A DNA stretch of 41,743 nucleotides from a virus. The stretch spans positions 1 through 41,743 of IMG/VR virus record IMGVR_UViG_3300009481_003971; one strand, 5' to 3'. The translations under genes and the position numbers were made by a program. Positions 1-41,743 of the stretch are shown piece after piece (positions within the stretch are counted from its first letter, which is position 1; the number at the start of each line of letters is the position of its first letter). The notes beneath the pieces were generated by a model that searched no databases, was not told the DNA's origin, and was given only the letters and a program-made list of their open reading frames with translations.

Positions 1-597
1 ATTAAAATTCGGTTCATCATCTTCAAAGTCTTTTATTTCATTCATAAAAAACTTATATTCTTCGTCACACCAAGTATCTAAACTATCATTCCAATCTTCG
101 TTATATTCATATTCGTCCTCTTCTTCATCGTTATCACTAGGAATAACTGAATAAGGTAAGTCTCCGATACACTGTTCATACGATTCGTCCCCTTCTACAT
201 ATTCATCATAATCCATAGTTTTATATCGACCATATACTCCAACAAAATTAGGCATTTCATCATCATATCGACACCACATTAGAAGATCAGGAGAATTTAG
301 ACTCTGTAGTTTACTAAAAATAGCATCACAAAATCCTAAAGGAGGACTCCACGCGGAAGTAGTAGAAAAACCATAACAAGAAATATCTTCAATATACATC
401 CATTTAGCGCCAACATTTTCTATATACCAATCATAAGTATTGACTTTATCTTCAGAAGTTTCGGTATGATACGGAATGTCGTATACCATACACATTATTT
501 TAGTTTCGTCTGATTCATTTCCTACTTCATCAAGAAAAGCAATTGCTTCATCAGATATATCTTCAAATGAAATATAAGTGTAAACATTATTTGCCAT
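1..597 (-). CDS. Partial hypothetical protein, acidic C-terminal part, Api92/DUF1281-like
   Basis: The reading frame starts with ATG at 595-597 and runs off the left edge, so the C-terminus is missing. About 199 residues are visible. A central stretch with a W-Y-x-E-N-x-G-A-K-W motif followed by a S-A-W-S-P-P motif resembles the ferredoxin-like Api92/DUF1281 family found in phages and plasmids; that link is by eye and uncertain. The last visible part (about residues 140-199) is very rich in Asp and Glu. It is the last visible gene of the leftward operon and follows the 81-aa gene above it by only a base or so. No catalytic residues are recognised and no function is claimed. Confidence 0.6.
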   Translation of the reverse strand, partial: MANNVYTYISFEDISDEAIAFLDEVGNESDETKIMCMVYDIPYHTETSEDKVNTYDWYIENVGAKWMYIEDISCYGFSTTSAWSPPLGFCDAIFSKLQSLNSPDLLMWCRYDDEMPNFVGVYGRYKTMDYDEYVEGDESYEQCIGDLPYSVIPSDNDEEEDEYEYNEDWNDSLDTWCDEEYKFFMNEIKDFEDDEPNFN

Positions 598-842
598 TAA
601 TGGTCCTCTTGCCAAGTTTTTCTTTTGTTGTACTCTGTTGTATCATTAAAATTGTCTACAATTGCGTGTAACTTGTCAGTTGCCGCCGCTAATTTTTCAA
701 TTTCAAAATCCATCGCTGCTGCAATATTAGGGTGTTCCCCAATTCCCACAGGATTTTCAATATATACATTTATATTTGCTTTTGCAACTGCAATTTCGCC
801 TTCATATTTTTTACAAAGGGCTTTTAATAGTAAATTATTCAT
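597..842 (-). CDS. Conserved small phage protein of unknown function (81 aa)
   Basis: ATG start preceded by a GGAG ribosome binding site about 6 nt upstream. The protein is alpha-helical in character with a motif around residues 28-45 (N-P-x-G-I-G-E-H-P) that I associate with a small protein common in marine T4-like phages, from memory and not verified. It lies between GMP reductase and the partial acidic gene in one leftward operon. No domain of known activity is visible. Confidence 0.6.
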   Translation of the reverse strand: MNNLLLKALCKKYEGEIAVAKANINVYIENPVGIGEHPNIAAAMDFEIEKLAAATDKLHAIVDNFNDTTEYNKRKTWQEDH

Positions 843-860
843 TATTATCTCCTTGTTGTA

Positions 861-1895
861 TTATTCATAAATTCTATTATGTGTATTATTCACTCTCACA
901 AAAGTAGTACATTTAGATAAGTCTTTTAATCTTTTAGCTCCTACATAAGTACAAGCAGATCGTATGCCACTTAACATATCTATAACAGTGTTCTTAACCG
1001 CCCCTTTATAGGGTACATGTACAGTTTTACCTTCTTCTCCACGATATTCTCTACTAAAACCGTGTTTGTCCATAGCAGTTTGAGATGCCATACCATAAAA
1101 ACTCATAGATTTTGGTTCTCCTGTAATTTCATCAAAGATAAACTCACCATCACATTCATTATGCCCTGCGAACATACCGCCAACCATAACAAAATCCGCT
1201 CCAGCAGCAAACGCTTTAACAATATCACCCGAGGAATTACATCCCCCATCTGCAATAATATGTCCACCAACGCCATGAGCAGCATCTGCACATTCAATAA
1301 CTGCACTTAACTGAGGGTATCCAATACCTGTTTTAAGTCTAGTTGTACATACTGATCCGGGTCCAATACCTACTTTAACAATATCTGCTCCAGCAAGAAT
1401 TAATTCTTGAGTCATATCAGCAGTAACAACATTACCTGCAATGATTGTTGCTTTAGGAAGCTGTTCTCTTAGATTTTTTAATGCTTCCACAAAATTAATA
1501 GTATATCCGTTTGCAACATCAACCCCAATAAAACCAATTTCATCGTCATAAGTTGTATAAACACTAACAATTTCTAGTAATTCTTTTTCAGATATACCAG
1601 ACATAACACAAAGATTTTCTTTTAGAGAAGCTTTATTCCACGCTAGTCCATCAGTATTTTTATGCCTAGCAATACTAGTAATCATATTAAAGTGTCTTAA
1701 TACTTCATGCATTTCAAAAGTTCCAACAGTATCCATATTACTTGTCATAATAGGAACTCCTGTCCATGTTTGTTTACTATGATAAAAAGTATATTCTCTG
1801 TCTAAATCTACTTCAGTTCTAGATGTAAGAGTTGAGCGTTTTGGTCTGATTAACACATCAGAATAATCTAATTTAATATCATCTTCTATTATCAT
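861..1895 (-). CDS. guaC: GMP reductase
   Basis: A 344-aa protein, close to the 347 aa of bacterial GuaC. It has the IMPDH/GMPR TIM-barrel with the catalytic loop G-I-G-P-G-S-V-C-T-T-R (catalytic Cys183), followed by K-T-G-x-G-Y-P-Q-L-S-A-V, D-G-G-C and the D-F-V-M-V-G-G-M phosphate-binding segment, and no CBS domain insertion; this pattern separates GMP reductase from IMP dehydrogenase. It reduces GMP to IMP with NADPH, releasing ammonia, and so feeds guanine nucleotides back towards adenine nucleotides. In an AT-rich phage this would fit conversion of host purine pools, which is inference. Start ATG follows a GGAAGGA ribosome binding site. It sits downstream of a DHODH-like gene, making a small nucleotide module. 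Confidence 0.93.
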   Translation of the reverse strand: MIIEDDIKLDYSDVLIRPKRSTLTSRTEVDLDREYTFYHSKQTWTGVPIMTSNMDTVGTFEMHEVLRHFNMITSIARHKNTDGLAWNKASLKENLCVMSGISEKELLEIVSVYTTYDDEIGFIGVDVANGYTINFVEALKNLREQLPKATIIAGNVVTADMTQELILAGADIVKVGIGPGSVCTTRLKTGIGYPQLSAVIECADAAHGVGGHIIADGGCNSSGDIVKAFAAGADFVMVGGMFAGHNECDGEFIFDEITGEPKSMSFYGMASQTAMDKHGFSREYRGEEGKTVHVPYKGAVKNTVIDMLSGIRSACTYVGAKRLKDLSKCTTFVRVNNTHNRIYE

Positions 1896-1907
1896 TATAT
1901 ATCCTTC

Positions 1908-2201
1908 CTATTTAATCGCGTATGCTATAATACCGTTTGCAAATATTGCTAAAGCAACCGAGTTAACAACAATTAATGCTCTATCATTCCATGCTATTGC
2001 AACAACTAGCCATCCTGCTATCCCAATAAAATGTAATCCTAAGTTTACAGGATATACATTATTAGCAGTAAGAATCATAGCTAATATTAAGGTTAACGAT
2101 GCTGCCCATTTTAAATACCAAACTTTTGGGTGTTGGTGTTTTAAAGGAGTACTAGTCTTAGTCGCATTTTCATAATCTTTTAATTCAATTTTTTCTTCCA
2201 C
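1908..2201 (-). CDS. Small membrane protein, three transmembrane segments
   Basis: The start is GTG at 2199-2201, overlapping the end of the upstream DHODH-like gene by about 22 nt, so translation is probably coupled. The N-terminal 25 residues are polar; three hydrophobic segments follow at about residues 30-46, 52-70 and 76-95. It resembles short inner-membrane proteins of unknown function (DUF6552-like) by eye only. Nothing in the sequence suggests a catalytic role. Confidence 0.6.
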   Translation of the reverse strand: MEEKIELKDYENATKTSTPLKHQHPKVWYLKWAASLTLILAMILTANNVYPVNLGLHFIGIAGWLVVAIAWNDRALIVVNSVALAIFANGIIAYAIK

Positions 2202-2899
2202 TGTCGTCTTTCTTTGTGTATTTCTTTTAAAATGGGTTTAACTTTCCAAGGTGTAAACCAAATAGTTGATAGACTAAATCCAGATGCTCCTGCATTTTTA
2301 TAGTCTATTACGTCTTGAGGAGTATAAATACCCCCTCCTGCAATAATTGCACTATTTGGCATAAATAAACTTGCAGCTTTTTCTACTAAAGGTAAATTAA
2401 GTTCTTTTAATGGTTTACCGCTTATTCCACCTTTATCTGTTGGTATTGTATTACTTAAATGAAAAGTTCTAATACCTAAGTCATATAATTTTCTTATATA
2501 GTCTAATTCAACTTTCGGACTAAGTTTAGCACTAATATCAACGAATTGTCCAGTAAATTGTTTAATTTCTTCATCTGTTATAGTGTACAATCCTACATTA
2601 GGACATCCAGTATTAATCTCAATTTTAACCCAATTTGGTATATTTTCAATAAAAGGAGTCCAATTACTATCAATAGCAGCTATAGAGTATATAGATGTCC
2701 TATTATAGTTTGTTATATTTTTCAATCCCGGATTGCGAAATCCAATAGCGTTACGCCATCCTCCAGAAACGGGTCTTAATGTTTTAATAATTTGTTTTAT
2801 AAGTCCTGACCGTTTATCCCAAGTGTAAGTTCCTTTAACACTAGTACAATTTCTATAATGTATATAATTTCCAAAAGGTGGACTAATATAAACAGTCAT
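2180..2899 (-). CDS. Dihydroorotate dehydrogenase-like FMN enzyme
   Basis: 239 aa. The N-terminal I-S-x-P-F-G-N-Y and T-L-R-P-x-x-G-G-W-x-N-x-I-G-x-R-N-P-G segments, the central E-I-N-x-G-C-P-N motif, the substrate/loop region T-x-K-G-G-I-S-G, and the C-terminal A-G-G-G-I phosphate-binding turn followed by A-G-A-S-G match the PyrD/DHODH TIM-barrel family. The family oxidises dihydroorotate to orotate in pyrimidine synthesis using FMN. It is shorter than typical PyrD (300-340 aa), so segments of the barrel are trimmed and substrate could differ. It is preceded by the S4-domain gene and followed by a membrane protein and GMP reductase in one operon. The ATG is preceded by GAGGCGAGG. Confidence 0.7.
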   Translation of the reverse strand: MTVYISPPFGNYIHYRNCTSVKGTYTWDKRSGLIKQIIKTLRPVSGGWRNAIGFRNPGLKNITNYNRTSIYSIAAIDSNWTPFIENIPNWVKIEINTGCPNVGLYTITDEEIKQFTGQFVDISAKLSPKVELDYIRKLYDLGIRTFHLSNTIPTDKGGISGKPLKELNLPLVEKAASLFMPNSAIIAGGGIYTPQDVIDYKNAGASGFSLSTIWFTPWKVKPILKEIHKERRQWKKKLN

Positions 2900-2906
2900 C
2901 CTCGCC

Positions 2907-3089
2907 TCAGCTTTCTACAATAAAGATTTTATTTTTATGAACAGCAATACGAGCATAGGGGTCATTGATTTTAACATCTTGTACCCTTATGCCGCCATTC
3001 TTGATCTGCTTCCTAGCTTCACTCTTAGACTTAACTAAATTAGATCGCACAAACAATTCAGCTACATCCATACCTACCTGGGGTTTCAT
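2907..3089 (-). CDS. Minimal S4 RNA-binding domain protein (60 aa)
   Basis: Almost the whole protein is an S4 domain: hydrophobic helix, then a K-S-K-S-E-A-R-K-Q-I core, N-G-G-I-R-V turn and a D-x-K-I-N-D-P beta section, closely resembling the C-terminal S4 domain of tyrosyl-tRNA synthetase. S4 domains bind structured RNA such as rRNA or tRNA. There is no catalytic domain, so a free-standing RNA-binding role is likely; the RNA target is unknown. Its ATG overlaps the stop codon of the upstream 101-aa gene (ATGA arrangement). Confidence 0.75.
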   Translation of the reverse strand: MKPQVGMDVAELFVRSNLVKSKSEARKQIKNGGIRVQDVKINDPYARIAVHKNKIFIVES

Positions 3090-3391
3090 CCTCGCCTCAT
3101 ACGAGCAACTTCAATTGCAGCTTTCTTAGATCTTACTGGAATAGCATTTGACTTATGCATTTGAGCAATACCTATAATTTCAGTACCTGTATATACATTC
3201 TTTTTATTTTTATAAACAATAGCAGAAACATTATTGCTTAAAGGAGGAAGCTCATCTTCTACTTTTAAGTTATAAGTTTCTCGTAAAGGAACGGGTTTAC
3301 GTTTTTTACGTTGAGAGGGATGTAGTCCACGAAGTGTGAGCCACGCATTATGTTTCTCTTTTGCTGAAATATTTGTTTTCTTTTTTTTCAT
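3086..3391 (-). CDS. Conserved basic phage protein of unknown function (101 aa)
   Basis: Lys/Arg-rich N-terminus and a C-terminal block Y-T-G-T-E-I-I-G-I-A-Q-M-H-K-S-N-A followed by V-A-R-M-R-R. I recall this C-terminal block from small proteins of T4-like cyanophages and pelagiphages (not verified here). It overlaps both neighbours by a few bases, so it is translated as part of the operon. No enzymatic motif is visible. Confidence 0.65.
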   Translation of the reverse strand: MKKKKTNISAKEKHNAWLTLRGLHPSQRKKRKPVPLRETYNLKVEDELPPLSNNVSAIVYKNKKNVYTGTEIIGIAQMHKSNAIPVRSKKAAIEVARMRRG

Positions 3392-4059
3392 TCTACTAAC
3401 TCGTATTGTTTTACTAACTCACTTGTTTCTTCCCAGCCTCTTCTCATTAAAATATCAATTATTGATAAATCATTTTCATTGTCAGCACGTTTAATAAATC
3501 TCAATTCGATGCCTTCAAGATAAAAATCATCTGGATTATATAACTCTTTTCCGCCAATAGCGTTAATATACATATCTGCTTTCTCACTTTTACATATATC
3601 AATTAATCGTTCTTGTCCTTTATTTTCTTTTGAATATCCTAAAGACCAACGAGTTTTTGTTGTAATTCCAAGTTGATCACCAATGTATGTTAAACATGTC
3701 ATAGCAAACGAAGAAACAGAGTCTGGTCCGTGTCTACTAAATAGTATTTCAATGTGTGGGTAAATGTCATCGAAATGTTTTTCTTTTCCGTATGCATATC
3801 TGATTTTTTTAAGTAATTTTTTATTCCAAATACCGTCCCAATATATATAATGTTGAGTAATTGGTCTATTTTGACTAACATCTCTAATAGGAAAGGTAAT
3901 GTAAGTAGGAGAGCCTTCTACCATAATTTTATTACGGTTTATCCACCCCCCTCTAATATAATTTACATCTTCAAGAGAAATAAATAAATCAACTGAATTA
4001 TATAATTGAAAGTACCCTAAGTATGGAAATACATAGGGTTGCATAATTGCGATTTTCAT
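3388..4059 (-). CDS. WbqC-like family protein
   Basis: 223 aa beginning M-K-I-A-I-M-Q-P-Y-x-F-P-Y-L-G-Y-F-Q-L, followed by D-x-F-I-S-L-E-D-V-N-Y and R-G-G-W-I-N-R-N-K, which is the signature of the WbqC family (PF08889). Family members occur in O-antigen and polysaccharide biosynthesis clusters; their reaction is not firmly established. The length matches the family. The gene overlaps both neighbours by 4 nt. With the PP-loop, SGNH, radical SAM and carbamoyltransferase genes elsewhere in the window it suggests sugar or surface modification, which is inference. Confidence 0.85.
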   Translation of the reverse strand: MKIAIMQPYVFPYLGYFQLYNSVDLFISLEDVNYIRGGWINRNKIMVEGSPTYITFPIRDVSQNRPITQHYIYWDGIWNKKLLKKIRYAYGKEKHFDDIYPHIEILFSRHGPDSVSSFAMTCLTYIGDQLGITTKTRWSLGYSKENKGQERLIDICKSEKADMYINAIGGKELYNPDDFYLEGIELRFIKRADNENDLSIIDILMRRGWEETSELVKQYELVE

Positions 4060-4463
4060 TTATGTTTTTTTATTGCTGAAGTTGCCAAATAGTCTGCGTG
4101 TTCGTTCCACTTATTTCCATCGTGTCCTTTTACCCACTTCCAAACTACTGTCATTTTTTCAGTAATACTTTTAATCCTCTCTAAAATATCTTGATTTTTC
4201 TTAGGTTTCCATACGCCTGTAACACAATTAATACACCACTTACTGTCTGAGTATATAGTAATTTCTCTTTTATCATCATCTATACCTACAGCTTTTAAAG
4301 CACTGAGTATAGCAAATAACTCAGCTCTATTATTAGTAGTTGGATATTCTTCTATAGTTTCACTACCTTGATATACAATATCATTATCTGCCACCCATAC
4401 CCAGCCTAATCCGCCATGTCCAGGGTTCGGAGAACATGCTCCGTCTGTATAAAGATGAATCAT
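4056..4463 (-). CDS. rnhA: Ribonuclease HI
   Basis: 135 aa with all four acidic catalytic residues of RNase HI: Asp7 in Y-T-D-G-A-C, Glu48 in N-N-R-A-E-L, Asp73 in Y-S-D-S-K-W and Asp124 in E-H-A-D-Y-L-A, plus the conserved His in V-K-G-H (residue 114). It degrades RNA in RNA-DNA hybrids, so it can remove primers during phage replication. The handle region is short compared with E. coli RNase HI (155 aa). Start and stop overlap the neighbouring genes by 4 nt. Confidence 0.95.
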   Translation of the reverse strand: MIHLYTDGACSPNPGHGGLGWVWVADNDIVYQGSETIEEYPTTNNRAELFAILSALKAVGIDDDKREITIYSDSKWCINCVTGVWKPKKNQDILERIKSITEKMTVVWKWVKGHDGNKWNEHADYLATSAIKKHK

Positions 4464-4753
4464 TTTTTATTTTTTCGCCGTCTTTTTCGTGTGGTTATTC
4501 CTTTCGGAAATGTTTTTTCTATAGGTACTTCTAATACTAAATCATCTGCAATCTTATAAATCATAGTTGCTGTACCCTCTGCTCCTAAAGCGGCTTTGTA
4601 CAATCGTACAGTAACGCCCATAAAAGCTGATGCTACTGCTAAAGCACTACTATGCTCATTTGTAACATAGTCCTGTACTATTTCCTCAGCTTCTTTTGTA
4701 ACGTCTTTAATAATACCGACGGCTTCCTGCTTTTCCATATCACTTCTTTCCAT
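4460..4753 (-). CDS. Hypothetical protein (97 aa), basic C-terminus
   Basis: The middle contains an Ala-rich helical stretch (about residues 35-60), and the last 12 residues are almost all Lys and Arg, which could contact nucleic acid or membrane phospholipid. Two in-frame ATGs exist, at 4753 and five codons later; neither has a strong ribosome binding site. It overlaps the upstream 83-aa gene by 76 nt in a different frame. I do not recognise the family. Confidence 0.5.
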   Translation of the reverse strand: MERSDMEKQEAVGIIKDVTKEAEEIVQDYVTNEHSSALAVASAFMGVTVRLYKAALGAEGTATMIYKIADDLVLEVPIEKTFPKGITTRKRRRKNKK

Positions 4754-4929
4754 TTTTTGTTAAATCCTACAATATCATCTGGGATGATATCGTATACTTC
4801 TCCATCTACAAGACTTCGAACGGTTATAGCGTCATCAAGAATAACGCCTTCTTCTATTATTTCTTCTATGCCCATTGATGGAACATAAAACTTAATTCTT
4901 TCTCCAACAAGATAATACTTGTTAATCAT
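4678..4929 (-). CDS. Hypothetical protein (83 aa)
   Basis: Short beta-rich protein with an acidic N-terminal half and a basic C-terminus (about residues 60-83). It overlaps its upstream neighbour by 4 nt and its downstream neighbour by 76 nt. The large overlap with the next gene makes one of the two boundaries less certain. No family recognised. Confidence 0.5.
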   Translation of the reverse strand: MINKYYLVGERIKFYVPSMGIEEIIEEGVILDDAITVRSLVDGEVYDIIPDDIVGFNKKWKEVIWKSRKPSVLLKTLQKKLRK

Positions 4930-5168
4930 GACGGTTTACTCTTTTTTTCTTCAAGAGTCATAATCCATGTTTCTTTATCATAGAGATGTTGAATTGCATA
5001 TTGAGCGGCCATTTCAAAACTATCAAATGTGCCCCACGCTTTAAAACCTTCAGTTAAATTACCTGCCATAATAATGTACCTACCCTCTAACGGATTAGGC
5101 GCTGAAGGAGGTCCGCCTCCCCCAGATAATACTCTTAATGCTGGTCTTTGCACGTCTGTCCTAATCAT
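4926..5168 (-). CDS. Hypothetical protein (80 aa), first gene of the left operon
   Basis: The N-terminus is Gly/Pro-rich (G-G-G-G-P-P near residues 16-21). The C-terminal half, with Y-I-I-M-A-G-N-L, a Trp-Gly-Thr and an A-A-Q-Y-A-I-Q-H helix, looks like a small folded domain of a type common in marine phage genomes. The ATG is preceded by AAGGAATAGATACAATCAAC and lies about 40 nt downstream of a strong promoter. Function unknown. Confidence 0.55.
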   Translation of the reverse strand: MIRTDVQRPALRVLSGGGGPPSAPNPLEGRYIIMAGNLTEGFKAWGTFDSFEMAAQYAIQHLYDKETWIMTLEEKKSKPS

Positions 5169-5209
5169 GTTGATTGTATCTATTCCTTTTTAAATTCATT
5201 TTATAATAA

Positions 5210-5238
5210 ATTATACAATAAAAACAACCAACTTGCAA
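5210..5238 (-). promoter_or_regulatory. Sigma70-type promoter for the left operon
   Basis: On the minus strand TTGCAA (-35, 5233-5238) and TATAAT (-10, 5210-5215) are separated by exactly 17 nt. It lies between the porin terminator and the ATG at 5168 and would drive the genes from 5168 leftward. Confidence 0.85.
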
Positions 5239-5259
5239 CTTGTTTTTTAATTCGACAAC

Positions 5260-5293
5260 AAAAAAAGCGGGAGAGAAGTTAATCCCTACCGCT
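5260..5293 (-). terminator. Rho-independent terminator after the porin gene
   Basis: Minus-strand hairpin with 11-nt arms (5283-5293 and 5266-5276; one mismatch and one G-U pair), a 6-nt loop, and a following run of T. It lies 25 nt downstream of the porin stop codon. Confidence 0.85.
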
Positions 5294-5317
5294 CTTCATG
5301 GATATTTCATTTTCACC

Positions 5318-6250
5318 CTAAAAAGTAAAAGAAAGACCTGTTCTAGCTACGTAGTCTTCTGTCGTTAAGTCATAATCTGTCTCAACAAAAAGTACTAAAT
5401 CTTTATGTGTTTTATAATGAACACCTCCGGTAAGATTACCATCATCTGTTGCGGCATCAGTATCTTGAAAAGATGCTAAAACTGTTAAGTTCTTATCAAC
5501 ATCGTATCCTGCAACTAATTCGTAACCACGTACTACACTGGTAGTTTTATCACTATCAAATACAATACGATCTATAAAATCAGCAGAGTCATTTGTATCT
5601 TTGATAGAATAACTTCCACCTACTAGTACTGGACCGTATTTTCTAGTAACACCTACACCATAGTAATTGATAGAATTTAAATTATCTTTACCAATAGTTA
5701 ATGCGACTCCTTCATATTTAACAGCAGTTTGCCACAAATCTAAGGTTTCGTTTGCAGCTTCATCTGTCGCAGACGTTTGAACAGCTACTGTAATATCGCT
5801 AATTTTATTAACATATTTGATACTGTTCTGTCGTTTAGACGAAGGTTTTTGTACGCCTTGGTTTCCTGAAGTATAAAAGACGTCACCTGCATCAATGAAC
5901 TCTCCAATACTTTTCGTTTTACCAATACTGGCCTTTCCAAAAGTTTTATGTGCTAACCCAGCATAAGCATACCTTGTTGCAACTGTATTTGTAGCAGCAT
6001 TTAAATCAAAACTAAGTTCACCAAATCCTGTAAGAACTGGTGAAATTTTATGTTTAGCTTTAGCACCCAGCTTTGTATCTCCTGTTTCTAACGAGAGGTC
6101 TTTGTTATCAGCAGAACCTACTTCTGCCCAAGCTCGTACCTCACCGTAAATTTCTACATCTGTCTTTTGAGCAAATGATTTCTTTTCATCAGCCATAGCT
6201 GTACTAACTAAAAGAAGCCCTGCTAAAGAACAAGCAATAGATTTAATCAT
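5318..6250 (-). CDS. Gram-negative outer-membrane porin
   Basis: 310 aa with a classic signal peptide (M-I-K-S-I-A then a hydrophobic core ending A-M-A, cleavage near residue 20), alternating hydrophobic beta strands throughout, Gly/aromatic turn pattern, and a C-terminal Phe in T-G-L-S-F-T-F, the hallmark recognised by the BAM assembly machinery. The length fits a 16-strand general porin. Start ATG follows AAGGGAG. It would insert into the host outer membrane and change its permeability or replace host porin; a role in nutrient entry or blocking of other phages is inference. It is a separate unit between two terminators, with two small inverted repeats in the leader. Confidence 0.88.
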   Translation of the reverse strand: MIKSIACSLAGLLLVSTAMADEKKSFAQKTDVEIYGEVRAWAEVGSADNKDLSLETGDTKLGAKAKHKISPVLTGFGELSFDLNAATNTVATRYAYAGLAHKTFGKASIGKTKSIGEFIDAGDVFYTSGNQGVQKPSSKRQNSIKYVNKISDITVAVQTSATDEAANETLDLWQTAVKYEGVALTIGKDNLNSINYYGVGVTRKYGPVLVGGSYSIKDTNDSADFIDRIVFDSDKTTSVVRGYELVAGYDVDKNLTVLASFQDTDAATDDGNLTGGVHYKTHKDLVLFVETDYDLTTEDYVARTGLSFTF

Positions 6251-6265
6251 GTTTTTTCTCCCTTA

Positions 6266-6301
6266 TTCAACTTCGTTGAATCTTGCCCATATAATAGGCA
6301 A
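6266..6301 (-). promoter_or_regulatory. Porin leader with two inverted repeats
   Basis: In the 50 nt before the porin ATG, 6266-6280 forms a perfect 6-bp hairpin with a 3-nt loop immediately upstream of the AAGGGAG ribosome binding site, and 6283-6301 is a TTGCC...GGCAA inverted repeat around TATTAT. The second could contain a -10 element or an operator. I find no convincing -35, so how the porin is transcribed beyond the terminator at 6300-6328 is unclear. Confidence 0.4.
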
Positions 6302-6328
6302 AAAACGCCCACTAAGATAGGGGGCGTT
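6300..6328 (-). terminator. Rho-independent terminator upstream of the porin
   Basis: Minus-strand hairpin: 7-bp perfect stem AACGCCC/GGGCGTT (6322-6328 with 6304-6310), 11-nt loop, then a T run. It follows the 158-aa gene by about 140 nt; the 6329-6466 stretch between them holds no convincing gene. Confidence 0.8.
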
Positions 6329-6466
6329 ATGTCTCTCCGAGACAATTAATAAAATTTGTTTTCCAGTGTTTCGCCATGTTTCACAGCTTTCACACTTCGT
6401 GTCCACGTTATTCACTTACGTTATCCTCACTCTTAATTTAGCACACATTAACAAAACCTGCAAGCC

Positions 6467-6943
6467 CTATGTTCTATCTTTTGTAAAAAGGTCTACCATA
6501 TACTTATTCATTTGTGTTATGTGCAAGTTAGGTTCTTTACCATTTAAATAATGATTAATAGGTAAAGTACAGTGAGCGGTGGTTATTGCATAAGGCATTT
6601 CCCAATGTCTTAAAAATCTACTATCTGACCAGTTATCAAAATATATATCTGGTTCTCTAGTATCATCCACCTGCCATCTATGATCAAACCAAATTCCCCC
6701 TACATGTCCATCTACACATCCAAATACGGTTTGTGCTACTGTATGAATAGTGCTTTTTATATGAAGTACAGGAAAATTAAAATGTCTAATACATATAGCA
6801 CTTGTCATTGCCGTTGCTAACTCACAATTAGGAGATAACGCTTGATGATCTTCGTACATACCTTGTGGATTTAACTCTACAAAAGAACTAAAACACTGAT
6901 CTAATTCTGAAACACAACTATATAAAGCTCTCGTGTCATTCAC
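6467..6943 (-). CDS. Hypothetical protein (158 aa)
   Basis: GTG start overlapping the stop of the upstream gene (TAGTG), implying re-initiation. The protein is rich in His, Cys, Trp and aromatic residues, with F-D-H-R-W-Q-V-D-D and H-W-E-M-P segments that could be a compact metal-binding or enzyme fold; I do not recognise the family. It is paired with the putative structural protein upstream. Confidence 0.5.
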   Translation of the reverse strand: MNDTRALYSCVSELDQCFSSFVELNPQGMYEDHQALSPNCELATAMTSAICIRHFNFPVLHIKSTIHTVAQTVFGCVDGHVGGIWFDHRWQVDDTREPDIYFDNWSDSRFLRHWEMPYAITTAHCTLPINHYLNGKEPNLHITQMNKYMVDLFTKDRT

Positions 6944-7263
6944 TAGAACTCAGATTTCATTTCACAAATGGTAAGTTTACCTGATGCTACGGTATTATGA
7001 CTAATAACTGCAACTTTATCACCCGAATTAACTTTAGCCCATAAGTCTGAGCCTGTGCCAATATAGTGACCGTCTGTTGCAGCAGCCGTTGGATTAGAAC
7101 CAAATTTCACAAAACAAGCGTTATTTGCGGCTAAACGAACTACTTTAGTAGTTGACGCAAATGCACTTGACTGTCCCGAAGTTGCTGCAATTGAAACAAC
7201 TTGTTCTGTTTGTGTACCTGTGGCATCCATCATTCCAAAACCGCGATCTTGAATTGCTGACAT
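6943..7263 (-). CDS. Putative phage structural/decoration-type small protein (106 aa)
   Basis: Start chosen at the ATG 7261-7263, preceded by GGAG eight bases upstream; an upstream TTG would add five residues without its own site. The composition (A-A-T-S-G-Q-S-S-A-F, V-V-R-L-A, C-F-V-K-F-G, G-S-D-L, G-D-K-V-A-V-I) is beta-rich and resembles small phage head or fibre-associated beta-sandwich proteins. That is family resemblance by eye. The transcript leader carries a strong hairpin at 7287-7321. Confidence 0.5.
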   Translation of the reverse strand: MSAIQDRGFGMMDATGTQTEQVVSIAATSGQSSAFASTTKVVRLAANNACFVKFGSNPTAAATDGHYIGTGSDLWAKVNSGDKVAVISHNTVASGKLTICEMKSEF

Positions 7264-7286
7264 TGTTTTTATCTCCAATATAAAGT

Positions 7287-7321
7287 ATGGGGGAGGTAGC
7301 TAAACGATTCTTCTCCCCCAT
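7287..7321 (-). other. Strong hairpin in the leader of the 106-aa gene
   Basis: A 9-bp perfect inverted repeat (ATGGGGGAG/CTCCCCCAT) with a 17-nt loop, located 24 nt upstream of the start codon. There is no T run after it, so it is more likely a leader or RNA-stability element than a terminator. The rest of the 7279-7444 gap has no gene; a possible weak promoter (ATGACT-N16-TATGAT) lies near 7385-7410. Confidence 0.5.
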
Positions 7322-7444
7322 TGCATTCTTTATCTTATAAATGGGGCTCCCTGCAGCGATTCACTAGCAGTTCTGCCTGAATGTATCATAAGAATGCTTG
7401 AAGAAGAGTCATACACTACTCTTCACTTTTATAAGTATATCTTA

Positions 7445-8209
7445 TTACTCAGCAGATGTCAAGTGTGGATATTTAGATTTTAGCATTTGGTACATATATT
7501 TTGCATACCATTTGTGCCCGTCCTCACCAAAATGACTCGTTGACCACTCAGGATATTTAAATCCTTGAGATTTTAAGATTTGATCATAACCCGCCTTATA
7601 ATTATTCCATCCCGGAAACCATCTTTTATCTACTAAAGGATGAAGTCTTGCATAAGGGTTAGTCCAATTTAACGCACTAGTAGAATTTTGAAATATATAA
7701 GGAACTCCTAAACTTTTTAATACTGACTGTAAACTTATAATATTTAGATAATGTTGTTCTTCAAACTCTTCTTGTGTTACCACGTTTAACCAGTGTTTAT
7801 AGTATTGAAGTACAGGTTTAGGAAACCATCCATCTTTTGCTGCTCTTTCATAACTTTCTAAATTACCTGTATTTAAAGTTATCCACATTCCATCTTCTTC
7901 ATAACAATCTCCCGCATCATTTTCATATAAATGACGATCAGTTTTAAGTTCCGTTCTACTGACTCCTGGCCATAGCGCAATAAATATTATATTATTTTGC
8001 ATCTCTTTTTTATAATGAGCACCTAACCAATTTATAGTAGTTCTAACAACTCTTTTAGCTGACCCTCCTGATCTAGCTAAATTAATAACTTCCCATCCTA
8101 ATAACTCCGCTAAATGTGCAGGCCATGCTTTTTCAAAACAATGAGGTGAGTGATGAGAATCAATTTCTGCTCCAGTAGTATGACTACATCCATTAACTAC
8201 CAAAATCAT
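7445..8209 (-). CDS. SGNH/GDSL-like hydrolase-fold protein
   Basis: 254 aa. Block I is N-G-C-S-H-T-T-G near residue 6, block II N-L-A-R-S-G-G-S near residue 43, and block V H-F-G-E-D-G-H near residue 230, giving candidate Ser, Gly and Asp-His elements of the SGNH fold. The family contains esterases and sugar O-acetyl esterases or transferases. The ATG overlaps the stop codon of the radical SAM gene (ATGA), so the two are translationally coupled with the nucleotidylyltransferase-cupin gene. Catalysis is not proven because the first block has Cys-Ser rather than Asp-Ser. Confidence 0.7.
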   Translation of the reverse strand: MILVVNGCSHTTGAEIDSHHSPHCFEKAWPAHLAELLGWEVINLARSGGSAKRVVRTTINWLGAHYKKEMQNNIIFIALWPGVSRTELKTDRHLYENDAGDCYEEDGMWITLNTGNLESYERAAKDGWFPKPVLQYYKHWLNVVTQEEFEEQHYLNIISLQSVLKSLGVPYIFQNSTSALNWTNPYARLHPLVDKRWFPGWNNYKAGYDQILKSQGFKYPEWSTSHFGEDGHKWYAKYMYQMLKSKYPHLTSAE

Positions 8210-9369
8210 TGAATGTTTCTTTCCAATTTTATAAAATCAGTTATTATTTCATAAGCTTTTGTATAGAAATCTTTCCACTCTTCATATTGTGGATATACTT
8301 CAACAAAACTTTCACCTCTTACTTTATCTAAAATTTCTGTTCTTTGAAAAAAACTAGGATTAGTACTACTATAATCTTCCATAATCATAGGAGTAAGAAT
8401 TTCTTTTTGTAACCTAGTTTTAATAGCCTTAGAACATTCAAAAGTATCATAATATCTTATTATTTTTTCTTTTTCAGTTTTAGGAAGTGCTTGGATAGAA
8501 AGATAATTATCAAGGTTGTTTACAGGATTTAGTGTTACAGATTTTTGTAATTTTTCCATAACCACTAATAACTCGGGAAGAGTATATACACTATAAATAC
8601 TAATAACACTATTAATATTATGAATATAAGCAAAGGCTTCCTTAAAATTACTTAAAAAAGTGTTCCAATTTAGCCCGTGTCTATGATACTCATTATGTTT
8701 ACCCCAACCATCTATACTAACTGTTAAACTTATTTTAGAAAAATGTTTAAATACGTCTAAAAGATTTCTTCCTTTTACTGTAAGGGAACTTAAATTAGTA
8801 TTATAAGCAATACTAAGATCGTTATATTTACGTTTTCGTAACTCATCTAAAAACCACAAGTTAACAGGAGTAATTAAAGGTTCTCCGCCAGAAATATTTA
8901 ATTGATTAACACTCGGTAAAATTTTGTCAAAAAACTCTTCTTTATTCAAATGGTCAAAAACGTTCTTAGAACGAGGGTCTGCTCTAGGAAACATATGATG
9001 AATTTTATTTTCTTTTGCCCACGCGGAACTAAATGTTGGGCTACATATTCTACATTTAAAATTACAAAAATCATTGTATCTAATATGAATTCTAACAATT
9101 TTATCTAGAGAATTATTTGTATCAACAGTTCTATGGGAATATTGTTTAAATTTTTCTGCTTTCCAACAAGAGGAGCACTCAGGGGGTTTTTCACCACTCG
9201 CTAAGGCTCTTTTTAATCGTTTTAATTTATCACTTCGCAAATATTCAGCAATATTATTACCAAAAAATTGCTGATTGCTTTCTATTACACAACAGGGAGT
9301 TATCCTGCCATCTTCTTCAATATGTAACTCATTAAAAGGACGAGTGCAAAAAGTTTTAGGATAACTCAT
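8206..9369 (-). CDS. Radical SAM protein with auxiliary cluster motifs
   Basis: 387 aa from the ATG at 9367-9369, which overlaps the upstream stop codon (TAATG); an upstream in-frame start would overlap more and is not favoured. The radical SAM motif C-x3-C-x2-C is at Cys102, Cys106, Cys109, followed by the G-G-E-P glycine motif. Before it are T-P-C-C (Cys26-27) and a C-x2-C (residues 65-68) typical of SPASM/twitch-type proteins that bind extra Fe-S clusters. Such enzymes modify peptides or small molecules with the 5'-deoxyadenosyl radical. It is sandwiched between a nucleotidylyltransferase-cupin fusion and an SGNH protein, which argues for a small biosynthetic pathway. Substrate unknown. 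Confidence 0.88.
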   Translation of the reverse strand: MSYPKTFCTRPFNELHIEEDGRITPCCVIESNQQFFGNNIAEYLRSDKLKRLKRALASGEKPPECSSCWKAEKFKQYSHRTVDTNNSLDKIVRIHIRYNDFCNFKCRICSPTFSSAWAKENKIHHMFPRADPRSKNVFDHLNKEEFFDKILPSVNQLNISGGEPLITPVNLWFLDELRKRKYNDLSIAYNTNLSSLTVKGRNLLDVFKHFSKISLTVSIDGWGKHNEYHRHGLNWNTFLSNFKEAFAYIHNINSVISIYSVYTLPELLVVMEKLQKSVTLNPVNNLDNYLSIQALPKTEKEKIIRYYDTFECSKAIKTRLQKEILTPMIMEDYSSTNPSFFQRTEILDKVRGESFVEVYPQYEEWKDFYTKAYEIITDFIKLERNIQ

Positions 9370-10136
9370 TATCTTCTTATAATATCGTCTTCGTCTAAGA
9401 CATCTCCAATCCATGTTTCTATAATTTTTGCAGGTGTTACATCGCTTGAATTTTCAATCTGATGCCATTTACCTTTTGGAATATAAGTACTTTGTCCTGA
9501 TTTTAAAACTTGATCTAGCGCAAAATCTGAGGAAATATTAATAGTATTAATATTAATTTTTCCTTCAACAACTACCCAATGTTCTGATCTATGTTTATGT
9601 CGTTGCATAGACATAATCCCTTTTGGATTAACTAAAAGTTCTTTTACTAAGTATCCTGGTCCTTCAGATAAAATAACAAAATCTCCCCAAGGTCTAATTA
9701 CTTCGGGTCTATAATATTCTTTTAAAATTTTAGAACTAGAATTCTTTTTAAAATCTCCTCCAACACTAAATACAAAAGCCACCCTCTTTTCATTAGAGAA
9801 TCTGGCTATTTCTGGTATATTATCGTACTGCCTATCTCCGCCGTTAGCAAAAATAATTTTTTCTCTATCATATTCTACTAACATATCGTTAATTAAACTA
9901 AAAGCTGTTCCATCTGAATCATCAAACGTAGTAGTCATATCTACTATTTTTAACTCTTTAATTAAAGCCATTCGCTCTTCAACAGGCAAAAAGTTTTTTC
10001 CCTTTTTTCTAGATAACCACTTGTCAGAATTTACTCCAACAACTAACTTGTTACCTAGTTTCTTTGCTGCTTTAAAATATTCTAAGTGTCCTGAATGTAG
10101 TGGATCGAATCCCCCACTAACTACTACCACTGTCAT
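9369..10136 (-). CDS. Nucleotidylyltransferase fused to a mannose-6-P isomerase type II-like cupin
   Basis: Start chosen at ATG 10134-10136; an upstream TTG is less likely. Residues 1-140 are a cytidylyltransferase-like domain: G-G-F-D-P-L-H-S-G-H (H-x-G-H at 14-17) and G-G-D-R near 99-102, as in RfaE C-terminal and TagD-type enzymes that load a phosphorylated compound onto CTP or ATP. Residues 147-255 match the C-terminal cupin of GDP-mannose pyrophosphorylase/mannose-6-phosphate isomerase: R-P-W-G-D-F, then Q-R-H-K-H-R-S-E-H-W-V-V-V, S-T-Y-I-P-x-G-x-W-H, and E-D-D-I-I-R. His180, His182 and His186 are likely metal ligands. The fusion suggests an isomerised then nucleotide-activated sugar. 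The stop overlaps the radical SAM start. Confidence 0.87.
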   Translation of the reverse strand: MTVVVVSGGFDPLHSGHLEYFKAAKKLGNKLVVGVNSDKWLSRKKGKNFLPVEERMALIKELKIVDMTTTFDDSDGTAFSLINDMLVEYDREKIIFANGGDRQYDNIPEIARFSNEKRVAFVFSVGGDFKKNSSSKILKEYYRPEVIRPWGDFVILSEGPGYLVKELLVNPKGIMSMQRHKHRSEHWVVVEGKININTINISSDFALDQVLKSGQSTYIPKGKWHQIENSSDVTPAKIIETWIGDVLDEDDIIRR

Positions 10137-10275
10137 AATCAAGTTTCTCCCTCAGCTCGCTAACTCTAATTAGCGCATTTTGTAATTGCTCTTGAAGTTG
10201 CGCCACATTTTGTTTTAAAAGGGCAATTTCTTGTTGTTGTTTATAGTATTCTGTATAAAGAGTATTTTCACTCAT
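10117..10275 (-). CDS. Small coiled-coil protein (52 aa)
   Basis: ATG at 10273-10275, ending inside the next gene. Residues 10-45 are Gln/Leu-rich with heptad-like spacing (Q-Q-Q-E-I-A-L-L then V-A-Q-L-Q-E-Q-L), predicting a coiled coil. It overlaps the tiny membrane protein gene upstream by 8 nt and the nucleotidylyltransferase gene downstream by 20 nt. Function unknown. Confidence 0.5.
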   Translation of the reverse strand: MSENTLYTEYYKQQQEIALLKQNVAQLQEQLQNALIRVSELREKLDYDSGSS

Positions 10276-10372
10276 TTTGTGGATCATCCTTATCCCACTT
10301 CCATAGCATAAATCCTACTAGCCCATAAGCAATTATAAATACTAAAACACAAGTTGCTATAGCTATTTCCAT
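10268..10372 (-). CDS. Tiny single-span membrane protein (34 aa)
   Basis: ATG at 10370-10372. Residues 3-22 form one hydrophobic segment followed by W-K-W-D-K-D-D-P, so it is a single-span protein with a short charged cytoplasmic tail. It overlaps genes on both sides by 8-10 nt, an arrangement typical of tiny phage membrane proteins. Function unknown. Confidence 0.5.
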   Translation of the reverse strand: MEIAIATCVLVFIIAYGLVGFMLWKWDKDDPQNE

Positions 10373-10572
10373 TCTATGCGTTCCTCCAGTGCAAATCGTG
10401 CACCATCGACAAAATCACTCTGTTCATCATTCATATACGGTCTGAATTTTGAAAGACTACTTAAACTATCCCGAATAGTATCAGGAAATGACAAGTGTGC
10501 TTGTCTTTTTAGTAGTTCTTCAAGAGTATCAAGTCTTTTTTCAATCCTGTCATAAATTTTTGGGTGGGTCAT
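10363..10572 (-). CDS. Hypothetical protein (69 aa)
   Basis: Helical, charged, with a C-terminal D-F-V-D-G-A-R-F-A-L-E-E block. Start ATG overlaps the stop of the SprT-like gene by 4 nt, so it is part of the same operon. I recall similar short proteins in marine myophages but cannot name a family. Confidence 0.55.
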   Translation of the reverse strand: MTHPKIYDRIEKRLDTLEELLKRQAHLSFPDTIRDSLSSLSKFRPYMNDEQSDFVDGARFALEERIEWK

Positions 10573-11132
10573 TGTATTAATACCTTTTCTACGCTTTGTG
10601 TTTTAATTTCTCGTGTTATTACAGCATTTAGCTCTTCGTAAGTTTTTTTCATCTTCTCTTGATTAGGAAGTAAAGGATTTACATAAACTGCACGTAACTG
10701 TGCATAATAATCTTTAAACTCTTTTCCATGAGGTTTAGATGCTTTAAGACGGTCATAATATTCAATCCATCGCTGAATAGCATGAGCTACTTCATGAGCA
10801 ACTACTGCTAATAAAGGATGCTCCATATTATCCGTATAAAATCCTCCAATAAATTTATTCTTATCAAACGACTTATATTCGTAATGCCGAATTACTCCGT
10901 ATCTAGGAATATATCCATTCATAGAAATATTAATTCCGGGTTGCCAAATACCATCAATTTTATATAATCCACCCCTAGAAGACCGTCTACTACGACTCCA
11001 ACTGCAATGAATTTTTCCTAATGTAAATTGGGCACAACCTTTCATTGGCCAAGAAGATTGAATATATTCTTGCATATCTCTTGCTTGTTCCTCTACCCAA
11101 CAGTTCCAAGCGTCTATTTGTACTTCGTCCAT
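10569..11132 (-). CDS. SprT-like zinc metalloprotease-fold protein
   Basis: 187 aa. Residues 113-117 are H-E-V-A-H, the zinc-binding HExxH motif, followed by P-H-G-K-E-F with His135 as the likely third ligand, as in SprT/Spartan-like proteins. The family includes proteases that remove DNA-protein crosslinks and phage proteins of unclear role. The N-terminal 100 residues hold Arg/Ser-rich and aromatic beta segments. It follows the 53-aa gene by 10 nt, with AGGA as ribosome binding site. Confidence 0.8.
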   Translation of the reverse strand: MDEVQIDAWNCWVEEQARDMQEYIQSSWPMKGCAQFTLGKIHCSWSRSRRSSRGGLYKIDGIWQPGINISMNGYIPRYGVIRHYEYKSFDKNKFIGGFYTDNMEHPLLAVVAHEVAHAIQRWIEYYDRLKASKPHGKEFKDYYAQLRAVYVNPLLPNQEKMKKTYEELNAVITREIKTQSVEKVLIQ

Positions 11133-11142
11133 AATTTTTTTC

Positions 11143-11304
11143 CTAATTATATGTTATATCTTTTCTTAAAGCGTGTATTAAAACATGCGCTTTATCTAAT
11201 TCGGTGGTGACATGCTCTAATTGAGCTGTTAACCATCCGATAATAAATTCAGGATCGTTACTAGGTAACTCTTCAATTATTTTATTAATTTGGTTTACAT
11301 TCAT
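11143..11304 (-). CDS. Small helical protein (53 aa)
   Basis: ATG at 11302-11304, stop TAG at 11143-11145. It is predicted all-helical (I-N-K-I-I-E-E-L and a longer Leu/His/Glu helix). It lies just 7 nt downstream of the tRNA 3' end, so the tRNA and this gene probably share one transcript that is processed. No family recognised. Confidence 0.5.
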   Translation of the reverse strand: MNVNQINKIIEELPSNDPEFIIGWLTAQLEHVTTELDKAHVLIHALRKDITYN

Positions 11305-11311
11305 ACTAGTA

Positions 11312-11385
11312 TGGAGCGGGTGAGGAGAATCGAACTCCTGTCCTCAGCTTGGAAGGCTGTGATAATGCCATTATACGACACCCGC
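11312..11385 (-). tRNA. tRNA-Gly(TCC)
   Basis: Minus-strand cloverleaf: 7-bp acceptor stem GCGGGTG/CACCCGC, D arm containing TATAATGGCA, anticodon stem-loop CAGCC-TTCCAAG-region with anticodon TCC, T arm GTTCGATTC, and an encoded CCA end (11312-11314). It reads GGA/GGG codons. It is the only tRNA I found in the window and has its own strong promoter 34 nt upstream. Confidence 0.95.
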
Positions 11386-11418
11386 AAATCCTTTTAAGAT
11401 TTTCAACTTTATAATTTT

Positions 11419-11447
11419 ATTATACATAATTTAGGACTTACCGTCAA
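11419..11447 (-). promoter_or_regulatory. Sigma70-type promoter for tRNA-Gly and downstream genes
   Basis: Minus strand TTGACG (11442-11447), 17-nt spacer, TATAAT (11419-11424). It lies between the stop of the SGNH-like gene and the tRNA. Confidence 0.88.
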
Positions 11448-11462
11448 GTATTTTATGATATA

Positions 11463-12143
11463 TTATACTGTCGAATCAAACTTAAATTTATCTTTAAATA
11501 TCTGTACTACTTCTGTTGCAAGAATAAAATTACCATTTATATCCATATGATTTGCTGCCATTCCTTTTAGTTTTTCATTATGGTTAAAATTTATAGATTT
11601 AAATAAAAAATGAACAGGAGCTTCATCCATATCAACTGAGGAATACTGGGTATGTAAATCTGTATTCTTTGCAAAACCGTTTTTAAATTTATGAAAACGA
11701 GACGACCAATATAGGTGTAAAGTAGGTTCAGTAATTTTATTATCCCAATCTATATAATCTTGTTTTTTCATTCTAGAATATTTAAAAAATTTATCTTCCC
11801 TAGTAACATCTGTATGGAATATTATTACCGCGTTTCTTTTATTATTAATTGTTCTTTGATAACTTTTGTAAATTAACTGTTCTGAGCTAGAGCTTATTCC
11901 GTATGAACGTATAGTAACTCCTAAAAGTTGGGATACAAACCATAACCAGGAAAATTTTACATTGTCTATTTCAGATCCTTCTCTATTAGCCATCACAACT
12001 AATTTATGTAAAGCCGCAAAAGAATCTCCGTATACATCAATTATTTTTCCTGTTGGATGTAATGGTTCTATAACTATAGGTAAAGAAACAGAAGTTATTG
12101 CTTCAAGTTCTTCTTTTGTTAATTGTTTTATGTTATCAGACAT
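11463..12143 (-). CDS. SGNH-like hydrolase-fold protein
   Basis: 226 aa from the ATG at 12141-12143, chosen because GGGAAAG lies just upstream; another ATG four codons earlier lacks a site. D-V-Y-G-D-S-F near residue 38 is a canonical SGNH block I with the nucleophile Ser, S-Y-G-I-S-S-S-S gives a block II glycine, and A-N-H-M-D-I-N-G near the C-terminus supplies a His/Asp pair in place of block V. It overlaps the upstream PP-loop gene, so the two are likely co-translated. Predicted to act on an ester or acyl group; substrate unknown. Confidence 0.65.
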   Translation of the reverse strand: MSDNIKQLTKEELEAITSVSLPIVIEPLHPTGKIIDVYGDSFAALHKLVVMANREGSEIDNVKFSWLWFVSQLLGVTIRSYGISSSSEQLIYKSYQRTINNKRNAVIIFHTDVTREDKFFKYSRMKKQDYIDWDNKITEPTLHLYWSSRFHKFKNGFAKNTDLHTQYSSVDMDEAPVHFLFKSINFNHNEKLKGMAANHMDINGNFILATEVVQIFKDKFKFDSTV

Positions 12144-13068
12144 GTACTTTCCCATTAGAATCTAAGGTAAAATTAAGTTTATTTTTTATTTTATTATAAA
12201 ATGAAAATTGTTTTATATAATCTAGTTGGTTTTCGTTACACGAAGATACCCAATCTTGAAAACCCTCATCTTTATCATCAATTGTTTTAAAAATTACTGC
12301 TCCACCATTTATATATGTATCAAAGTCTTCACACACTAAACTTATAGTCGCTCCCCTGCTATGATCCTTGAAGTCAGGAGAAACATATTGTGGAAGAGGT
12401 GATCCTACATCTGGAGGTCTTGGAGGATGATCATGTAAACTAGCATATGCTTTTGTTCCTATTGAATTACTATCTCTAAATCCAGATAATGATAATTCTC
12501 TTGTACTGTTCCAAAAATCGTAAATTTCTAATCCTATATCTCTGGCTTTACAAGAAAGCCAATGACTTGTCAAATCATAGATACAAGTTTTACCTTTCCA
12601 AGTATGCCCCTCTATATCACCTTTACCTGTAACTAAAGGCTGATAACCTTGTTCAGCTAAATAACATAAAATGGCAAAAGCATGTGTAGTAGCAAAACTA
12701 TACTTTTTAATAAGTATTGGTATAAGTTTATCAATATCAATTTTAATAATTTTATGTTTTATATTATACTTTTGACAAAATTCTCGTGCTACCATAACAT
12801 CTATTAAATTATAACAATTCTCATTAAAATAACAAGCATGTGTAACTGTTTCAAAAGTGATTCCAAGTTGTTTAAATAACAGCGCAATAGTTACGCAGTC
12901 GTTACCACCGCTTAAAGCAACCCACACTTTATCAAATTGTCTATATTTTTCTGCAACTTTATAACACTCTTCCTTATATGAAAGTAAAGATCCGCTATAC
13001 TTTGGCACTTTTGCAAAACAATCAGGTTTTTCTAAAATTTCTGTCCAGTCATTTACTGTATATACCAT
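12136..13068 (-). CDS. PP-loop (adenine nucleotide alpha-hydrolase) protein
   Basis: 310 aa. W-V-A-L-S-G-G-N-D-C at residues 49-58 is a PP-loop pyrophosphatase motif (usual form S-G-G-x-D-S; here the last Ser is Cys). Downstream V-T-G-K-G-D-I-E-G-H resembles the second nucleotide-site loop. Families with this fold adenylate a carboxyl, carbonyl or tRNA base before substitution. The start ATG lies 12 nt after a complete terminator hairpin with no ribosome binding site. It is followed by an overlapping SGNH gene. Substrate unknown. Confidence 0.75.
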   Translation of the reverse strand: MVYTVNDWTEILEKPDCFAKVPKYSGSLLSYKEECYKVAEKYRQFDKVWVALSGGNDCVTIALLFKQLGITFETVTHACYFNENCYNLIDVMVAREFCQKYNIKHKIIKIDIDKLIPILIKKYSFATTHAFAILCYLAEQGYQPLVTGKGDIEGHTWKGKTCIYDLTSHWLSCKARDIGLEIYDFWNSTRELSLSGFRDSNSIGTKAYASLHDHPPRPPDVGSPLPQYVSPDFKDHSRGATISLVCEDFDTYINGGAVIFKTIDDKDEGFQDWVSSCNENQLDYIKQFSFYNKIKNKLNFTLDSNGKVHV

Positions 13069-13073
13069 AATAA

Positions 13074-13106
13074 ATAAAAAAGTCTAGGGGATTTCTCCCC
13101 TAGACT
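13074..13106 (-). terminator. Rho-independent terminator between the 73-aa gene and the PP-loop gene
   Basis: Minus strand perfect 10-bp stem AGTCTAGGGG/CCCCTAGACT (13097-13106 with 13081-13090), 6-nt loop and a following T-rich tract. It ends only a few bases before the PP-loop start codon at 13068. Confidence 0.93.
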
Positions 13107-13114
13107 ATCCTAAC

Positions 13115-13336
13115 TTAATCTAAATCGTGTGTTGTTTCTTTATCCCTAAAATTATCATACGCTTCTTTAGTATCAAAACTATGTATGACTTCTAGTTCTT
13201 TAGTTTCGTTGTTTCTTTTTTGAATTTCTACTTTACCATAAGGTAAAAACTTAGAAATTGTTCCCCCATTGTTTAAATATTCTTCAACTAACTCATCACT
13301 TTGCGATTGCGTTAAAGACGGTAGCTTTTTCGCCAC
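13115..13336 (-). CDS. Hypothetical protein (73 aa), GTG start
   Basis: The start is GTG (13334-13336) with AAGGGA eight to ten bases upstream. The protein begins with basic residues and a helical S-Q-S-D-E-L-V-E-E-Y-L segment, followed by short beta stretches and an acidic tail; this resembles small phage regulatory proteins but no motif is diagnostic. It overlaps the upstream gene by 41 nt and is directly followed by a terminator. Confidence 0.5.
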   Translation of the reverse strand: MAKKLPSLTQSQSDELVEEYLNNGGTISKFLPYGKVEIQKRNNETKELEVIHSFDTKEAYDNFRDKETTHDLD

Positions 13337-13718
13337 TGTTTTTTCCCTTCTTTTGTTGTTGTGAAATCCAAATTTTCTTTCTGGATAACCACTTATCTTC
13401 TAAAGATGTAACTTGGTTTGTTTTTATAGCAAAAATTGCTCCAGCTCTGGTAAGACCTGACTCGCCAAATTTACCTAAAAGATCTGAACATGCTTTTTCT
13501 ACTCGTTCATCTTCTAGAAATTTTTCTCGCAATCTTTTTTCTTCAGCAGTTTTTGCACTTTGCATAACAGCTTTTTTAAAGTTAGTAGATCGTAAAATAT
13601 CTTCTAGAGGTCTATTCTCTAATCTATGTTTTCTAACCATATTTCGTATCTTTTTATTTACATTAGGTCTTTCACCTTTAGATACGCTGTGATTACCACT
13701 CTTTTTTCGTTTAGGCAT
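13296..13718 (-). CDS. Basic hypothetical protein (140 aa)
   Basis: Lys/Arg-rich throughout, especially residues 1-35 and 100-125, and predicted helical; a nucleic-acid or structural role is possible. It is the first gene of a short unit with its own promoter at 13748-13776 and a terminator after the next gene. A plus-strand reading frame over it is rejected as a shadow. Confidence 0.55.
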   Translation of the reverse strand: MPKRKKSGNHSVSKGERPNVNKKIRNMVRKHRLENRPLEDILRSTNFKKAVMQSAKTAEEKRLREKFLEDERVEKACSDLLGKFGESGLTRAGAIFAIKTNQVTSLEDKWLSRKKIWISQQQKKGKNSGEKATVFNAIAK

Positions 13719-13747
13719 TTTATTTGTTCCCTTTATTAAGTTTTTTT

Positions 13748-13776
13748 ATAGTAACAAATAAAATAAGGTTAGTCAA
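13748..13776 (-). promoter_or_regulatory. Sigma70-type promoter for the 140-aa gene
   Basis: Minus strand TTGACT (13771-13776), 17-nt spacer, TACTAT (13748-13753), overlapping the last codons of the lipase gene. Confidence 0.75.
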
Positions 13777-14524
13777 CATGTTTCTTAAGATTTTTATAGT
13801 ATTCCTGAATATTATGATCGCTAAAACCATCAAATAGTTTAAATTTACTATAAGTTTTCAGTCTACCTTTAAATTTATCTTTAAACTTAACAAAATGTTT
13901 TAAGTATTTTGCATTAGTTGGAATTCCTAAGGAATTTATATATATCTCTTCCCCACAGTGTTTAAATCTAAATGGAAGAGGAACAGTTGTAACTATATCA
14001 TTATTATTGACAAATCTATAATGTTTAGTAGTAGTTTGATTAAAACTTATTTTAAACTTTTTGTTTCCTACTCTTGGAGAACCAAAAGTATAAACTTCCT
14101 CACAGTCAAATCTTGTTGCAGCAATTGTTGCTAAGGCGGCGCCTAGTGAGTGCCCCGAAACATATATTTTTTGCTTTTTATCTTGCTCTTGATCAATCCA
14201 AGTCTTTAAATCCGAGTATATATCATCAATAGATTCTTGAAAACCTGAATGAACTAATGCTTGTGGGTATGCTGTACAAACTTTTCTCCTAATATCTAAA
14301 TCAGCGAATACATCTTTAGGTTTATTAGGTTCTGTTCCTCTAAAAATAATACCTATTTCAGAAGGACTAACATACGCCATTGCTTGGGTACCATCTTTAT
14401 CAAAAAATTTATGCTTTAAACCTTTTGACTCAAAGTACCGTTTCTGCTCCTCTTCCGATTTATATACAAGAGCCGATAATTTAGAAAATTTAACTGCTTT
14501 TTTTAAAATAGTTTTATTAATCAT
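13769..14524 (-). CDS. Class 3 lipase-like alpha/beta hydrolase
   Basis: 251 aa. The nucleophile elbow G-H-S-L-G has Ser126, Asp176 lies in N-N-N-D-I-V-T-T-V-P and His237 in S-D-H-N-I, giving a full Ser-Asp-His triad in the order and spacing of Lipase_3 (PF01764). F-R-G-T-E near residue 61 supplies the oxyanion region. There is no signal peptide, so it would act inside the cell, or on membrane lipid after holin action. It ends the lysis-related gene run just after two holin-like genes; a part in membrane breakdown during lysis is inference. Confidence 0.9.
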   Translation of the reverse strand: MINKTILKKAVKFSKLSALVYKSEEEQKRYFESKGLKHKFFDKDGTQAMAYVSPSEIGIIFRGTEPNKPKDVFADLDIRRKVCTAYPQALVHSGFQESIDDIYSDLKTWIDQEQDKKQKIYVSGHSLGAALATIAATRFDCEEVYTFGSPRVGNKKFKISFNQTTTKHYRFVNNNDIVTTVPLPFRFKHCGEEIYINSLGIPTNAKYLKHFVKFKDKFKGRLKTYSKFKLFDGFSDHNIQEYYKNLKKHVD

Positions 14525-14527
14525 ATC

Positions 14528-14821
14528 TTATTTCTTACCCGATTTACTTCCAGAACCGCAGTACAAACCAAACCACGCAGCACCTGCTCCTACAATAACA
14601 GAAACAAAGGCTGACTGGGCATTGGTCGGCTCCGGTAATGTCATAAACCAGTCACAAACATTATAAAACATTACACCATAAAGTGTAATTAACATACGAG
14701 GCCAAATACGTAATCTGTCGATCCATTCAAGACCCTTAGTATTATTATACCAAGAAGTAGCTTCAACTTCCGTCGTACTACGATCAACCTCTACAATAGT
14801 TACTTTATCATCATTAGCCAT
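14528..14821 (-). CDS. Holin-like two-span membrane protein (97 aa)
   Basis: Polar N-terminus of about 35 residues, then two hydrophobic segments (about 41-58 and 70-90) separated by T-L-P-E-P-T-N-A-Q, and a Gly/Ser/Lys tail. Size, topology and the Gly-rich second span fit a phage holin. It sits beside a lipase and another tiny membrane protein. The holin call is inference from topology and context. Confidence 0.6.
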   Translation of the reverse strand: MANDDKVTIVEVDRSTTEVEATSWYNNTKGLEWIDRLRIWPRMLITLYGVMFYNVCDWFMTLPEPTNAQSAFVSVIVGAGAAWFGLYCGSGSKSGKK

Positions 14822-14824
14822 TTT

Positions 14825-14986
14825 TTAATCTTCTTTTGTTAAAATGGTCCAAGCGCCATATACAAGACCTGCATAGCAAGCCCATTTAGCAAATGGTCCA
14901 AGGAATAAAACTACAAGGCTTACACCTATAAGAGTAGCTCCATCCCAAGATGTACGTTCCGTAAGTCTAGATTTTAACCAATCCAT
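14825..14986 (-). CDS. Small membrane protein (53 aa), conserved in marine phages
   Basis: ATG at 14984-14986, one nt after the upstream stop. The N-terminus D-W-L-K-S-R-L-T-E-R-T-S-W-D-G is followed by two hydrophobic stretches (about 20-33 and 35-48) that may form one or two spans. I recall this W-L-K-x-R-L-x-E-R-T-S-W-D-G pattern from marine phage proteins of unknown or holin-like role (unverified). Confidence 0.65.
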   Translation of the reverse strand: MDWLKSRLTERTSWDGATLIGVSLVVLFLGPFAKWACYAGLVYGAWTILTKED

Positions 14987-14987
14987 G

Positions 14988-15242
14988 TTATACATCCTCC
15001 TTATTTTCGAGGGTTTTGACTCTACCCTCTAGGTTATCCATCTGTTTTGCAACATTAGGATACTGTTTTCGCCATTTTTCTTCGTCTTTTAAAATTTTAA
15101 TATTAAGTTTATTTGCTGCCCATGTACAAGTATTATCTACTTTTTTATAAAACCATACACCGAATTTTGTATCAGCAAACCACGAATCTGCAGCACTACC
15201 TAAAATACTACCGCCAATGCTGCTGATCATCCATAACCACAT
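14988..15242 (-). CDS. Hypothetical protein (84 aa) with N-terminal hydrophobic segment
   Basis: Start chosen at ATG 15240-15242 (M-W-L-W-M-I-S-S-I-G-G-S); an upstream in-frame start would lie deep inside the nuclease gene. The first 20 residues could anchor the protein in the membrane; the C-terminal 30 residues (N-V-A-K-Q-M-D-N-L-E-G-R-V-K-T-L-E-N) form a short coiled coil. It overlaps the nuclease gene by 35 nt. Function unknown; a membrane-linked role is suggested by neighbours. Confidence 0.55.
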   Translation of the reverse strand: MWLWMISSIGGSILGSAADSWFADTKFGVWFYKKVDNTCTWAANKLNIKILKDEEKWRKQYPNVAKQMDNLEGRVKTLENKEDV

Positions 15243-15627
15243 GTTTTCTATTCTCCAAATGTTCTTCTGCAATATCTTCTTTAGACTGCCCGTGATACGC
15301 AACAGCATTGTGTGTATCAATAAGCAGTTGGTTTACTGTTGTGTCATCCGCAACAAATTCACCAAGTATTCTACCAAATTTCCCTCTTTCATCAGTTTTT
15401 GTTTGTAATATTTGTTCAGAATCTTTTTGTAAATATGATTTTACAAATTCTTTAGCAAGAAGTCCATATTTCTTTTCTTCCAAATCCCTTGTTCGACTTT
15501 CTGGAGTGTCTACCCCAAATAATCTGATTCGTTGTTTCTTTAACCATATACCAAATCCTAAATCGATATCAACATCGACGGTATCCCCGTCTACTACCCT
15601 AACAATTACGCAGCGATATTTATACAT
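15208..15627 (-). CDS. Thermonuclease (staphylococcal nuclease-like)
   Basis: 139 aa with an SNase fold: V-V-D-G-D-T-V at 11-17, and R-L-F-G-V-D-T-P-E giving Arg35, Asp40 and Glu43, matching the catalytic set of the family; a later F-G-R (Arg86) supplies the second arginine. The family cleaves DNA and RNA with Ca2+. No signal peptide is visible, so intracellular degradation of host nucleic acid is likely. Start ATG follows AAAAAGGAAAAA. Confidence 0.9.
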   Translation of the reverse strand: MYKYRCVIVRVVDGDTVDVDIDLGFGIWLKKQRIRLFGVDTPESRTRDLEEKKYGLLAKEFVKSYLQKDSEQILQTKTDERGKFGRILGEFVADDTTVNQLLIDTHNAVAYHGQSKEDIAEEHLENRKHVVMDDQQHWR

Positions 15628-15654
15628 TATTTTTCCTTTTTAATTTGTTTATTT

Positions 15655-16002
15655 TTATACTATTTCAAATTCTTTAGTAGAAGGATTAAACCTTCTTGTA
15701 ATATCTCCAGCAGCTTCTGAAGTAAGTATTTCCGATGTAATATTATTTTCTGCCATATAATTTTTTTGTAAAGTACTGTGTTTTGCCCATGCAGAATCAC
15801 CTTTGTTTACTACTAAAGCTTTAAAGTCTTCAGCTCTATTCCATTGTTGCGTTATAGTCTGTACTAATCCATTGGCACTTGTAGTTTTCGTCTGCCCTGC
15901 TACATTATCTTTAATAGTTTCGTAACCAGATTCTGAGGTAGTTTCATAGTACCATTGCACACTTTTACTTGGGCGAGTTCTGGTAATTATAACTGTATAC
16001 AT
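15655..16002 (-). CDS. Conserved hypothetical phage protein (115 aa)
   Basis: Begins M-Y-T-V-I-I-T-R-T-R-P and has a Trp/Tyr-rich strand (V-Q-W-Y-Y-E), then Thr-rich and helical segments; likely a small alpha/beta domain. I recall similar proteins in pelagiphages and cyanophages but no function. It lies between the MscS-like gene and the nuclease. ATG preceded by AGGAGAAAATA. Confidence 0.55.
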   Translation of the reverse strand: MYTVIITRTRPSKSVQWYYETTSESGYETIKDNVAGQTKTTSANGLVQTITQQWNRAEDFKALVVNKGDSAWAKHSTLQKNYMAENNITSEILTSEAAGDITRRFNPSTKEFEIV

Positions 16003-16017
16003 TATTTTCTCCTAATT

Positions 16018-16419
16018 TTAATTTTTTAAATTATTTATCTGAACAGAGTTTTTTTCTATTTCTTGTTTATTATTCATTGGGGTTCGATCAAAAATTATTT
16101 TTTCAAGTTTAAGAAAATCAATACGTTCATTGGGTACATATCTCCATATATAATCTCCGTCAAACTCTCCATTTTCTTTTTGTATGCCAAATACTGTCTG
16201 TGTAAGACCAATTTTGACAATAAGAGCTTTTTCTCCGTCTAAAAGAACATGATCTCCTTCCTTAAATTGGCTATTCATAGAAAAGGCAATACCCTTACTT
16301 AACTTAGTTGCATAATCCTTTATCATAAACCCTATAATAACTATCATCACCATACCAATGTAAGGTAATAAAAATTCAGTTACTTCTAACGCTGCTGCGT
16401 TGGGTGTTGGTATATCCAT
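16018..16419 (-). CDS. Mini MscS-like protein (one membrane span plus MscS beta domain)
   Basis: 133 aa. Residues 15-32 are one hydrophobic segment (pore-like TM3 position) followed by a helix and then F-K-E-G-D-H-V-L-L-D-G-x-x-A-L-I-V-K-I-G-L-T-Q-T, matching the MscS beta domain (G-D-x-V-x-x-x-G ... V-x-x-I-x-x-x-x-T). Full MscS has three spans and about 280 aa, so this keeps only TM3 and the beta domain. It could form a reduced channel or interact with host channels. It is two genes downstream of the CHASE2 cyclase. Confidence 0.7.
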   Translation of the reverse strand: MDIPTPNAAALEVTEFLLPYIGMVMIVIIGFMIKDYATKLSKGIAFSMNSQFKEGDHVLLDGEKALIVKIGLTQTVFGIQKENGEFDGDYIWRYVPNERIDFLKLEKIIFDRTPMNNKQEIEKNSVQINNLKN

Positions 16420-16437
16420 TAATTTTTCCTTTTTATA

Positions 16438-16584
16438 TTAAAATGCTAAACCAATCAGAAATCCGATTACAAGCCAAAAGATAGAATGTTTAAATAAATC
16501 ACTATCACAGTGTAGTGGCGCATATTTAAAATACTCATCTGAGGCGTGATGACCTGTTTTCATCGAAAAATAATTTCTACTCAT
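16438..16584 (-). CDS. Small membrane protein (48 aa)
   Basis: ATG at 16582-16584, immediately after the cyclase stop codon. The N-terminal 28 residues contain several His, Tyr and Asp; the last 16 residues (F-W-L-V-I-G-F-L-I-G-L-A-F) form a hydrophobic C-terminal anchor. Tail-anchored topology is likely. Function unknown. Confidence 0.5.
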   Translation of the reverse strand: MSRNYFSMKTGHHASDEYFKYAPLHCDSDLFKHSIFWLVIGFLIGLAF

Positions 16585-16588
16585 TTTT

Positions 16589-18427
16589 TTATTCCTTCGG
16601 CTTATAAATTGTTACTAATTCATTTTTACCTTTCACTTTAATTTTGTCCATCTCTTCTCCCCTCATCTCTTTTGGAAGCTGTTCTTGTGTATAAGATGAA
16701 TATAAAGTATTTACTATATTACCATTTTCATCTTTATAATTTCTAGTCTGTGCTTCTAGTCTAGCTGCAAGATTAACTGCATCACCTATTACTGAATAGT
16801 CAAACCGAGAATCACTTCCCATATTACCTACGATACATGTTCCAGTGTTTACTCCACTTCCTATATTTATCTCTGGAAGTCCCTTATCCTTGAATGACTG
16901 TTTTAGCGCCTCTGTCTCTATGGCACACTCAATAGAGGTGCGTACTGCCATCTCAGCATGATTTTCACAATCCAAAGGAGCGTTCCAAAATGCCATAATA
17001 CAGTCTCCCATATATTTATCTACTGTTCCCCCGTTCTTTAATACAATCTTAGTCATTCTATTAAGATAATCATTGATACAATCCACTAATCCTTCTGGAT
17101 CATCATTATTCTTGTAATGTTCACTAATAGGTGTAAACCCTACTATGTCCATGAACAAAAAACTCATTTCTCTACGCTCACCCCCTAACTGTAGTAGCTC
17201 TGGATTCTTCTGTAATCTTTTAACCATCTCAGGAGCAAGATAGTGTTCAAACTGTTTTTTGATTTGTTGACGTAACTTAAATTCTTCCATAAATCGAAGA
17301 AATGCAGCGATGGCCCATGCAACAAATACAGTGAGTACAGGATAACTCCAATCCACCAGTAAATCGTGTTTAGTAAATAAATGCGAACTTCCATAAAATA
17401 ACCCTACTACTGTAGCAGGCATTGCTACTGCTCCGAAATACCACGGAAGTAGTAATACTATAGCCATTAATAACAGTCCGAAGCCAAAAGACGCACCAAG
17501 TTCTGCAAAATTAGTCCAATACGGGCGTGTAATGTTTCTACCCGTCATCATAGTTGCAAGAGCAGAACCTATTAAATCATGAGAATGTACTCTTCCTACA
17601 GGGGTTGATACAGTGCTGTCTAATCCTGTAGCAGTCATACTCAGTATTACTATTTTTCCTTTAAGGTCGGGTAATTTCTCATGTAAAGCATATACTGGTG
17701 TTTTCCATTTAAAATCAAGCCATATATTACCGTGTGCGTCTGTTTTAATAATTTTATATTTTGGTATTCTTACTGCTTCCACACCCGCAATACCCGTTTT
17801 CATTTGATAGGATATATCTCCTGCTGCCATTCTTAGAACTTCTAAACTTATAGAAGGATATACTTCATCTCCAACTGCGACTACTAGAGGCATGCGCCTA
17901 ACTACACCATCACCTTCTGGTGCAATAATCAACATACCAACTGCATTTGCGTTCTTTGCAAGTTCTGGTATTGGTCCTAACGCACCTTCATACTGGTATA
18001 ACCAACCTTTCCACGGTTGCCCTACTTTAGCAACTCCCCTTGTTACAGCAGTGTTAACATCGTCATTAGTCGGTATTTGTCCTATAATTGTAGGACTGCG
18101 TTTTAATGTTCTTGCGAGAACTGCGTCTTTTCCGAATCGATCCTTGTCTGCAAAAAGGATGGGAAGAACAACCAAACCAGCACCTTGCTGATAGAGTTTG
18201 ATAATTTCGACTGACAGCGTATTTCTATCCCAAGGCCACTGTCCTTTTGATCCAATTGTTTCATTATTAATTTCTACTGTTACTAAATTTGAAAGACTTT
18301 GTGTTACTTGATTTCTTTGGTGTTGGTCTAGTGCTTTCATTCGTACCATGTCCAGAAACCACGGGTTTAAAAAGTGAATACCAGATAAAACTAAGATAGC
18401 TAAGATAGAGACAATCCATTTTTTCAT
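16589..18427 (-). CDS. CHASE2-domain adenylate cyclase (class III)
   Basis: 612 aa. A short N-terminal span (4-20), a periplasmic CHASE2 sensor domain (about 35-300), three spans (about 308-378) and a cytoplasmic class III cyclase domain (about 418-600). Catalytic residues appear intact: metal-binding Asp427 in F-M-D-I-V-G-F and Asp475 in Y-M-G-D-C; purine-selecting Lys471 with Ser545 in Y-S-V-I-G-D (Lys plus Thr/Ser is the ATP-type, class IIIb pattern); Asn552 and Arg556 in N-L-A-A-R-L-E for transition-state stabilisation. It should make cAMP in response to a periplasmic signal. The start overlaps the upstream peptidase stop (ATGA). In bacteria CHASE2 cyclases often neighbour FecR-domain genes, as here. 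Confidence 0.93.
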   Translation of the reverse strand: MKKWIVSILAILVLSGIHFLNPWFLDMVRMKALDQHQRNQVTQSLSNLVTVEINNETIGSKGQWPWDRNTLSVEIIKLYQQGAGLVVLPILFADKDRFGKDAVLARTLKRSPTIIGQIPTNDDVNTAVTRGVAKVGQPWKGWLYQYEGALGPIPELAKNANAVGMLIIAPEGDGVVRRMPLVVAVGDEVYPSISLEVLRMAAGDISYQMKTGIAGVEAVRIPKYKIIKTDAHGNIWLDFKWKTPVYALHEKLPDLKGKIVILSMTATGLDSTVSTPVGRVHSHDLIGSALATMMTGRNITRPYWTNFAELGASFGFGLLLMAIVLLLPWYFGAVAMPATVVGLFYGSSHLFTKHDLLVDWSYPVLTVFVAWAIAAFLRFMEEFKLRQQIKKQFEHYLAPEMVKRLQKNPELLQLGGERREMSFLFMDIVGFTPISEHYKNNDDPEGLVDCINDYLNRMTKIVLKNGGTVDKYMGDCIMAFWNAPLDCENHAEMAVRTSIECAIETEALKQSFKDKGLPEINIGSGVNTGTCIVGNMGSDSRFDYSVIGDAVNLAARLEAQTRNYKDENGNIVNTLYSSYTQEQLPKEMRGEEMDKIKVKGKNELVTIYKPKE

Positions 18428-18912
18428 TGTTTCCTCAACTGTTTTTGTGTCTTTTCTACTGTTTGTTGTACTAACACTCTTATTAATTCTTTAATAGATA
18501 ACACTTTATACATACTACCTTTTACACCTTGTTCCCATGTTCTAACAAAAGGATGCCTATTATCAATCATATATTTATCGTCTACTTTAACAACCATATG
18601 AAGTTTACTACCAGAAATTTTTGGAATACGGACAATTACAGTGGTTACTTTGTGTCCTTTTTCTTTTAATAAATCTCTTATAGTATAAGCAAAATCGTCG
18701 CAATCACCTTTAAAAGTTTTTCCTTCTTTAACTTGTTTAGCAAAACTTATTTTACGATCTTCACCGTATTGATCTTCGTCACTAACATATTCAAATTTTC
18801 TAAGTGTATCTAAAAGTACTTGATCTAAAGGTTCATTAACTGAAGCTCTAGTAGTGCAACCCCAGAATAGAAAGGTGAAACTAAGTAAACTTGCTGTAAT
18901 TTTTTCATCCAT
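18424..18912 (-). CDS. Transglutaminase-like cysteine peptidase (LapG/BTLCP-like), possibly lipoprotein
   Basis: 162 aa. Cys71 in K-G-D-C-D-D-F-A, His105 in K-L-H-M-V-V and Asp117 in M-I-D-N-R-H form the Cys-His-Asp triad of bacterial transglutaminase-like cysteine proteinases, whose best known member LapG cleaves a surface adhesin in the periplasm. The hydrophobic N-terminus ends F-W-G-C-T near residue 19, a possible but imperfect lipobox. Length fits a compact LapG-like domain. It is flanked by a curlin-repeat protein and the CHASE2 cyclase, so processing of the fibre proteins is a plausible role, by inference. Confidence 0.8.
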   Translation of the reverse strand: MDEKITASLLSFTFLFWGCTTRASVNEPLDQVLLDTLRKFEYVSDEDQYGEDRKISFAKQVKEGKTFKGDCDDFAYTIRDLLKEKGHKVTTVIVRIPKISGSKLHMVVKVDDKYMIDNRHPFVRTWEQGVKGSMYKVLSIKELIRVLVQQTVEKTQKQLRKQ

Positions 18913-18921
18913 AAAATCTTT

Positions 18922-20382
18922 TCATTGAGTGCCTTGCGTTACGTTTATTGTACAACCTAATGCGTTGCTACATGTATTATTTAATTCATAGTGTTGATCT
19001 GTGTTTCCTTGTTGTAACAAGTCGAAGTCGGTGCTATAACCACTTAAAGTAACTCTAGCAGCATGATCACCTTGATCTTTTTGTGTTATAGTTACATCAT
19101 GTCCATTGTCATTCAATGTTAAATCTAAATACATTAATCCTATATTTTGTTGAGTAAGAAGTAAAGTATTACTACCACTATTAACATCTAGAAACATACT
19201 TTTTTGTCCATTATTTTTTTGTATCGCTGTTATATTGTTACTATTACCATCTAAGTCTAAATTAAAAAAATGTTTAGATAAAGTTCCATAATCTTTTTGA
19301 TCTAAACTTATTACGTTTGAATTGCCTGTAACATCAATAATAGCTTTATGACTTCCTATATCGCTATTTCTATCACCTTGTTTAACAGTTAGTTGATTAC
19401 TATTTCCACTTATAGCTAACCCTAGCCCGTTACCTCCGCTAACTCCAGTAGTAGTTACATTACCTTGATAAACTGTCAGAGTTATACTGTCTCCTGCTAT
19501 AACTGCTGGTCCGTCCCAGTCTATGTCCATAATAAAATTATTTTCGCCACCTTGTTTAATATCAGAAGTAAAATTAGCGCCACTTTGAGTTATATAAACA
19601 GTACTTTTCGTAACGGTCTTATTAATTGCTGCATTTTTTATTGTTGATTGACTTGTTGTTATAGAAATAGATACTGCGGTATTATAAGTACTGGCAAGCA
19701 TAGTACGTAATGCGTTCATAAAGTTTTTATTATTATTTGTGTAGTAACTACTATGAGATGCATAATTAATATCAGTAATTACAACAACTTTTCCAGTGTA
19801 ACTACTATCTAAATCACTACCGTACCAAACAGCTGCTACTATATTACCATTACTATCTTTTGCTAGCCAGGTTCCGTCACCAACTGAAGTTAACATCCCT
19901 CCTGCGGCAAAAGTGAGACTACCACTGTGACTAGCAAGATAAGATTCATTTGTGTTAAAAGTTGTAATAGAATTATTTGCATATCCTGTGCTAGTAGAAC
20001 TATTATAAACTACATTTCCCCCACCTAATTCATCCTTAATAAATTCTGTTATGTTTTGGTTACGAGGATTAAGAGAAGAATGGGGGTTTTCTCCTTGAAG
20101 ATAAAGTGTTCCTCCTCTTGCCAATAAAGCTTTATACGCTGTTTCTTCTGCAGAAGACAAATTATATGAATATCTTATGTCAAAAATCATTTCATAACTG
20201 GTCGTACTACTAGGAAACGAAGTAGTAGATGTTACAGTATGTCCTGCATCTTCTAATCTATTTTTCCATTTACTATGAGTATTCCCGTAACTCTGATGAT
20301 ATATCAAAACATCTTCAGCATATGCTGAAGTAAAGCTATTGACGCTGACTAATAAAAATAGTGCTATTAAAACCCGCTTCAT
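18922..20382 (-). CDS. Secreted curlin-repeat protein with N-terminal ThuA/GATase-like domain
   Basis: 486 aa. Signal peptide 1-22 (cleavage after A-Y-A). Residues 23-235 form an alpha/beta domain (V-L-I-Y-H-Q-S-Y-G-N, G-G-T-L-Y-L-Q-G-E-N, V-V-V-I-T-D-I-N-Y) that resembles ThuA or class I amidotransferase-like folds, but no catalytic triad is evident. A bridging motif V-Y-I-T-Q-S-G-A-N-F-T near residue 260 is almost identical to the start of the mature 234-aa curlin-like protein. From about 310 to the end there are curlin-like repeats (G-N-S-N-x-x-x-x-x-x-Q) at 23-27 residue spacing. It overlaps the FecR-fusion gene by 47 nt. Probably an extracellular fibre subunit, cap or adhesin. Confidence 0.8.
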   Translation of the reverse strand: MKRVLIALFLLVSVNSFTSAYAEDVLIYHQSYGNTHSKWKNRLEDAGHTVTSTTSFPSSTTSYEMIFDIRYSYNLSSAEETAYKALLARGGTLYLQGENPHSSLNPRNQNITEFIKDELGGGNVVYNSSTSTGYANNSITTFNTNESYLASHSGSLTFAAGGMLTSVGDGTWLAKDSNGNIVAAVWYGSDLDSSYTGKVVVITDINYASHSSYYTNNNKNFMNALRTMLASTYNTAVSISITTSQSTIKNAAINKTVTKSTVYITQSGANFTSDIKQGGENNFIMDIDWDGPAVIAGDSITLTVYQGNVTTTGVSGGNGLGLAISGNSNQLTVKQGDRNSDIGSHKAIIDVTGNSNVISLDQKDYGTLSKHFFNLDLDGNSNNITAIQKNNGQKSMFLDVNSGSNTLLLTQQNIGLMYLDLTLNDNGHDVTITQKDQGDHAARVTLSGYSTDFDLLQQGNTDQHYELNNTCSNALGCTINVTQGTQ

Positions 20383-21442
20383 CAGTTCTTATCTCCGGTA
20401 CTTCGACACCACCTTGGTTAATATTTATAGAATACCCATTTGTATTATTTAAAACTAAGTATATATTATTTCCGTCTACTTGTCTAATAATATGAGTTTC
20501 ATTTCCTTCTATAACAGTGGTTACTAAAGTATCTGGATTTTTACCAGATGTTTGTCCGTCAATATGAATACCTTTTCCTTTTTTTGTTGCTTTTTTCACT
20601 TCATATTTTTTATTTAACTGAGTTAAAATATTTAACAACAAATCAACATCTAGAGGGTTAATATCAAGTAATCCATATTCAAGTTCATCGTCTTCTAATT
20701 CATTTTCGTCCAATTCTTTATATTCTAATAAGTCAATATCTAATAAATTAGCCATTTTTTTAGAATCTTTTACTATTTCAACTAATTTTTCTTTAGGAGG
20801 TCTTATAATTAACATATTATTAATCTGATCTAATGTTAAATCTAATATTACTGGTTTAGAAGGGTTAGTTTCCGCTACACCTACAGTAGTTGCTTGAAAA
20901 GCTTTATTCATAATAACCCTTCCTGCATCTGTTTCTACAAAAATTTCTCCAACTGACCCATCAGCATTTGGTAATAAAATTACTAAAGATTTTCCAATTT
21001 CATCTACCGTCATACTAAATGCAGTTCCACGGACTCCAATTCTAGCAGTAGGAGTTCTAATATCTACATTTTGATTATTTAACTTAGCAATATTACCACT
21101 AGCATATCTTACAGTACCGATAGCGATATTCATTACTAATTTTGATCCTGATTTTGAATTAGGATCATAGACAAACTCGTCAATAACAAGAGAGCTTTGT
21201 GCACTTACAGCAACGTTTGTATCGTCTATAAAAGTAATTCCTAAATTACCTTTACCTGTACGAACAGTGTCTTTAAACATAATGTCCGAATTTTTGCGTA
21301 GAGTTAATTTTTTACTTTGTCTAGCGACAGAAGCTATACCTTCTTGCTTGACTACGGTTCCAATGGGTACAGCAGCTTCAGTTGTTGAAAAACTAGATAA
21401 AAAAATAATTAATAAACTACTCTGTAATCGTAACATCAACAT
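20336..21442 (-). CDS. FecR-domain protein with curlin-like C-terminus
   Basis: 368 aa from the ATG at 21440-21442, chosen because GGAGGTGG lies 8-10 nt upstream; upstream in-frame ATGs lack a site. A signal peptide ends near A-A-V-P. A FecR domain follows: G-K-G-N-L-G-I-T-F-I-D-D-T, Y-D-P-N-S, and R-T-P-T-A-R-I-G-V-R-G-T-A-F, the strongest FecR signature. Next come a Leu/Asp/Glu-rich linker (about 225-285) and a C-terminal segment with N-G-Y-S-I-N-I-N-Q-G-G and T-I-F-I-S-Q, like curlin repeats. It could sense or template the fibre. It overlaps the curlin-like gene by 26 nt. Confidence 0.85.
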   Translation of the reverse strand: MLMLRLQSSLLIIFLSSFSTTEAAVPIGTVVKQEGIASVARQSKKLTLRKNSDIMFKDTVRTGKGNLGITFIDDTNVAVSAQSSLVIDEFVYDPNSKSGSKLVMNIAIGTVRYASGNIAKLNNQNVDIRTPTARIGVRGTAFSMTVDEIGKSLVILLPNADGSVGEIFVETDAGRVIMNKAFQATTVGVAETNPSKPVILDLTLDQINNMLIIRPPKEKLVEIVKDSKKMANLLDIDLLEYKELDENELEDDELEYGLLDINPLDVDLLLNILTQLNKKYEVKKATKKGKGIHIDGQTSGKNPDTLVTTVIEGNETHIIRQVDGNNIYLVLNNTNGYSININQGGVEVPEIRTDEAGFNSTIFISQRQ

Positions 21443-22121
21443 CCATAGTACCACCTCCATTAGTAGTAATGTGAACATCTGTGTCGTGTTGACCAGATTG
21501 GTTTATGTCAAAATCTCCACTTGCTCCTGTATGATGTAATACAGTATTATGATGTCCACTACCAGAGTGGGTAATAGAAGGAGTGTTACTATTACCAATC
21601 ATTGTTACCGTAGTAGTTTTATCAGAAGCAGTTGATCCTGTAGCATTTTCATTAACAATAAGAATATTACTGTCACCTGTTAGTACCGCTGTAACATTAA
21701 CATCTTCAGTTGTTGCAGAACTACCAATATTATAAGTAGTGTTATTACTATCTCCTGTTGTAGTTTCAGAAATATGAACATCTGCCGCAGCAGCACTATC
21801 ACCAACATTTATAGTAGCTTCGTTACTTCCGCCCTGCTGTTTAACTTCTAAATCTTCTGCACCTGAAGCGCCTGCGCCTACAAATTTTCCGTCAATTTTA
21901 TTACTCGCACCTAACATATCAATGTCAAAAGTTAAGTTAGCCCCTGTTGCCGTAAAAACTGTAGTAGAGTTACCCATTTCGTTACCGTTACCGTCTATAA
22001 CTATACTTGCAGTAAATGATGCCCCTGACTGGGTAATATAAACATCACTGTCTGCAAGTGCAGAGGTTCCAATTAACAACATGATACCTGTAAATATACT
22101 AAAAACTAGTTTATTCTTCAT
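21417..22121 (-). CDS. Secreted curlin-like fibre subunit (CsgA/CsgB-like)
   Basis: 234 aa. Signal peptide 1-23 (A-L-A-D). The mature part starts V-Y-I-T-Q-S-G-A-S-F-T and carries a regular G-x-S-N (or G-N-G-N) motif whose Asn lies at residues 47, 74, 100, 126, 152 and 179, a 26-27 residue period, with Thr/Val-rich beta strands between. This is the layout of a beta-solenoid amyloid like curlin (usual period about 22). It has the best ribosome binding site in the region, AAGGAGGAG six nt before the ATG inside the end of csgG, as expected for an abundant major subunit. Confidence 0.85.
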   Translation of the reverse strand: MKNKLVFSIFTGIMLLIGTSALADSDVYITQSGASFTASIVIDGNGNEMGNSTTVFTATGANLTFDIDMLGASNKIDGKFVGAGASGAEDLEVKQQGGSNEATINVGDSAAAADVHISETTTGDSNNTTYNIGSSATTEDVNVTAVLTGDSNILIVNENATGSTASDKTTTVTMIGNSNTPSITHSGSGHHNTVLHHTGASGDFDINQSGQHDTDVHITTNGGGTMDVDVTITE

Positions 22122-22935
22122 CGTTTACTCCTCCTTGGAGTGATTTAAGAGCTTTAAACTCCCATAATTTTTTTGTCTCACCTTCCTTTATAAGTTCTAA
22201 AATAGCCTGATCTATCGCTTTTCTTACAGCGTAAGATACAGACTCATTATCTGTAAATCCTGCTTCAATTTCTAATAATTTAGTTCCTGCATCTATAAAT
22301 TTAAATAAATTATTACTCATTCGGACACTAAAAATTGTTTTTTCTGTACTAATTGCTAACAAAATTTCTCCAGTAGCAACAGACACTAATCGAATTCCAA
22401 TAGATACAGTATCTTTTCTATACTCACTAGATACTCCTATCCCTAATAGTCTAGCGCCTAGTCCACCTGTTCCTGTATTAGTATCGTATCCAACTATACC
22501 GCCCTCTAATATAACTCCAGCAAATAACAAAGCTCTAAGTTTTTTTGCTTTTTTACCGTCATGTGATTTTCTAGTGTTCCGTATAATTTGTCGCTCTTTT
22601 AATAAATTATCTAAATTAACTCTCTCAACAACTTGAAACCACGAACCTTTACCTGCACGTTTTAAAGATTGTAATATCCATATATGTGCTCCTTGTGTCA
22701 CAGCCGTGCTAATCTGTGCAACATTTGCATTTGGTTTTCTTTGTCCTGTTAAATCATCAAACTTATATACTGCAATTGGAACTTTTACTTTAGGAGGACC
22801 AACTGTTTCTAACTCATTAAGCAGAGGTTTAGAATTAACTGTTGGCGGCTCACTTAGCTCATCTGTAGTTTGACAGCCTATAAGTAAACTAAAACTTAAA
22901 ATCGTTAAGAGGAACTGTAATTGTCGTATTACCAT
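22111..22935 (-). CDS. csgG: CsgG-like outer-membrane curli secretion channel lipoprotein
   Basis: 274 aa, the length of CsgG. Lipobox L-I-G-C at Cys21, then V-P-I-A-V-Y-K-F-D-D-L-T-G-Q-R-K-P, W-F-x-V-V-E-R-x-x-L-D-N-L-L-K-E-R-Q-I-I-R, G-V-I-L-E-G-G-I-V-G-Y-D-T-N, G-L-G-A-R-L-L-G-I-G and V-R-L-V-S-V-A-T-G-E-I-L, all matching CsgG in order. The protein forms a nonameric channel that lets curlin subunits cross the outer membrane. It overlaps csgF upstream by 47 nt and the curlin-like gene downstream by 11 nt, so the three are tightly coupled. Confidence 0.95.
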   Translation of the reverse strand: MVIRQLQFLLTILSFSLLIGCQTTDELSEPPTVNSKPLLNELETVGPPKVKVPIAVYKFDDLTGQRKPNANVAQISTAVTQGAHIWILQSLKRAGKGSWFQVVERVNLDNLLKERQIIRNTRKSHDGKKAKKLRALLFAGVILEGGIVGYDTNTGTGGLGARLLGIGVSSEYRKDTVSIGIRLVSVATGEILLAISTEKTIFSVRMSNNLFKFIDAGTKLLEIEAGFTDNESVSYAVRKAIDQAILELIKEGETKKLWEFKALKSLQGGVNDEE

Positions 22936-23410
22936 CAGGACTATCTATTGTAAGGGTAACTACGTCATTTGCAATATCTTTATTATAAGCAATGGTAGTT
23001 CCCTCAAAGGTTACAGTCCCGCTACATCCTGTCCCGCCACCGTCTCCTTGAGCCACTTGGTCGGTAGGCGCGACAGAAGTACCAGAGCCGTCATAAGTTG
23101 TGCCACAGGCTTCACCGAATAGACTGTCAGTTAAATCTTTAGATAACTGAGCATATATTCGTGATTCTAAATTTTTTATAAATTTTGCGTAATTAGAATT
23201 TTGGCTGTCTCGAAGGAGCTGTCTTTCGGCTGCTTCTTTTTTCTCTCTTATAGCCGCTTTACGAGAAAATTCTTGGTTTTCAATAGTCAACCAATGAGCA
23301 CTTGCTCCCTGCCCTGTGAAAGAGGGCGAAAAGAATTTAAAAGTAAGGGATTCCGCAACTGCAACAGTTGGGAATAACCATAAAAGAGTTATACATAAAA
23401 GAGTTCGCAT
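22889..23410 (-). CDS. csgF: CsgF-like curli assembly/gating protein
   Basis: 173 aa. Signal peptide 1-19 (V-A-V-A-E). The mature N-terminus S-L-T-F-K-F-F-S-P-S-F-T-G matches the CsgF segment that inserts in the CsgG channel (T-M-T-F-Q-F-R-N-P-N-F-G in E. coli). A helical region with L-R-D-S-Q-N-S-N and Q-L-S-K-D-L-T-D-S-L-F-G follows, then a Gly-rich insert with two Cys and a beta-rich C-terminus. It is longer than E. coli CsgF (138 aa) because of that insert. Position directly before csgG supports the call. Confidence 0.88.
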   Translation of the reverse strand: MRTLLCITLLWLFPTVAVAESLTFKFFSPSFTGQGASAHWLTIENQEFSRKAAIREKKEAAERQLLRDSQNSNYAKFIKNLESRIYAQLSKDLTDSLFGEACGTTYDGSGTSVAPTDQVAQGDGGGTGCSGTVTFEGTTIAYNKDIANDVVTLTIDSPDGNTTITVPLNDFKF

Positions 23411-23746
23411 TTAATTTCTCCTCGATAAATTTTTAATTTTTTCAGAATTATTATCAATTCTTTCGTCTTGTTTTGCATCCCTTTGTTTTTGCGCTCTTTC
23501 AAAGGGATCGTTTTGTTGATCTTGTATTTCAATTATTGTATTAATTTTTTGATCTAATCTAATCATGTCATTATCCAACATGCGTATTCGATCTATCAAC
23601 GCAATCAAGGTAGTAGATGCTTCGTTTAAAGATGGAAGTATAGTTGTAGTGACATACTTCCAAATATAATAAATAAAGTATGCCATACCAACAGCAACTA
23701 CAGTAGGTACACCATATTGGTTTATTGCAGCTACAATATCTTGCAT
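23411..23746 (-). CDS. Membrane/coiled-coil protein, holin-like (111 aa)
   Basis: One hydrophobic segment (about 13-32), then a helix with L-I-A-L-I-D-R-I-R-M-L-D-N-D-M-I-R-L-D-Q and a very charged tail. It is similar in layout and in K-Y ... N ... R-L-D spacing to the upstream 92-aa gene, so the two look like tandem paralogues. Its ATG overlaps the upstream stop by 1 nt. The size and topology fit a holin or antiholin next to the endolysin; this is inference. Confidence 0.6.
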   Translation of the reverse strand: MQDIVAAINQYGVPTVVAVGMAYFIYYIWKYVTTTILPSLNEASTTLIALIDRIRMLDNDMIRLDQKINTIIEIQDQQNDPFERAQKQRDAKQDERIDNNSEKIKNLSRRN

Positions 23747-24024
23747 TAGTCTTTCCTAGCATCCTCTTTACCATCAGCAGCACTTAATCTTCGAGTATCT
23801 GGTTTGACTCCCAAAGCATGACAAATTAAAGCATCTAATCGTACAATTTCATTATTAATAGTTTTTACTCTATTATCTAATGCACTAATCATACCATTTA
23901 ATGCTTTTGCTTTATTAACTACTGATTCTAAAATATATTTTAGTAACAGAATGATAAAAAATCCACCACCTATTACTGCTGCAATAGAAAAGCCTAAATC
24001 TGCAATTAAGATAAAAGCATCCAT
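23746..24024 (-). CDS. Membrane/coiled-coil protein, holin-like (92 aa)
   Basis: Hydrophobic segment at about 5-32, then K-Y-I-L-E-S-V-V-N-K-A and a helix ending N-N-E-I-V-R-L-D-A-L-I, with a charged C-terminal tail. Paralogue of the next gene by eye. Located after the spanin-like pair, so a role in the timing of lysis is plausible. Alternative: membrane adaptor for the curli island that follows. Confidence 0.6.
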   Translation of the reverse strand: MDAFILIADLGFSIAAVIGGGFFIILLLKYILESVVNKAKALNGMISALDNRVKTINNEIVRLDALICHALGVKPDTRRLSAADGKEDARKD

Positions 24025-24073
24025 TGTATTAAAAAATTACCTCTCTTTAATAAAACCCCTCACTTTCATTTTT

Positions 24074-24583
24074 TTATTTTTTCCAAAATTGTAACTGATT
24101 TACAATTTTGTTATCTTTCTTATTTTTATTTTCAATGTCCTGATTATGCTTCTTAACTTCCTTTTGTACACGCTCTTGATCCTTCTTTAACCGTTCAAGT
24201 TCTACAGTTTGCTTCTCATAATAACTTTTATAAGCAAGTATTACTGCTCTTTGTTGTTTTAATAATTGTGTAGTCCTAGCTTGATTCATTGATAGACTTT
24301 CATAGCCTTTGTCTGTAAGACCAAAAAGTACATAATCATAACCTTTTTTGTCTAACTTTGCAAAAACTTTGTCTGCCGTATCAGGAGTTATTAGTATCCA
24401 CTCTAATTTATCTAATTTTAACTCATCAACATTAGGCAAGTCTAAGGGCACTCGTTCTACGGGTGCGGTTGAAATTTCTAGTTTTTTAACAGGGGTTCCA
24501 CAAGCCGTGAGGCTACTGACCAAGATAATTGGGATTAGCCAGTTTAGGGCATGCCTTGTTAATTTGACTCCTCTTTGTTGCAT
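24074..24583 (-). CDS. Lipoprotein with coiled coil, outer-spanin-like
   Basis: 169 aa. A hydrophobic signal with lipobox L-T-A-C (Cys28), a small alpha/beta region (about 40-100), and a long charged coiled coil (about 100-160). The start lies inside the upstream inner-spanin-like gene in another frame, the arrangement of Rz/Rz1 pairs. It is longer than classic Rz1, so it may be an elaborated outer-membrane spanin subunit. Call rests on context and topology. Confidence 0.6.
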   Translation of the reverse strand: MQQRGVKLTRHALNWLIPIILVSSLTACGTPVKKLEISTAPVERVPLDLPNVDELKLDKLEWILITPDTADKVFAKLDKKGYDYVLFGLTDKGYESLSMNQARTTQLLKQQRAVILAYKSYYEKQTVELERLKKDQERVQKEVKKHNQDIENKNKKDNKIVNQLQFWKK

Positions 24584-24998
24584 TTATTTCTTTTTCTCTC
24601 AGGGGGCTACCAGATATAATTTCTACACATCTAATAGCATCATTAGATCCCTTAGTTACAATTTTACTAATTACTCTAGGTTTTGCCGCGCCGAGTTTAC
24701 CAATATCTCTAGCACCTAACAGTTTACTCTGTTTATTAAATTTATTTCTTAAATCATCTACAGACTTTCTAGAGTCTGAAAACGCTTGTTCCACTTTTCT
24801 TTTTTGTTCTGTTATTTCGACAATATCTTTTTTATACGAGTCAATTGCTTGCTTTTGTGTTGAAACAGCAGATTCTAATTTTGCATTGTTCTCATGCAAA
24901 ATAGCCATTTTTTCTTGAGTATCTGTATAATACCAATAGAAAACGCCACCTACAGCAGCCATTACAACTAACATAAGTCCCGCTAATTTGAATCCCAT
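24513..24998 (-). CDS. Inner-spanin-like (Rz-type) membrane protein
   Basis: 161 aa. N-terminal anchor at about 4-23 followed by a long periplasmic coiled coil (about 28-110) and a C-terminal domain with two Cys. Located directly after the endolysin (1-nt overlap region) and overlapping the lipoprotein gene by 71 nt. This fits an i-spanin that joins with an outer-membrane lipoprotein to fuse the membranes at the end of lysis. Confidence 0.7.
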   Translation of the reverse strand: MGFKLAGLMLVVMAAVGGVFYWYYTDTQEKMAILHENNAKLESAVSTQKQAIDSYKKDIVEITEQKRKVEQAFSDSRKSVDDLRNKFNKQSKLLGARDIGKLGAAKPRVISKIVTKGSNDAIRCVEIISGSPLREKEINATKRSQINKACPKLANPNYLGQ

Positions 24999-25510
24999 TA
25001 TATCATCTCTAAGGCGGCTTCAGTAGTTTCATCAACTCTACGTGTCCAACCTCTTCCAAACGTCTCAAATGTTGATAAAGATTCGTAGTATTTTTGTCTA
25101 GCTGTTTGATAGTCATGTATAGTAGGAGCAAGACCTTCTGCACCTACATATTCTTTTACTTTATATAAAGTATTAGGTCCGATCGCCCCATCAGCAGCAG
25201 ATCCAATCATGCGCTGTAAATATTTAGCAGCTCTACCTGTTCCAGCATTTACTCCGAAATCAAATACACACAAATCTAATCCTGGAGGCAGTTTATCACA
25301 TTTTAGTCTTCCCCAGTAATTTTTTTCATAAATAGGGGCAACATCTTCAACTGTTAAGTCTTTCATATCTTTTGTACCACCCCATTCTTCATATACCCTT
25401 TTAGTAACTCCGAGATTTGTTTCTCCTCCAGGGTCTTTAGGGTGATTTACGTAACCACCTTCATGATGTAAAATTAGGTTTAAACATTTACTATAGTTTT
25501 CGCTTGACAC
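24998..25510 (-). CDS. Endolysin, GH108-type N-acetylmuramidase
   Basis: 170 aa. H-H-E-G-G-Y-V-N-H-P-K-D-P-G-G-E-T-N-L-G-V-T at 15-36 is the GH108 signature with catalytic Glu17, followed by Y-W-x-x-L-K-C-D-x-L-P-P-G-L-D and V-F-D-F-G-V-N-A-G, then a peptidoglycan-binding segment (G-A-I-G-P-N-T). It cleaves the glycan strand. The start is GTG with a GAAGGAGAG ribosome binding site. No signal sequence, so a holin is needed for access to the wall. Confidence 0.93.
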   Translation of the reverse strand: MSSENYSKCLNLILHHEGGYVNHPKDPGGETNLGVTKRVYEEWGGTKDMKDLTVEDVAPIYEKNYWGRLKCDKLPPGLDLCVFDFGVNAGTGRAAKYLQRMIGSAADGAIGPNTLYKVKEYVGAEGLAPTIHDYQTARQKYYESLSTFETFGRGWTRRVDETTEAALEMI

Positions 25511-25563
25511 TATTACTCTCCTTCACCTTTAATATTAATATATTTACAACTAAAAGTCCAATT

Positions 25564-25968
25564 TTAAATTGAAAAACTTTCTCCGCATCCGCAACGGCTT
25601 GTTTCATTACCTGTTGTAAATACAAAATCTTTTTTAAACTTGTCCGAAATATAATCTAACGTGCCCACACTATTCTCTATAGTTGATACAACTTCCTTGT
25701 CTACCCATACAATAATATCATTTATTTGAAATTTAATCGCATTAGAAGTATTTTTCGTTGTTGGTTTCTCTACAAAGTAACTTAATCCATTACATCCTTT
25801 TGTAGATAAACCTATATAAGCACTAGGAAAAGGCTGGTCTGTGAGTATTTGTGCTGCTGCATCTGTAATTGTAATAATACAAGAATTTTGCATCATAAAT
25901 AGCTCTTCTGTGGTATAAATACTTGCTGATTTTTTTTCTTTAATTTCTGCTATTGATAATTTTCCCAT
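25564..25968 (-). CDS. A-type Fe-S cluster carrier (IscA/HesB-like)
   Basis: 134 aa. I-T-D-A-A-A near residue 34, T-K-G-C-N-G (Cys59) and a C-terminal C-G-C-G-E-S-F (Cys126 and Cys128) give the three cluster-binding cysteines of A-type carriers. A 25-residue N-terminal extension is unusual, but AAGGAG eight nt before the first ATG supports the full length. It would hand Fe-S clusters to targets such as the radical SAM protein in this window (inference). Confidence 0.9.
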   Translation of the reverse strand: MGKLSIAEIKEKKSASIYTTEELFMMQNSCIITITDAAAQILTDQPFPSAYIGLSTKGCNGLSYFVEKPTTKNTSNAIKFQINDIIVWVDKEVVSTIENSVGTLDYISDKFKKDFVFTTGNETSRCGCGESFSI

Positions 25969-26158
25969 TTCTAAACTCCTTGAAATTATATTTTGTTAAT
26001 ATTCCTTTAACAGTATTCCATTGTCTAGTTGTTAGTTGAGGATACTCTTCTTGGCATTTTAAACACCCTCTAATGAAATTAGAGTCGTATGACGACATTT
26101 TTTGTGTTATAAAAAACGTCGTCATACGTTTAGTTATTCTTCGAGTTATCTTTTTCAT
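25940..26158 (-). CDS. Hypothetical protein (72 aa)
   Basis: Very basic N-terminal 20 residues, then S-S-Y-D-S-N-F-I-R-G-C-L-K-C and Y-P-Q-L-T-T-R-Q-W. The ATG at 26158 has AAGG upstream and is preferred to an inner ATG at 26098 that lies within a long inverted repeat and has no site. It overlaps the neighbouring genes on both sides. A C-x2-C pair may bind metal. Function unknown. Confidence 0.5.
   Translation of the reverse strand: MKKITRRITKRMTTFFITQKMSSYDSNFIRGCLKCQEEYPQLTTRQWNTVKGILTKYNFKEFRNGKIINSRN
26086..26128 (-). repeat. 18-bp inverted repeat inside the 72-aa gene
   Basis: Arms 26086-26103 and 26111-26128 pair over 18 positions with a single G-U pair in RNA and a 7-nt loop. It begins two bases after the stop codon of the upstream 49-aa gene and covers an inner ATG of the 72-aa gene. 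No T run follows, so it is not a standard terminator. Confidence 0.85.
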
Positions 26159-26279
26159 TTGTTACCTTAATTTTTGGAACTTCATAAACAAAAGGGTCAG
26201 ATTTGAGTAATTTTCTTTTTTTAAAGAAAAAATGTAACTCAAATATAACTCTTTCATATATCTCAAAAAATACTTTCAT
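26130..26279 (-). CDS. Small hypothetical protein (49 aa)
   Basis: ATG at 26277-26279, directly next to the stop codon of the TRAP solute-binding gene (TAAAATG), suggesting translational coupling. The first 22 residues are aromatic and hydrophobic but short for a membrane span (V-F-F-E-I-Y-E-R-V-I-F-E-L-H-F-F-F), followed by a Lys-rich stretch. Could be a small amphipathic membrane-associated protein. Function unknown. Confidence 0.45.
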   Translation of the reverse strand: MKVFFEIYERVIFELHFFFKKRKLLKSDPFVYEVPKIKVTNEKDNSKNN

Positions 26280-26280
26280 T

Positions 26281-27276
26281 TTATTTTATCAATCCTATAT
26301 CTGTGTAAAATTTAATAGCACCGGGATGTATTAATTTTCTATCAAAATTAGCCATAACATTTCTATCAAATGTTTTCCAAATTTTTGACATTTTCATAAG
26401 CTCATCTACGTTTTCATAAATTGCTTTTGTAACTGCATAAACTTTTTTATCGGACGTATGGGTACTTGCCCACATCGTATAGTAATAAGCAAGTACATTT
26501 GTTTGTTCTTTAACAGGAACATATGACCCTGCAGAAACAGTATCAATGTATGCGTACTTAGACATATATTTTTTAGCAGCTCTTAAACTTTTATCTGTTT
26601 TAGTAAGATTTAAACATCTAATTCCGTCTTTAAACTTAATTGCGGCTTTTTGAGGCCATGAAGAGCCTAAAGATGTAAATACCCAATCAACTTGATTTTT
26701 TATAAACATTCTTCTCGCAAATTTTAAAGATGAAGCACTTTTTAAATTTAATTCTCTAGGTTTAATATTTTCTGTGCCTAAAATTGCATCTGTAATATGT
26801 CTATAAACAGGTGCAGCACGGTAAAAATAAGGTGTTCTAGTACCTATAACATTTCTTAGTTCTTTAATAGAAGAATGTTGAGGTACTACAGGGCATAATC
26901 TAAGAACCATCAAAGTAGCTACATGACGTAAATTACTGTAATCTTTTCCTAGAAACTGTCCTGTTGATGTATATAACCAGTGTGCTTGAACAATATTAGA
27001 AGCACCAAAATCTAGTGTTCCATTATTAACTAATGGAGCAATTGCATTAGTTCCCGAATAATGAATTGGTTTCATTATGAATTGTGAATTATCTGTAACT
27101 ATTTTAGGAATTGTTAAAGATAATCCCTTACTAAATGATCCCTTTTTACCTCCGAAAGTCATTGTGTTTGATTCAGGTTTTGAATCATACTTAGATAAAA
27201 TATCTTTTAAATCTGCTGTATAAGCAGGGCTAGTTAACATAAGTAAAAACGCTAAAATTAAACTAAAAATTTTCAT
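26281..27276 (-). CDS. TRAP transporter solute-binding protein, TAXI family
   Basis: 331 aa. Signal peptide 1-20 (A-Y-T-A-D), then the TAXI-type fold: F-G-G-K-K-G-S-F near 41-48, G-T-N-A-I-A-P-L-V-N-N-G-T-L-D-F-G-A-S-N near 75-95, and a C-terminal H-P-G-A-I-K-F-Y-T-D-I-G. It would capture a solute (commonly an organic acid or amino acid for the family) in the periplasm and pass it to the membrane permease encoded just upstream. The pair is co-transcribed with 39 nt between them. Ligand not predictable. Confidence 0.88.
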   Translation of the reverse strand: MKIFSLILAFLLMLTSPAYTADLKDILSKYDSKPESNTMTFGGKKGSFSKGLSLTIPKIVTDNSQFIMKPIHYSGTNAIAPLVNNGTLDFGASNIVQAHWLYTSTGQFLGKDYSNLRHVATLMVLRLCPVVPQHSSIKELRNVIGTRTPYFYRAAPVYRHITDAILGTENIKPRELNLKSASSLKFARRMFIKNQVDWVFTSLGSSWPQKAAIKFKDGIRCLNLTKTDKSLRAAKKYMSKYAYIDTVSAGSYVPVKEQTNVLAYYYTMWASTHTSDKKVYAVTKAIYENVDELMKMSKIWKTFDRNVMANFDRKLIHPGAIKFYTDIGLIK

Positions 27277-27315
27277 TAAGTTTCCTTTCTCTTTTTAATT
27301 TTATAATACTTTTAA

Positions 27316-28869
27316 CTAAAAGTCAAACAATAAAATGTTTGGAAAATAAACAATCAAAAACGGAATTAAAAACACAACCCAACAAATTTTAACTGCTTCA
27401 AACGAAGTTTTCATGGGGTCCGCTTTTGATATACTAGCAGCAGCAAAAGAACAAATTGCTATCGGAGGTGTGATATTAGCTAATATCGCAAACCAATATA
27501 CAAAAAGATGTGCTGCTAATAGAGGTATACCTAGTTCTACTAAAGCAGGTGCACATAAATGTGCAACTAACAAGTAAGCAGGAACTGTAGGCATACCCAT
27601 ACCTAATATTAAACAGGTTACTGCAGTAATAATAAGTAATAATGGTAAACTATATTGACCCATAGAAGTTAAAAAATAAGTTATACTATATCCTAAACTA
27701 GTATATTCTAATGTTCCAACTGCTAAAGAAGCAGCTAATAATATTACAATTATTGAAATTGCTGATCGTCCTGTTTCAACAAAAATTTCAAATAATTTGG
27801 TAATATTTAATTTAGTTACACATGCTGCTAATAACGCCACAGAAGCATAAAGAACTGCGGTATCGGGTTCTAAATTAAAATAAAATAGACTAATCATTAT
27901 AACTATAAAAGGAAGTACAAAAAACCAACCTTTTTTAAAAGAAAAATCTACTTTTTCTTCTTCTATATTTTTTATATTTTTAGAAGAAAAATAATGTGCA
28001 TGAAAAAATAAAGGGGTGTAATAAAGAAGAGCAGGTATTATTGCGGCAATTGCAATATCTGCATAGGGTATGTCAATAATATCAGCCATAATAAAAACAG
28101 CCGCACCCATAATTGGAGGTACTATCTGACCACCTGTTGAAGCTATAGCTTCATAAGCGGCGGCCACTGTTCTTTTATATCCAGATTTTAGCATAATAGG
28201 GATTGTTATTACCCCTGTAGATACCGTATTCGCAATAGTACTTCCAGAAATAGTACCAAAGATACTAGAAGCCACTATTGCAATTTTAGCAGGTCCACCT
28301 TTTTGATTTTGGACCATTGCTCTTGACGCATCTATTATCCAAGCTGTTCCTCCTGTTACTTTTAATATACTGGAAAAGAACAAAAACAATAGTATTACTT
28401 CTAAAAATATTTGAGGACCAATACCAAAAAGGCCGCTATCACTCATTCCTAAAAATGTAATATATTCTAGTATATTTATCTCTCTTGATTGTAGTAATGG
28501 AGAAGGAATATATTGTCCAAAAATAGCGTATAGCATAAAACAACATATAACATAAAATAACGCTTTACTGGCACTAACATAACAGCAAAATAAAATAGTT
28601 CCTACTAATACTGTAGAAATTAAACTAGACTCAATTATATGGTCGTATAAATTTTCACTTAATTCGGGAAAATTAAAAAATAAATATCCAGATACCCCTA
28701 ATACAAAATAGGCGAAATATTTATTATACTTTTCAAGAACAAGAAACAAAGACATTCCTAACATTCCTGTAAGTATTTGTTCTAAATATAAAAATGGAAA
28801 TAAATTTAATACATAGCCTATTCCCAACAAGGGTAATAAGGCAAATAACAAATTACTAACTATACTCAT
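27316..28869 (-). CDS. TRAP transporter fused permease (TAXI-associated)
   Basis: 517 aa and strongly hydrophobic with more than a dozen likely spans. The G-G-x-A-x-I-A-I-V-A-S-S-x-F-G-T-I-S-G-S-x-x-A-N-T-V-S-T-G region and Y-E-A-I-A-S-T-G-G-Q-I-V-P-P-I-M-G-A-A match the DctM core, and P-T-V-P-A-Y-L-L-V-A with N-I-T-P-P-I-A lies near the C-terminus, as in fused DctQM permeases. It is shorter than most fused TAXI permeases (600 aa or more), mainly at the N-terminal Q part. Works with the adjacent TAXI binding protein in the inner membrane using the sodium gradient. Confidence 0.9.
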   Translation of the reverse strand: MSIVSNLLFALLPLLGIGYVLNLFPFLYLEQILTGMLGMSLFLVLEKYNKYFAYFVLGVSGYLFFNFPELSENLYDHIIESSLISTVLVGTILFCCYVSASKALFYVICCFMLYAIFGQYIPSPLLQSREINILEYITFLGMSDSGLFGIGPQIFLEVILLFLFFSSILKVTGGTAWIIDASRAMVQNQKGGPAKIAIVASSIFGTISGSTIANTVSTGVITIPIMLKSGYKRTVAAAYEAIASTGGQIVPPIMGAAVFIMADIIDIPYADIAIAAIIPALLYYTPLFFHAHYFSSKNIKNIEEEKVDFSFKKGWFFVLPFIVIMISLFYFNLEPDTAVLYASVALLAACVTKLNITKLFEIFVETGRSAISIIVILLAASLAVGTLEYTSLGYSITYFLTSMGQYSLPLLLIITAVTCLILGMGMPTVPAYLLVAHLCAPALVELGIPLLAAHLFVYWFAILANITPPIAICSFAAASISKADPMKTSFEAVKICWVVFLIPFLIVYFPNILLFDF

Positions 28870-29332
28870 CTTCCTTTGTTATACAAATAGTTAATCTTGG
28901 TTCCGGTGTAGGATTTACAACTCTATGTTCTAAATCTGACCTAAAAACATAACTATACCCCTCTTCTGGTATCCATTTGACACCGTTTTTAAACTCTAGA
29001 AAACTATTATCTGGAGTTTTAATATAAGTTAAAATAGCACTCGATAGCTCTTTTTTATTCTGGTCCACATGCCAATTAATATATCCTTTTGGTCCTAGTA
29101 TTGCGGCGTAAACTGTATCATAAGGAGCTAATTTATTTTCTCTTAGCCACTCTCTTAAATATTTACATACTACAAGTATTTGATTAGGTTTCCCCTTAGT
29201 TATTAAATCAATACTTTTCCAATCTTTAGCGTACCCTGTTCTATCTTTTGTTAATTTTCTAAGTAACAAAATTTCTTTAGAAGCTAACTCGCAATTAATT
29301 TTTAAAGTATCAAGTTTTTTGTAATAAATCAT
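28856..29332 (-). CDS. 2OG-Fe(II) oxygenase-like / Asp-beta-hydroxylase-like cupin protein
   Basis: 158 aa. G-Y-I-N-W-H-V-D-Q provides an H-x-D metal pair, then S-F-L-E-F, G-Y-S-Y-V-F-R-S-D-L-E-H-R-V-V-N gives the distal His and P-R-L-T-I-C-I the 2OG-binding Arg. This is the order of the double-stranded beta-helix oxygenases. Substrate unknown. It overlaps the TRAP permease start by 14 nt and the nuclease gene by 23 nt. Confidence 0.75.
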   Translation of the reverse strand: MIYYKKLDTLKINCELASKEILLLRKLTKDRTGYAKDWKSIDLITKGKPNQILVVCKYLREWLRENKLAPYDTVYAAILGPKGYINWHVDQNKKELSSAILTYIKTPDNSFLEFKNGVKWIPEEGYSYVFRSDLEHRVVNPTPEPRLTICITKEDEYS

Positions 29333-29981
29333 TGTATTTCATTACTCTATTTCTTAGATCAGGAATGTAATGAAGCATATTACCTTTAAAAACTTGAATA
29401 TCATCCGACTCTACAGTTATTAAAATTATAATTTGTTTAATATCCGTTTGAAATAACTCATTATGTGCATAGGCGTACGCAGCACATTGAATATAATAAT
29501 CTTTAATTTGTTTAACATTTTTTTTCTTTTTAGATGTTTTAAAATCAACAATAGAGGGTTTATTATCCCATAATCCTACTAAATCAACTCTACCTGCATA
29601 TTTTAATGTAGGACTCCATAAAGGAATTTCTTGTGCCCACACTTCATCAATTCCACGCTCTCCTGCTTTAATCAAGTTATGTGTCATTTGTCTAACGTCG
29701 GAAGATTCAGAAGCTAAATCAGAATAAATATCTTCTTTATTAAAATACTTTTCAGCATATTCATGGATTAATGTTCCTCTGTCTGTTGCTTCTTTTGAAA
29801 TTCTATTAGCTTCTTCTTCACCAACTCGTTCTCGCCATTTTTGTAACCAAACTTGATTATCTGAAGTTTTACCTAGTAAGGTGGTGATACTAGGAAAATC
29901 ACCATCAGGAGTAAAATAAGTCCTGCCAGTCGGTAATGTCTCAGCATAAACAGATGAAGTTTTTTCATAATTTATATCCAT
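29310..29981 (-). CDS. PD-(D/E)XK nuclease (Cas4/RecB-like)
   Basis: 223 aa. G-T-L-I-H-E-Y-A-E-K supplies the leading His/Glu, Y-A-G-R-V-D-L-V-G the first Asp, S-I-V-D-F-K-T-S-K-K the D-x-K motif and I-Q-C-A-A-Y-A-Y-A the Q-x3-Y motif, the set seen in RecB/Cas4-type single-strand nucleases. Likely acts in DNA processing, recombination or host DNA breakdown. No C-terminal Fe-S cysteines are present, unlike Cas4 proper. ATG preceded by GGAGAAATA. Confidence 0.88.
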   Translation of the reverse strand: MDINYEKTSSVYAETLPTGRTYFTPDGDFPSITTLLGKTSDNQVWLQKWRERVGEEEANRISKEATDRGTLIHEYAEKYFNKEDIYSDLASESSDVRQMTHNLIKAGERGIDEVWAQEIPLWSPTLKYAGRVDLVGLWDNKPSIVDFKTSKKKKNVKQIKDYYIQCAAYAYAHNELFQTDIKQIIILITVESDDIQVFKGNMLHYIPDLRNRVMKYNDLLQKT

Positions 29982-30529
29982 TATTTCTCCACAAAAGTAT
30001 GATTTCCAATAATAGTTTTACTTTTTATTTTTTTTGCCCAAGATGGAAATACTTTCTTATGGGCGTAGTAATGCAAAGCATTACCCACTAAAGGTTTATC
30101 GAGATCAAAATAAACTAACATTGATGTTGCAACAGCATTTTTCCAATGACGTTTGGAATATTTATTATATAAACGAATTTTATCAGACCTACCATCACAA
30201 TACCAACTAAATTGGCATCTATGTTTAGAAGGATAATATATTCTTTCACTATCTGCTAATTTAGGATATTTTTTAGTTTTCCAACTTTCCCTTATTGGAC
30301 CTTCTAAAATAACTTTACAGTATGTATTAGGAAAATGTTTATTTTTTACTCTATTTTTAACTACTTGATTAACTGCTATTTTACCTATGGGAGCCTCTCC
30401 TCTAGCTTCAAAAAAAGCATTTGAAGCTAGACAGTATAACTCTTGTATATCTGTACTGCCAAGATTAGAATAGGTTGCAGAAGCTAATTGTATAAGTATA
30501 GTTAAAGCTTTTGGTGTAATTTCTAGCAT
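29981..30529 (-). CDS. SleB-type cell wall hydrolase
   Basis: 182 aa. L-A-S-N-A-F-F-E-A-R-G-E-A-P-I-G-K-I-A-V-N-Q-V-V beginning near residue 34 and C-Q-F-S-W-Y-C-D-G then A-L-H-Y-Y-A match the Hydrolase_2/SleB family (PF07486), with Glu in E-A-R-G-E as catalytic acid. The first 30 residues are not a clear signal peptide. It is a second peptidoglycan-cutting enzyme besides GH108 and may act at entry or lysis. Confidence 0.9.
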   Translation of the reverse strand: MLEITPKALTILIQLASATYSNLGSTDIQELYCLASNAFFEARGEAPIGKIAVNQVVKNRVKNKHFPNTYCKVILEGPIRESWKTKKYPKLADSERIYYPSKHRCQFSWYCDGRSDKIRLYNKYSKRHWKNAVATSMLVYFDLDKPLVGNALHYYAHKKVFPSWAKKIKSKTIIGNHTFVEK

Positions 30530-30530
30530 A

Positions 30531-30905
30531 TTATTTATTCTCTAGATAGTTTTCTTTTTCACGCATTTTAAAATAATCGTATATAATTAATGGTTTACCT
30601 GCTGCTACTAAACAAGAAACCCCTTTAGCATCGGTTAAAATAAGAGTCCAAGTTTGTGTTTTTGGATTAAGTAAAACCTGAAATATTTGGCTCTGGTTTG
30701 CATTAAGTATTCCTGACAATGCTGTTGTTTCTTGAAATTGGTCCTTAATCATTGTAGTCATTCTAACAGTATTATCACATATTACACTCATTATTCCCAG
30801 TTGAGGTTCTGCAGTAACACTAGGAAAATTTAATTCTTGTGCTGCTACTTTAAATGGAATAGTTAAAAGTAAACTTAGTAAAATTGTTAAATAAATAGAT
30901 TTCAT
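30531..30905 (-). CDS. Small secreted protein of unknown function (124 aa)
   Basis: Signal peptide 1-22 (V-A-A-Q). The mature part has two Cys, one near the start (S-V-I-C-D-N) and one near the end (G-V-S-C-L-V-A-A-G), possibly a disulfide, and a W-T-L-I-L-T-D strand. I recall similar periplasmic proteins in marine phages (unverified). It is the first gene after the best promoter in the window, so it may be made in large amounts. The GGAGAC ribosome binding site precedes the ATG. Confidence 0.65.
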   Translation of the reverse strand: MKSIYLTILLSLLLTIPFKVAAQELNFPSVTAEPQLGIMSVICDNTVRMTTMIKDQFQETTALSGILNANQSQIFQVLLNPKTQTWTLILTDAKGVSCLVAAGKPLIIYDYFKMREKENYLENK

Positions 30906-30926
30906 TTTTGTCTCCGTACTCTGTAC

Positions 30927-30955
30927 ATTATATATAATAGTTAACCTTTTGTCAA
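30927..30955 (-). promoter_or_regulatory. Perfect sigma70 consensus promoter
   Basis: Minus strand TTGACA (30950-30955), 17-nt spacer, TATAAT (30927-30932). It abuts the carbamoyltransferase stop codon at 30956 and would drive the long leftward run from 30905. Confidence 0.95.
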
Positions 30956-32344
30956 TTAATAGTTAATATTTTTAGTTACTTCTTGTAAATTTTCAAGATT
31001 ATTTACAATAGGCGTGCCTTTTAAATTTAAACTAGTATTTACTAAAATAGGATGACCGTTTGTTGTTGTAATTTTTAAAACTTCGTATAGCCAAGGGTTA
31101 TTTTCTTTTGAAACAATTTGAAGTCTAGCTGATTTATCAGGATATGAATACCATTTTTTAGTTTTACTATACGCGATATAAAGCATTTCATGGGACTCTT
31201 TAATCACATCAAAATAAGTACTTGCCGCTTCTTTTAAACAAATAGGTGCCCAAGGACGCCAACGGTCGTGCTCTCTTCCTTTTAAATCGTGTAACCTTAA
31301 ATTATTTATTTTGGTTGGTAATGCTAACAAGCTTCTATTACCTAGTGCTCTTGGTCCCCATTCAGCCCTTCCTCTACAAACTGGAACTATTTTGCCACTA
31401 ATTATTTGTGTAGCAATTTCATAAGGATCTAGTATGTCACCTACATCATAGCCCAAATACGCATTTTTCCAATTAGCATCTTCAATCTTTAAAGCAGCTC
31501 CTAGAGCGCCACCAGCATCTCCTGCCGCAGGTTGAATCCATATATCTTCTATTTTCGTATTTTGTAAAATTCTTGTATTAGCAACACAATTTAAGGCAAC
31601 TCCTCCACTATAAGCTAGCTTTTTTTGTCCGGTTCTTTTTTGTAACCATTTTACTAGATTAATAATTATATCTTCTAATACTTGTTGAGCACTGGCAGCT
31701 ATATCAAAATCAGTTACACCATACCCTAACCCTTTTCTTAAGTCATATTCAACCCAATATGATCCTTCTTTATCCGTACTAACTAAATATTTTTCCATAT
31801 ATTCTTTCCACTTTGGATAGCCATACATAGCAGCACTCATAACTTTAGATTCATCTGAGTTTGGAGTAAATCCAAGTAACCTTGTAATAGAACTATAAAA
31901 AAGACCTAAACTTTGTGGGTAAGGAAATTTTCTTAACCAATGAATTTTTTTACCATCCCAATAGCCTAAACTAGTAGAATAATGACCTCCTTTAGTGTCA
32001 ATAACCATTACAGCACAAGTATCCCATCCACTAGTTTTAATTGAACTTAATGCGTGGGATTCATGATGTTCTAAAAAATGAATATTAGAATTCTTTATAT
32101 CTAACTGAGATTTAATTAAAGATTTAATTTCTCGTCGTTTGATAAAGTTCATTTTATCAAAAAATACTACATCATCTACAGTATGGTCAAATTTTTGTAA
32201 CCATCTTAATGTATATACTGGCCACCTGTTGTCAAATTTTTGTCTACTGAATCTCTCTTCGTGAGATGCAGCAACAATTTTATTATCTGATACTAGTGCT
32301 GCAGCACTGTCATGGTGAAAAGCACTTATTCCTAATGTTGTCAT
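30956..32344 (-). CDS. Carbamoyltransferase (NodU/CmcH family)
   Basis: 462 aa. N-terminal Kae1-like domain with G-I-S-A-F-H-H-D-S-A-A-A-L, H-E-E-R-F-S-R-x-K and H-H-E-S-H-A metal/nucleotide segments, and A-Y-S-G-G-V-A-L-N-C-V-A-N near residue 245; the C-terminal part has R-G-R-A-E-W-G-P-R-A-L-G-N-R-S, the family signature for carbamoyl adenylate transfer. It moves a carbamoyl group from carbamoyl phosphate to a hydroxyl on a sugar or metabolite. Shorter than typical members (about 550-600 aa). The start lies about 10 nt after a terminator and has no ribosome binding site. Confidence 0.92.
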   Translation of the reverse strand: MTTLGISAFHHDSAAALVSDNKIVAASHEERFSRQKFDNRWPVYTLRWLQKFDHTVDDVVFFDKMNFIKRREIKSLIKSQLDIKNSNIHFLEHHESHALSSIKTSGWDTCAVMVIDTKGGHYSTSLGYWDGKKIHWLRKFPYPQSLGLFYSSITRLLGFTPNSDESKVMSAAMYGYPKWKEYMEKYLVSTDKEGSYWVEYDLRKGLGYGVTDFDIAASAQQVLEDIIINLVKWLQKRTGQKKLAYSGGVALNCVANTRILQNTKIEDIWIQPAAGDAGGALGAALKIEDANWKNAYLGYDVGDILDPYEIATQIISGKIVPVCRGRAEWGPRALGNRSLLALPTKINNLRLHDLKGREHDRWRPWAPICLKEAASTYFDVIKESHEMLYIAYSKTKKWYSYPDKSARLQIVSKENNPWLYEVLKITTTNGHPILVNTSLNLKGTPIVNNLENLQEVTKNINY

Positions 32345-32346
32345 AT

Positions 32347-32384
32347 ATAAAAATAGGCCAGAGTCTGGTAAAAGACTCTGACCT
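32347..32384 (-). terminator. Rho-independent terminator after hsp20
   Basis: Minus strand 11-bp stem with one G-U pair (32374-32384 with 32355-32365), 8-nt loop, then ATTTTTAT. It lies 27 nt after the hsp20 stop and ends about 10 nt before the carbamoyltransferase start. Confidence 0.9.
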
Positions 32385-32410
32385 GTTCCTTTGTAAGTTT
32401 CGAGTCTATA

Positions 32411-32848
32411 TTACTTTACAGTAATAAGTCGAGGTTTCTTTTCTTCTGGAATAATACGTTCTAGTTTAATAGAAAGCATACCGTTTTCCAGTGTTGCATC
32501 GTTTACAATGATATCATCAGCAAGAGTAAACCTTCGTTCAAACTTACGATATGAAATACCACGATAAACAGTGTCTTCATCTTTACTGTTTTCTTTTACA
32601 GAACGAACAGAAAGTGTTCCATCAGCAACTTCTACTTCAATGTCCTCCTTACCAAAACCCGCAAGAGCCATTTCGATCACATGATTGTATTTACCTTCTT
32701 TCCGAATATTATAAGGCGGAAATCCTGTAGACGCTACATTATCTGTAGCATATCTACTTAGCGTGTCAAACATACGATCAAAACCTACTGCATACGGGGT
32801 AAGTTGATTGAAGTTGTCGAATAGATTTAGTGTTTTATTTGTAACCAT
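32411..32848 (-). CDS. Small heat shock protein Hsp20 (IbpA-like)
   Basis: 145 aa. An alpha-crystallin domain at about 48-135 with Y-N-I-R-K-E-G, V-I-E-M-A-L-A-G-F-G-K-E-D-I-E-V-E-V, G-T-L-S-V-R, R-x-F-E-R-R-F-T-L-A-D and N-G-M-L-S-I-K-L-E-R. The N-terminal F-D-R-M-F-D-T-L is typical of IbpA types, and the short C-terminal R-L-I-T-V-K replaces the usual I-x-I tail. It binds unfolding proteins; in marine T4-like phages Hsp20 is common and may help capsid assembly. It is monocistronic with its own promoter, leader RNA element and terminator. Confidence 0.95.
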   Translation of the reverse strand: MVTNKTLNLFDNFNQLTPYAVGFDRMFDTLSRYATDNVASTGFPPYNIRKEGKYNHVIEMALAGFGKEDIEVEVADGTLSVRSVKENSKDEDTVYRGISYRKFERRFTLADDIIVNDATLENGMLSIKLERIIPEEKKPRLITVK

Positions 32849-32904
32849 TTTATTTTCTCCTTTTTAAGCAAGATTACGTTTTGACTCCCGCTTTGCGGCA
32901 AGTC
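32849..32904 (-). promoter_or_regulatory. ROSE-like RNA thermometer candidate in the hsp20 leader
   Basis: On the minus strand the last 24 nt before ATG contain CTTGCT (32867-32872) able to pair with the AGGAG ribosome binding site (32857-32861) through C-G, U-A, U-G, bulged G, C-G and U-A. A U(U/C)GCU anti-SD with one bulged G is the hallmark of ROSE elements, which control hsp20 translation by temperature in alpha- and gammaproteobacteria. An upstream stable hairpin (32883-32904, loop AAA) completes the usual layout. Confidence 0.5.
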
Positions 32905-32924
32905 ACTGGTTTTATCCATTATTT

Positions 32925-32953
32925 ATCATATCAAATTTATAACAAGAGTGCAA
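32925..32953 (-). promoter_or_regulatory. Sigma70-type promoter for hsp20
   Basis: Minus strand TTGCAC (32948-32953), 17-nt spacer, TATGAT (32925-32930). Transcription would start near 32918, giving a leader of about 70 nt before the hsp20 ATG. Confidence 0.8.
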
Positions 32954-32967
32954 GAACTATTTTCTTC

Positions 32968-33288
32968 CTATAGCTCATCCTCTGTAATAATTTCATATAA
33001 TGTATATTTTGCTGTTAACTCTTCACCTTCTTTAATGTCTCGTATTGTCCGTAAATATCTAACAGGTATTTGGTGCCAAAAACCGCCCACGCTTTTACAA
33101 TTTGGATTATCTGAATGATTGTAAAAAGCTCCTAGTGCTGTCCTTATACTACCGTGTGGAAAATTTTTATCTAATACATGAACAATCCCTAAAACTGTAT
33201 CGTCTGGTATATTCTTTGTCGCAAATAGGCCGAGTCCTTCAACCTCACTATTTTTTACTGTTACGCCTTTAGGCAATGGTTTATACAT
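32968..33288 (-). CDS. SET-domain protein
   Basis: 106 aa. G-L-G-L-F-A-T-K-N-I-P-D-D near residues 18-30, F-Y-N-H-S-D-N-P-N-C near 55-64 and I-K-E-G-E-E-L-T-A-K-Y near 85-95 are the three SET motifs (SAM and lysine site). Such small SET proteins methylate lysines in proteins; the target here is unknown, and could be a host or phage protein. Directly downstream of SpeD, which also uses S-adenosylmethionine. Confidence 0.87.
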   Translation of the reverse strand: MYKPLPKGVTVKNSEVEGLGLFATKNIPDDTVLGIVHVLDKNFPHGSIRTALGAFYNHSDNPNCKSVGGFWHQIPVRYLRTIRDIKEGEELTAKYTLYEIITEDEL

Positions 33289-33289
33289 T

Positions 33290-33646
33290 TTACGCCTGAC
33301 GTTCTATAAAAATAGTCTTTATTGTCTGAGGACGTAACATTCTATATACAACTGTTTTTGCATAATCTGCATTAAAGTTTTTACAACTAAATATATCTAA
33401 ATATGCATCGCCAGTTAGATCAGAAAAATGTCCAGTAATATTACTAGTTTCAATTAATTGAACTAAAGAATATCCTGCAGCTGCGTCATCGTGTACTGCA
33501 AAATGTTTTAATAAAGGTTCTCCATACTTTTTCATTTTAATAGCATCAACTAACTTATTAGAAAAGTTAGTTAATTTTTTTTTGTTTGTTATGATATCTT
33601 TATCACAACCTTTGCAATCTAATATCAAATGATAACCCCACGCCAT
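33290..33646 (-). CDS. speD: S-adenosylmethionine decarboxylase proenzyme (SpeD/SpeH type)
   Basis: 118 aa. Candidate pyruvoyl Ser68 in E-T-S-N-I-T-G-H, His73, and Cys88 in L-D-I-F-S-C-K reproduce the Ser-His-Cys spacing (5 and 15) of bacterial SpeD; the residue before the Ser is Thr instead of the usual Glu. It would self-cleave and make decarboxylated SAM for spermidine synthesis. A spermidine role in DNA packaging is commonly proposed for phage SpeD. It is followed by the SET gene after one nt. Confidence 0.83.
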   Translation of the reverse strand: MAWGYHLILDCKGCDKDIITNKKKLTNFSNKLVDAIKMKKYGEPLLKHFAVHDDAAAGYSLVQLIETSNITGHFSDLTGDAYLDIFSCKNFNADYAKTVVYRMLRPQTIKTIFIERQA

Positions 33647-33661
33647 ATTATTTCTCCTTAA

Positions 33662-34792
33662 TTACTTTCCTATATTTATTATTTCTGGTCTTATGTGTTT
33701 TAAATCCCAAGTATCTTTAGAAAAAAGGTTAGAATTACCAGCAGCTTCAAGGAAAGGAAATAATAAAACTTTTTTCCAATTATCAAGTAAATGAGGTGCA
33801 TATTTGTCAAACTGTTTTAAAATTTGACTATGTTCTGTATTTGCATTAGATAGAATTAAATCTGCTCCTAACCCTATTGGTTTTTCTGGTTGTGCAATTA
33901 AATCATGAGGAAATCTAGTTAATTTAGTTATTATCTCATAACAGTTAGCTTCAGAAATAGTATAACGAGTATGAACTTTTCTCAATAATAAAGAATTATT
34001 CAGTAATTCTTTATTTTTCTTAAAATAATTTTTTACCAAATGAGTCTGTTTAATATGTAATTTTGGGTAATCTAAGGTTGTAAAAAACCATTCATCATAC
34101 CAATTTCCTGATTGTCCGAAATGACCAAAGTTTAACCTTGTATAAAAATCTTTTGTTTTTGGGTCATATTCTAATCCTGTTTTTGCATCTCCTTGAATAT
34201 GACCAGAAAAATGGTCATTATAAAAATATTGTTTAATACCTCTTCTAGCCAAAGATACTTTACTTAATCTCGTTAATAATGTTGTATATCCTGTTTGTGC
34301 GGGAAAAGTATCCCAATAACTACTATTAAAAAAATTTAAAATTACTTTTTCAGTTATGTTATTTACAGTAATTCTTGTTTTAGGAATTAGTTTTTGAATT
34401 TTTTTTAGTTTTTTAATACCAATATCAATTTGTGGGTTAGAACATTCATTTTTATTAAGAGCAACTCTATTAATAACAATCTCATCTATAAATATATTAT
34501 TTCGTACAAAGCTTTCTATAACAGTTTCACTATCAGGTCCTCCACTATAATAAATAGTTAAGTAAGGGTATTTATCTCTTAATTGTTGGCATCTTTCTTT
34601 TAATAATATATTATAAGATTCCGGAGGTTCTTTCCAGTCTAGAGATTTCCACTCTAAACTATCTTTACTTGTTAAAATTAAAGTACTCATATCTTCTTTG
34701 GTAGAAGAAGATACTAAATCTATTTTAGAACTATAAATCTTATTAGTATTTTTATTTTTTATTATAGTATATTTATAGTCTGTTTCAGTCAT
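33662..34792 (-). CDS. PP-loop protein, paralogue A
   Basis: 376 aa. L-T-I-Y-Y-S-G-G-P-D-S-E-T-V at 78-91 is the PP-loop (83-88). Upstream are a phage-type N-terminal segment (I-I-K-N-K-N-T-N-K-I-Y) and L-D-W-K-E-P-P ... L-R-D-K-Y-P-Y. The whole length resembles the protein at 40433-41503, so the two are paralogues. PP-loop enzymes use ATP to adenylate a substrate before adding N, S or another group. Its ATG overlaps the stop of the Fpg/Nei gene (ATGA). Substrate unknown. Confidence 0.75.
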   Translation of the reverse strand: MTETDYKYTIIKNKNTNKIYSSKIDLVSSSTKEDMSTLILTSKDSLEWKSLDWKEPPESYNILLKERCQQLRDKYPYLTIYYSGGPDSETVIESFVRNNIFIDEIVINRVALNKNECSNPQIDIGIKKLKKIQKLIPKTRITVNNITEKVILNFFNSSYWDTFPAQTGYTTLLTRLSKVSLARRGIKQYFYNDHFSGHIQGDAKTGLEYDPKTKDFYTRLNFGHFGQSGNWYDEWFFTTLDYPKLHIKQTHLVKNYFKKNKELLNNSLLLRKVHTRYTISEANCYEIITKLTRFPHDLIAQPEKPIGLGADLILSNANTEHSQILKQFDKYAPHLLDNWKKVLLFPFLEAAGNSNLFSKDTWDLKHIRPEIINIGK

Positions 34793-35670
34793 TTTTGTAT
34801 TGTTGGTGACCAGTGAGTTGTTCTTCCATCATCTAAAGAAATTTTTTCAACTGGATTTCCGTAAGGATCTTCTTTTTGAGAATAAACCATAACGCCTATT
34901 CTTGATTTCATCATTTCAGTTGCTTTTGAAGGAAAAGCGACATAATTTCCCTGAGTATTGTGTAAATCAGAATAATTTCTTATAGTTGCACCGCCTGTTT
35001 CAAAACTATTTTTTAAAACGGTTCTAACCGCTGTATACAATCGTAACAAGTCTTCTTCGCTGCAATCACCCACTTTACGATGAGGCGCCAAAGCGGCGAG
35101 AAAAAGACTTTCGGATTTGTAAATGTTACCCACACCTGATACATTTTTTTGCTCCATTAAAAATTTTACTAAAGAATTAGTTTTACGTTTTTCACATATG
35201 GCAAGCCACGTTTTTTCATCACAAGGATTATTGAGCATGTCAGGACCAATACTTGCAAGTTTTTTATCTAATTCTTGTTTAGGATTTTTTGTAATAAACT
35301 TTAGTGTTCCGAAGTTACGCATATCAGAATAATAAATACTTTTCTTTGTTTTTTCTGGTGTATTATCTCTAAGATCAAATCTAACCCTAGCATATTTATT
35401 GTCTTCAGCTTTATACGTTCCTGTCATTCCTAAAGTACTGAATATTACTCCATCCATACACAACCAATATATAAATTTACCTTTATTACAAACTCCGTGA
35501 ATATATGTTCCCCCATATTTCGGATATAATATACTCATAAATTCATAAAACCCGTCAGGCTCTTTTCTTGTGTATCTACCTGTTAATAATTTAATATCAA
35601 CTAAACTCCATCCTCTAACTTCTTTATCTAATTGGTTCGTAACAATCGTACATTCTGGACCTTCAGGCAT
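34789..35670 (-). CDS. Formamidopyrimidine/endonuclease VIII-type DNA glycosylase, zincless
   Basis: 293 aa beginning M-P-E-G-P-E (catalytic Pro2, Glu3). The H2TH region Q-K-N-V-S-G-V-G-N-I-Y-K-S-E is intact. The C-terminal zinc finger cysteines are absent: V-Y-S-Q-K-E-D-P-Y-G-N-P ... D-G-R-T-T-H-W-S-P keeps the loop shape and the catalytic Arg in G-R-T-T, like the zincless finger known in NEIL1 and some viral and plant/fungal enzymes. It removes oxidised bases. It overlaps the membrane peptide gene at its start. Confidence 0.9.
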   Translation of the reverse strand: MPEGPECTIVTNQLDKEVRGWSLVDIKLLTGRYTRKEPDGFYEFMSILYPKYGGTYIHGVCNKGKFIYWLCMDGVIFSTLGMTGTYKAEDNKYARVRFDLRDNTPEKTKKSIYYSDMRNFGTLKFITKNPKQELDKKLASIGPDMLNNPCDEKTWLAICEKRKTNSLVKFLMEQKNVSGVGNIYKSESLFLAALAPHRKVGDCSEEDLLRLYTAVRTVLKNSFETGGATIRNYSDLHNTQGNYVAFPSKATEMMKSRIGVMVYSQKEDPYGNPVEKISLDDGRTTHWSPTIQK

Positions 35671-35788
35671 TAGATAACGCCACGGTCAAGATAACTACAA
35701 TAGTCAGTAGTATTTTTAAACTAAGTATTAGAAATAAAGTTTTTTTCTTCATTATCCAAGTTTTATCTGCTATACATTCCCATGTCAT
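35663..35788 (-). CDS. Tiny single-span membrane protein (41 aa)
   Basis: ATG at 35786-35788 overlaps the upstream stop (ATGA); a second ATG 12 codons later could give 29 aa. A Lys-rich patch (M-K-K-K-T) is followed by a hydrophobic stretch L-F-L-I-L-S-L-K-I-L-L-T-I-V-V-I-L-T-V-A-L. Likely a single-span phage membrane protein of unknown role. Confidence 0.45.
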   Translation of the reverse strand: MTWECIADKTWIMKKKTLFLILSLKILLTIVVILTVALSNA

Positions 35789-36018
35789 GGAGCTGCCACT
35801 TCTGTTATAAGTAACCGAACATTTTTCTGTGTAGAATCTAATAAATGTAATCCTTGCCTAGAAAATTTTCCGTCTTTTTCTAATTCTTTTAAGTCTCTAG
35901 TAATAGTTTTAAATAACTTTCCTAAATTTTCTTCAGGCATCTTATCAACTATTTTCTTAATTACTTTTCCTAGCTGCTCTCGTTCATGTTTTGCAGCCCA
36001 TTCCATTCCTCCGCTCAT
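35785..36018 (-). CDS. Hypothetical protein (77 aa)
   Basis: All-helical and charged with K-V-I-K-K-I-V-D-K-M and T-I-T-R-D-L-K-E-L-E-K segments. AAAGGAAAAATTA upstream of the ATG is a good ribosome binding site. It sits downstream of two oxygenase genes and upstream of the small membrane protein. No family recognised. Confidence 0.55.
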   Translation of the reverse strand: MSGGMEWAAKHEREQLGKVIKKIVDKMPEENLGKLFKTITRDLKELEKDGKFSRQGLHLLDSTQKNVRLLITEVAAP

Positions 36019-36030
36019 TAATTTTTCCTT

Positions 36031-36624
36031 TCACTCAGCGTACTCAAGTACATCCGTTAACCAAACTGCGATTGTATATCGTATTCCTGATAAAACTTCA
36101 CGTACTCCATGAGTATACTCTATTCCACTAGGAAATGCCAACATTAAACCTTGTTGTGGTGATATATCTTCACCAAAATTTTTAAAATAAAACTCACCGC
36201 CTTCGATACCTCCTGTTAAGTAAAATATTGCAGAGTATTTTCTATACCAAGTTGGATGTGTTTCGGACGTAACTTCTTCGGGTAACTCTGGTTGCCAACA
36301 ATTATCTGCATGAAGAGACATAGAATCTCCTGGTCCCCAAATAGTTAATTCAGTATTATCTGGAACGCACCAAACTCCCCAATGCTCCATAATTTGTTTT
36401 TGAGCATAAAAACGGGCATAATTCATTCCTCGTTCAAAATGTGACCAAGGAGGCGGCATAGACCTATGTACTTTTTTATAGCTAAGGGTTCTATCAATAA
36501 ACTCAGGAATTGCTTGTTGATCTCCGTTTTTAAAAACTTTTGGATGTTGATAAGCTGTGGAACTTAAAAAATCACAAGTTTCATCAGGAAGTGCATTTTC
36601 AATTCGTAAAAAATCAGGATTCAT
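36031..36624 (-). CDS. 2OG-Fe(II) oxygenase (prolyl-4-hydroxylase-like)
   Basis: 197 aa. S-L-H-A-D-N gives H-x-D, followed by S-A-I-F-Y-L-T-G-G-I-E-G-G-E-F-Y-F, P-S-G-I-E-Y-T-H-G-V with the distal His, and R-Y-T-I-A-V-W the 2OG-binding Arg. The order is typical of P4H-type dioxygenases. Substrate could be a protein, base or small molecule. It overlaps a second, related oxygenase gene upstream by 11 nt, so the two are co-translated. Confidence 0.88.
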   Translation of the reverse strand: MNPDFLRIENALPDETCDFLSSTAYQHPKVFKNGDQQAIPEFIDRTLSYKKVHRSMPPPWSHFERGMNYARFYAQKQIMEHWGVWCVPDNTELTIWGPGDSMSLHADNCWQPELPEEVTSETHPTWYRKYSAIFYLTGGIEGGEFYFKNFGEDISPQQGLMLAFPSGIEYTHGVREVLSGIRYTIAVWLTDVLEYAE

Positions 36625-37168
36625 TAAAATACCATTTATAACCTTTCTCTAAATTTTTTTTAGTTAAACTTTTATAGTTTGGTTGATCTACAAAAGTTGT
36701 AATAGTCCACCTTCTGTTAGTAACGGGAGGTTTTATTCTATGCACCATGTAACAAGGAAACTGTACTATTTTTCCAGGAGTTGGAAAAATAGTAGCTAAG
36801 ATTTTAGAAGGAACAGGTGCACTAAATTCTGTTTCCCAAACTCTATTAGATTTAGGATTCCAATTACCTATTTCTAGAGGTGTTCCTTCCGTTAAATAAA
36901 TAACTTGAGTCCAATACCTAGTGGGTCTAGGGCAAGTTAATTTACCTTCAGAAAAATCCATATTATCAAAATGCCAGTCGTATAAATCTCCGGGTTTTAA
37001 TAATATACACACTCCACCCTTAACTACATCATTTGCTGCCCACTGATTACCATACCACTTTACTCGTTCTTCTGCTCTTTCTATAATCTTTTCCGCAGAG
37101 TTTTTTATTGTATTATTAAATGAGATATCTATGAAGGGTCTGATTTCAGAGTTAATGATATCTGCCAT
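36614..37168 (-). CDS. 2OG-Fe(II) oxygenase
   Basis: 184 aa. Y-D-W-H-F-D-N gives H-x-D, Q-V-I-Y-L-T-E-G-T-P-L a strand, Y-M-V-H-R-I-K-P-P the distal His, and R-R-W-T-I-T-T-F the Arg. It shares the fold of the next gene but little sequence. The ATG is preceded by GAGGAAATAG inside the end of the SGNH-like gene, overlapping it by 40 nt. Substrate unknown. Confidence 0.83.
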   Translation of the reverse strand: MADIINSEIRPFIDISFNNTIKNSAEKIIERAEERVKWYGNQWAANDVVKGGVCILLKPGDLYDWHFDNMDFSEGKLTCPRPTRYWTQVIYLTEGTPLEIGNWNPKSNRVWETEFSAPVPSKILATIFPTPGKIVQFPCYMVHRIKPPVTNRRWTITTFVDQPNYKSLTKKNLEKGYKWYFNES

Positions 37169-37752
37169 CTTTTTTCTATTTCCTCTTTTAATTTTATTGC
37201 AAATATTTTATGAGCAAGTTGATTCATATGCCCTGCGCCATCAGGATATTTTTTTCTGTAATCTCCTAAATATTCCCACATAATAGGTGAAGTAACTTCG
37301 GGATATTGTAAAAAATTTAATTCTGGACTTTCTAAAACATTGGGTCTATATAAAGGTATTAAAATTATATTTTGTACAGGTACTTTAGACAGAACTGCTA
37401 AAACAGATAAAACACCTATTCGGTAATGCCATTTTATAGTAGTTAACTTTTTAAACCATATATTCTTAGTTAATTCTCCCCACGGATCTGTTTCATCCCA
37501 ATTGTAAGGAAGTATAAAATCAGTATTTGCTTTAGGATCAGCACGGTGATGATGTCCAATAATCCAAATTATATACTCATAAGTAAGTTCTTCTTTTTTT
37601 AAAATTATTTCTGCCTGATAATCTAAAGTTGCTCCATAATCTGAAATATTATTTGTTAATCCTAATAGTAAAGGAAAAGGAAAAGGTACTGCTAAACTAG
37701 GAATAGTGTAACTATTCCCCATAAGTAAAATTTTATTTGACTCTTGCTCCAA
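37129..37752 (-). CDS. SGNH-like protein with an altered block I
   Basis: 207 aa. K-I-L-L-M-G-N-S-Y-T resembles SGNH block I but with Asn in place of Asp before Ser; D-Y-G-A-T-L gives block II, W-I-I-G-H-H-H block III and D-G-A-G-H-M-N-Q block V with Asp-x-x-His. The only start that keeps the first beta strand is TTG at 37750-37752, with no clear ribosome binding site; the next ATG (37722) would cut into block I. The gene is head-to-head with another SGNH-like gene on the plus strand with only 18 nt between. Confidence 0.6.
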   Translation of the reverse strand: MEQESNKILLMGNSYTIPSLAVPFPFPLLLGLTNNISDYGATLDYQAEIILKKEELTYEYIIWIIGHHHRADPKANTDFILPYNWDETDPWGELTKNIWFKKLTTIKWHYRIGVLSVLAVLSKVPVQNIILIPLYRPNVLESPELNFLQYPEVTSPIMWEYLGDYRKKYPDGAGHMNQLAHKIFAIKLKEEIEKRWQISLTLKSDPS

Positions 37753-37765
37753 TTTTTGTTACCAT
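37737..37765 (+). promoter_or_regulatory. Possible promoter giving a leaderless transcript
   Basis: TTGACT (37737-37742), 17-nt spacer, TACCAT (37760-37765). The start codon at 37771 lies where transcription would begin, and there is no ribosome binding site, so a leaderless mRNA is possible. The -10 is only 4 of 6 to consensus. Confidence 0.4.
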
Positions 37766-37770
37766 TTCTT

Positions 37771-38436
37771 ATGAAAATTATTTCGTGTGGAGACAGTTAT
37801 ACTTTAGGGGAAGGACTAAGTTCCCCAGAAGAAACTTATGGATATTTACTTGCTAAAGAATTCAAATCTGACTACACAACATTAGCACAATCTGGTGCTA
37901 GTGAATATCTTATTTTATCGCAAATAGAAGAAGCTGTCAAGTTAAATCCTGATTTAATACTGGTTGGTCATACTAGTGAATACCGTTGGCAAGTACGTAG
38001 TCGACGTAACAATAAATGGCAAGGGTTTTTGGTTGCTAACTTTATTGAGCAAAATAAAAAACTTTTTAGACAGTGGATATTTAGTGAACAACTTTTAGAT
38101 AATAAAAGAAATAGTGCAGAGCATAAAGCAGCTTGGCATGCTGCAGGACTATTATACTACTCTGAAGATAAAATAGTAAATAACTTATGGAAATCGGCGG
38201 TTGCTTTACAAATTAATATCTTAAAAAGATATAATATAAGAGCTGTACATATTGCTTGTTTTGGTCATTTACATAATGATTTAAAAGAACTAACCGACGA
38301 TTGTATATATGCTCCTTTAGATGATATGAAACATATACAAAAAGCAAATGACGGGAGCCACGCAGGTCCCGCCATTCATGAAAAAGTATGTAAAGAAATT
38401 AGTAAATTTATTTTGAACAAATCTCGATTAACTTAG
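37771..38436 (+). CDS. SGNH/GDSL-like hydrolase, lone plus-strand gene
   Basis: 221 aa from ATG 37771 (M-K-I-I-S-C-G-D-S-Y-T-L-G-E-G). Block I G-D-S-Y has the nucleophile Ser, L-A-Q-S-G-A-S-E gives block II, L-I-L-V-G-H-T-S-E block III (His in place of Asn), and D-G-S-H-A-G block V (Asp-x-x-His). An upstream TTG would add nine residues but break the usual start of the fold. It converges on the DsbA-like gene with a 29-nt overlap and is the only plus-strand gene among minus-strand neighbours. Confidence 0.75.
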   Translation: MKIISCGDSYTLGEGLSSPEETYGYLLAKEFKSDYTTLAQSGASEYLILSQIEEAVKLNPDLILVGHTSEYRWQVRSRRNNKWQGFLVANFIEQNKKLFRQWIFSEQLLDNKRNSAEHKAAWHAAGLLYYSEDKIVNNLWKSAVALQINILKRYNIRAVHIACFGHLHNDLKELTDDCIYAPLDDMKHIQKANDGSHAGPAIHEKVCKEISKFILNKSRLT

Positions 38437-38671
38437 AAAGTACATCGTACTCTTCTTCAACATCTTCTTGTTTGTTTTTAAACATAGTTGTTGCCACTTT
38501 TCTTCCTAAAGTAGGAGCTATCCCATAACTATCTTTTAAATTTTTTAAAGATGCAGAAATTTGTTCTCTTGCATCTTCGATAACTACTAATTGATCTATA
38601 ATATAATCGATACTTGTTTTAATCTCTGTACTAACTGTATCAAAGTTAGTAAGTTTTACGTCTTCTGACAT
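38408..38671 (-). CDS. T4 DsbA-like double-strand DNA-binding protein
   Basis: 87 aa. The layout helix, I-E-D-A-R-E-Q-I, Y-G-I-A-P-T-L-G-R-K, K-N-K-Q-E-D-V-E-E-E-Y and L-S-K-L-I matches the T4 DsbA protein (89 aa; F-D-x-A ... R-A-K-D-E-L-G-V ... D-V-F-E-A-E), a dsDNA-binding protein linked to late promoters. The call is by eye and moderate. It is the last gene of a unit that starts at the promoter 39487-39515. Confidence 0.6.
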   Translation of the reverse strand: MSEDVKLTNFDTVSTEIKTSIDYIIDQLVVIEDAREQISASLKNLKDSYGIAPTLGRKVATTMFKNKQEDVEEEYDVLSKLIEICSK

Positions 38672-39100
38672 TTATTCTCCTGACTCAATTACTTTAAATT
38701 CCGACCTTACAACGTCTGGAATTTTTCTAATTATTTTTCTGTTTTCTAAATCTTCTAAAACCTCTTTTAGAACTTCAAAAGCTATATCTGTACCCTCTTC
38801 TTCACCCTCATCAAGTAATTCTTCAGTAGTACGTTCAATTAATCCACACTCTTCAGCTATATACTGATTAGCGTACAGCATATTAGCTGCACCAATTCGT
38901 CTAGATCCTTTAGCTGGGCCTTTTTCTCTAGGTTCAACTAATTCCCAGAAACTACCTTCATAAGATGTACCTTCCCACTCGTTGACGATATCTAAAGGGG
39001 TATCACTTAAAATATAGGCAATCCCATCTTTTATGTCTTCTAGTCTTTTAGCACTAGTTATTGTTATTTTACGCAAAAAGTTTTTCCATCCTTGAAGCAC
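38672..39100 (-). CDS. Hypothetical acidic protein (142 aa)
   Basis: Start placed at GTG 39098-39100 with GGAGAGG upstream; an earlier TTG (39130) lacks a ribosome binding site and overlaps the previous gene. The middle has G-P-A-K-G-S-R-R-I-G-A-A-N-M-L-Y and the C-terminal half is strongly acidic. No family recognised. Next to the DsbA-like gene, which suggests a role in DNA or transcription, by position only. Confidence 0.5.
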   Translation of the reverse strand: MLQGWKNFLRKITITSAKRLEDIKDGIAYILSDTPLDIVNEWEGTSYEGSFWELVEPREKGPAKGSRRIGAANMLYANQYIAEECGLIERTTEELLDEGEEEGTDIAFEVLKEVLEDLENRKIIRKIPDVVRSEFKVIESGE

Positions 39101-39114
39101 AGCTCTGCCCTCTC

Positions 39115-39462
39115 CTATTTTTTTAACCAATCTTGCACTCTTTGATTAGTGCAAAACCAAGCATAAGACACAGATAGACCCCTTACGTTTATATCAGGGT
39201 AACGTGTCATGGCGTATAAGAACTCCGTTCTTAACAATTCCCACGGATTACACGAGTAATCGTTACGACACTCCGTGTCGTCGTCAAAAAACTTTAAGTA
39301 AGGATGGGAATATAAATATAAAGATGGATCAACATCTTTTATATATTTTTCAAGTATTTCAAAACATTTAGATTGATGAATTTTATTTTCGTGCTTGATA
39401 ACTTTATACAAATTCTTTGTAAAGTTTTTATATTTGTTTTTGTGATGAAATCTCAATTTCAT
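39115..39462 (-). CDS. Hypothetical protein (115 aa)
   Basis: Basic, aromatic-rich N-terminal half (H-H-K-N-K-Y-K-N) and a C-terminal W-E-L-L-R-T-E-F-L-Y-A-M with several Cys and Trp. First gene of its unit, 25 nt downstream of a strong promoter -10. Family not recognised. Confidence 0.55.
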   Translation of the reverse strand: MKLRFHHKNKYKNFTKNLYKVIKHENKIHQSKCFEILEKYIKDVDPSLYLYSHPYLKFFDDDTECRNDYSCNPWELLRTEFLYAMTRYPDINVRGLSVSYAWFCTNQRVQDWLKK

Positions 39463-39486
39463 TTTTTTAATTCGTTTTTACAACTT

Positions 39487-39515
39487 AATTTAGCATAGAT
39501 TTTTGCAGATGTCAA
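39487..39515 (-). promoter_or_regulatory. Sigma70-type promoter for the 115-aa gene unit
   Basis: Minus strand TTGACA (39510-39515), 17-nt spacer, TAAATT (39487-39492). A weak inverted repeat AACCTT/AAGGTT near 39549-39566, at the end of the upstream gene, may be a terminator. Confidence 0.8.
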
Positions 39516-39559
39516 ATTTAATTTTGATGTAATTTAGGAGGAAACCTTTAGCAAGGTTT

Positions 39560-39892
39560 TTAACCATTTATATCCTCATAATCTTCCATCATATCTAGTC
39601 TCATCGGCGCTAAGGTTCTAAAAACTCCAAACGCATCCTCAGTTGTCCAAAACTCTTTCTTGGTATAGAATCTGCATTTTTCTACTGAATCTAAATATTC
39701 ATTTATATTTCTTGCTGCTCTATTCCAATCTCGTATTTGGATTCCGTACCAAACCTTAGTTTTAACTGACTGCATCATTTCAATAGCTAGAGGAATATTC
39801 CACCTAACAATATTACTTGCATCTGTAATAATCTCATGTGGTTCCCTAGTATCATATAACATTCTTTGTGCAGGTGCTTTTTTTCTTGCCAT
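39560..39892 (-). CDS. Hypothetical protein (110 aa)
   Basis: Basic N-terminus (A-R-K-K-A-P-A-Q-R) and helical, Trp-rich middle (V-W-Y-G-I-Q-I-R-D-W-N-R). It overlaps the upstream 64-aa gene by 1 nt and ends before a weak inverted repeat. No family recognised. Confidence 0.55.
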   Translation of the reverse strand: MARKKAPAQRMLYDTREPHEIITDASNIVRWNIPLAIEMMQSVKTKVWYGIQIRDWNRAARNINEYLDSVEKCRFYTKKEFWTTEDAFGVFRTLAPMRLDMMEDYEDING

Positions 39893-40086
39893 TATTTACT
39901 CTCCAGTTGTTTTTCTAAATCTTCATTACATTTTTGATAGACTTCTAAAATGAAACGAGCAGCTAAAAAATCGCCTCTTCGTTTCTTTAATTTCTTATAT
40001 ATTCTCATTGTTTCTTTTGCTTGTGAAATGTTTTCCACTTTTGCGAGATAGGTAAAATATTCTTTTGCTTCCACGTATTGTGTCAT
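39892..40086 (-). CDS. Small helical protein (64 aa)
   Basis: Start at ATG 40084-40086, preceded by AAAGGAG six nt upstream; longer upstream starts would cover the promoter. Predicted helical, with a Lys/Arg-rich patch (Y-K-K-L-K-K-R-R-G-D). First gene of a leftward unit. Function unknown. Confidence 0.6.
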   Translation of the reverse strand: MTQYVEAKEYFTYLAKVENISQAKETMRIYKKLKKRRGDFLAARFILEVYQKCNEDLEKQLESK

Positions 40087-40114
40087 ATAAACTCCTTTCA
40101 TGACTTTATAACTT

Positions 40115-40143
40115 ATTATACAAGAAAACTGTATAATTTGCAA
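40115..40143 (-). promoter_or_regulatory. Sigma70-type promoter, leftward
   Basis: Minus strand TTGCAA (40138-40143), 17-nt spacer, TATAAT (40115-40120). It has the same hexamers and spacing as the promoter at 5210-5238 and is divergent with 40183-40211. Confidence 0.92.
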
Positions 40144-40182
40144 GAATAATATAGCCAATTCGCGTACAATTTGAGAAATTAT

Positions 40183-40211
40183 TTGACAATTGCCTCACTT
40201 ATTGATACACT
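40183..40211 (+). promoter_or_regulatory. Sigma70-type promoter, rightward
   Basis: TTGACA (40183-40188), 17-nt spacer, TACACT (40206-40211), about 20 nt before the ATG at 40232. It would drive the rightward genes that leave the window. Confidence 0.82.
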
Positions 40212-40231
40212 AAAAATCAAAGGAATAATTA

Positions 40232-40429
40232 ATGTTATATGCGACTAGAGAAGATTTAAAAGTAGAAATCAGAGAATGTCACTCAATGATTAGAGAAGTT
40301 GCCGGAGATTTAGGCGGCGACATCAAAACCTTACACGAACAAATGTTAGAGTTGCAAGAAATTTTCCATAATCTTGAGAATACACTAAAACAGATTGATG
40401 AACAAGTAAAGACTTTAAGTAACGAGTAG
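40232..40429 (+). CDS. Small coiled-coil protein (65 aa)
   Basis: ATG preceded by AAAGGAATAATTA. Residues 25-62 form a heptad-like helix (L-H-E-Q-M-L-E-L-Q-E-I and L-E-N-T-L-K-Q-I-D-E-Q-V). The first gene of a rightward unit that continues with the PP-loop paralogue after a few nt. Function unknown. Confidence 0.65.
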   Translation: MLYATREDLKVEIRECHSMIREVAGDLGGDIKTLHEQMLELQEIFHNLENTLKQIDEQVKTLSNE

Positions 40430-40432
40430 TTA

Positions 40433-41503
40433 ATGTACATACTAAAGAATAAGAAGACAGGAGAAATATATAAAGATAGACAAACCATTTTAAATAGTTC
40501 AACATTTAATATTCCTGATCTAGAAGCAACTTGGCCCGCAGGATGGGACTCTGTTGACTGGACACAAGAACCTAATGAATCTTTAGAAGATTTATTTAAA
40601 CAAAGAGCGGAACAACTTAGAGATAAATATGGTTATTTAGTTTTATATTTTAGTGGAGGAAGTGACTCTCAAACTGTTTTAAATATTTTTAAAAGATATA
40701 ACATTACTTTAGATGAAGTAGTAGTTGGAAGATTTGTAGATCACGAATTACTTAAGTTACCGTATGTTAAACCAGATTATGGGAATAAAATAACAGATAT
40801 TAAAATAACCCGTAATTTTTTAGAAGATTTTCATTATAATCAAAAATGGCTAACGGACGGTTTTGGATATAGTGGTATAATACATACCTTATCTAGAAAT
40901 GAAGTTTATTTTTGGGAACAGCATAATGTAATAAAACCTATAACTAGAAAAGGTAACGTTGCCCATATTTATGGAATAGATAAACCTTTAATAAAAATAA
41001 TTGATAAAAAATATTATTGTACTTTAAGTAGTAATGTTATAAATTTTAATGTTCATAATCAAAGTGAATATAAAGAAAATTTTTTCACAAGTGAAAATTT
41101 TCCAAAATTACATGCTAAACAATGCCATATAATTATAAATTATTGGAAAAAAAATTATCCTAAAACTACTAAAAGTATTTCTGAATCATCATATCCTGAT
41201 TCTAGGGATGTGATGAATAAGTTATTACGTGATCCTTATGATATTAGAAACAATACAGGAGGAAGTAGCGCAGGAGGAATGAGGAGAGGTTTAGCAGATG
41301 TTACTACAGAAGCGGGAAAGTTATTAAGAAGTTATAGAAAAGATAAATTTCACGATACTTATATAAATGGAGTAGTAAAACCTTATTTTACTACAAATGC
41401 TTCAAGAAGGCTATTACATACTTCAGAAATTAGAAACGACATACAATTAGTAGTCTCTGGACTAGAAAAACGTATGTACCTAGGAGACATGATAAATGAG
41501 TAA
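40433..41503 (+). CDS. PP-loop protein, paralogue B
   Basis: 356 aa. L-V-L-Y-F-S-G-G-S-D-S-Q-T-V at 69-82 is the PP-loop (74-79). The N-terminus Y-I-L-K-N-K-K-T-G-E-I-Y and the V-D-W-x-x-E-P ... L-R-D-K-Y-G-Y block mirror the protein at 33662-34792. An internal Gly/Ser-rich loop (G-G-S-S-A-G-G-M-R-R-G) near 280 may be flexible. It lies in the opposite orientation from its paralogue. Substrate unknown. Confidence 0.75.
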   Translation: MYILKNKKTGEIYKDRQTILNSSTFNIPDLEATWPAGWDSVDWTQEPNESLEDLFKQRAEQLRDKYGYLVLYFSGGSDSQTVLNIFKRYNITLDEVVVGRFVDHELLKLPYVKPDYGNKITDIKITRNFLEDFHYNQKWLTDGFGYSGIIHTLSRNEVYFWEQHNVIKPITRKGNVAHIYGIDKPLIKIIDKKYYCTLSSNVINFNVHNQSEYKENFFTSENFPKLHAKQCHIIINYWKKNYPKTTKSISESSYPDSRDVMNKLLRDPYDIRNNTGGSSAGGMRRGLADVTTEAGKLLRSYRKDKFHDTYINGVVKPYFTTNASRRLLHTSEIRNDIQLVVSGLEKRMYLGDMINE

Positions 41504-41743
41504 TAAAGTTTACGGAATTTGGAATAAAGAAGGAATTAATAATCAACAATGGGTTGAAGAAACTATAGCTAAAATTAATGCTAATTTTAGTAACGTAACT
41601 GCAGAAGCTGTTGATTCCGACCATGAAATGAATGATAGACACGGTATAGGAAGATATCCCGCATTTATAGCTATTAAAAACGATGCAGTATTAGATAAAA
41701 AAATTGGAAAATTTATGAATAATGAAGTAGAACAGTGGCTAAC
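41496..41743 (+). CDS. Partial protein with thioredoxin-like features
   Basis: ATG at 41496 inside the end of the PP-loop gene (8-nt overlap); the window ends before the stop. About 82 residues are visible. G-R-Y-P-A-F-I-A-I-K-N-D-A then E-V-E-Q-W-L resembles the cis-proline strand region of thioredoxin-like folds, but no C-x2-C is seen. Assignment is weak. Confidence 0.5.
   Translation, partial: MSNKVYGIWNKEGINNQQWVEETIAKINANFSNVTAEAVDSDHEMNDRHGIGRYPAFIAIKNDAVLDKKIGKFMNNEVEQWL

Follow-up and report, generated by a model that had tools for sequence, protein, structure and literature searches.

The island at 16589-23410 of the viral record IMGVR_UViG_3300009481_003971 (41,743 nt in full, hereafter the window) belongs to the phage type VIII (curli) secretion modules, a kind already described from pelagiphages and not new as such (PMC7029224; PMC9599517; PMC9004378). 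What it adds is the insertion of a peptidase gene, a fibre protein with swappable domains and a position beside lysis genes that recurs. We consider it rather likely that through this module the infected cell exports curlin-type fibres, probably at a late stage, and that the FecR and CHASE2 proteins provide feedback.

All seven open reading frames are uninterrupted and lie on the minus strand (Table 1); five of the six junctions between them overlap by 4-62 nt, and the remaining one is a 9-nt gap. Because a second contig is 99.93% identical across 15.7 kb, spanning the peptidase and reaching into the cyclase, the arrangement is not an assembly artefact. As is characteristic of phage type VIII modules, CsgF, CsgG, a curlin and FecR are contiguous here in this order, and the second curlin and cyclase that are common in such modules are present too. 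The original prediction had identified all seven genes correctly: five are confirmed by Pfam matches, and the two curlins by family-level and solved-structure matches. The matches to CsgG, CsgF, FecR, Peptidase_C93, CHASE2 and Guanylate_cyc are above the curated Pfam cut-offs, and every strong PHROG match of the island is annotated as 'unknown function'. The phage carries uptake genes as well, since the window encodes a TRAP transporter pair and a porin.

Table 1. Genes of the module and of the adjoining lysis cassette
Feature	Position	Strand	Evidence
Small membrane coiled-coil protein A (phrog_18771)	23746..24024	-	Module member in viral survey
Small membrane coiled-coil protein B (phrog_18771)	23411..23746	-	Module member in viral survey; phrog_18771 8.9e-31
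CsgF-like pore cap, 173 aa	22889..23410	-	Pfam CsgF 2.5e-11; P29/F31/G35 invariant
CsgG outer-membrane pore lipoprotein, 274 aa	22111..22935	-	Pfam CsgG 1.4e-54; match to solved CsgG; LIGC lipobox
Cur1, first curlin-type subunit, 234 aa	21417..22121	-	Family Curlin_rpt matches; 8c50; beta-ladder model
FecR-domain protein, C-terminal curlin-like strand	20336..21478	-	Pfam FecR 4.5e-7; invariant C-terminal Gln
Cur2, second curlin-type protein, 486 aa	18922..20382	-	Family Curlin_rpt matches; 8c50; model
C93 (BTLCP/LapG-family) cysteine peptidase, accessory insertion	18424..18912	-	Pfam 2.8e-7; catalytic residues invariant
CHASE2 adenylate cyclase, 612 aa	16589..18427	-	Pfam CHASE2 6.9e-35 and Guanylate_cyc 7.8e-18
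Lysis cassette upstream of module	24074..25510	-	PHROG matches
Endolysin	24998-25510	-	PHROG endolysin 1.5e-52
Rz-like spanin	24513-24998	-	PHROG Rz-like spanin (the cassette's two spanin matches are 2.1e-12 and 6.8e-4)
Second spanin-like lipoprotein	24074-24583	-	PHROG Rz-like spanin (one of the same two matches)

The pore genes are close to their solved or bacterial forms. The viral CsgG family profile matches the solved E. coli CsgG at 9.8e-73, and the window's protein combines the CsgG domain with a lipobox. CsgF, modelled as divergent in phages (PMC9004378), has its domain together with a conserved mature N-terminus, the three positions that follow its leader being invariant across phage and bacterial sequences. 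For the two curlins, the window's own sequences fall below the Pfam curlin cut-off (a best E value of 0.26 for Cur1, and no match for Cur2), and homology is evident at the level of the families. Curlin_rpt matches 23 of the 39 Cur1 family members (best 3.2e-9) and 17 of 36 for Cur2 (best 5.1e-13); the family profiles match the solved curlin-repeat protein 8c50 (Cur1 3.5e-11, Cur2 1.3e-13). Their matches to 8enq, the major curlin subunit, are weaker (0.004 for Cur1, 0.003 for Cur2). The AlphaFold model of Cur1 is a confident all-beta ladder (pLDDT 86, pTM 0.81). That of Cur2 is poor in its N-terminal half and mainly beta ladder over residues 260-486, in keeping with an architecture of a variable alpha/beta N-terminal domain followed by curlin repeats. 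Foldseek searches of the PDB with both models returned just weak, non-specific beta-helix and Rossmann matches. The N-terminal domain of Cur2 is swappable, which is a new point relative to the published modules.

Judged from its sequence, the protein that would be annotated as a FecR regulator seems to be secreted, with an invariant curlin-like strand at its end; this too is a new point. A hydrophobic leader leads directly into the FecR domain, followed by a linker and the curlin-like tail, and the true start probably lies inside the listed reading frame. The cytoplasmic anti-sigma part that precedes the membrane span in Fec-type FecR regulators is absent from the sequence. The C-terminal motif is present in all 36 viral sequences, and the final Gln is invariant in these and in two bacterial ones. 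The protein looks like a fibre component, not an iron regulator. The cyclase has both its CHASE2 and class III catalytic domains, and D427, K471, D475 and R556, which we take to be the metal-binding Asp pair, the Lys and the Arg of class III cyclases, are invariant in 19 sequences. In other loci FecR lies next to CHASE2. In the Burkholderia BiofilmReg operon, which is tied to biofilm, a secreted FecR-domain protein likewise lies beside a CHASE2 sensor, whereas there CHASE2 is coupled to a histidine kinase as output and the FecR protein has LysM instead of a curlin tail (PMC5192318).

The same gene order recurs in the Pelagibacter phage HTVC008M (KC465899), the Methylophilales phage Melnitz (MZ577097) and many IMG/VR contigs. 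Both phages carry the series small pair-CsgF-CsgG-curlin-FecR-curlin-CHASE2 cyclase, with identities to the window of 41-51% for CsgG and FecR and 38-51% for the cyclase; in contrast to them, the window has the C93 insertion, a different Cur2 N-terminal domain and a CsgG that sits in a separate clade. The original prediction had staked itself on matches to domain models and on synteny shared with other genomes, and both are found; the set does contain a pore, a cap, candidate substrates and a sensor. It was mistaken in regarding the substrates and sensor as additions to known modules, because CsgA/B, FecR and adenylate cyclase had already been reported in pelagiphages (PMC9599517), with identical order in HTVC008M and Melnitz.

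A chromosomal counterpart, not previously noted, exists in the Caulobacteraceae MAGs L096 and L097, where a CsgF-CsgG-curlin-curlin-FecR-CHASE2 cyclase operon encodes a FecR protein with the same terminal strand as the window's; it differs in placing both curlins before FecR and in lacking the small membrane pair and C93. We retained the Caulobacteraceae (L097) and L100 loci because ordinary chromosomal genes flank them; several genome-collection matches labelled 'Flavobacteriaceae', 'Pirellulales', 'Synechococcus' and 'Pelagibacter' were rejected as probable phage contamination, being short MAG contigs with viral-type modules. With E. coli csg the island shares the CsgG pore, the CsgF cap and curlin repeats, whereas CsgC, CsgD and CsgE were not identified in the window. 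To our knowledge, classical E. coli csg operons do not include FecR, the cyclase or C93. CsgE is absent from the published phage modules too (PMC9599517).

The small coiled-coil pair directly upstream of CsgF belongs to the viral module according to our survey of viral loci, and among annotated phages protein A occurs in curli-bearing ones only. Neither this pair nor the lysis cassette directly upstream was part of the set in the original prediction. By position, the pair is probably the published 'HK', since the small gene(s) preceding CsgF were labelled 'histidine kinase' (PMC9599517); we found no kinase domain in it. That the module follows endolysin and spanin genes suggests that it is made late in this lineage. 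Bordering spanin genes are seen in three CsgG clades, the window included, which had not been noted before; besides the window, there are loci from three CsgG clades with spanins within 2 kb of the module. This repeated association with lysis genes points, for some lineages, to late timing. Many modules, those of HTVC008M and Melnitz among them, have no spanin detected nearby. The T4-type late promoter TATAAATA was unusable as evidence of timing, with nine matches in the window versus 11.6 expected and none before the module.

The C93 peptidase is an accessory insertion, a new point, and no stable part of the system. Its Cys-His-Asp triad (C71, H105, D117) is intact and invariant, as in LapG/BTLCP peptidases, whereas the LapA-type adhesin and LapD-type partner of LapG systems were not identified in the island. 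The original prediction had counted it as a processing enzyme added to known modules; it is indeed extra to them, but only a putative processing enzyme. None of 53 other viral FecR-to-cyclase spans or 13 bacterial curli loci contains C93, on which distribution we rejected it as a core component, and its nearest relatives (72-75%) are elsewhere in phages, beside unrelated genes. Searches with phmmer against the PDB and with tblastn against annotated phages gave no match. A LapG-like enzyme recruited in this lineage for cutting or releasing the FecR or curlin proteins would fit the intact triad, the placing of the gene, which is flanked by Cur2 and the cyclase and overlaps the latter by 4 nt, and a weak match of the FecR-family profile to the antifreeze-protein chain 5ix9 (E 0.004), which we take to be part of an RTX adhesin, the kind that LapG acts on. 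Given the distribution of C93 and its relatives, and with no LapG-type di-alanine site obvious by eye in the FecR protein past its leader, such a recruitment seems quite improbable.

Under the fibre-export reading, CsgG would build an outer-membrane pore capped by CsgF, through which the infected cell would export curlin-type beta-solenoid proteins for assembly on its surface. Cur1 would be the main subunit; Cur2, sharing its repeats, would bear an exchangeable N-terminal display domain; and the FecR-domain protein, with its curlin-like strand tail, may anchor or start the fibre; in the periplasm it would also be the partner that the CHASE2 cyclase, the presumed maker of cAMP, senses. In favour of this reading are the domain-model matches, the curlin-family and solved-structure matches with the beta-ladder model, the likeness of the pore proteins to solved or bacterial forms, the gene order common to phages and IMG/VR contigs, the Caulobacteraceae operon, the FecR-CHASE2 adjacency in other loci and in the biofilm operon (PMC5192318), the intact cyclase residues and the upstream lysis cassette. 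Counting against it are the lack of an identified CsgE, of a late promoter before the module and, in many modules, of a spanin detected nearby, as well as the report that Melnitz infections show no cell clumping and the modelling of phage CsgF as divergent (PMC9004378). The absence of clumping would suit a published idea (PMC9004378) in which the CsgG/CsgF pore opens the outer membrane and helps to govern when lysis occurs or is completed, with curlins as plugs or passengers. The endolysin and spanin genes directly upstream, the spanins near the module in further loci and the viral-only small membrane pair adjoining the pore genes speak for it too, but it does not account for conserved curlins whose N-terminal domains are exchangeable, for the tail of the FecR protein, for the CHASE2 cyclase or for the same operon in bacterial chromosomes, and we regard it as unlikely. 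Import of nutrients or siderophores through CsgG, with FecR as iron sensor (PMC9599517; PMC7029224), is compatible with the uptake genes in the window; yet the FecR protein has the look of a secreted protein with a curlin tail, unlike a sigma-factor regulator, and CsgF, two curlins and the cyclase would have no place in it, which makes it very improbable indeed.

If fibres are exported, the infected cell might be coated, blocked to other phages or held together, as the original prediction proposed and as has been hypothesised before (PMC7029224; PMC9599517). There is a slim chance that all the parts join in a late, lysis-linked amyloid module, in which a fibre with an exchangeable display domain would report on its own state of assembly through the FecR tail and CHASE2-made cAMP, and a captured LapG-type peptidase would trim or release the exports. 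The comparison yields several testable parts: the FecR protein, the exchangeable Cur2 domains, the small membrane pair, the chromosomal counterpart in bacteria and the repeated association with lysis genes. SAR11 are reported to lack the module, which is frequent in ocean phages (PMC7029224; PMC9599517), and at least 287 CsgG relatives are found in IMG/VR.

The seven-gene island described in the original prediction is real and well conserved. Its ORFs were confirmed, with overlaps at five of the six junctions and a 9-nt gap at the remaining one; a second contig is 99.93% identical to positions 17217-32935 of the window (15.7 kb), and the arrangement is therefore not a chimera. The synteny check across virus genomes found the gene order shared by IMG/VR loci, the Pelagibacter phage HTVC008M, and the Methylophilales phage Melnitz, the maps of these two phages differing from the window in lacking the peptidase. 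As a kind, the module is already known: CsgF/CsgG and their neighbours have been described in pelagimyophages (PMC7029224), and CsgA/B, FecR, an adenylate cyclase, and a "histidine kinase" have been reported (PMC9599517). Among annotated phages, tblastn found CsgG only in HTVC008M, Melnitz phages, and a single short record that lacks annotation, and the full-length cyclase occurs in the same phages as CsgG. From at least 287 CsgG relatives in an IMG/VR scan, 80 were kept for survey. Their recurrent order is two small membrane coiled-coil (TM-coil) genes, CsgF, CsgG, the first curlin-type protein (Cur1), FecR, the second (Cur2), and cyclase; in one viral group the small pair follows the cyclase and is encoded on the opposite strand, and Cur2 is missing from some viral modules. 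The window module is a further member of this kind, falling in a separate CsgG clade and carrying one extra gene.

Features of the window and of compared loci
Feature	Coordinates	Strand	Remarks
Window record	41.7 kb		IMG/VR virus
CsgF, CsgG, curlin-type, FecR, 2nd curlin-type, C93 peptidase, CHASE2 adenylate cyclase	16589-23410	-	seven ORFs
Small membrane pair	23411-24024	-	precedes CsgF
TAXI-type TRAP transporter pair	26281-28869	-	NMT1_3, 2.7e-19; DctM, 2.6e-73
Gram-negative porin	5318-6250	-	Porin_4, 5.1e-21
IMPDH/GMP reductase, dihydroorotate-dehydrogenase-like protein, carbamoyltransferase	861-2899, 30956-32344	-	metabolic genes
HTVC008M second curlin	L002:10638-11963		annotated hypothetical; PA14 domain + curlin repeats
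SoxY-SoxZ fusion	L060:5739-6482		between FecR and Cur2
Calcineurin-type phosphoesterase	L019:5368-6102		same module slot

The best supported reading of the module is the export of a predicted fibre, which we consider reasonably probable. The curlin-like nature proposed for its subunits holds at the level of families, while the two window proteins, taken singly, fall under the Pfam cut-off. Curlin_rpt is matched by 23 of 39 Cur1 members (best 3.2e-9) and 17 of 36 Cur2 members (best 5.1e-13), the solved curlin-repeat protein 8c50 by both family profiles (3.5e-11 for Cur1, 1.3e-13 for Cur2), and the major curlin subunit by both at about 0.004. The predicted structure of Cur1 is a confident beta ladder (pLDDT 86, pTM 0.81); that of Cur2 combines a C-terminal beta ladder of moderate to good confidence with an alpha/beta N-terminal half of poor confidence. 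Across loci Cur2 ranges from 87 to 497 aa. At its N-terminus HTVC008M has a PA14 domain (2.7e-6), the window and its relatives have an alpha/beta domain that weakly resembles ThuA/DUF4350, and some proteins have no extra domain; two invariant cysteines mark the C-terminal end common to the family. The simplest reading of these sequences is that the N-terminus of Cur2 would be a swappable display domain carried by a shared, predicted fibre.

The FecR protein begins with a leader, continues with a FecR domain and a linker, and ends in a strand whose Gln is invariant (36 viral and two bacterial sequences). A C-terminal hydrophobic-x-hydrophobic-x-Q motif is present in 36/36 FecR, 25/36 Cur2, and 13/39 Cur1 proteins, where shuffles expect fewer than one; no CsgF, cyclase, or TM-coil protein has it. 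Because of this layout and common motif, a secreted, fibre-associated protein appears to fit better than a sigma-factor regulator. FecR adjoins CHASE2 in three of 30 alphaproteobacterial CHASE2 loci, a lower bound given the short flanks and single viral-built profile, and a Burkholderia operon encodes a secreted LysM-FecR protein together with a CHASE2 kinase, disruption of its response regulator abolishing biofilm (PMC5192318). From these neighbourhoods we propose that the cyclase may sense the FecR protein, or the fibre to which it would belong.

The main rival, that the module times lysis through its pore, seems unlikely to us; a role in lysis has been proposed (PMC9004378).

Genes for lysis lie directly upstream of the window module, encoding an endolysin and two spanin candidates, one Rz-like and the other a spanin-like lipoprotein. 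Spanin homologues also stand no more than 2 kb upstream of the module in L005, L013, L015, L017, L018, L036, L053, L056, L069, L074, L075, and L079, whereas in L051, L076, and L080 they come directly after the cyclase; these loci are spread over three CsgG clades. Many modules, including those of HTVC008M and Melnitz, show no spanin nearby, so the link recurs without holding generally.

The small pair consists of proteins of ~90-110 aa, each of which spans the membrane once and contains a coiled coil, and no kinase domain was found in them. Their family is present in 78 surveyed loci, among annotated phages only in curli-bearing ones, and in none of 13 bacterial curli loci. Judging from position, they are probably the same genes as the "HK" of PMC9599517, which is placed where they sit.

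The extra gene encodes a BTLCP/LapG-family (C93) peptidase with intact catalytic residues. Only the window and its twin contig have it within the module; it is absent from 53 other viral loci spanning FecR to cyclase and from 13 bacterial curli loci. Two IMG/VR scans gave seven C93 loci. The nearest relatives (75% in L086, 72% in L087) lie beside a glycosyltransferase-like and an asparagine-synthase-like gene and behind capsid and tail-tube-like genes, respectively (names read from the sequences); DNA likeness between the window and L086 is confined to the C93 gene, and the L086 record contains no CsgF. Other phages carry other cargo in this slot (L060, L019), with like-sized ORFs in L054 and L073 for the former and in L022 for the latter. 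We read the peptidase as accessory cargo, whether or not it has been recruited to the predicted fibre.

In a sample of ten ordinary alpha- and gammaproteobacterial curli loci, neither FecR nor cyclase was detected. Two Caulobacteraceae MAG contigs have the whole set, both included; in the one that was read out, L097, the flanking genes are ordinary chromosomal ones. On L100, a MAG contig from a gammaproteobacterium, the set is present except for the cyclase. PMC9599517 places FecR and cyclase outside bacterial T8SS operons, a statement that therefore needs a qualifier. CsgG of these contigs groups with viral CsgG (97/94), apart from other bacterial CsgG. Viral-type modules on short contigs that were assigned to MAGs of Flavobacteriaceae, Pirellulales, Pelagibacter, or Synechococcus (L091, L092, L094, L095, L101, L102, L109) are probably phage contamination. 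A 1.5-kb "Salmonella phage" record (L004, OR851715.1) is probably bacterial DNA, since its CsgG groups with bacterial curli CsgG. Elsewhere, the window encodes a porin, several metabolic genes, and, just upstream of the lysis cassette, a TRAP transporter pair with a solute-binding protein and a permease.
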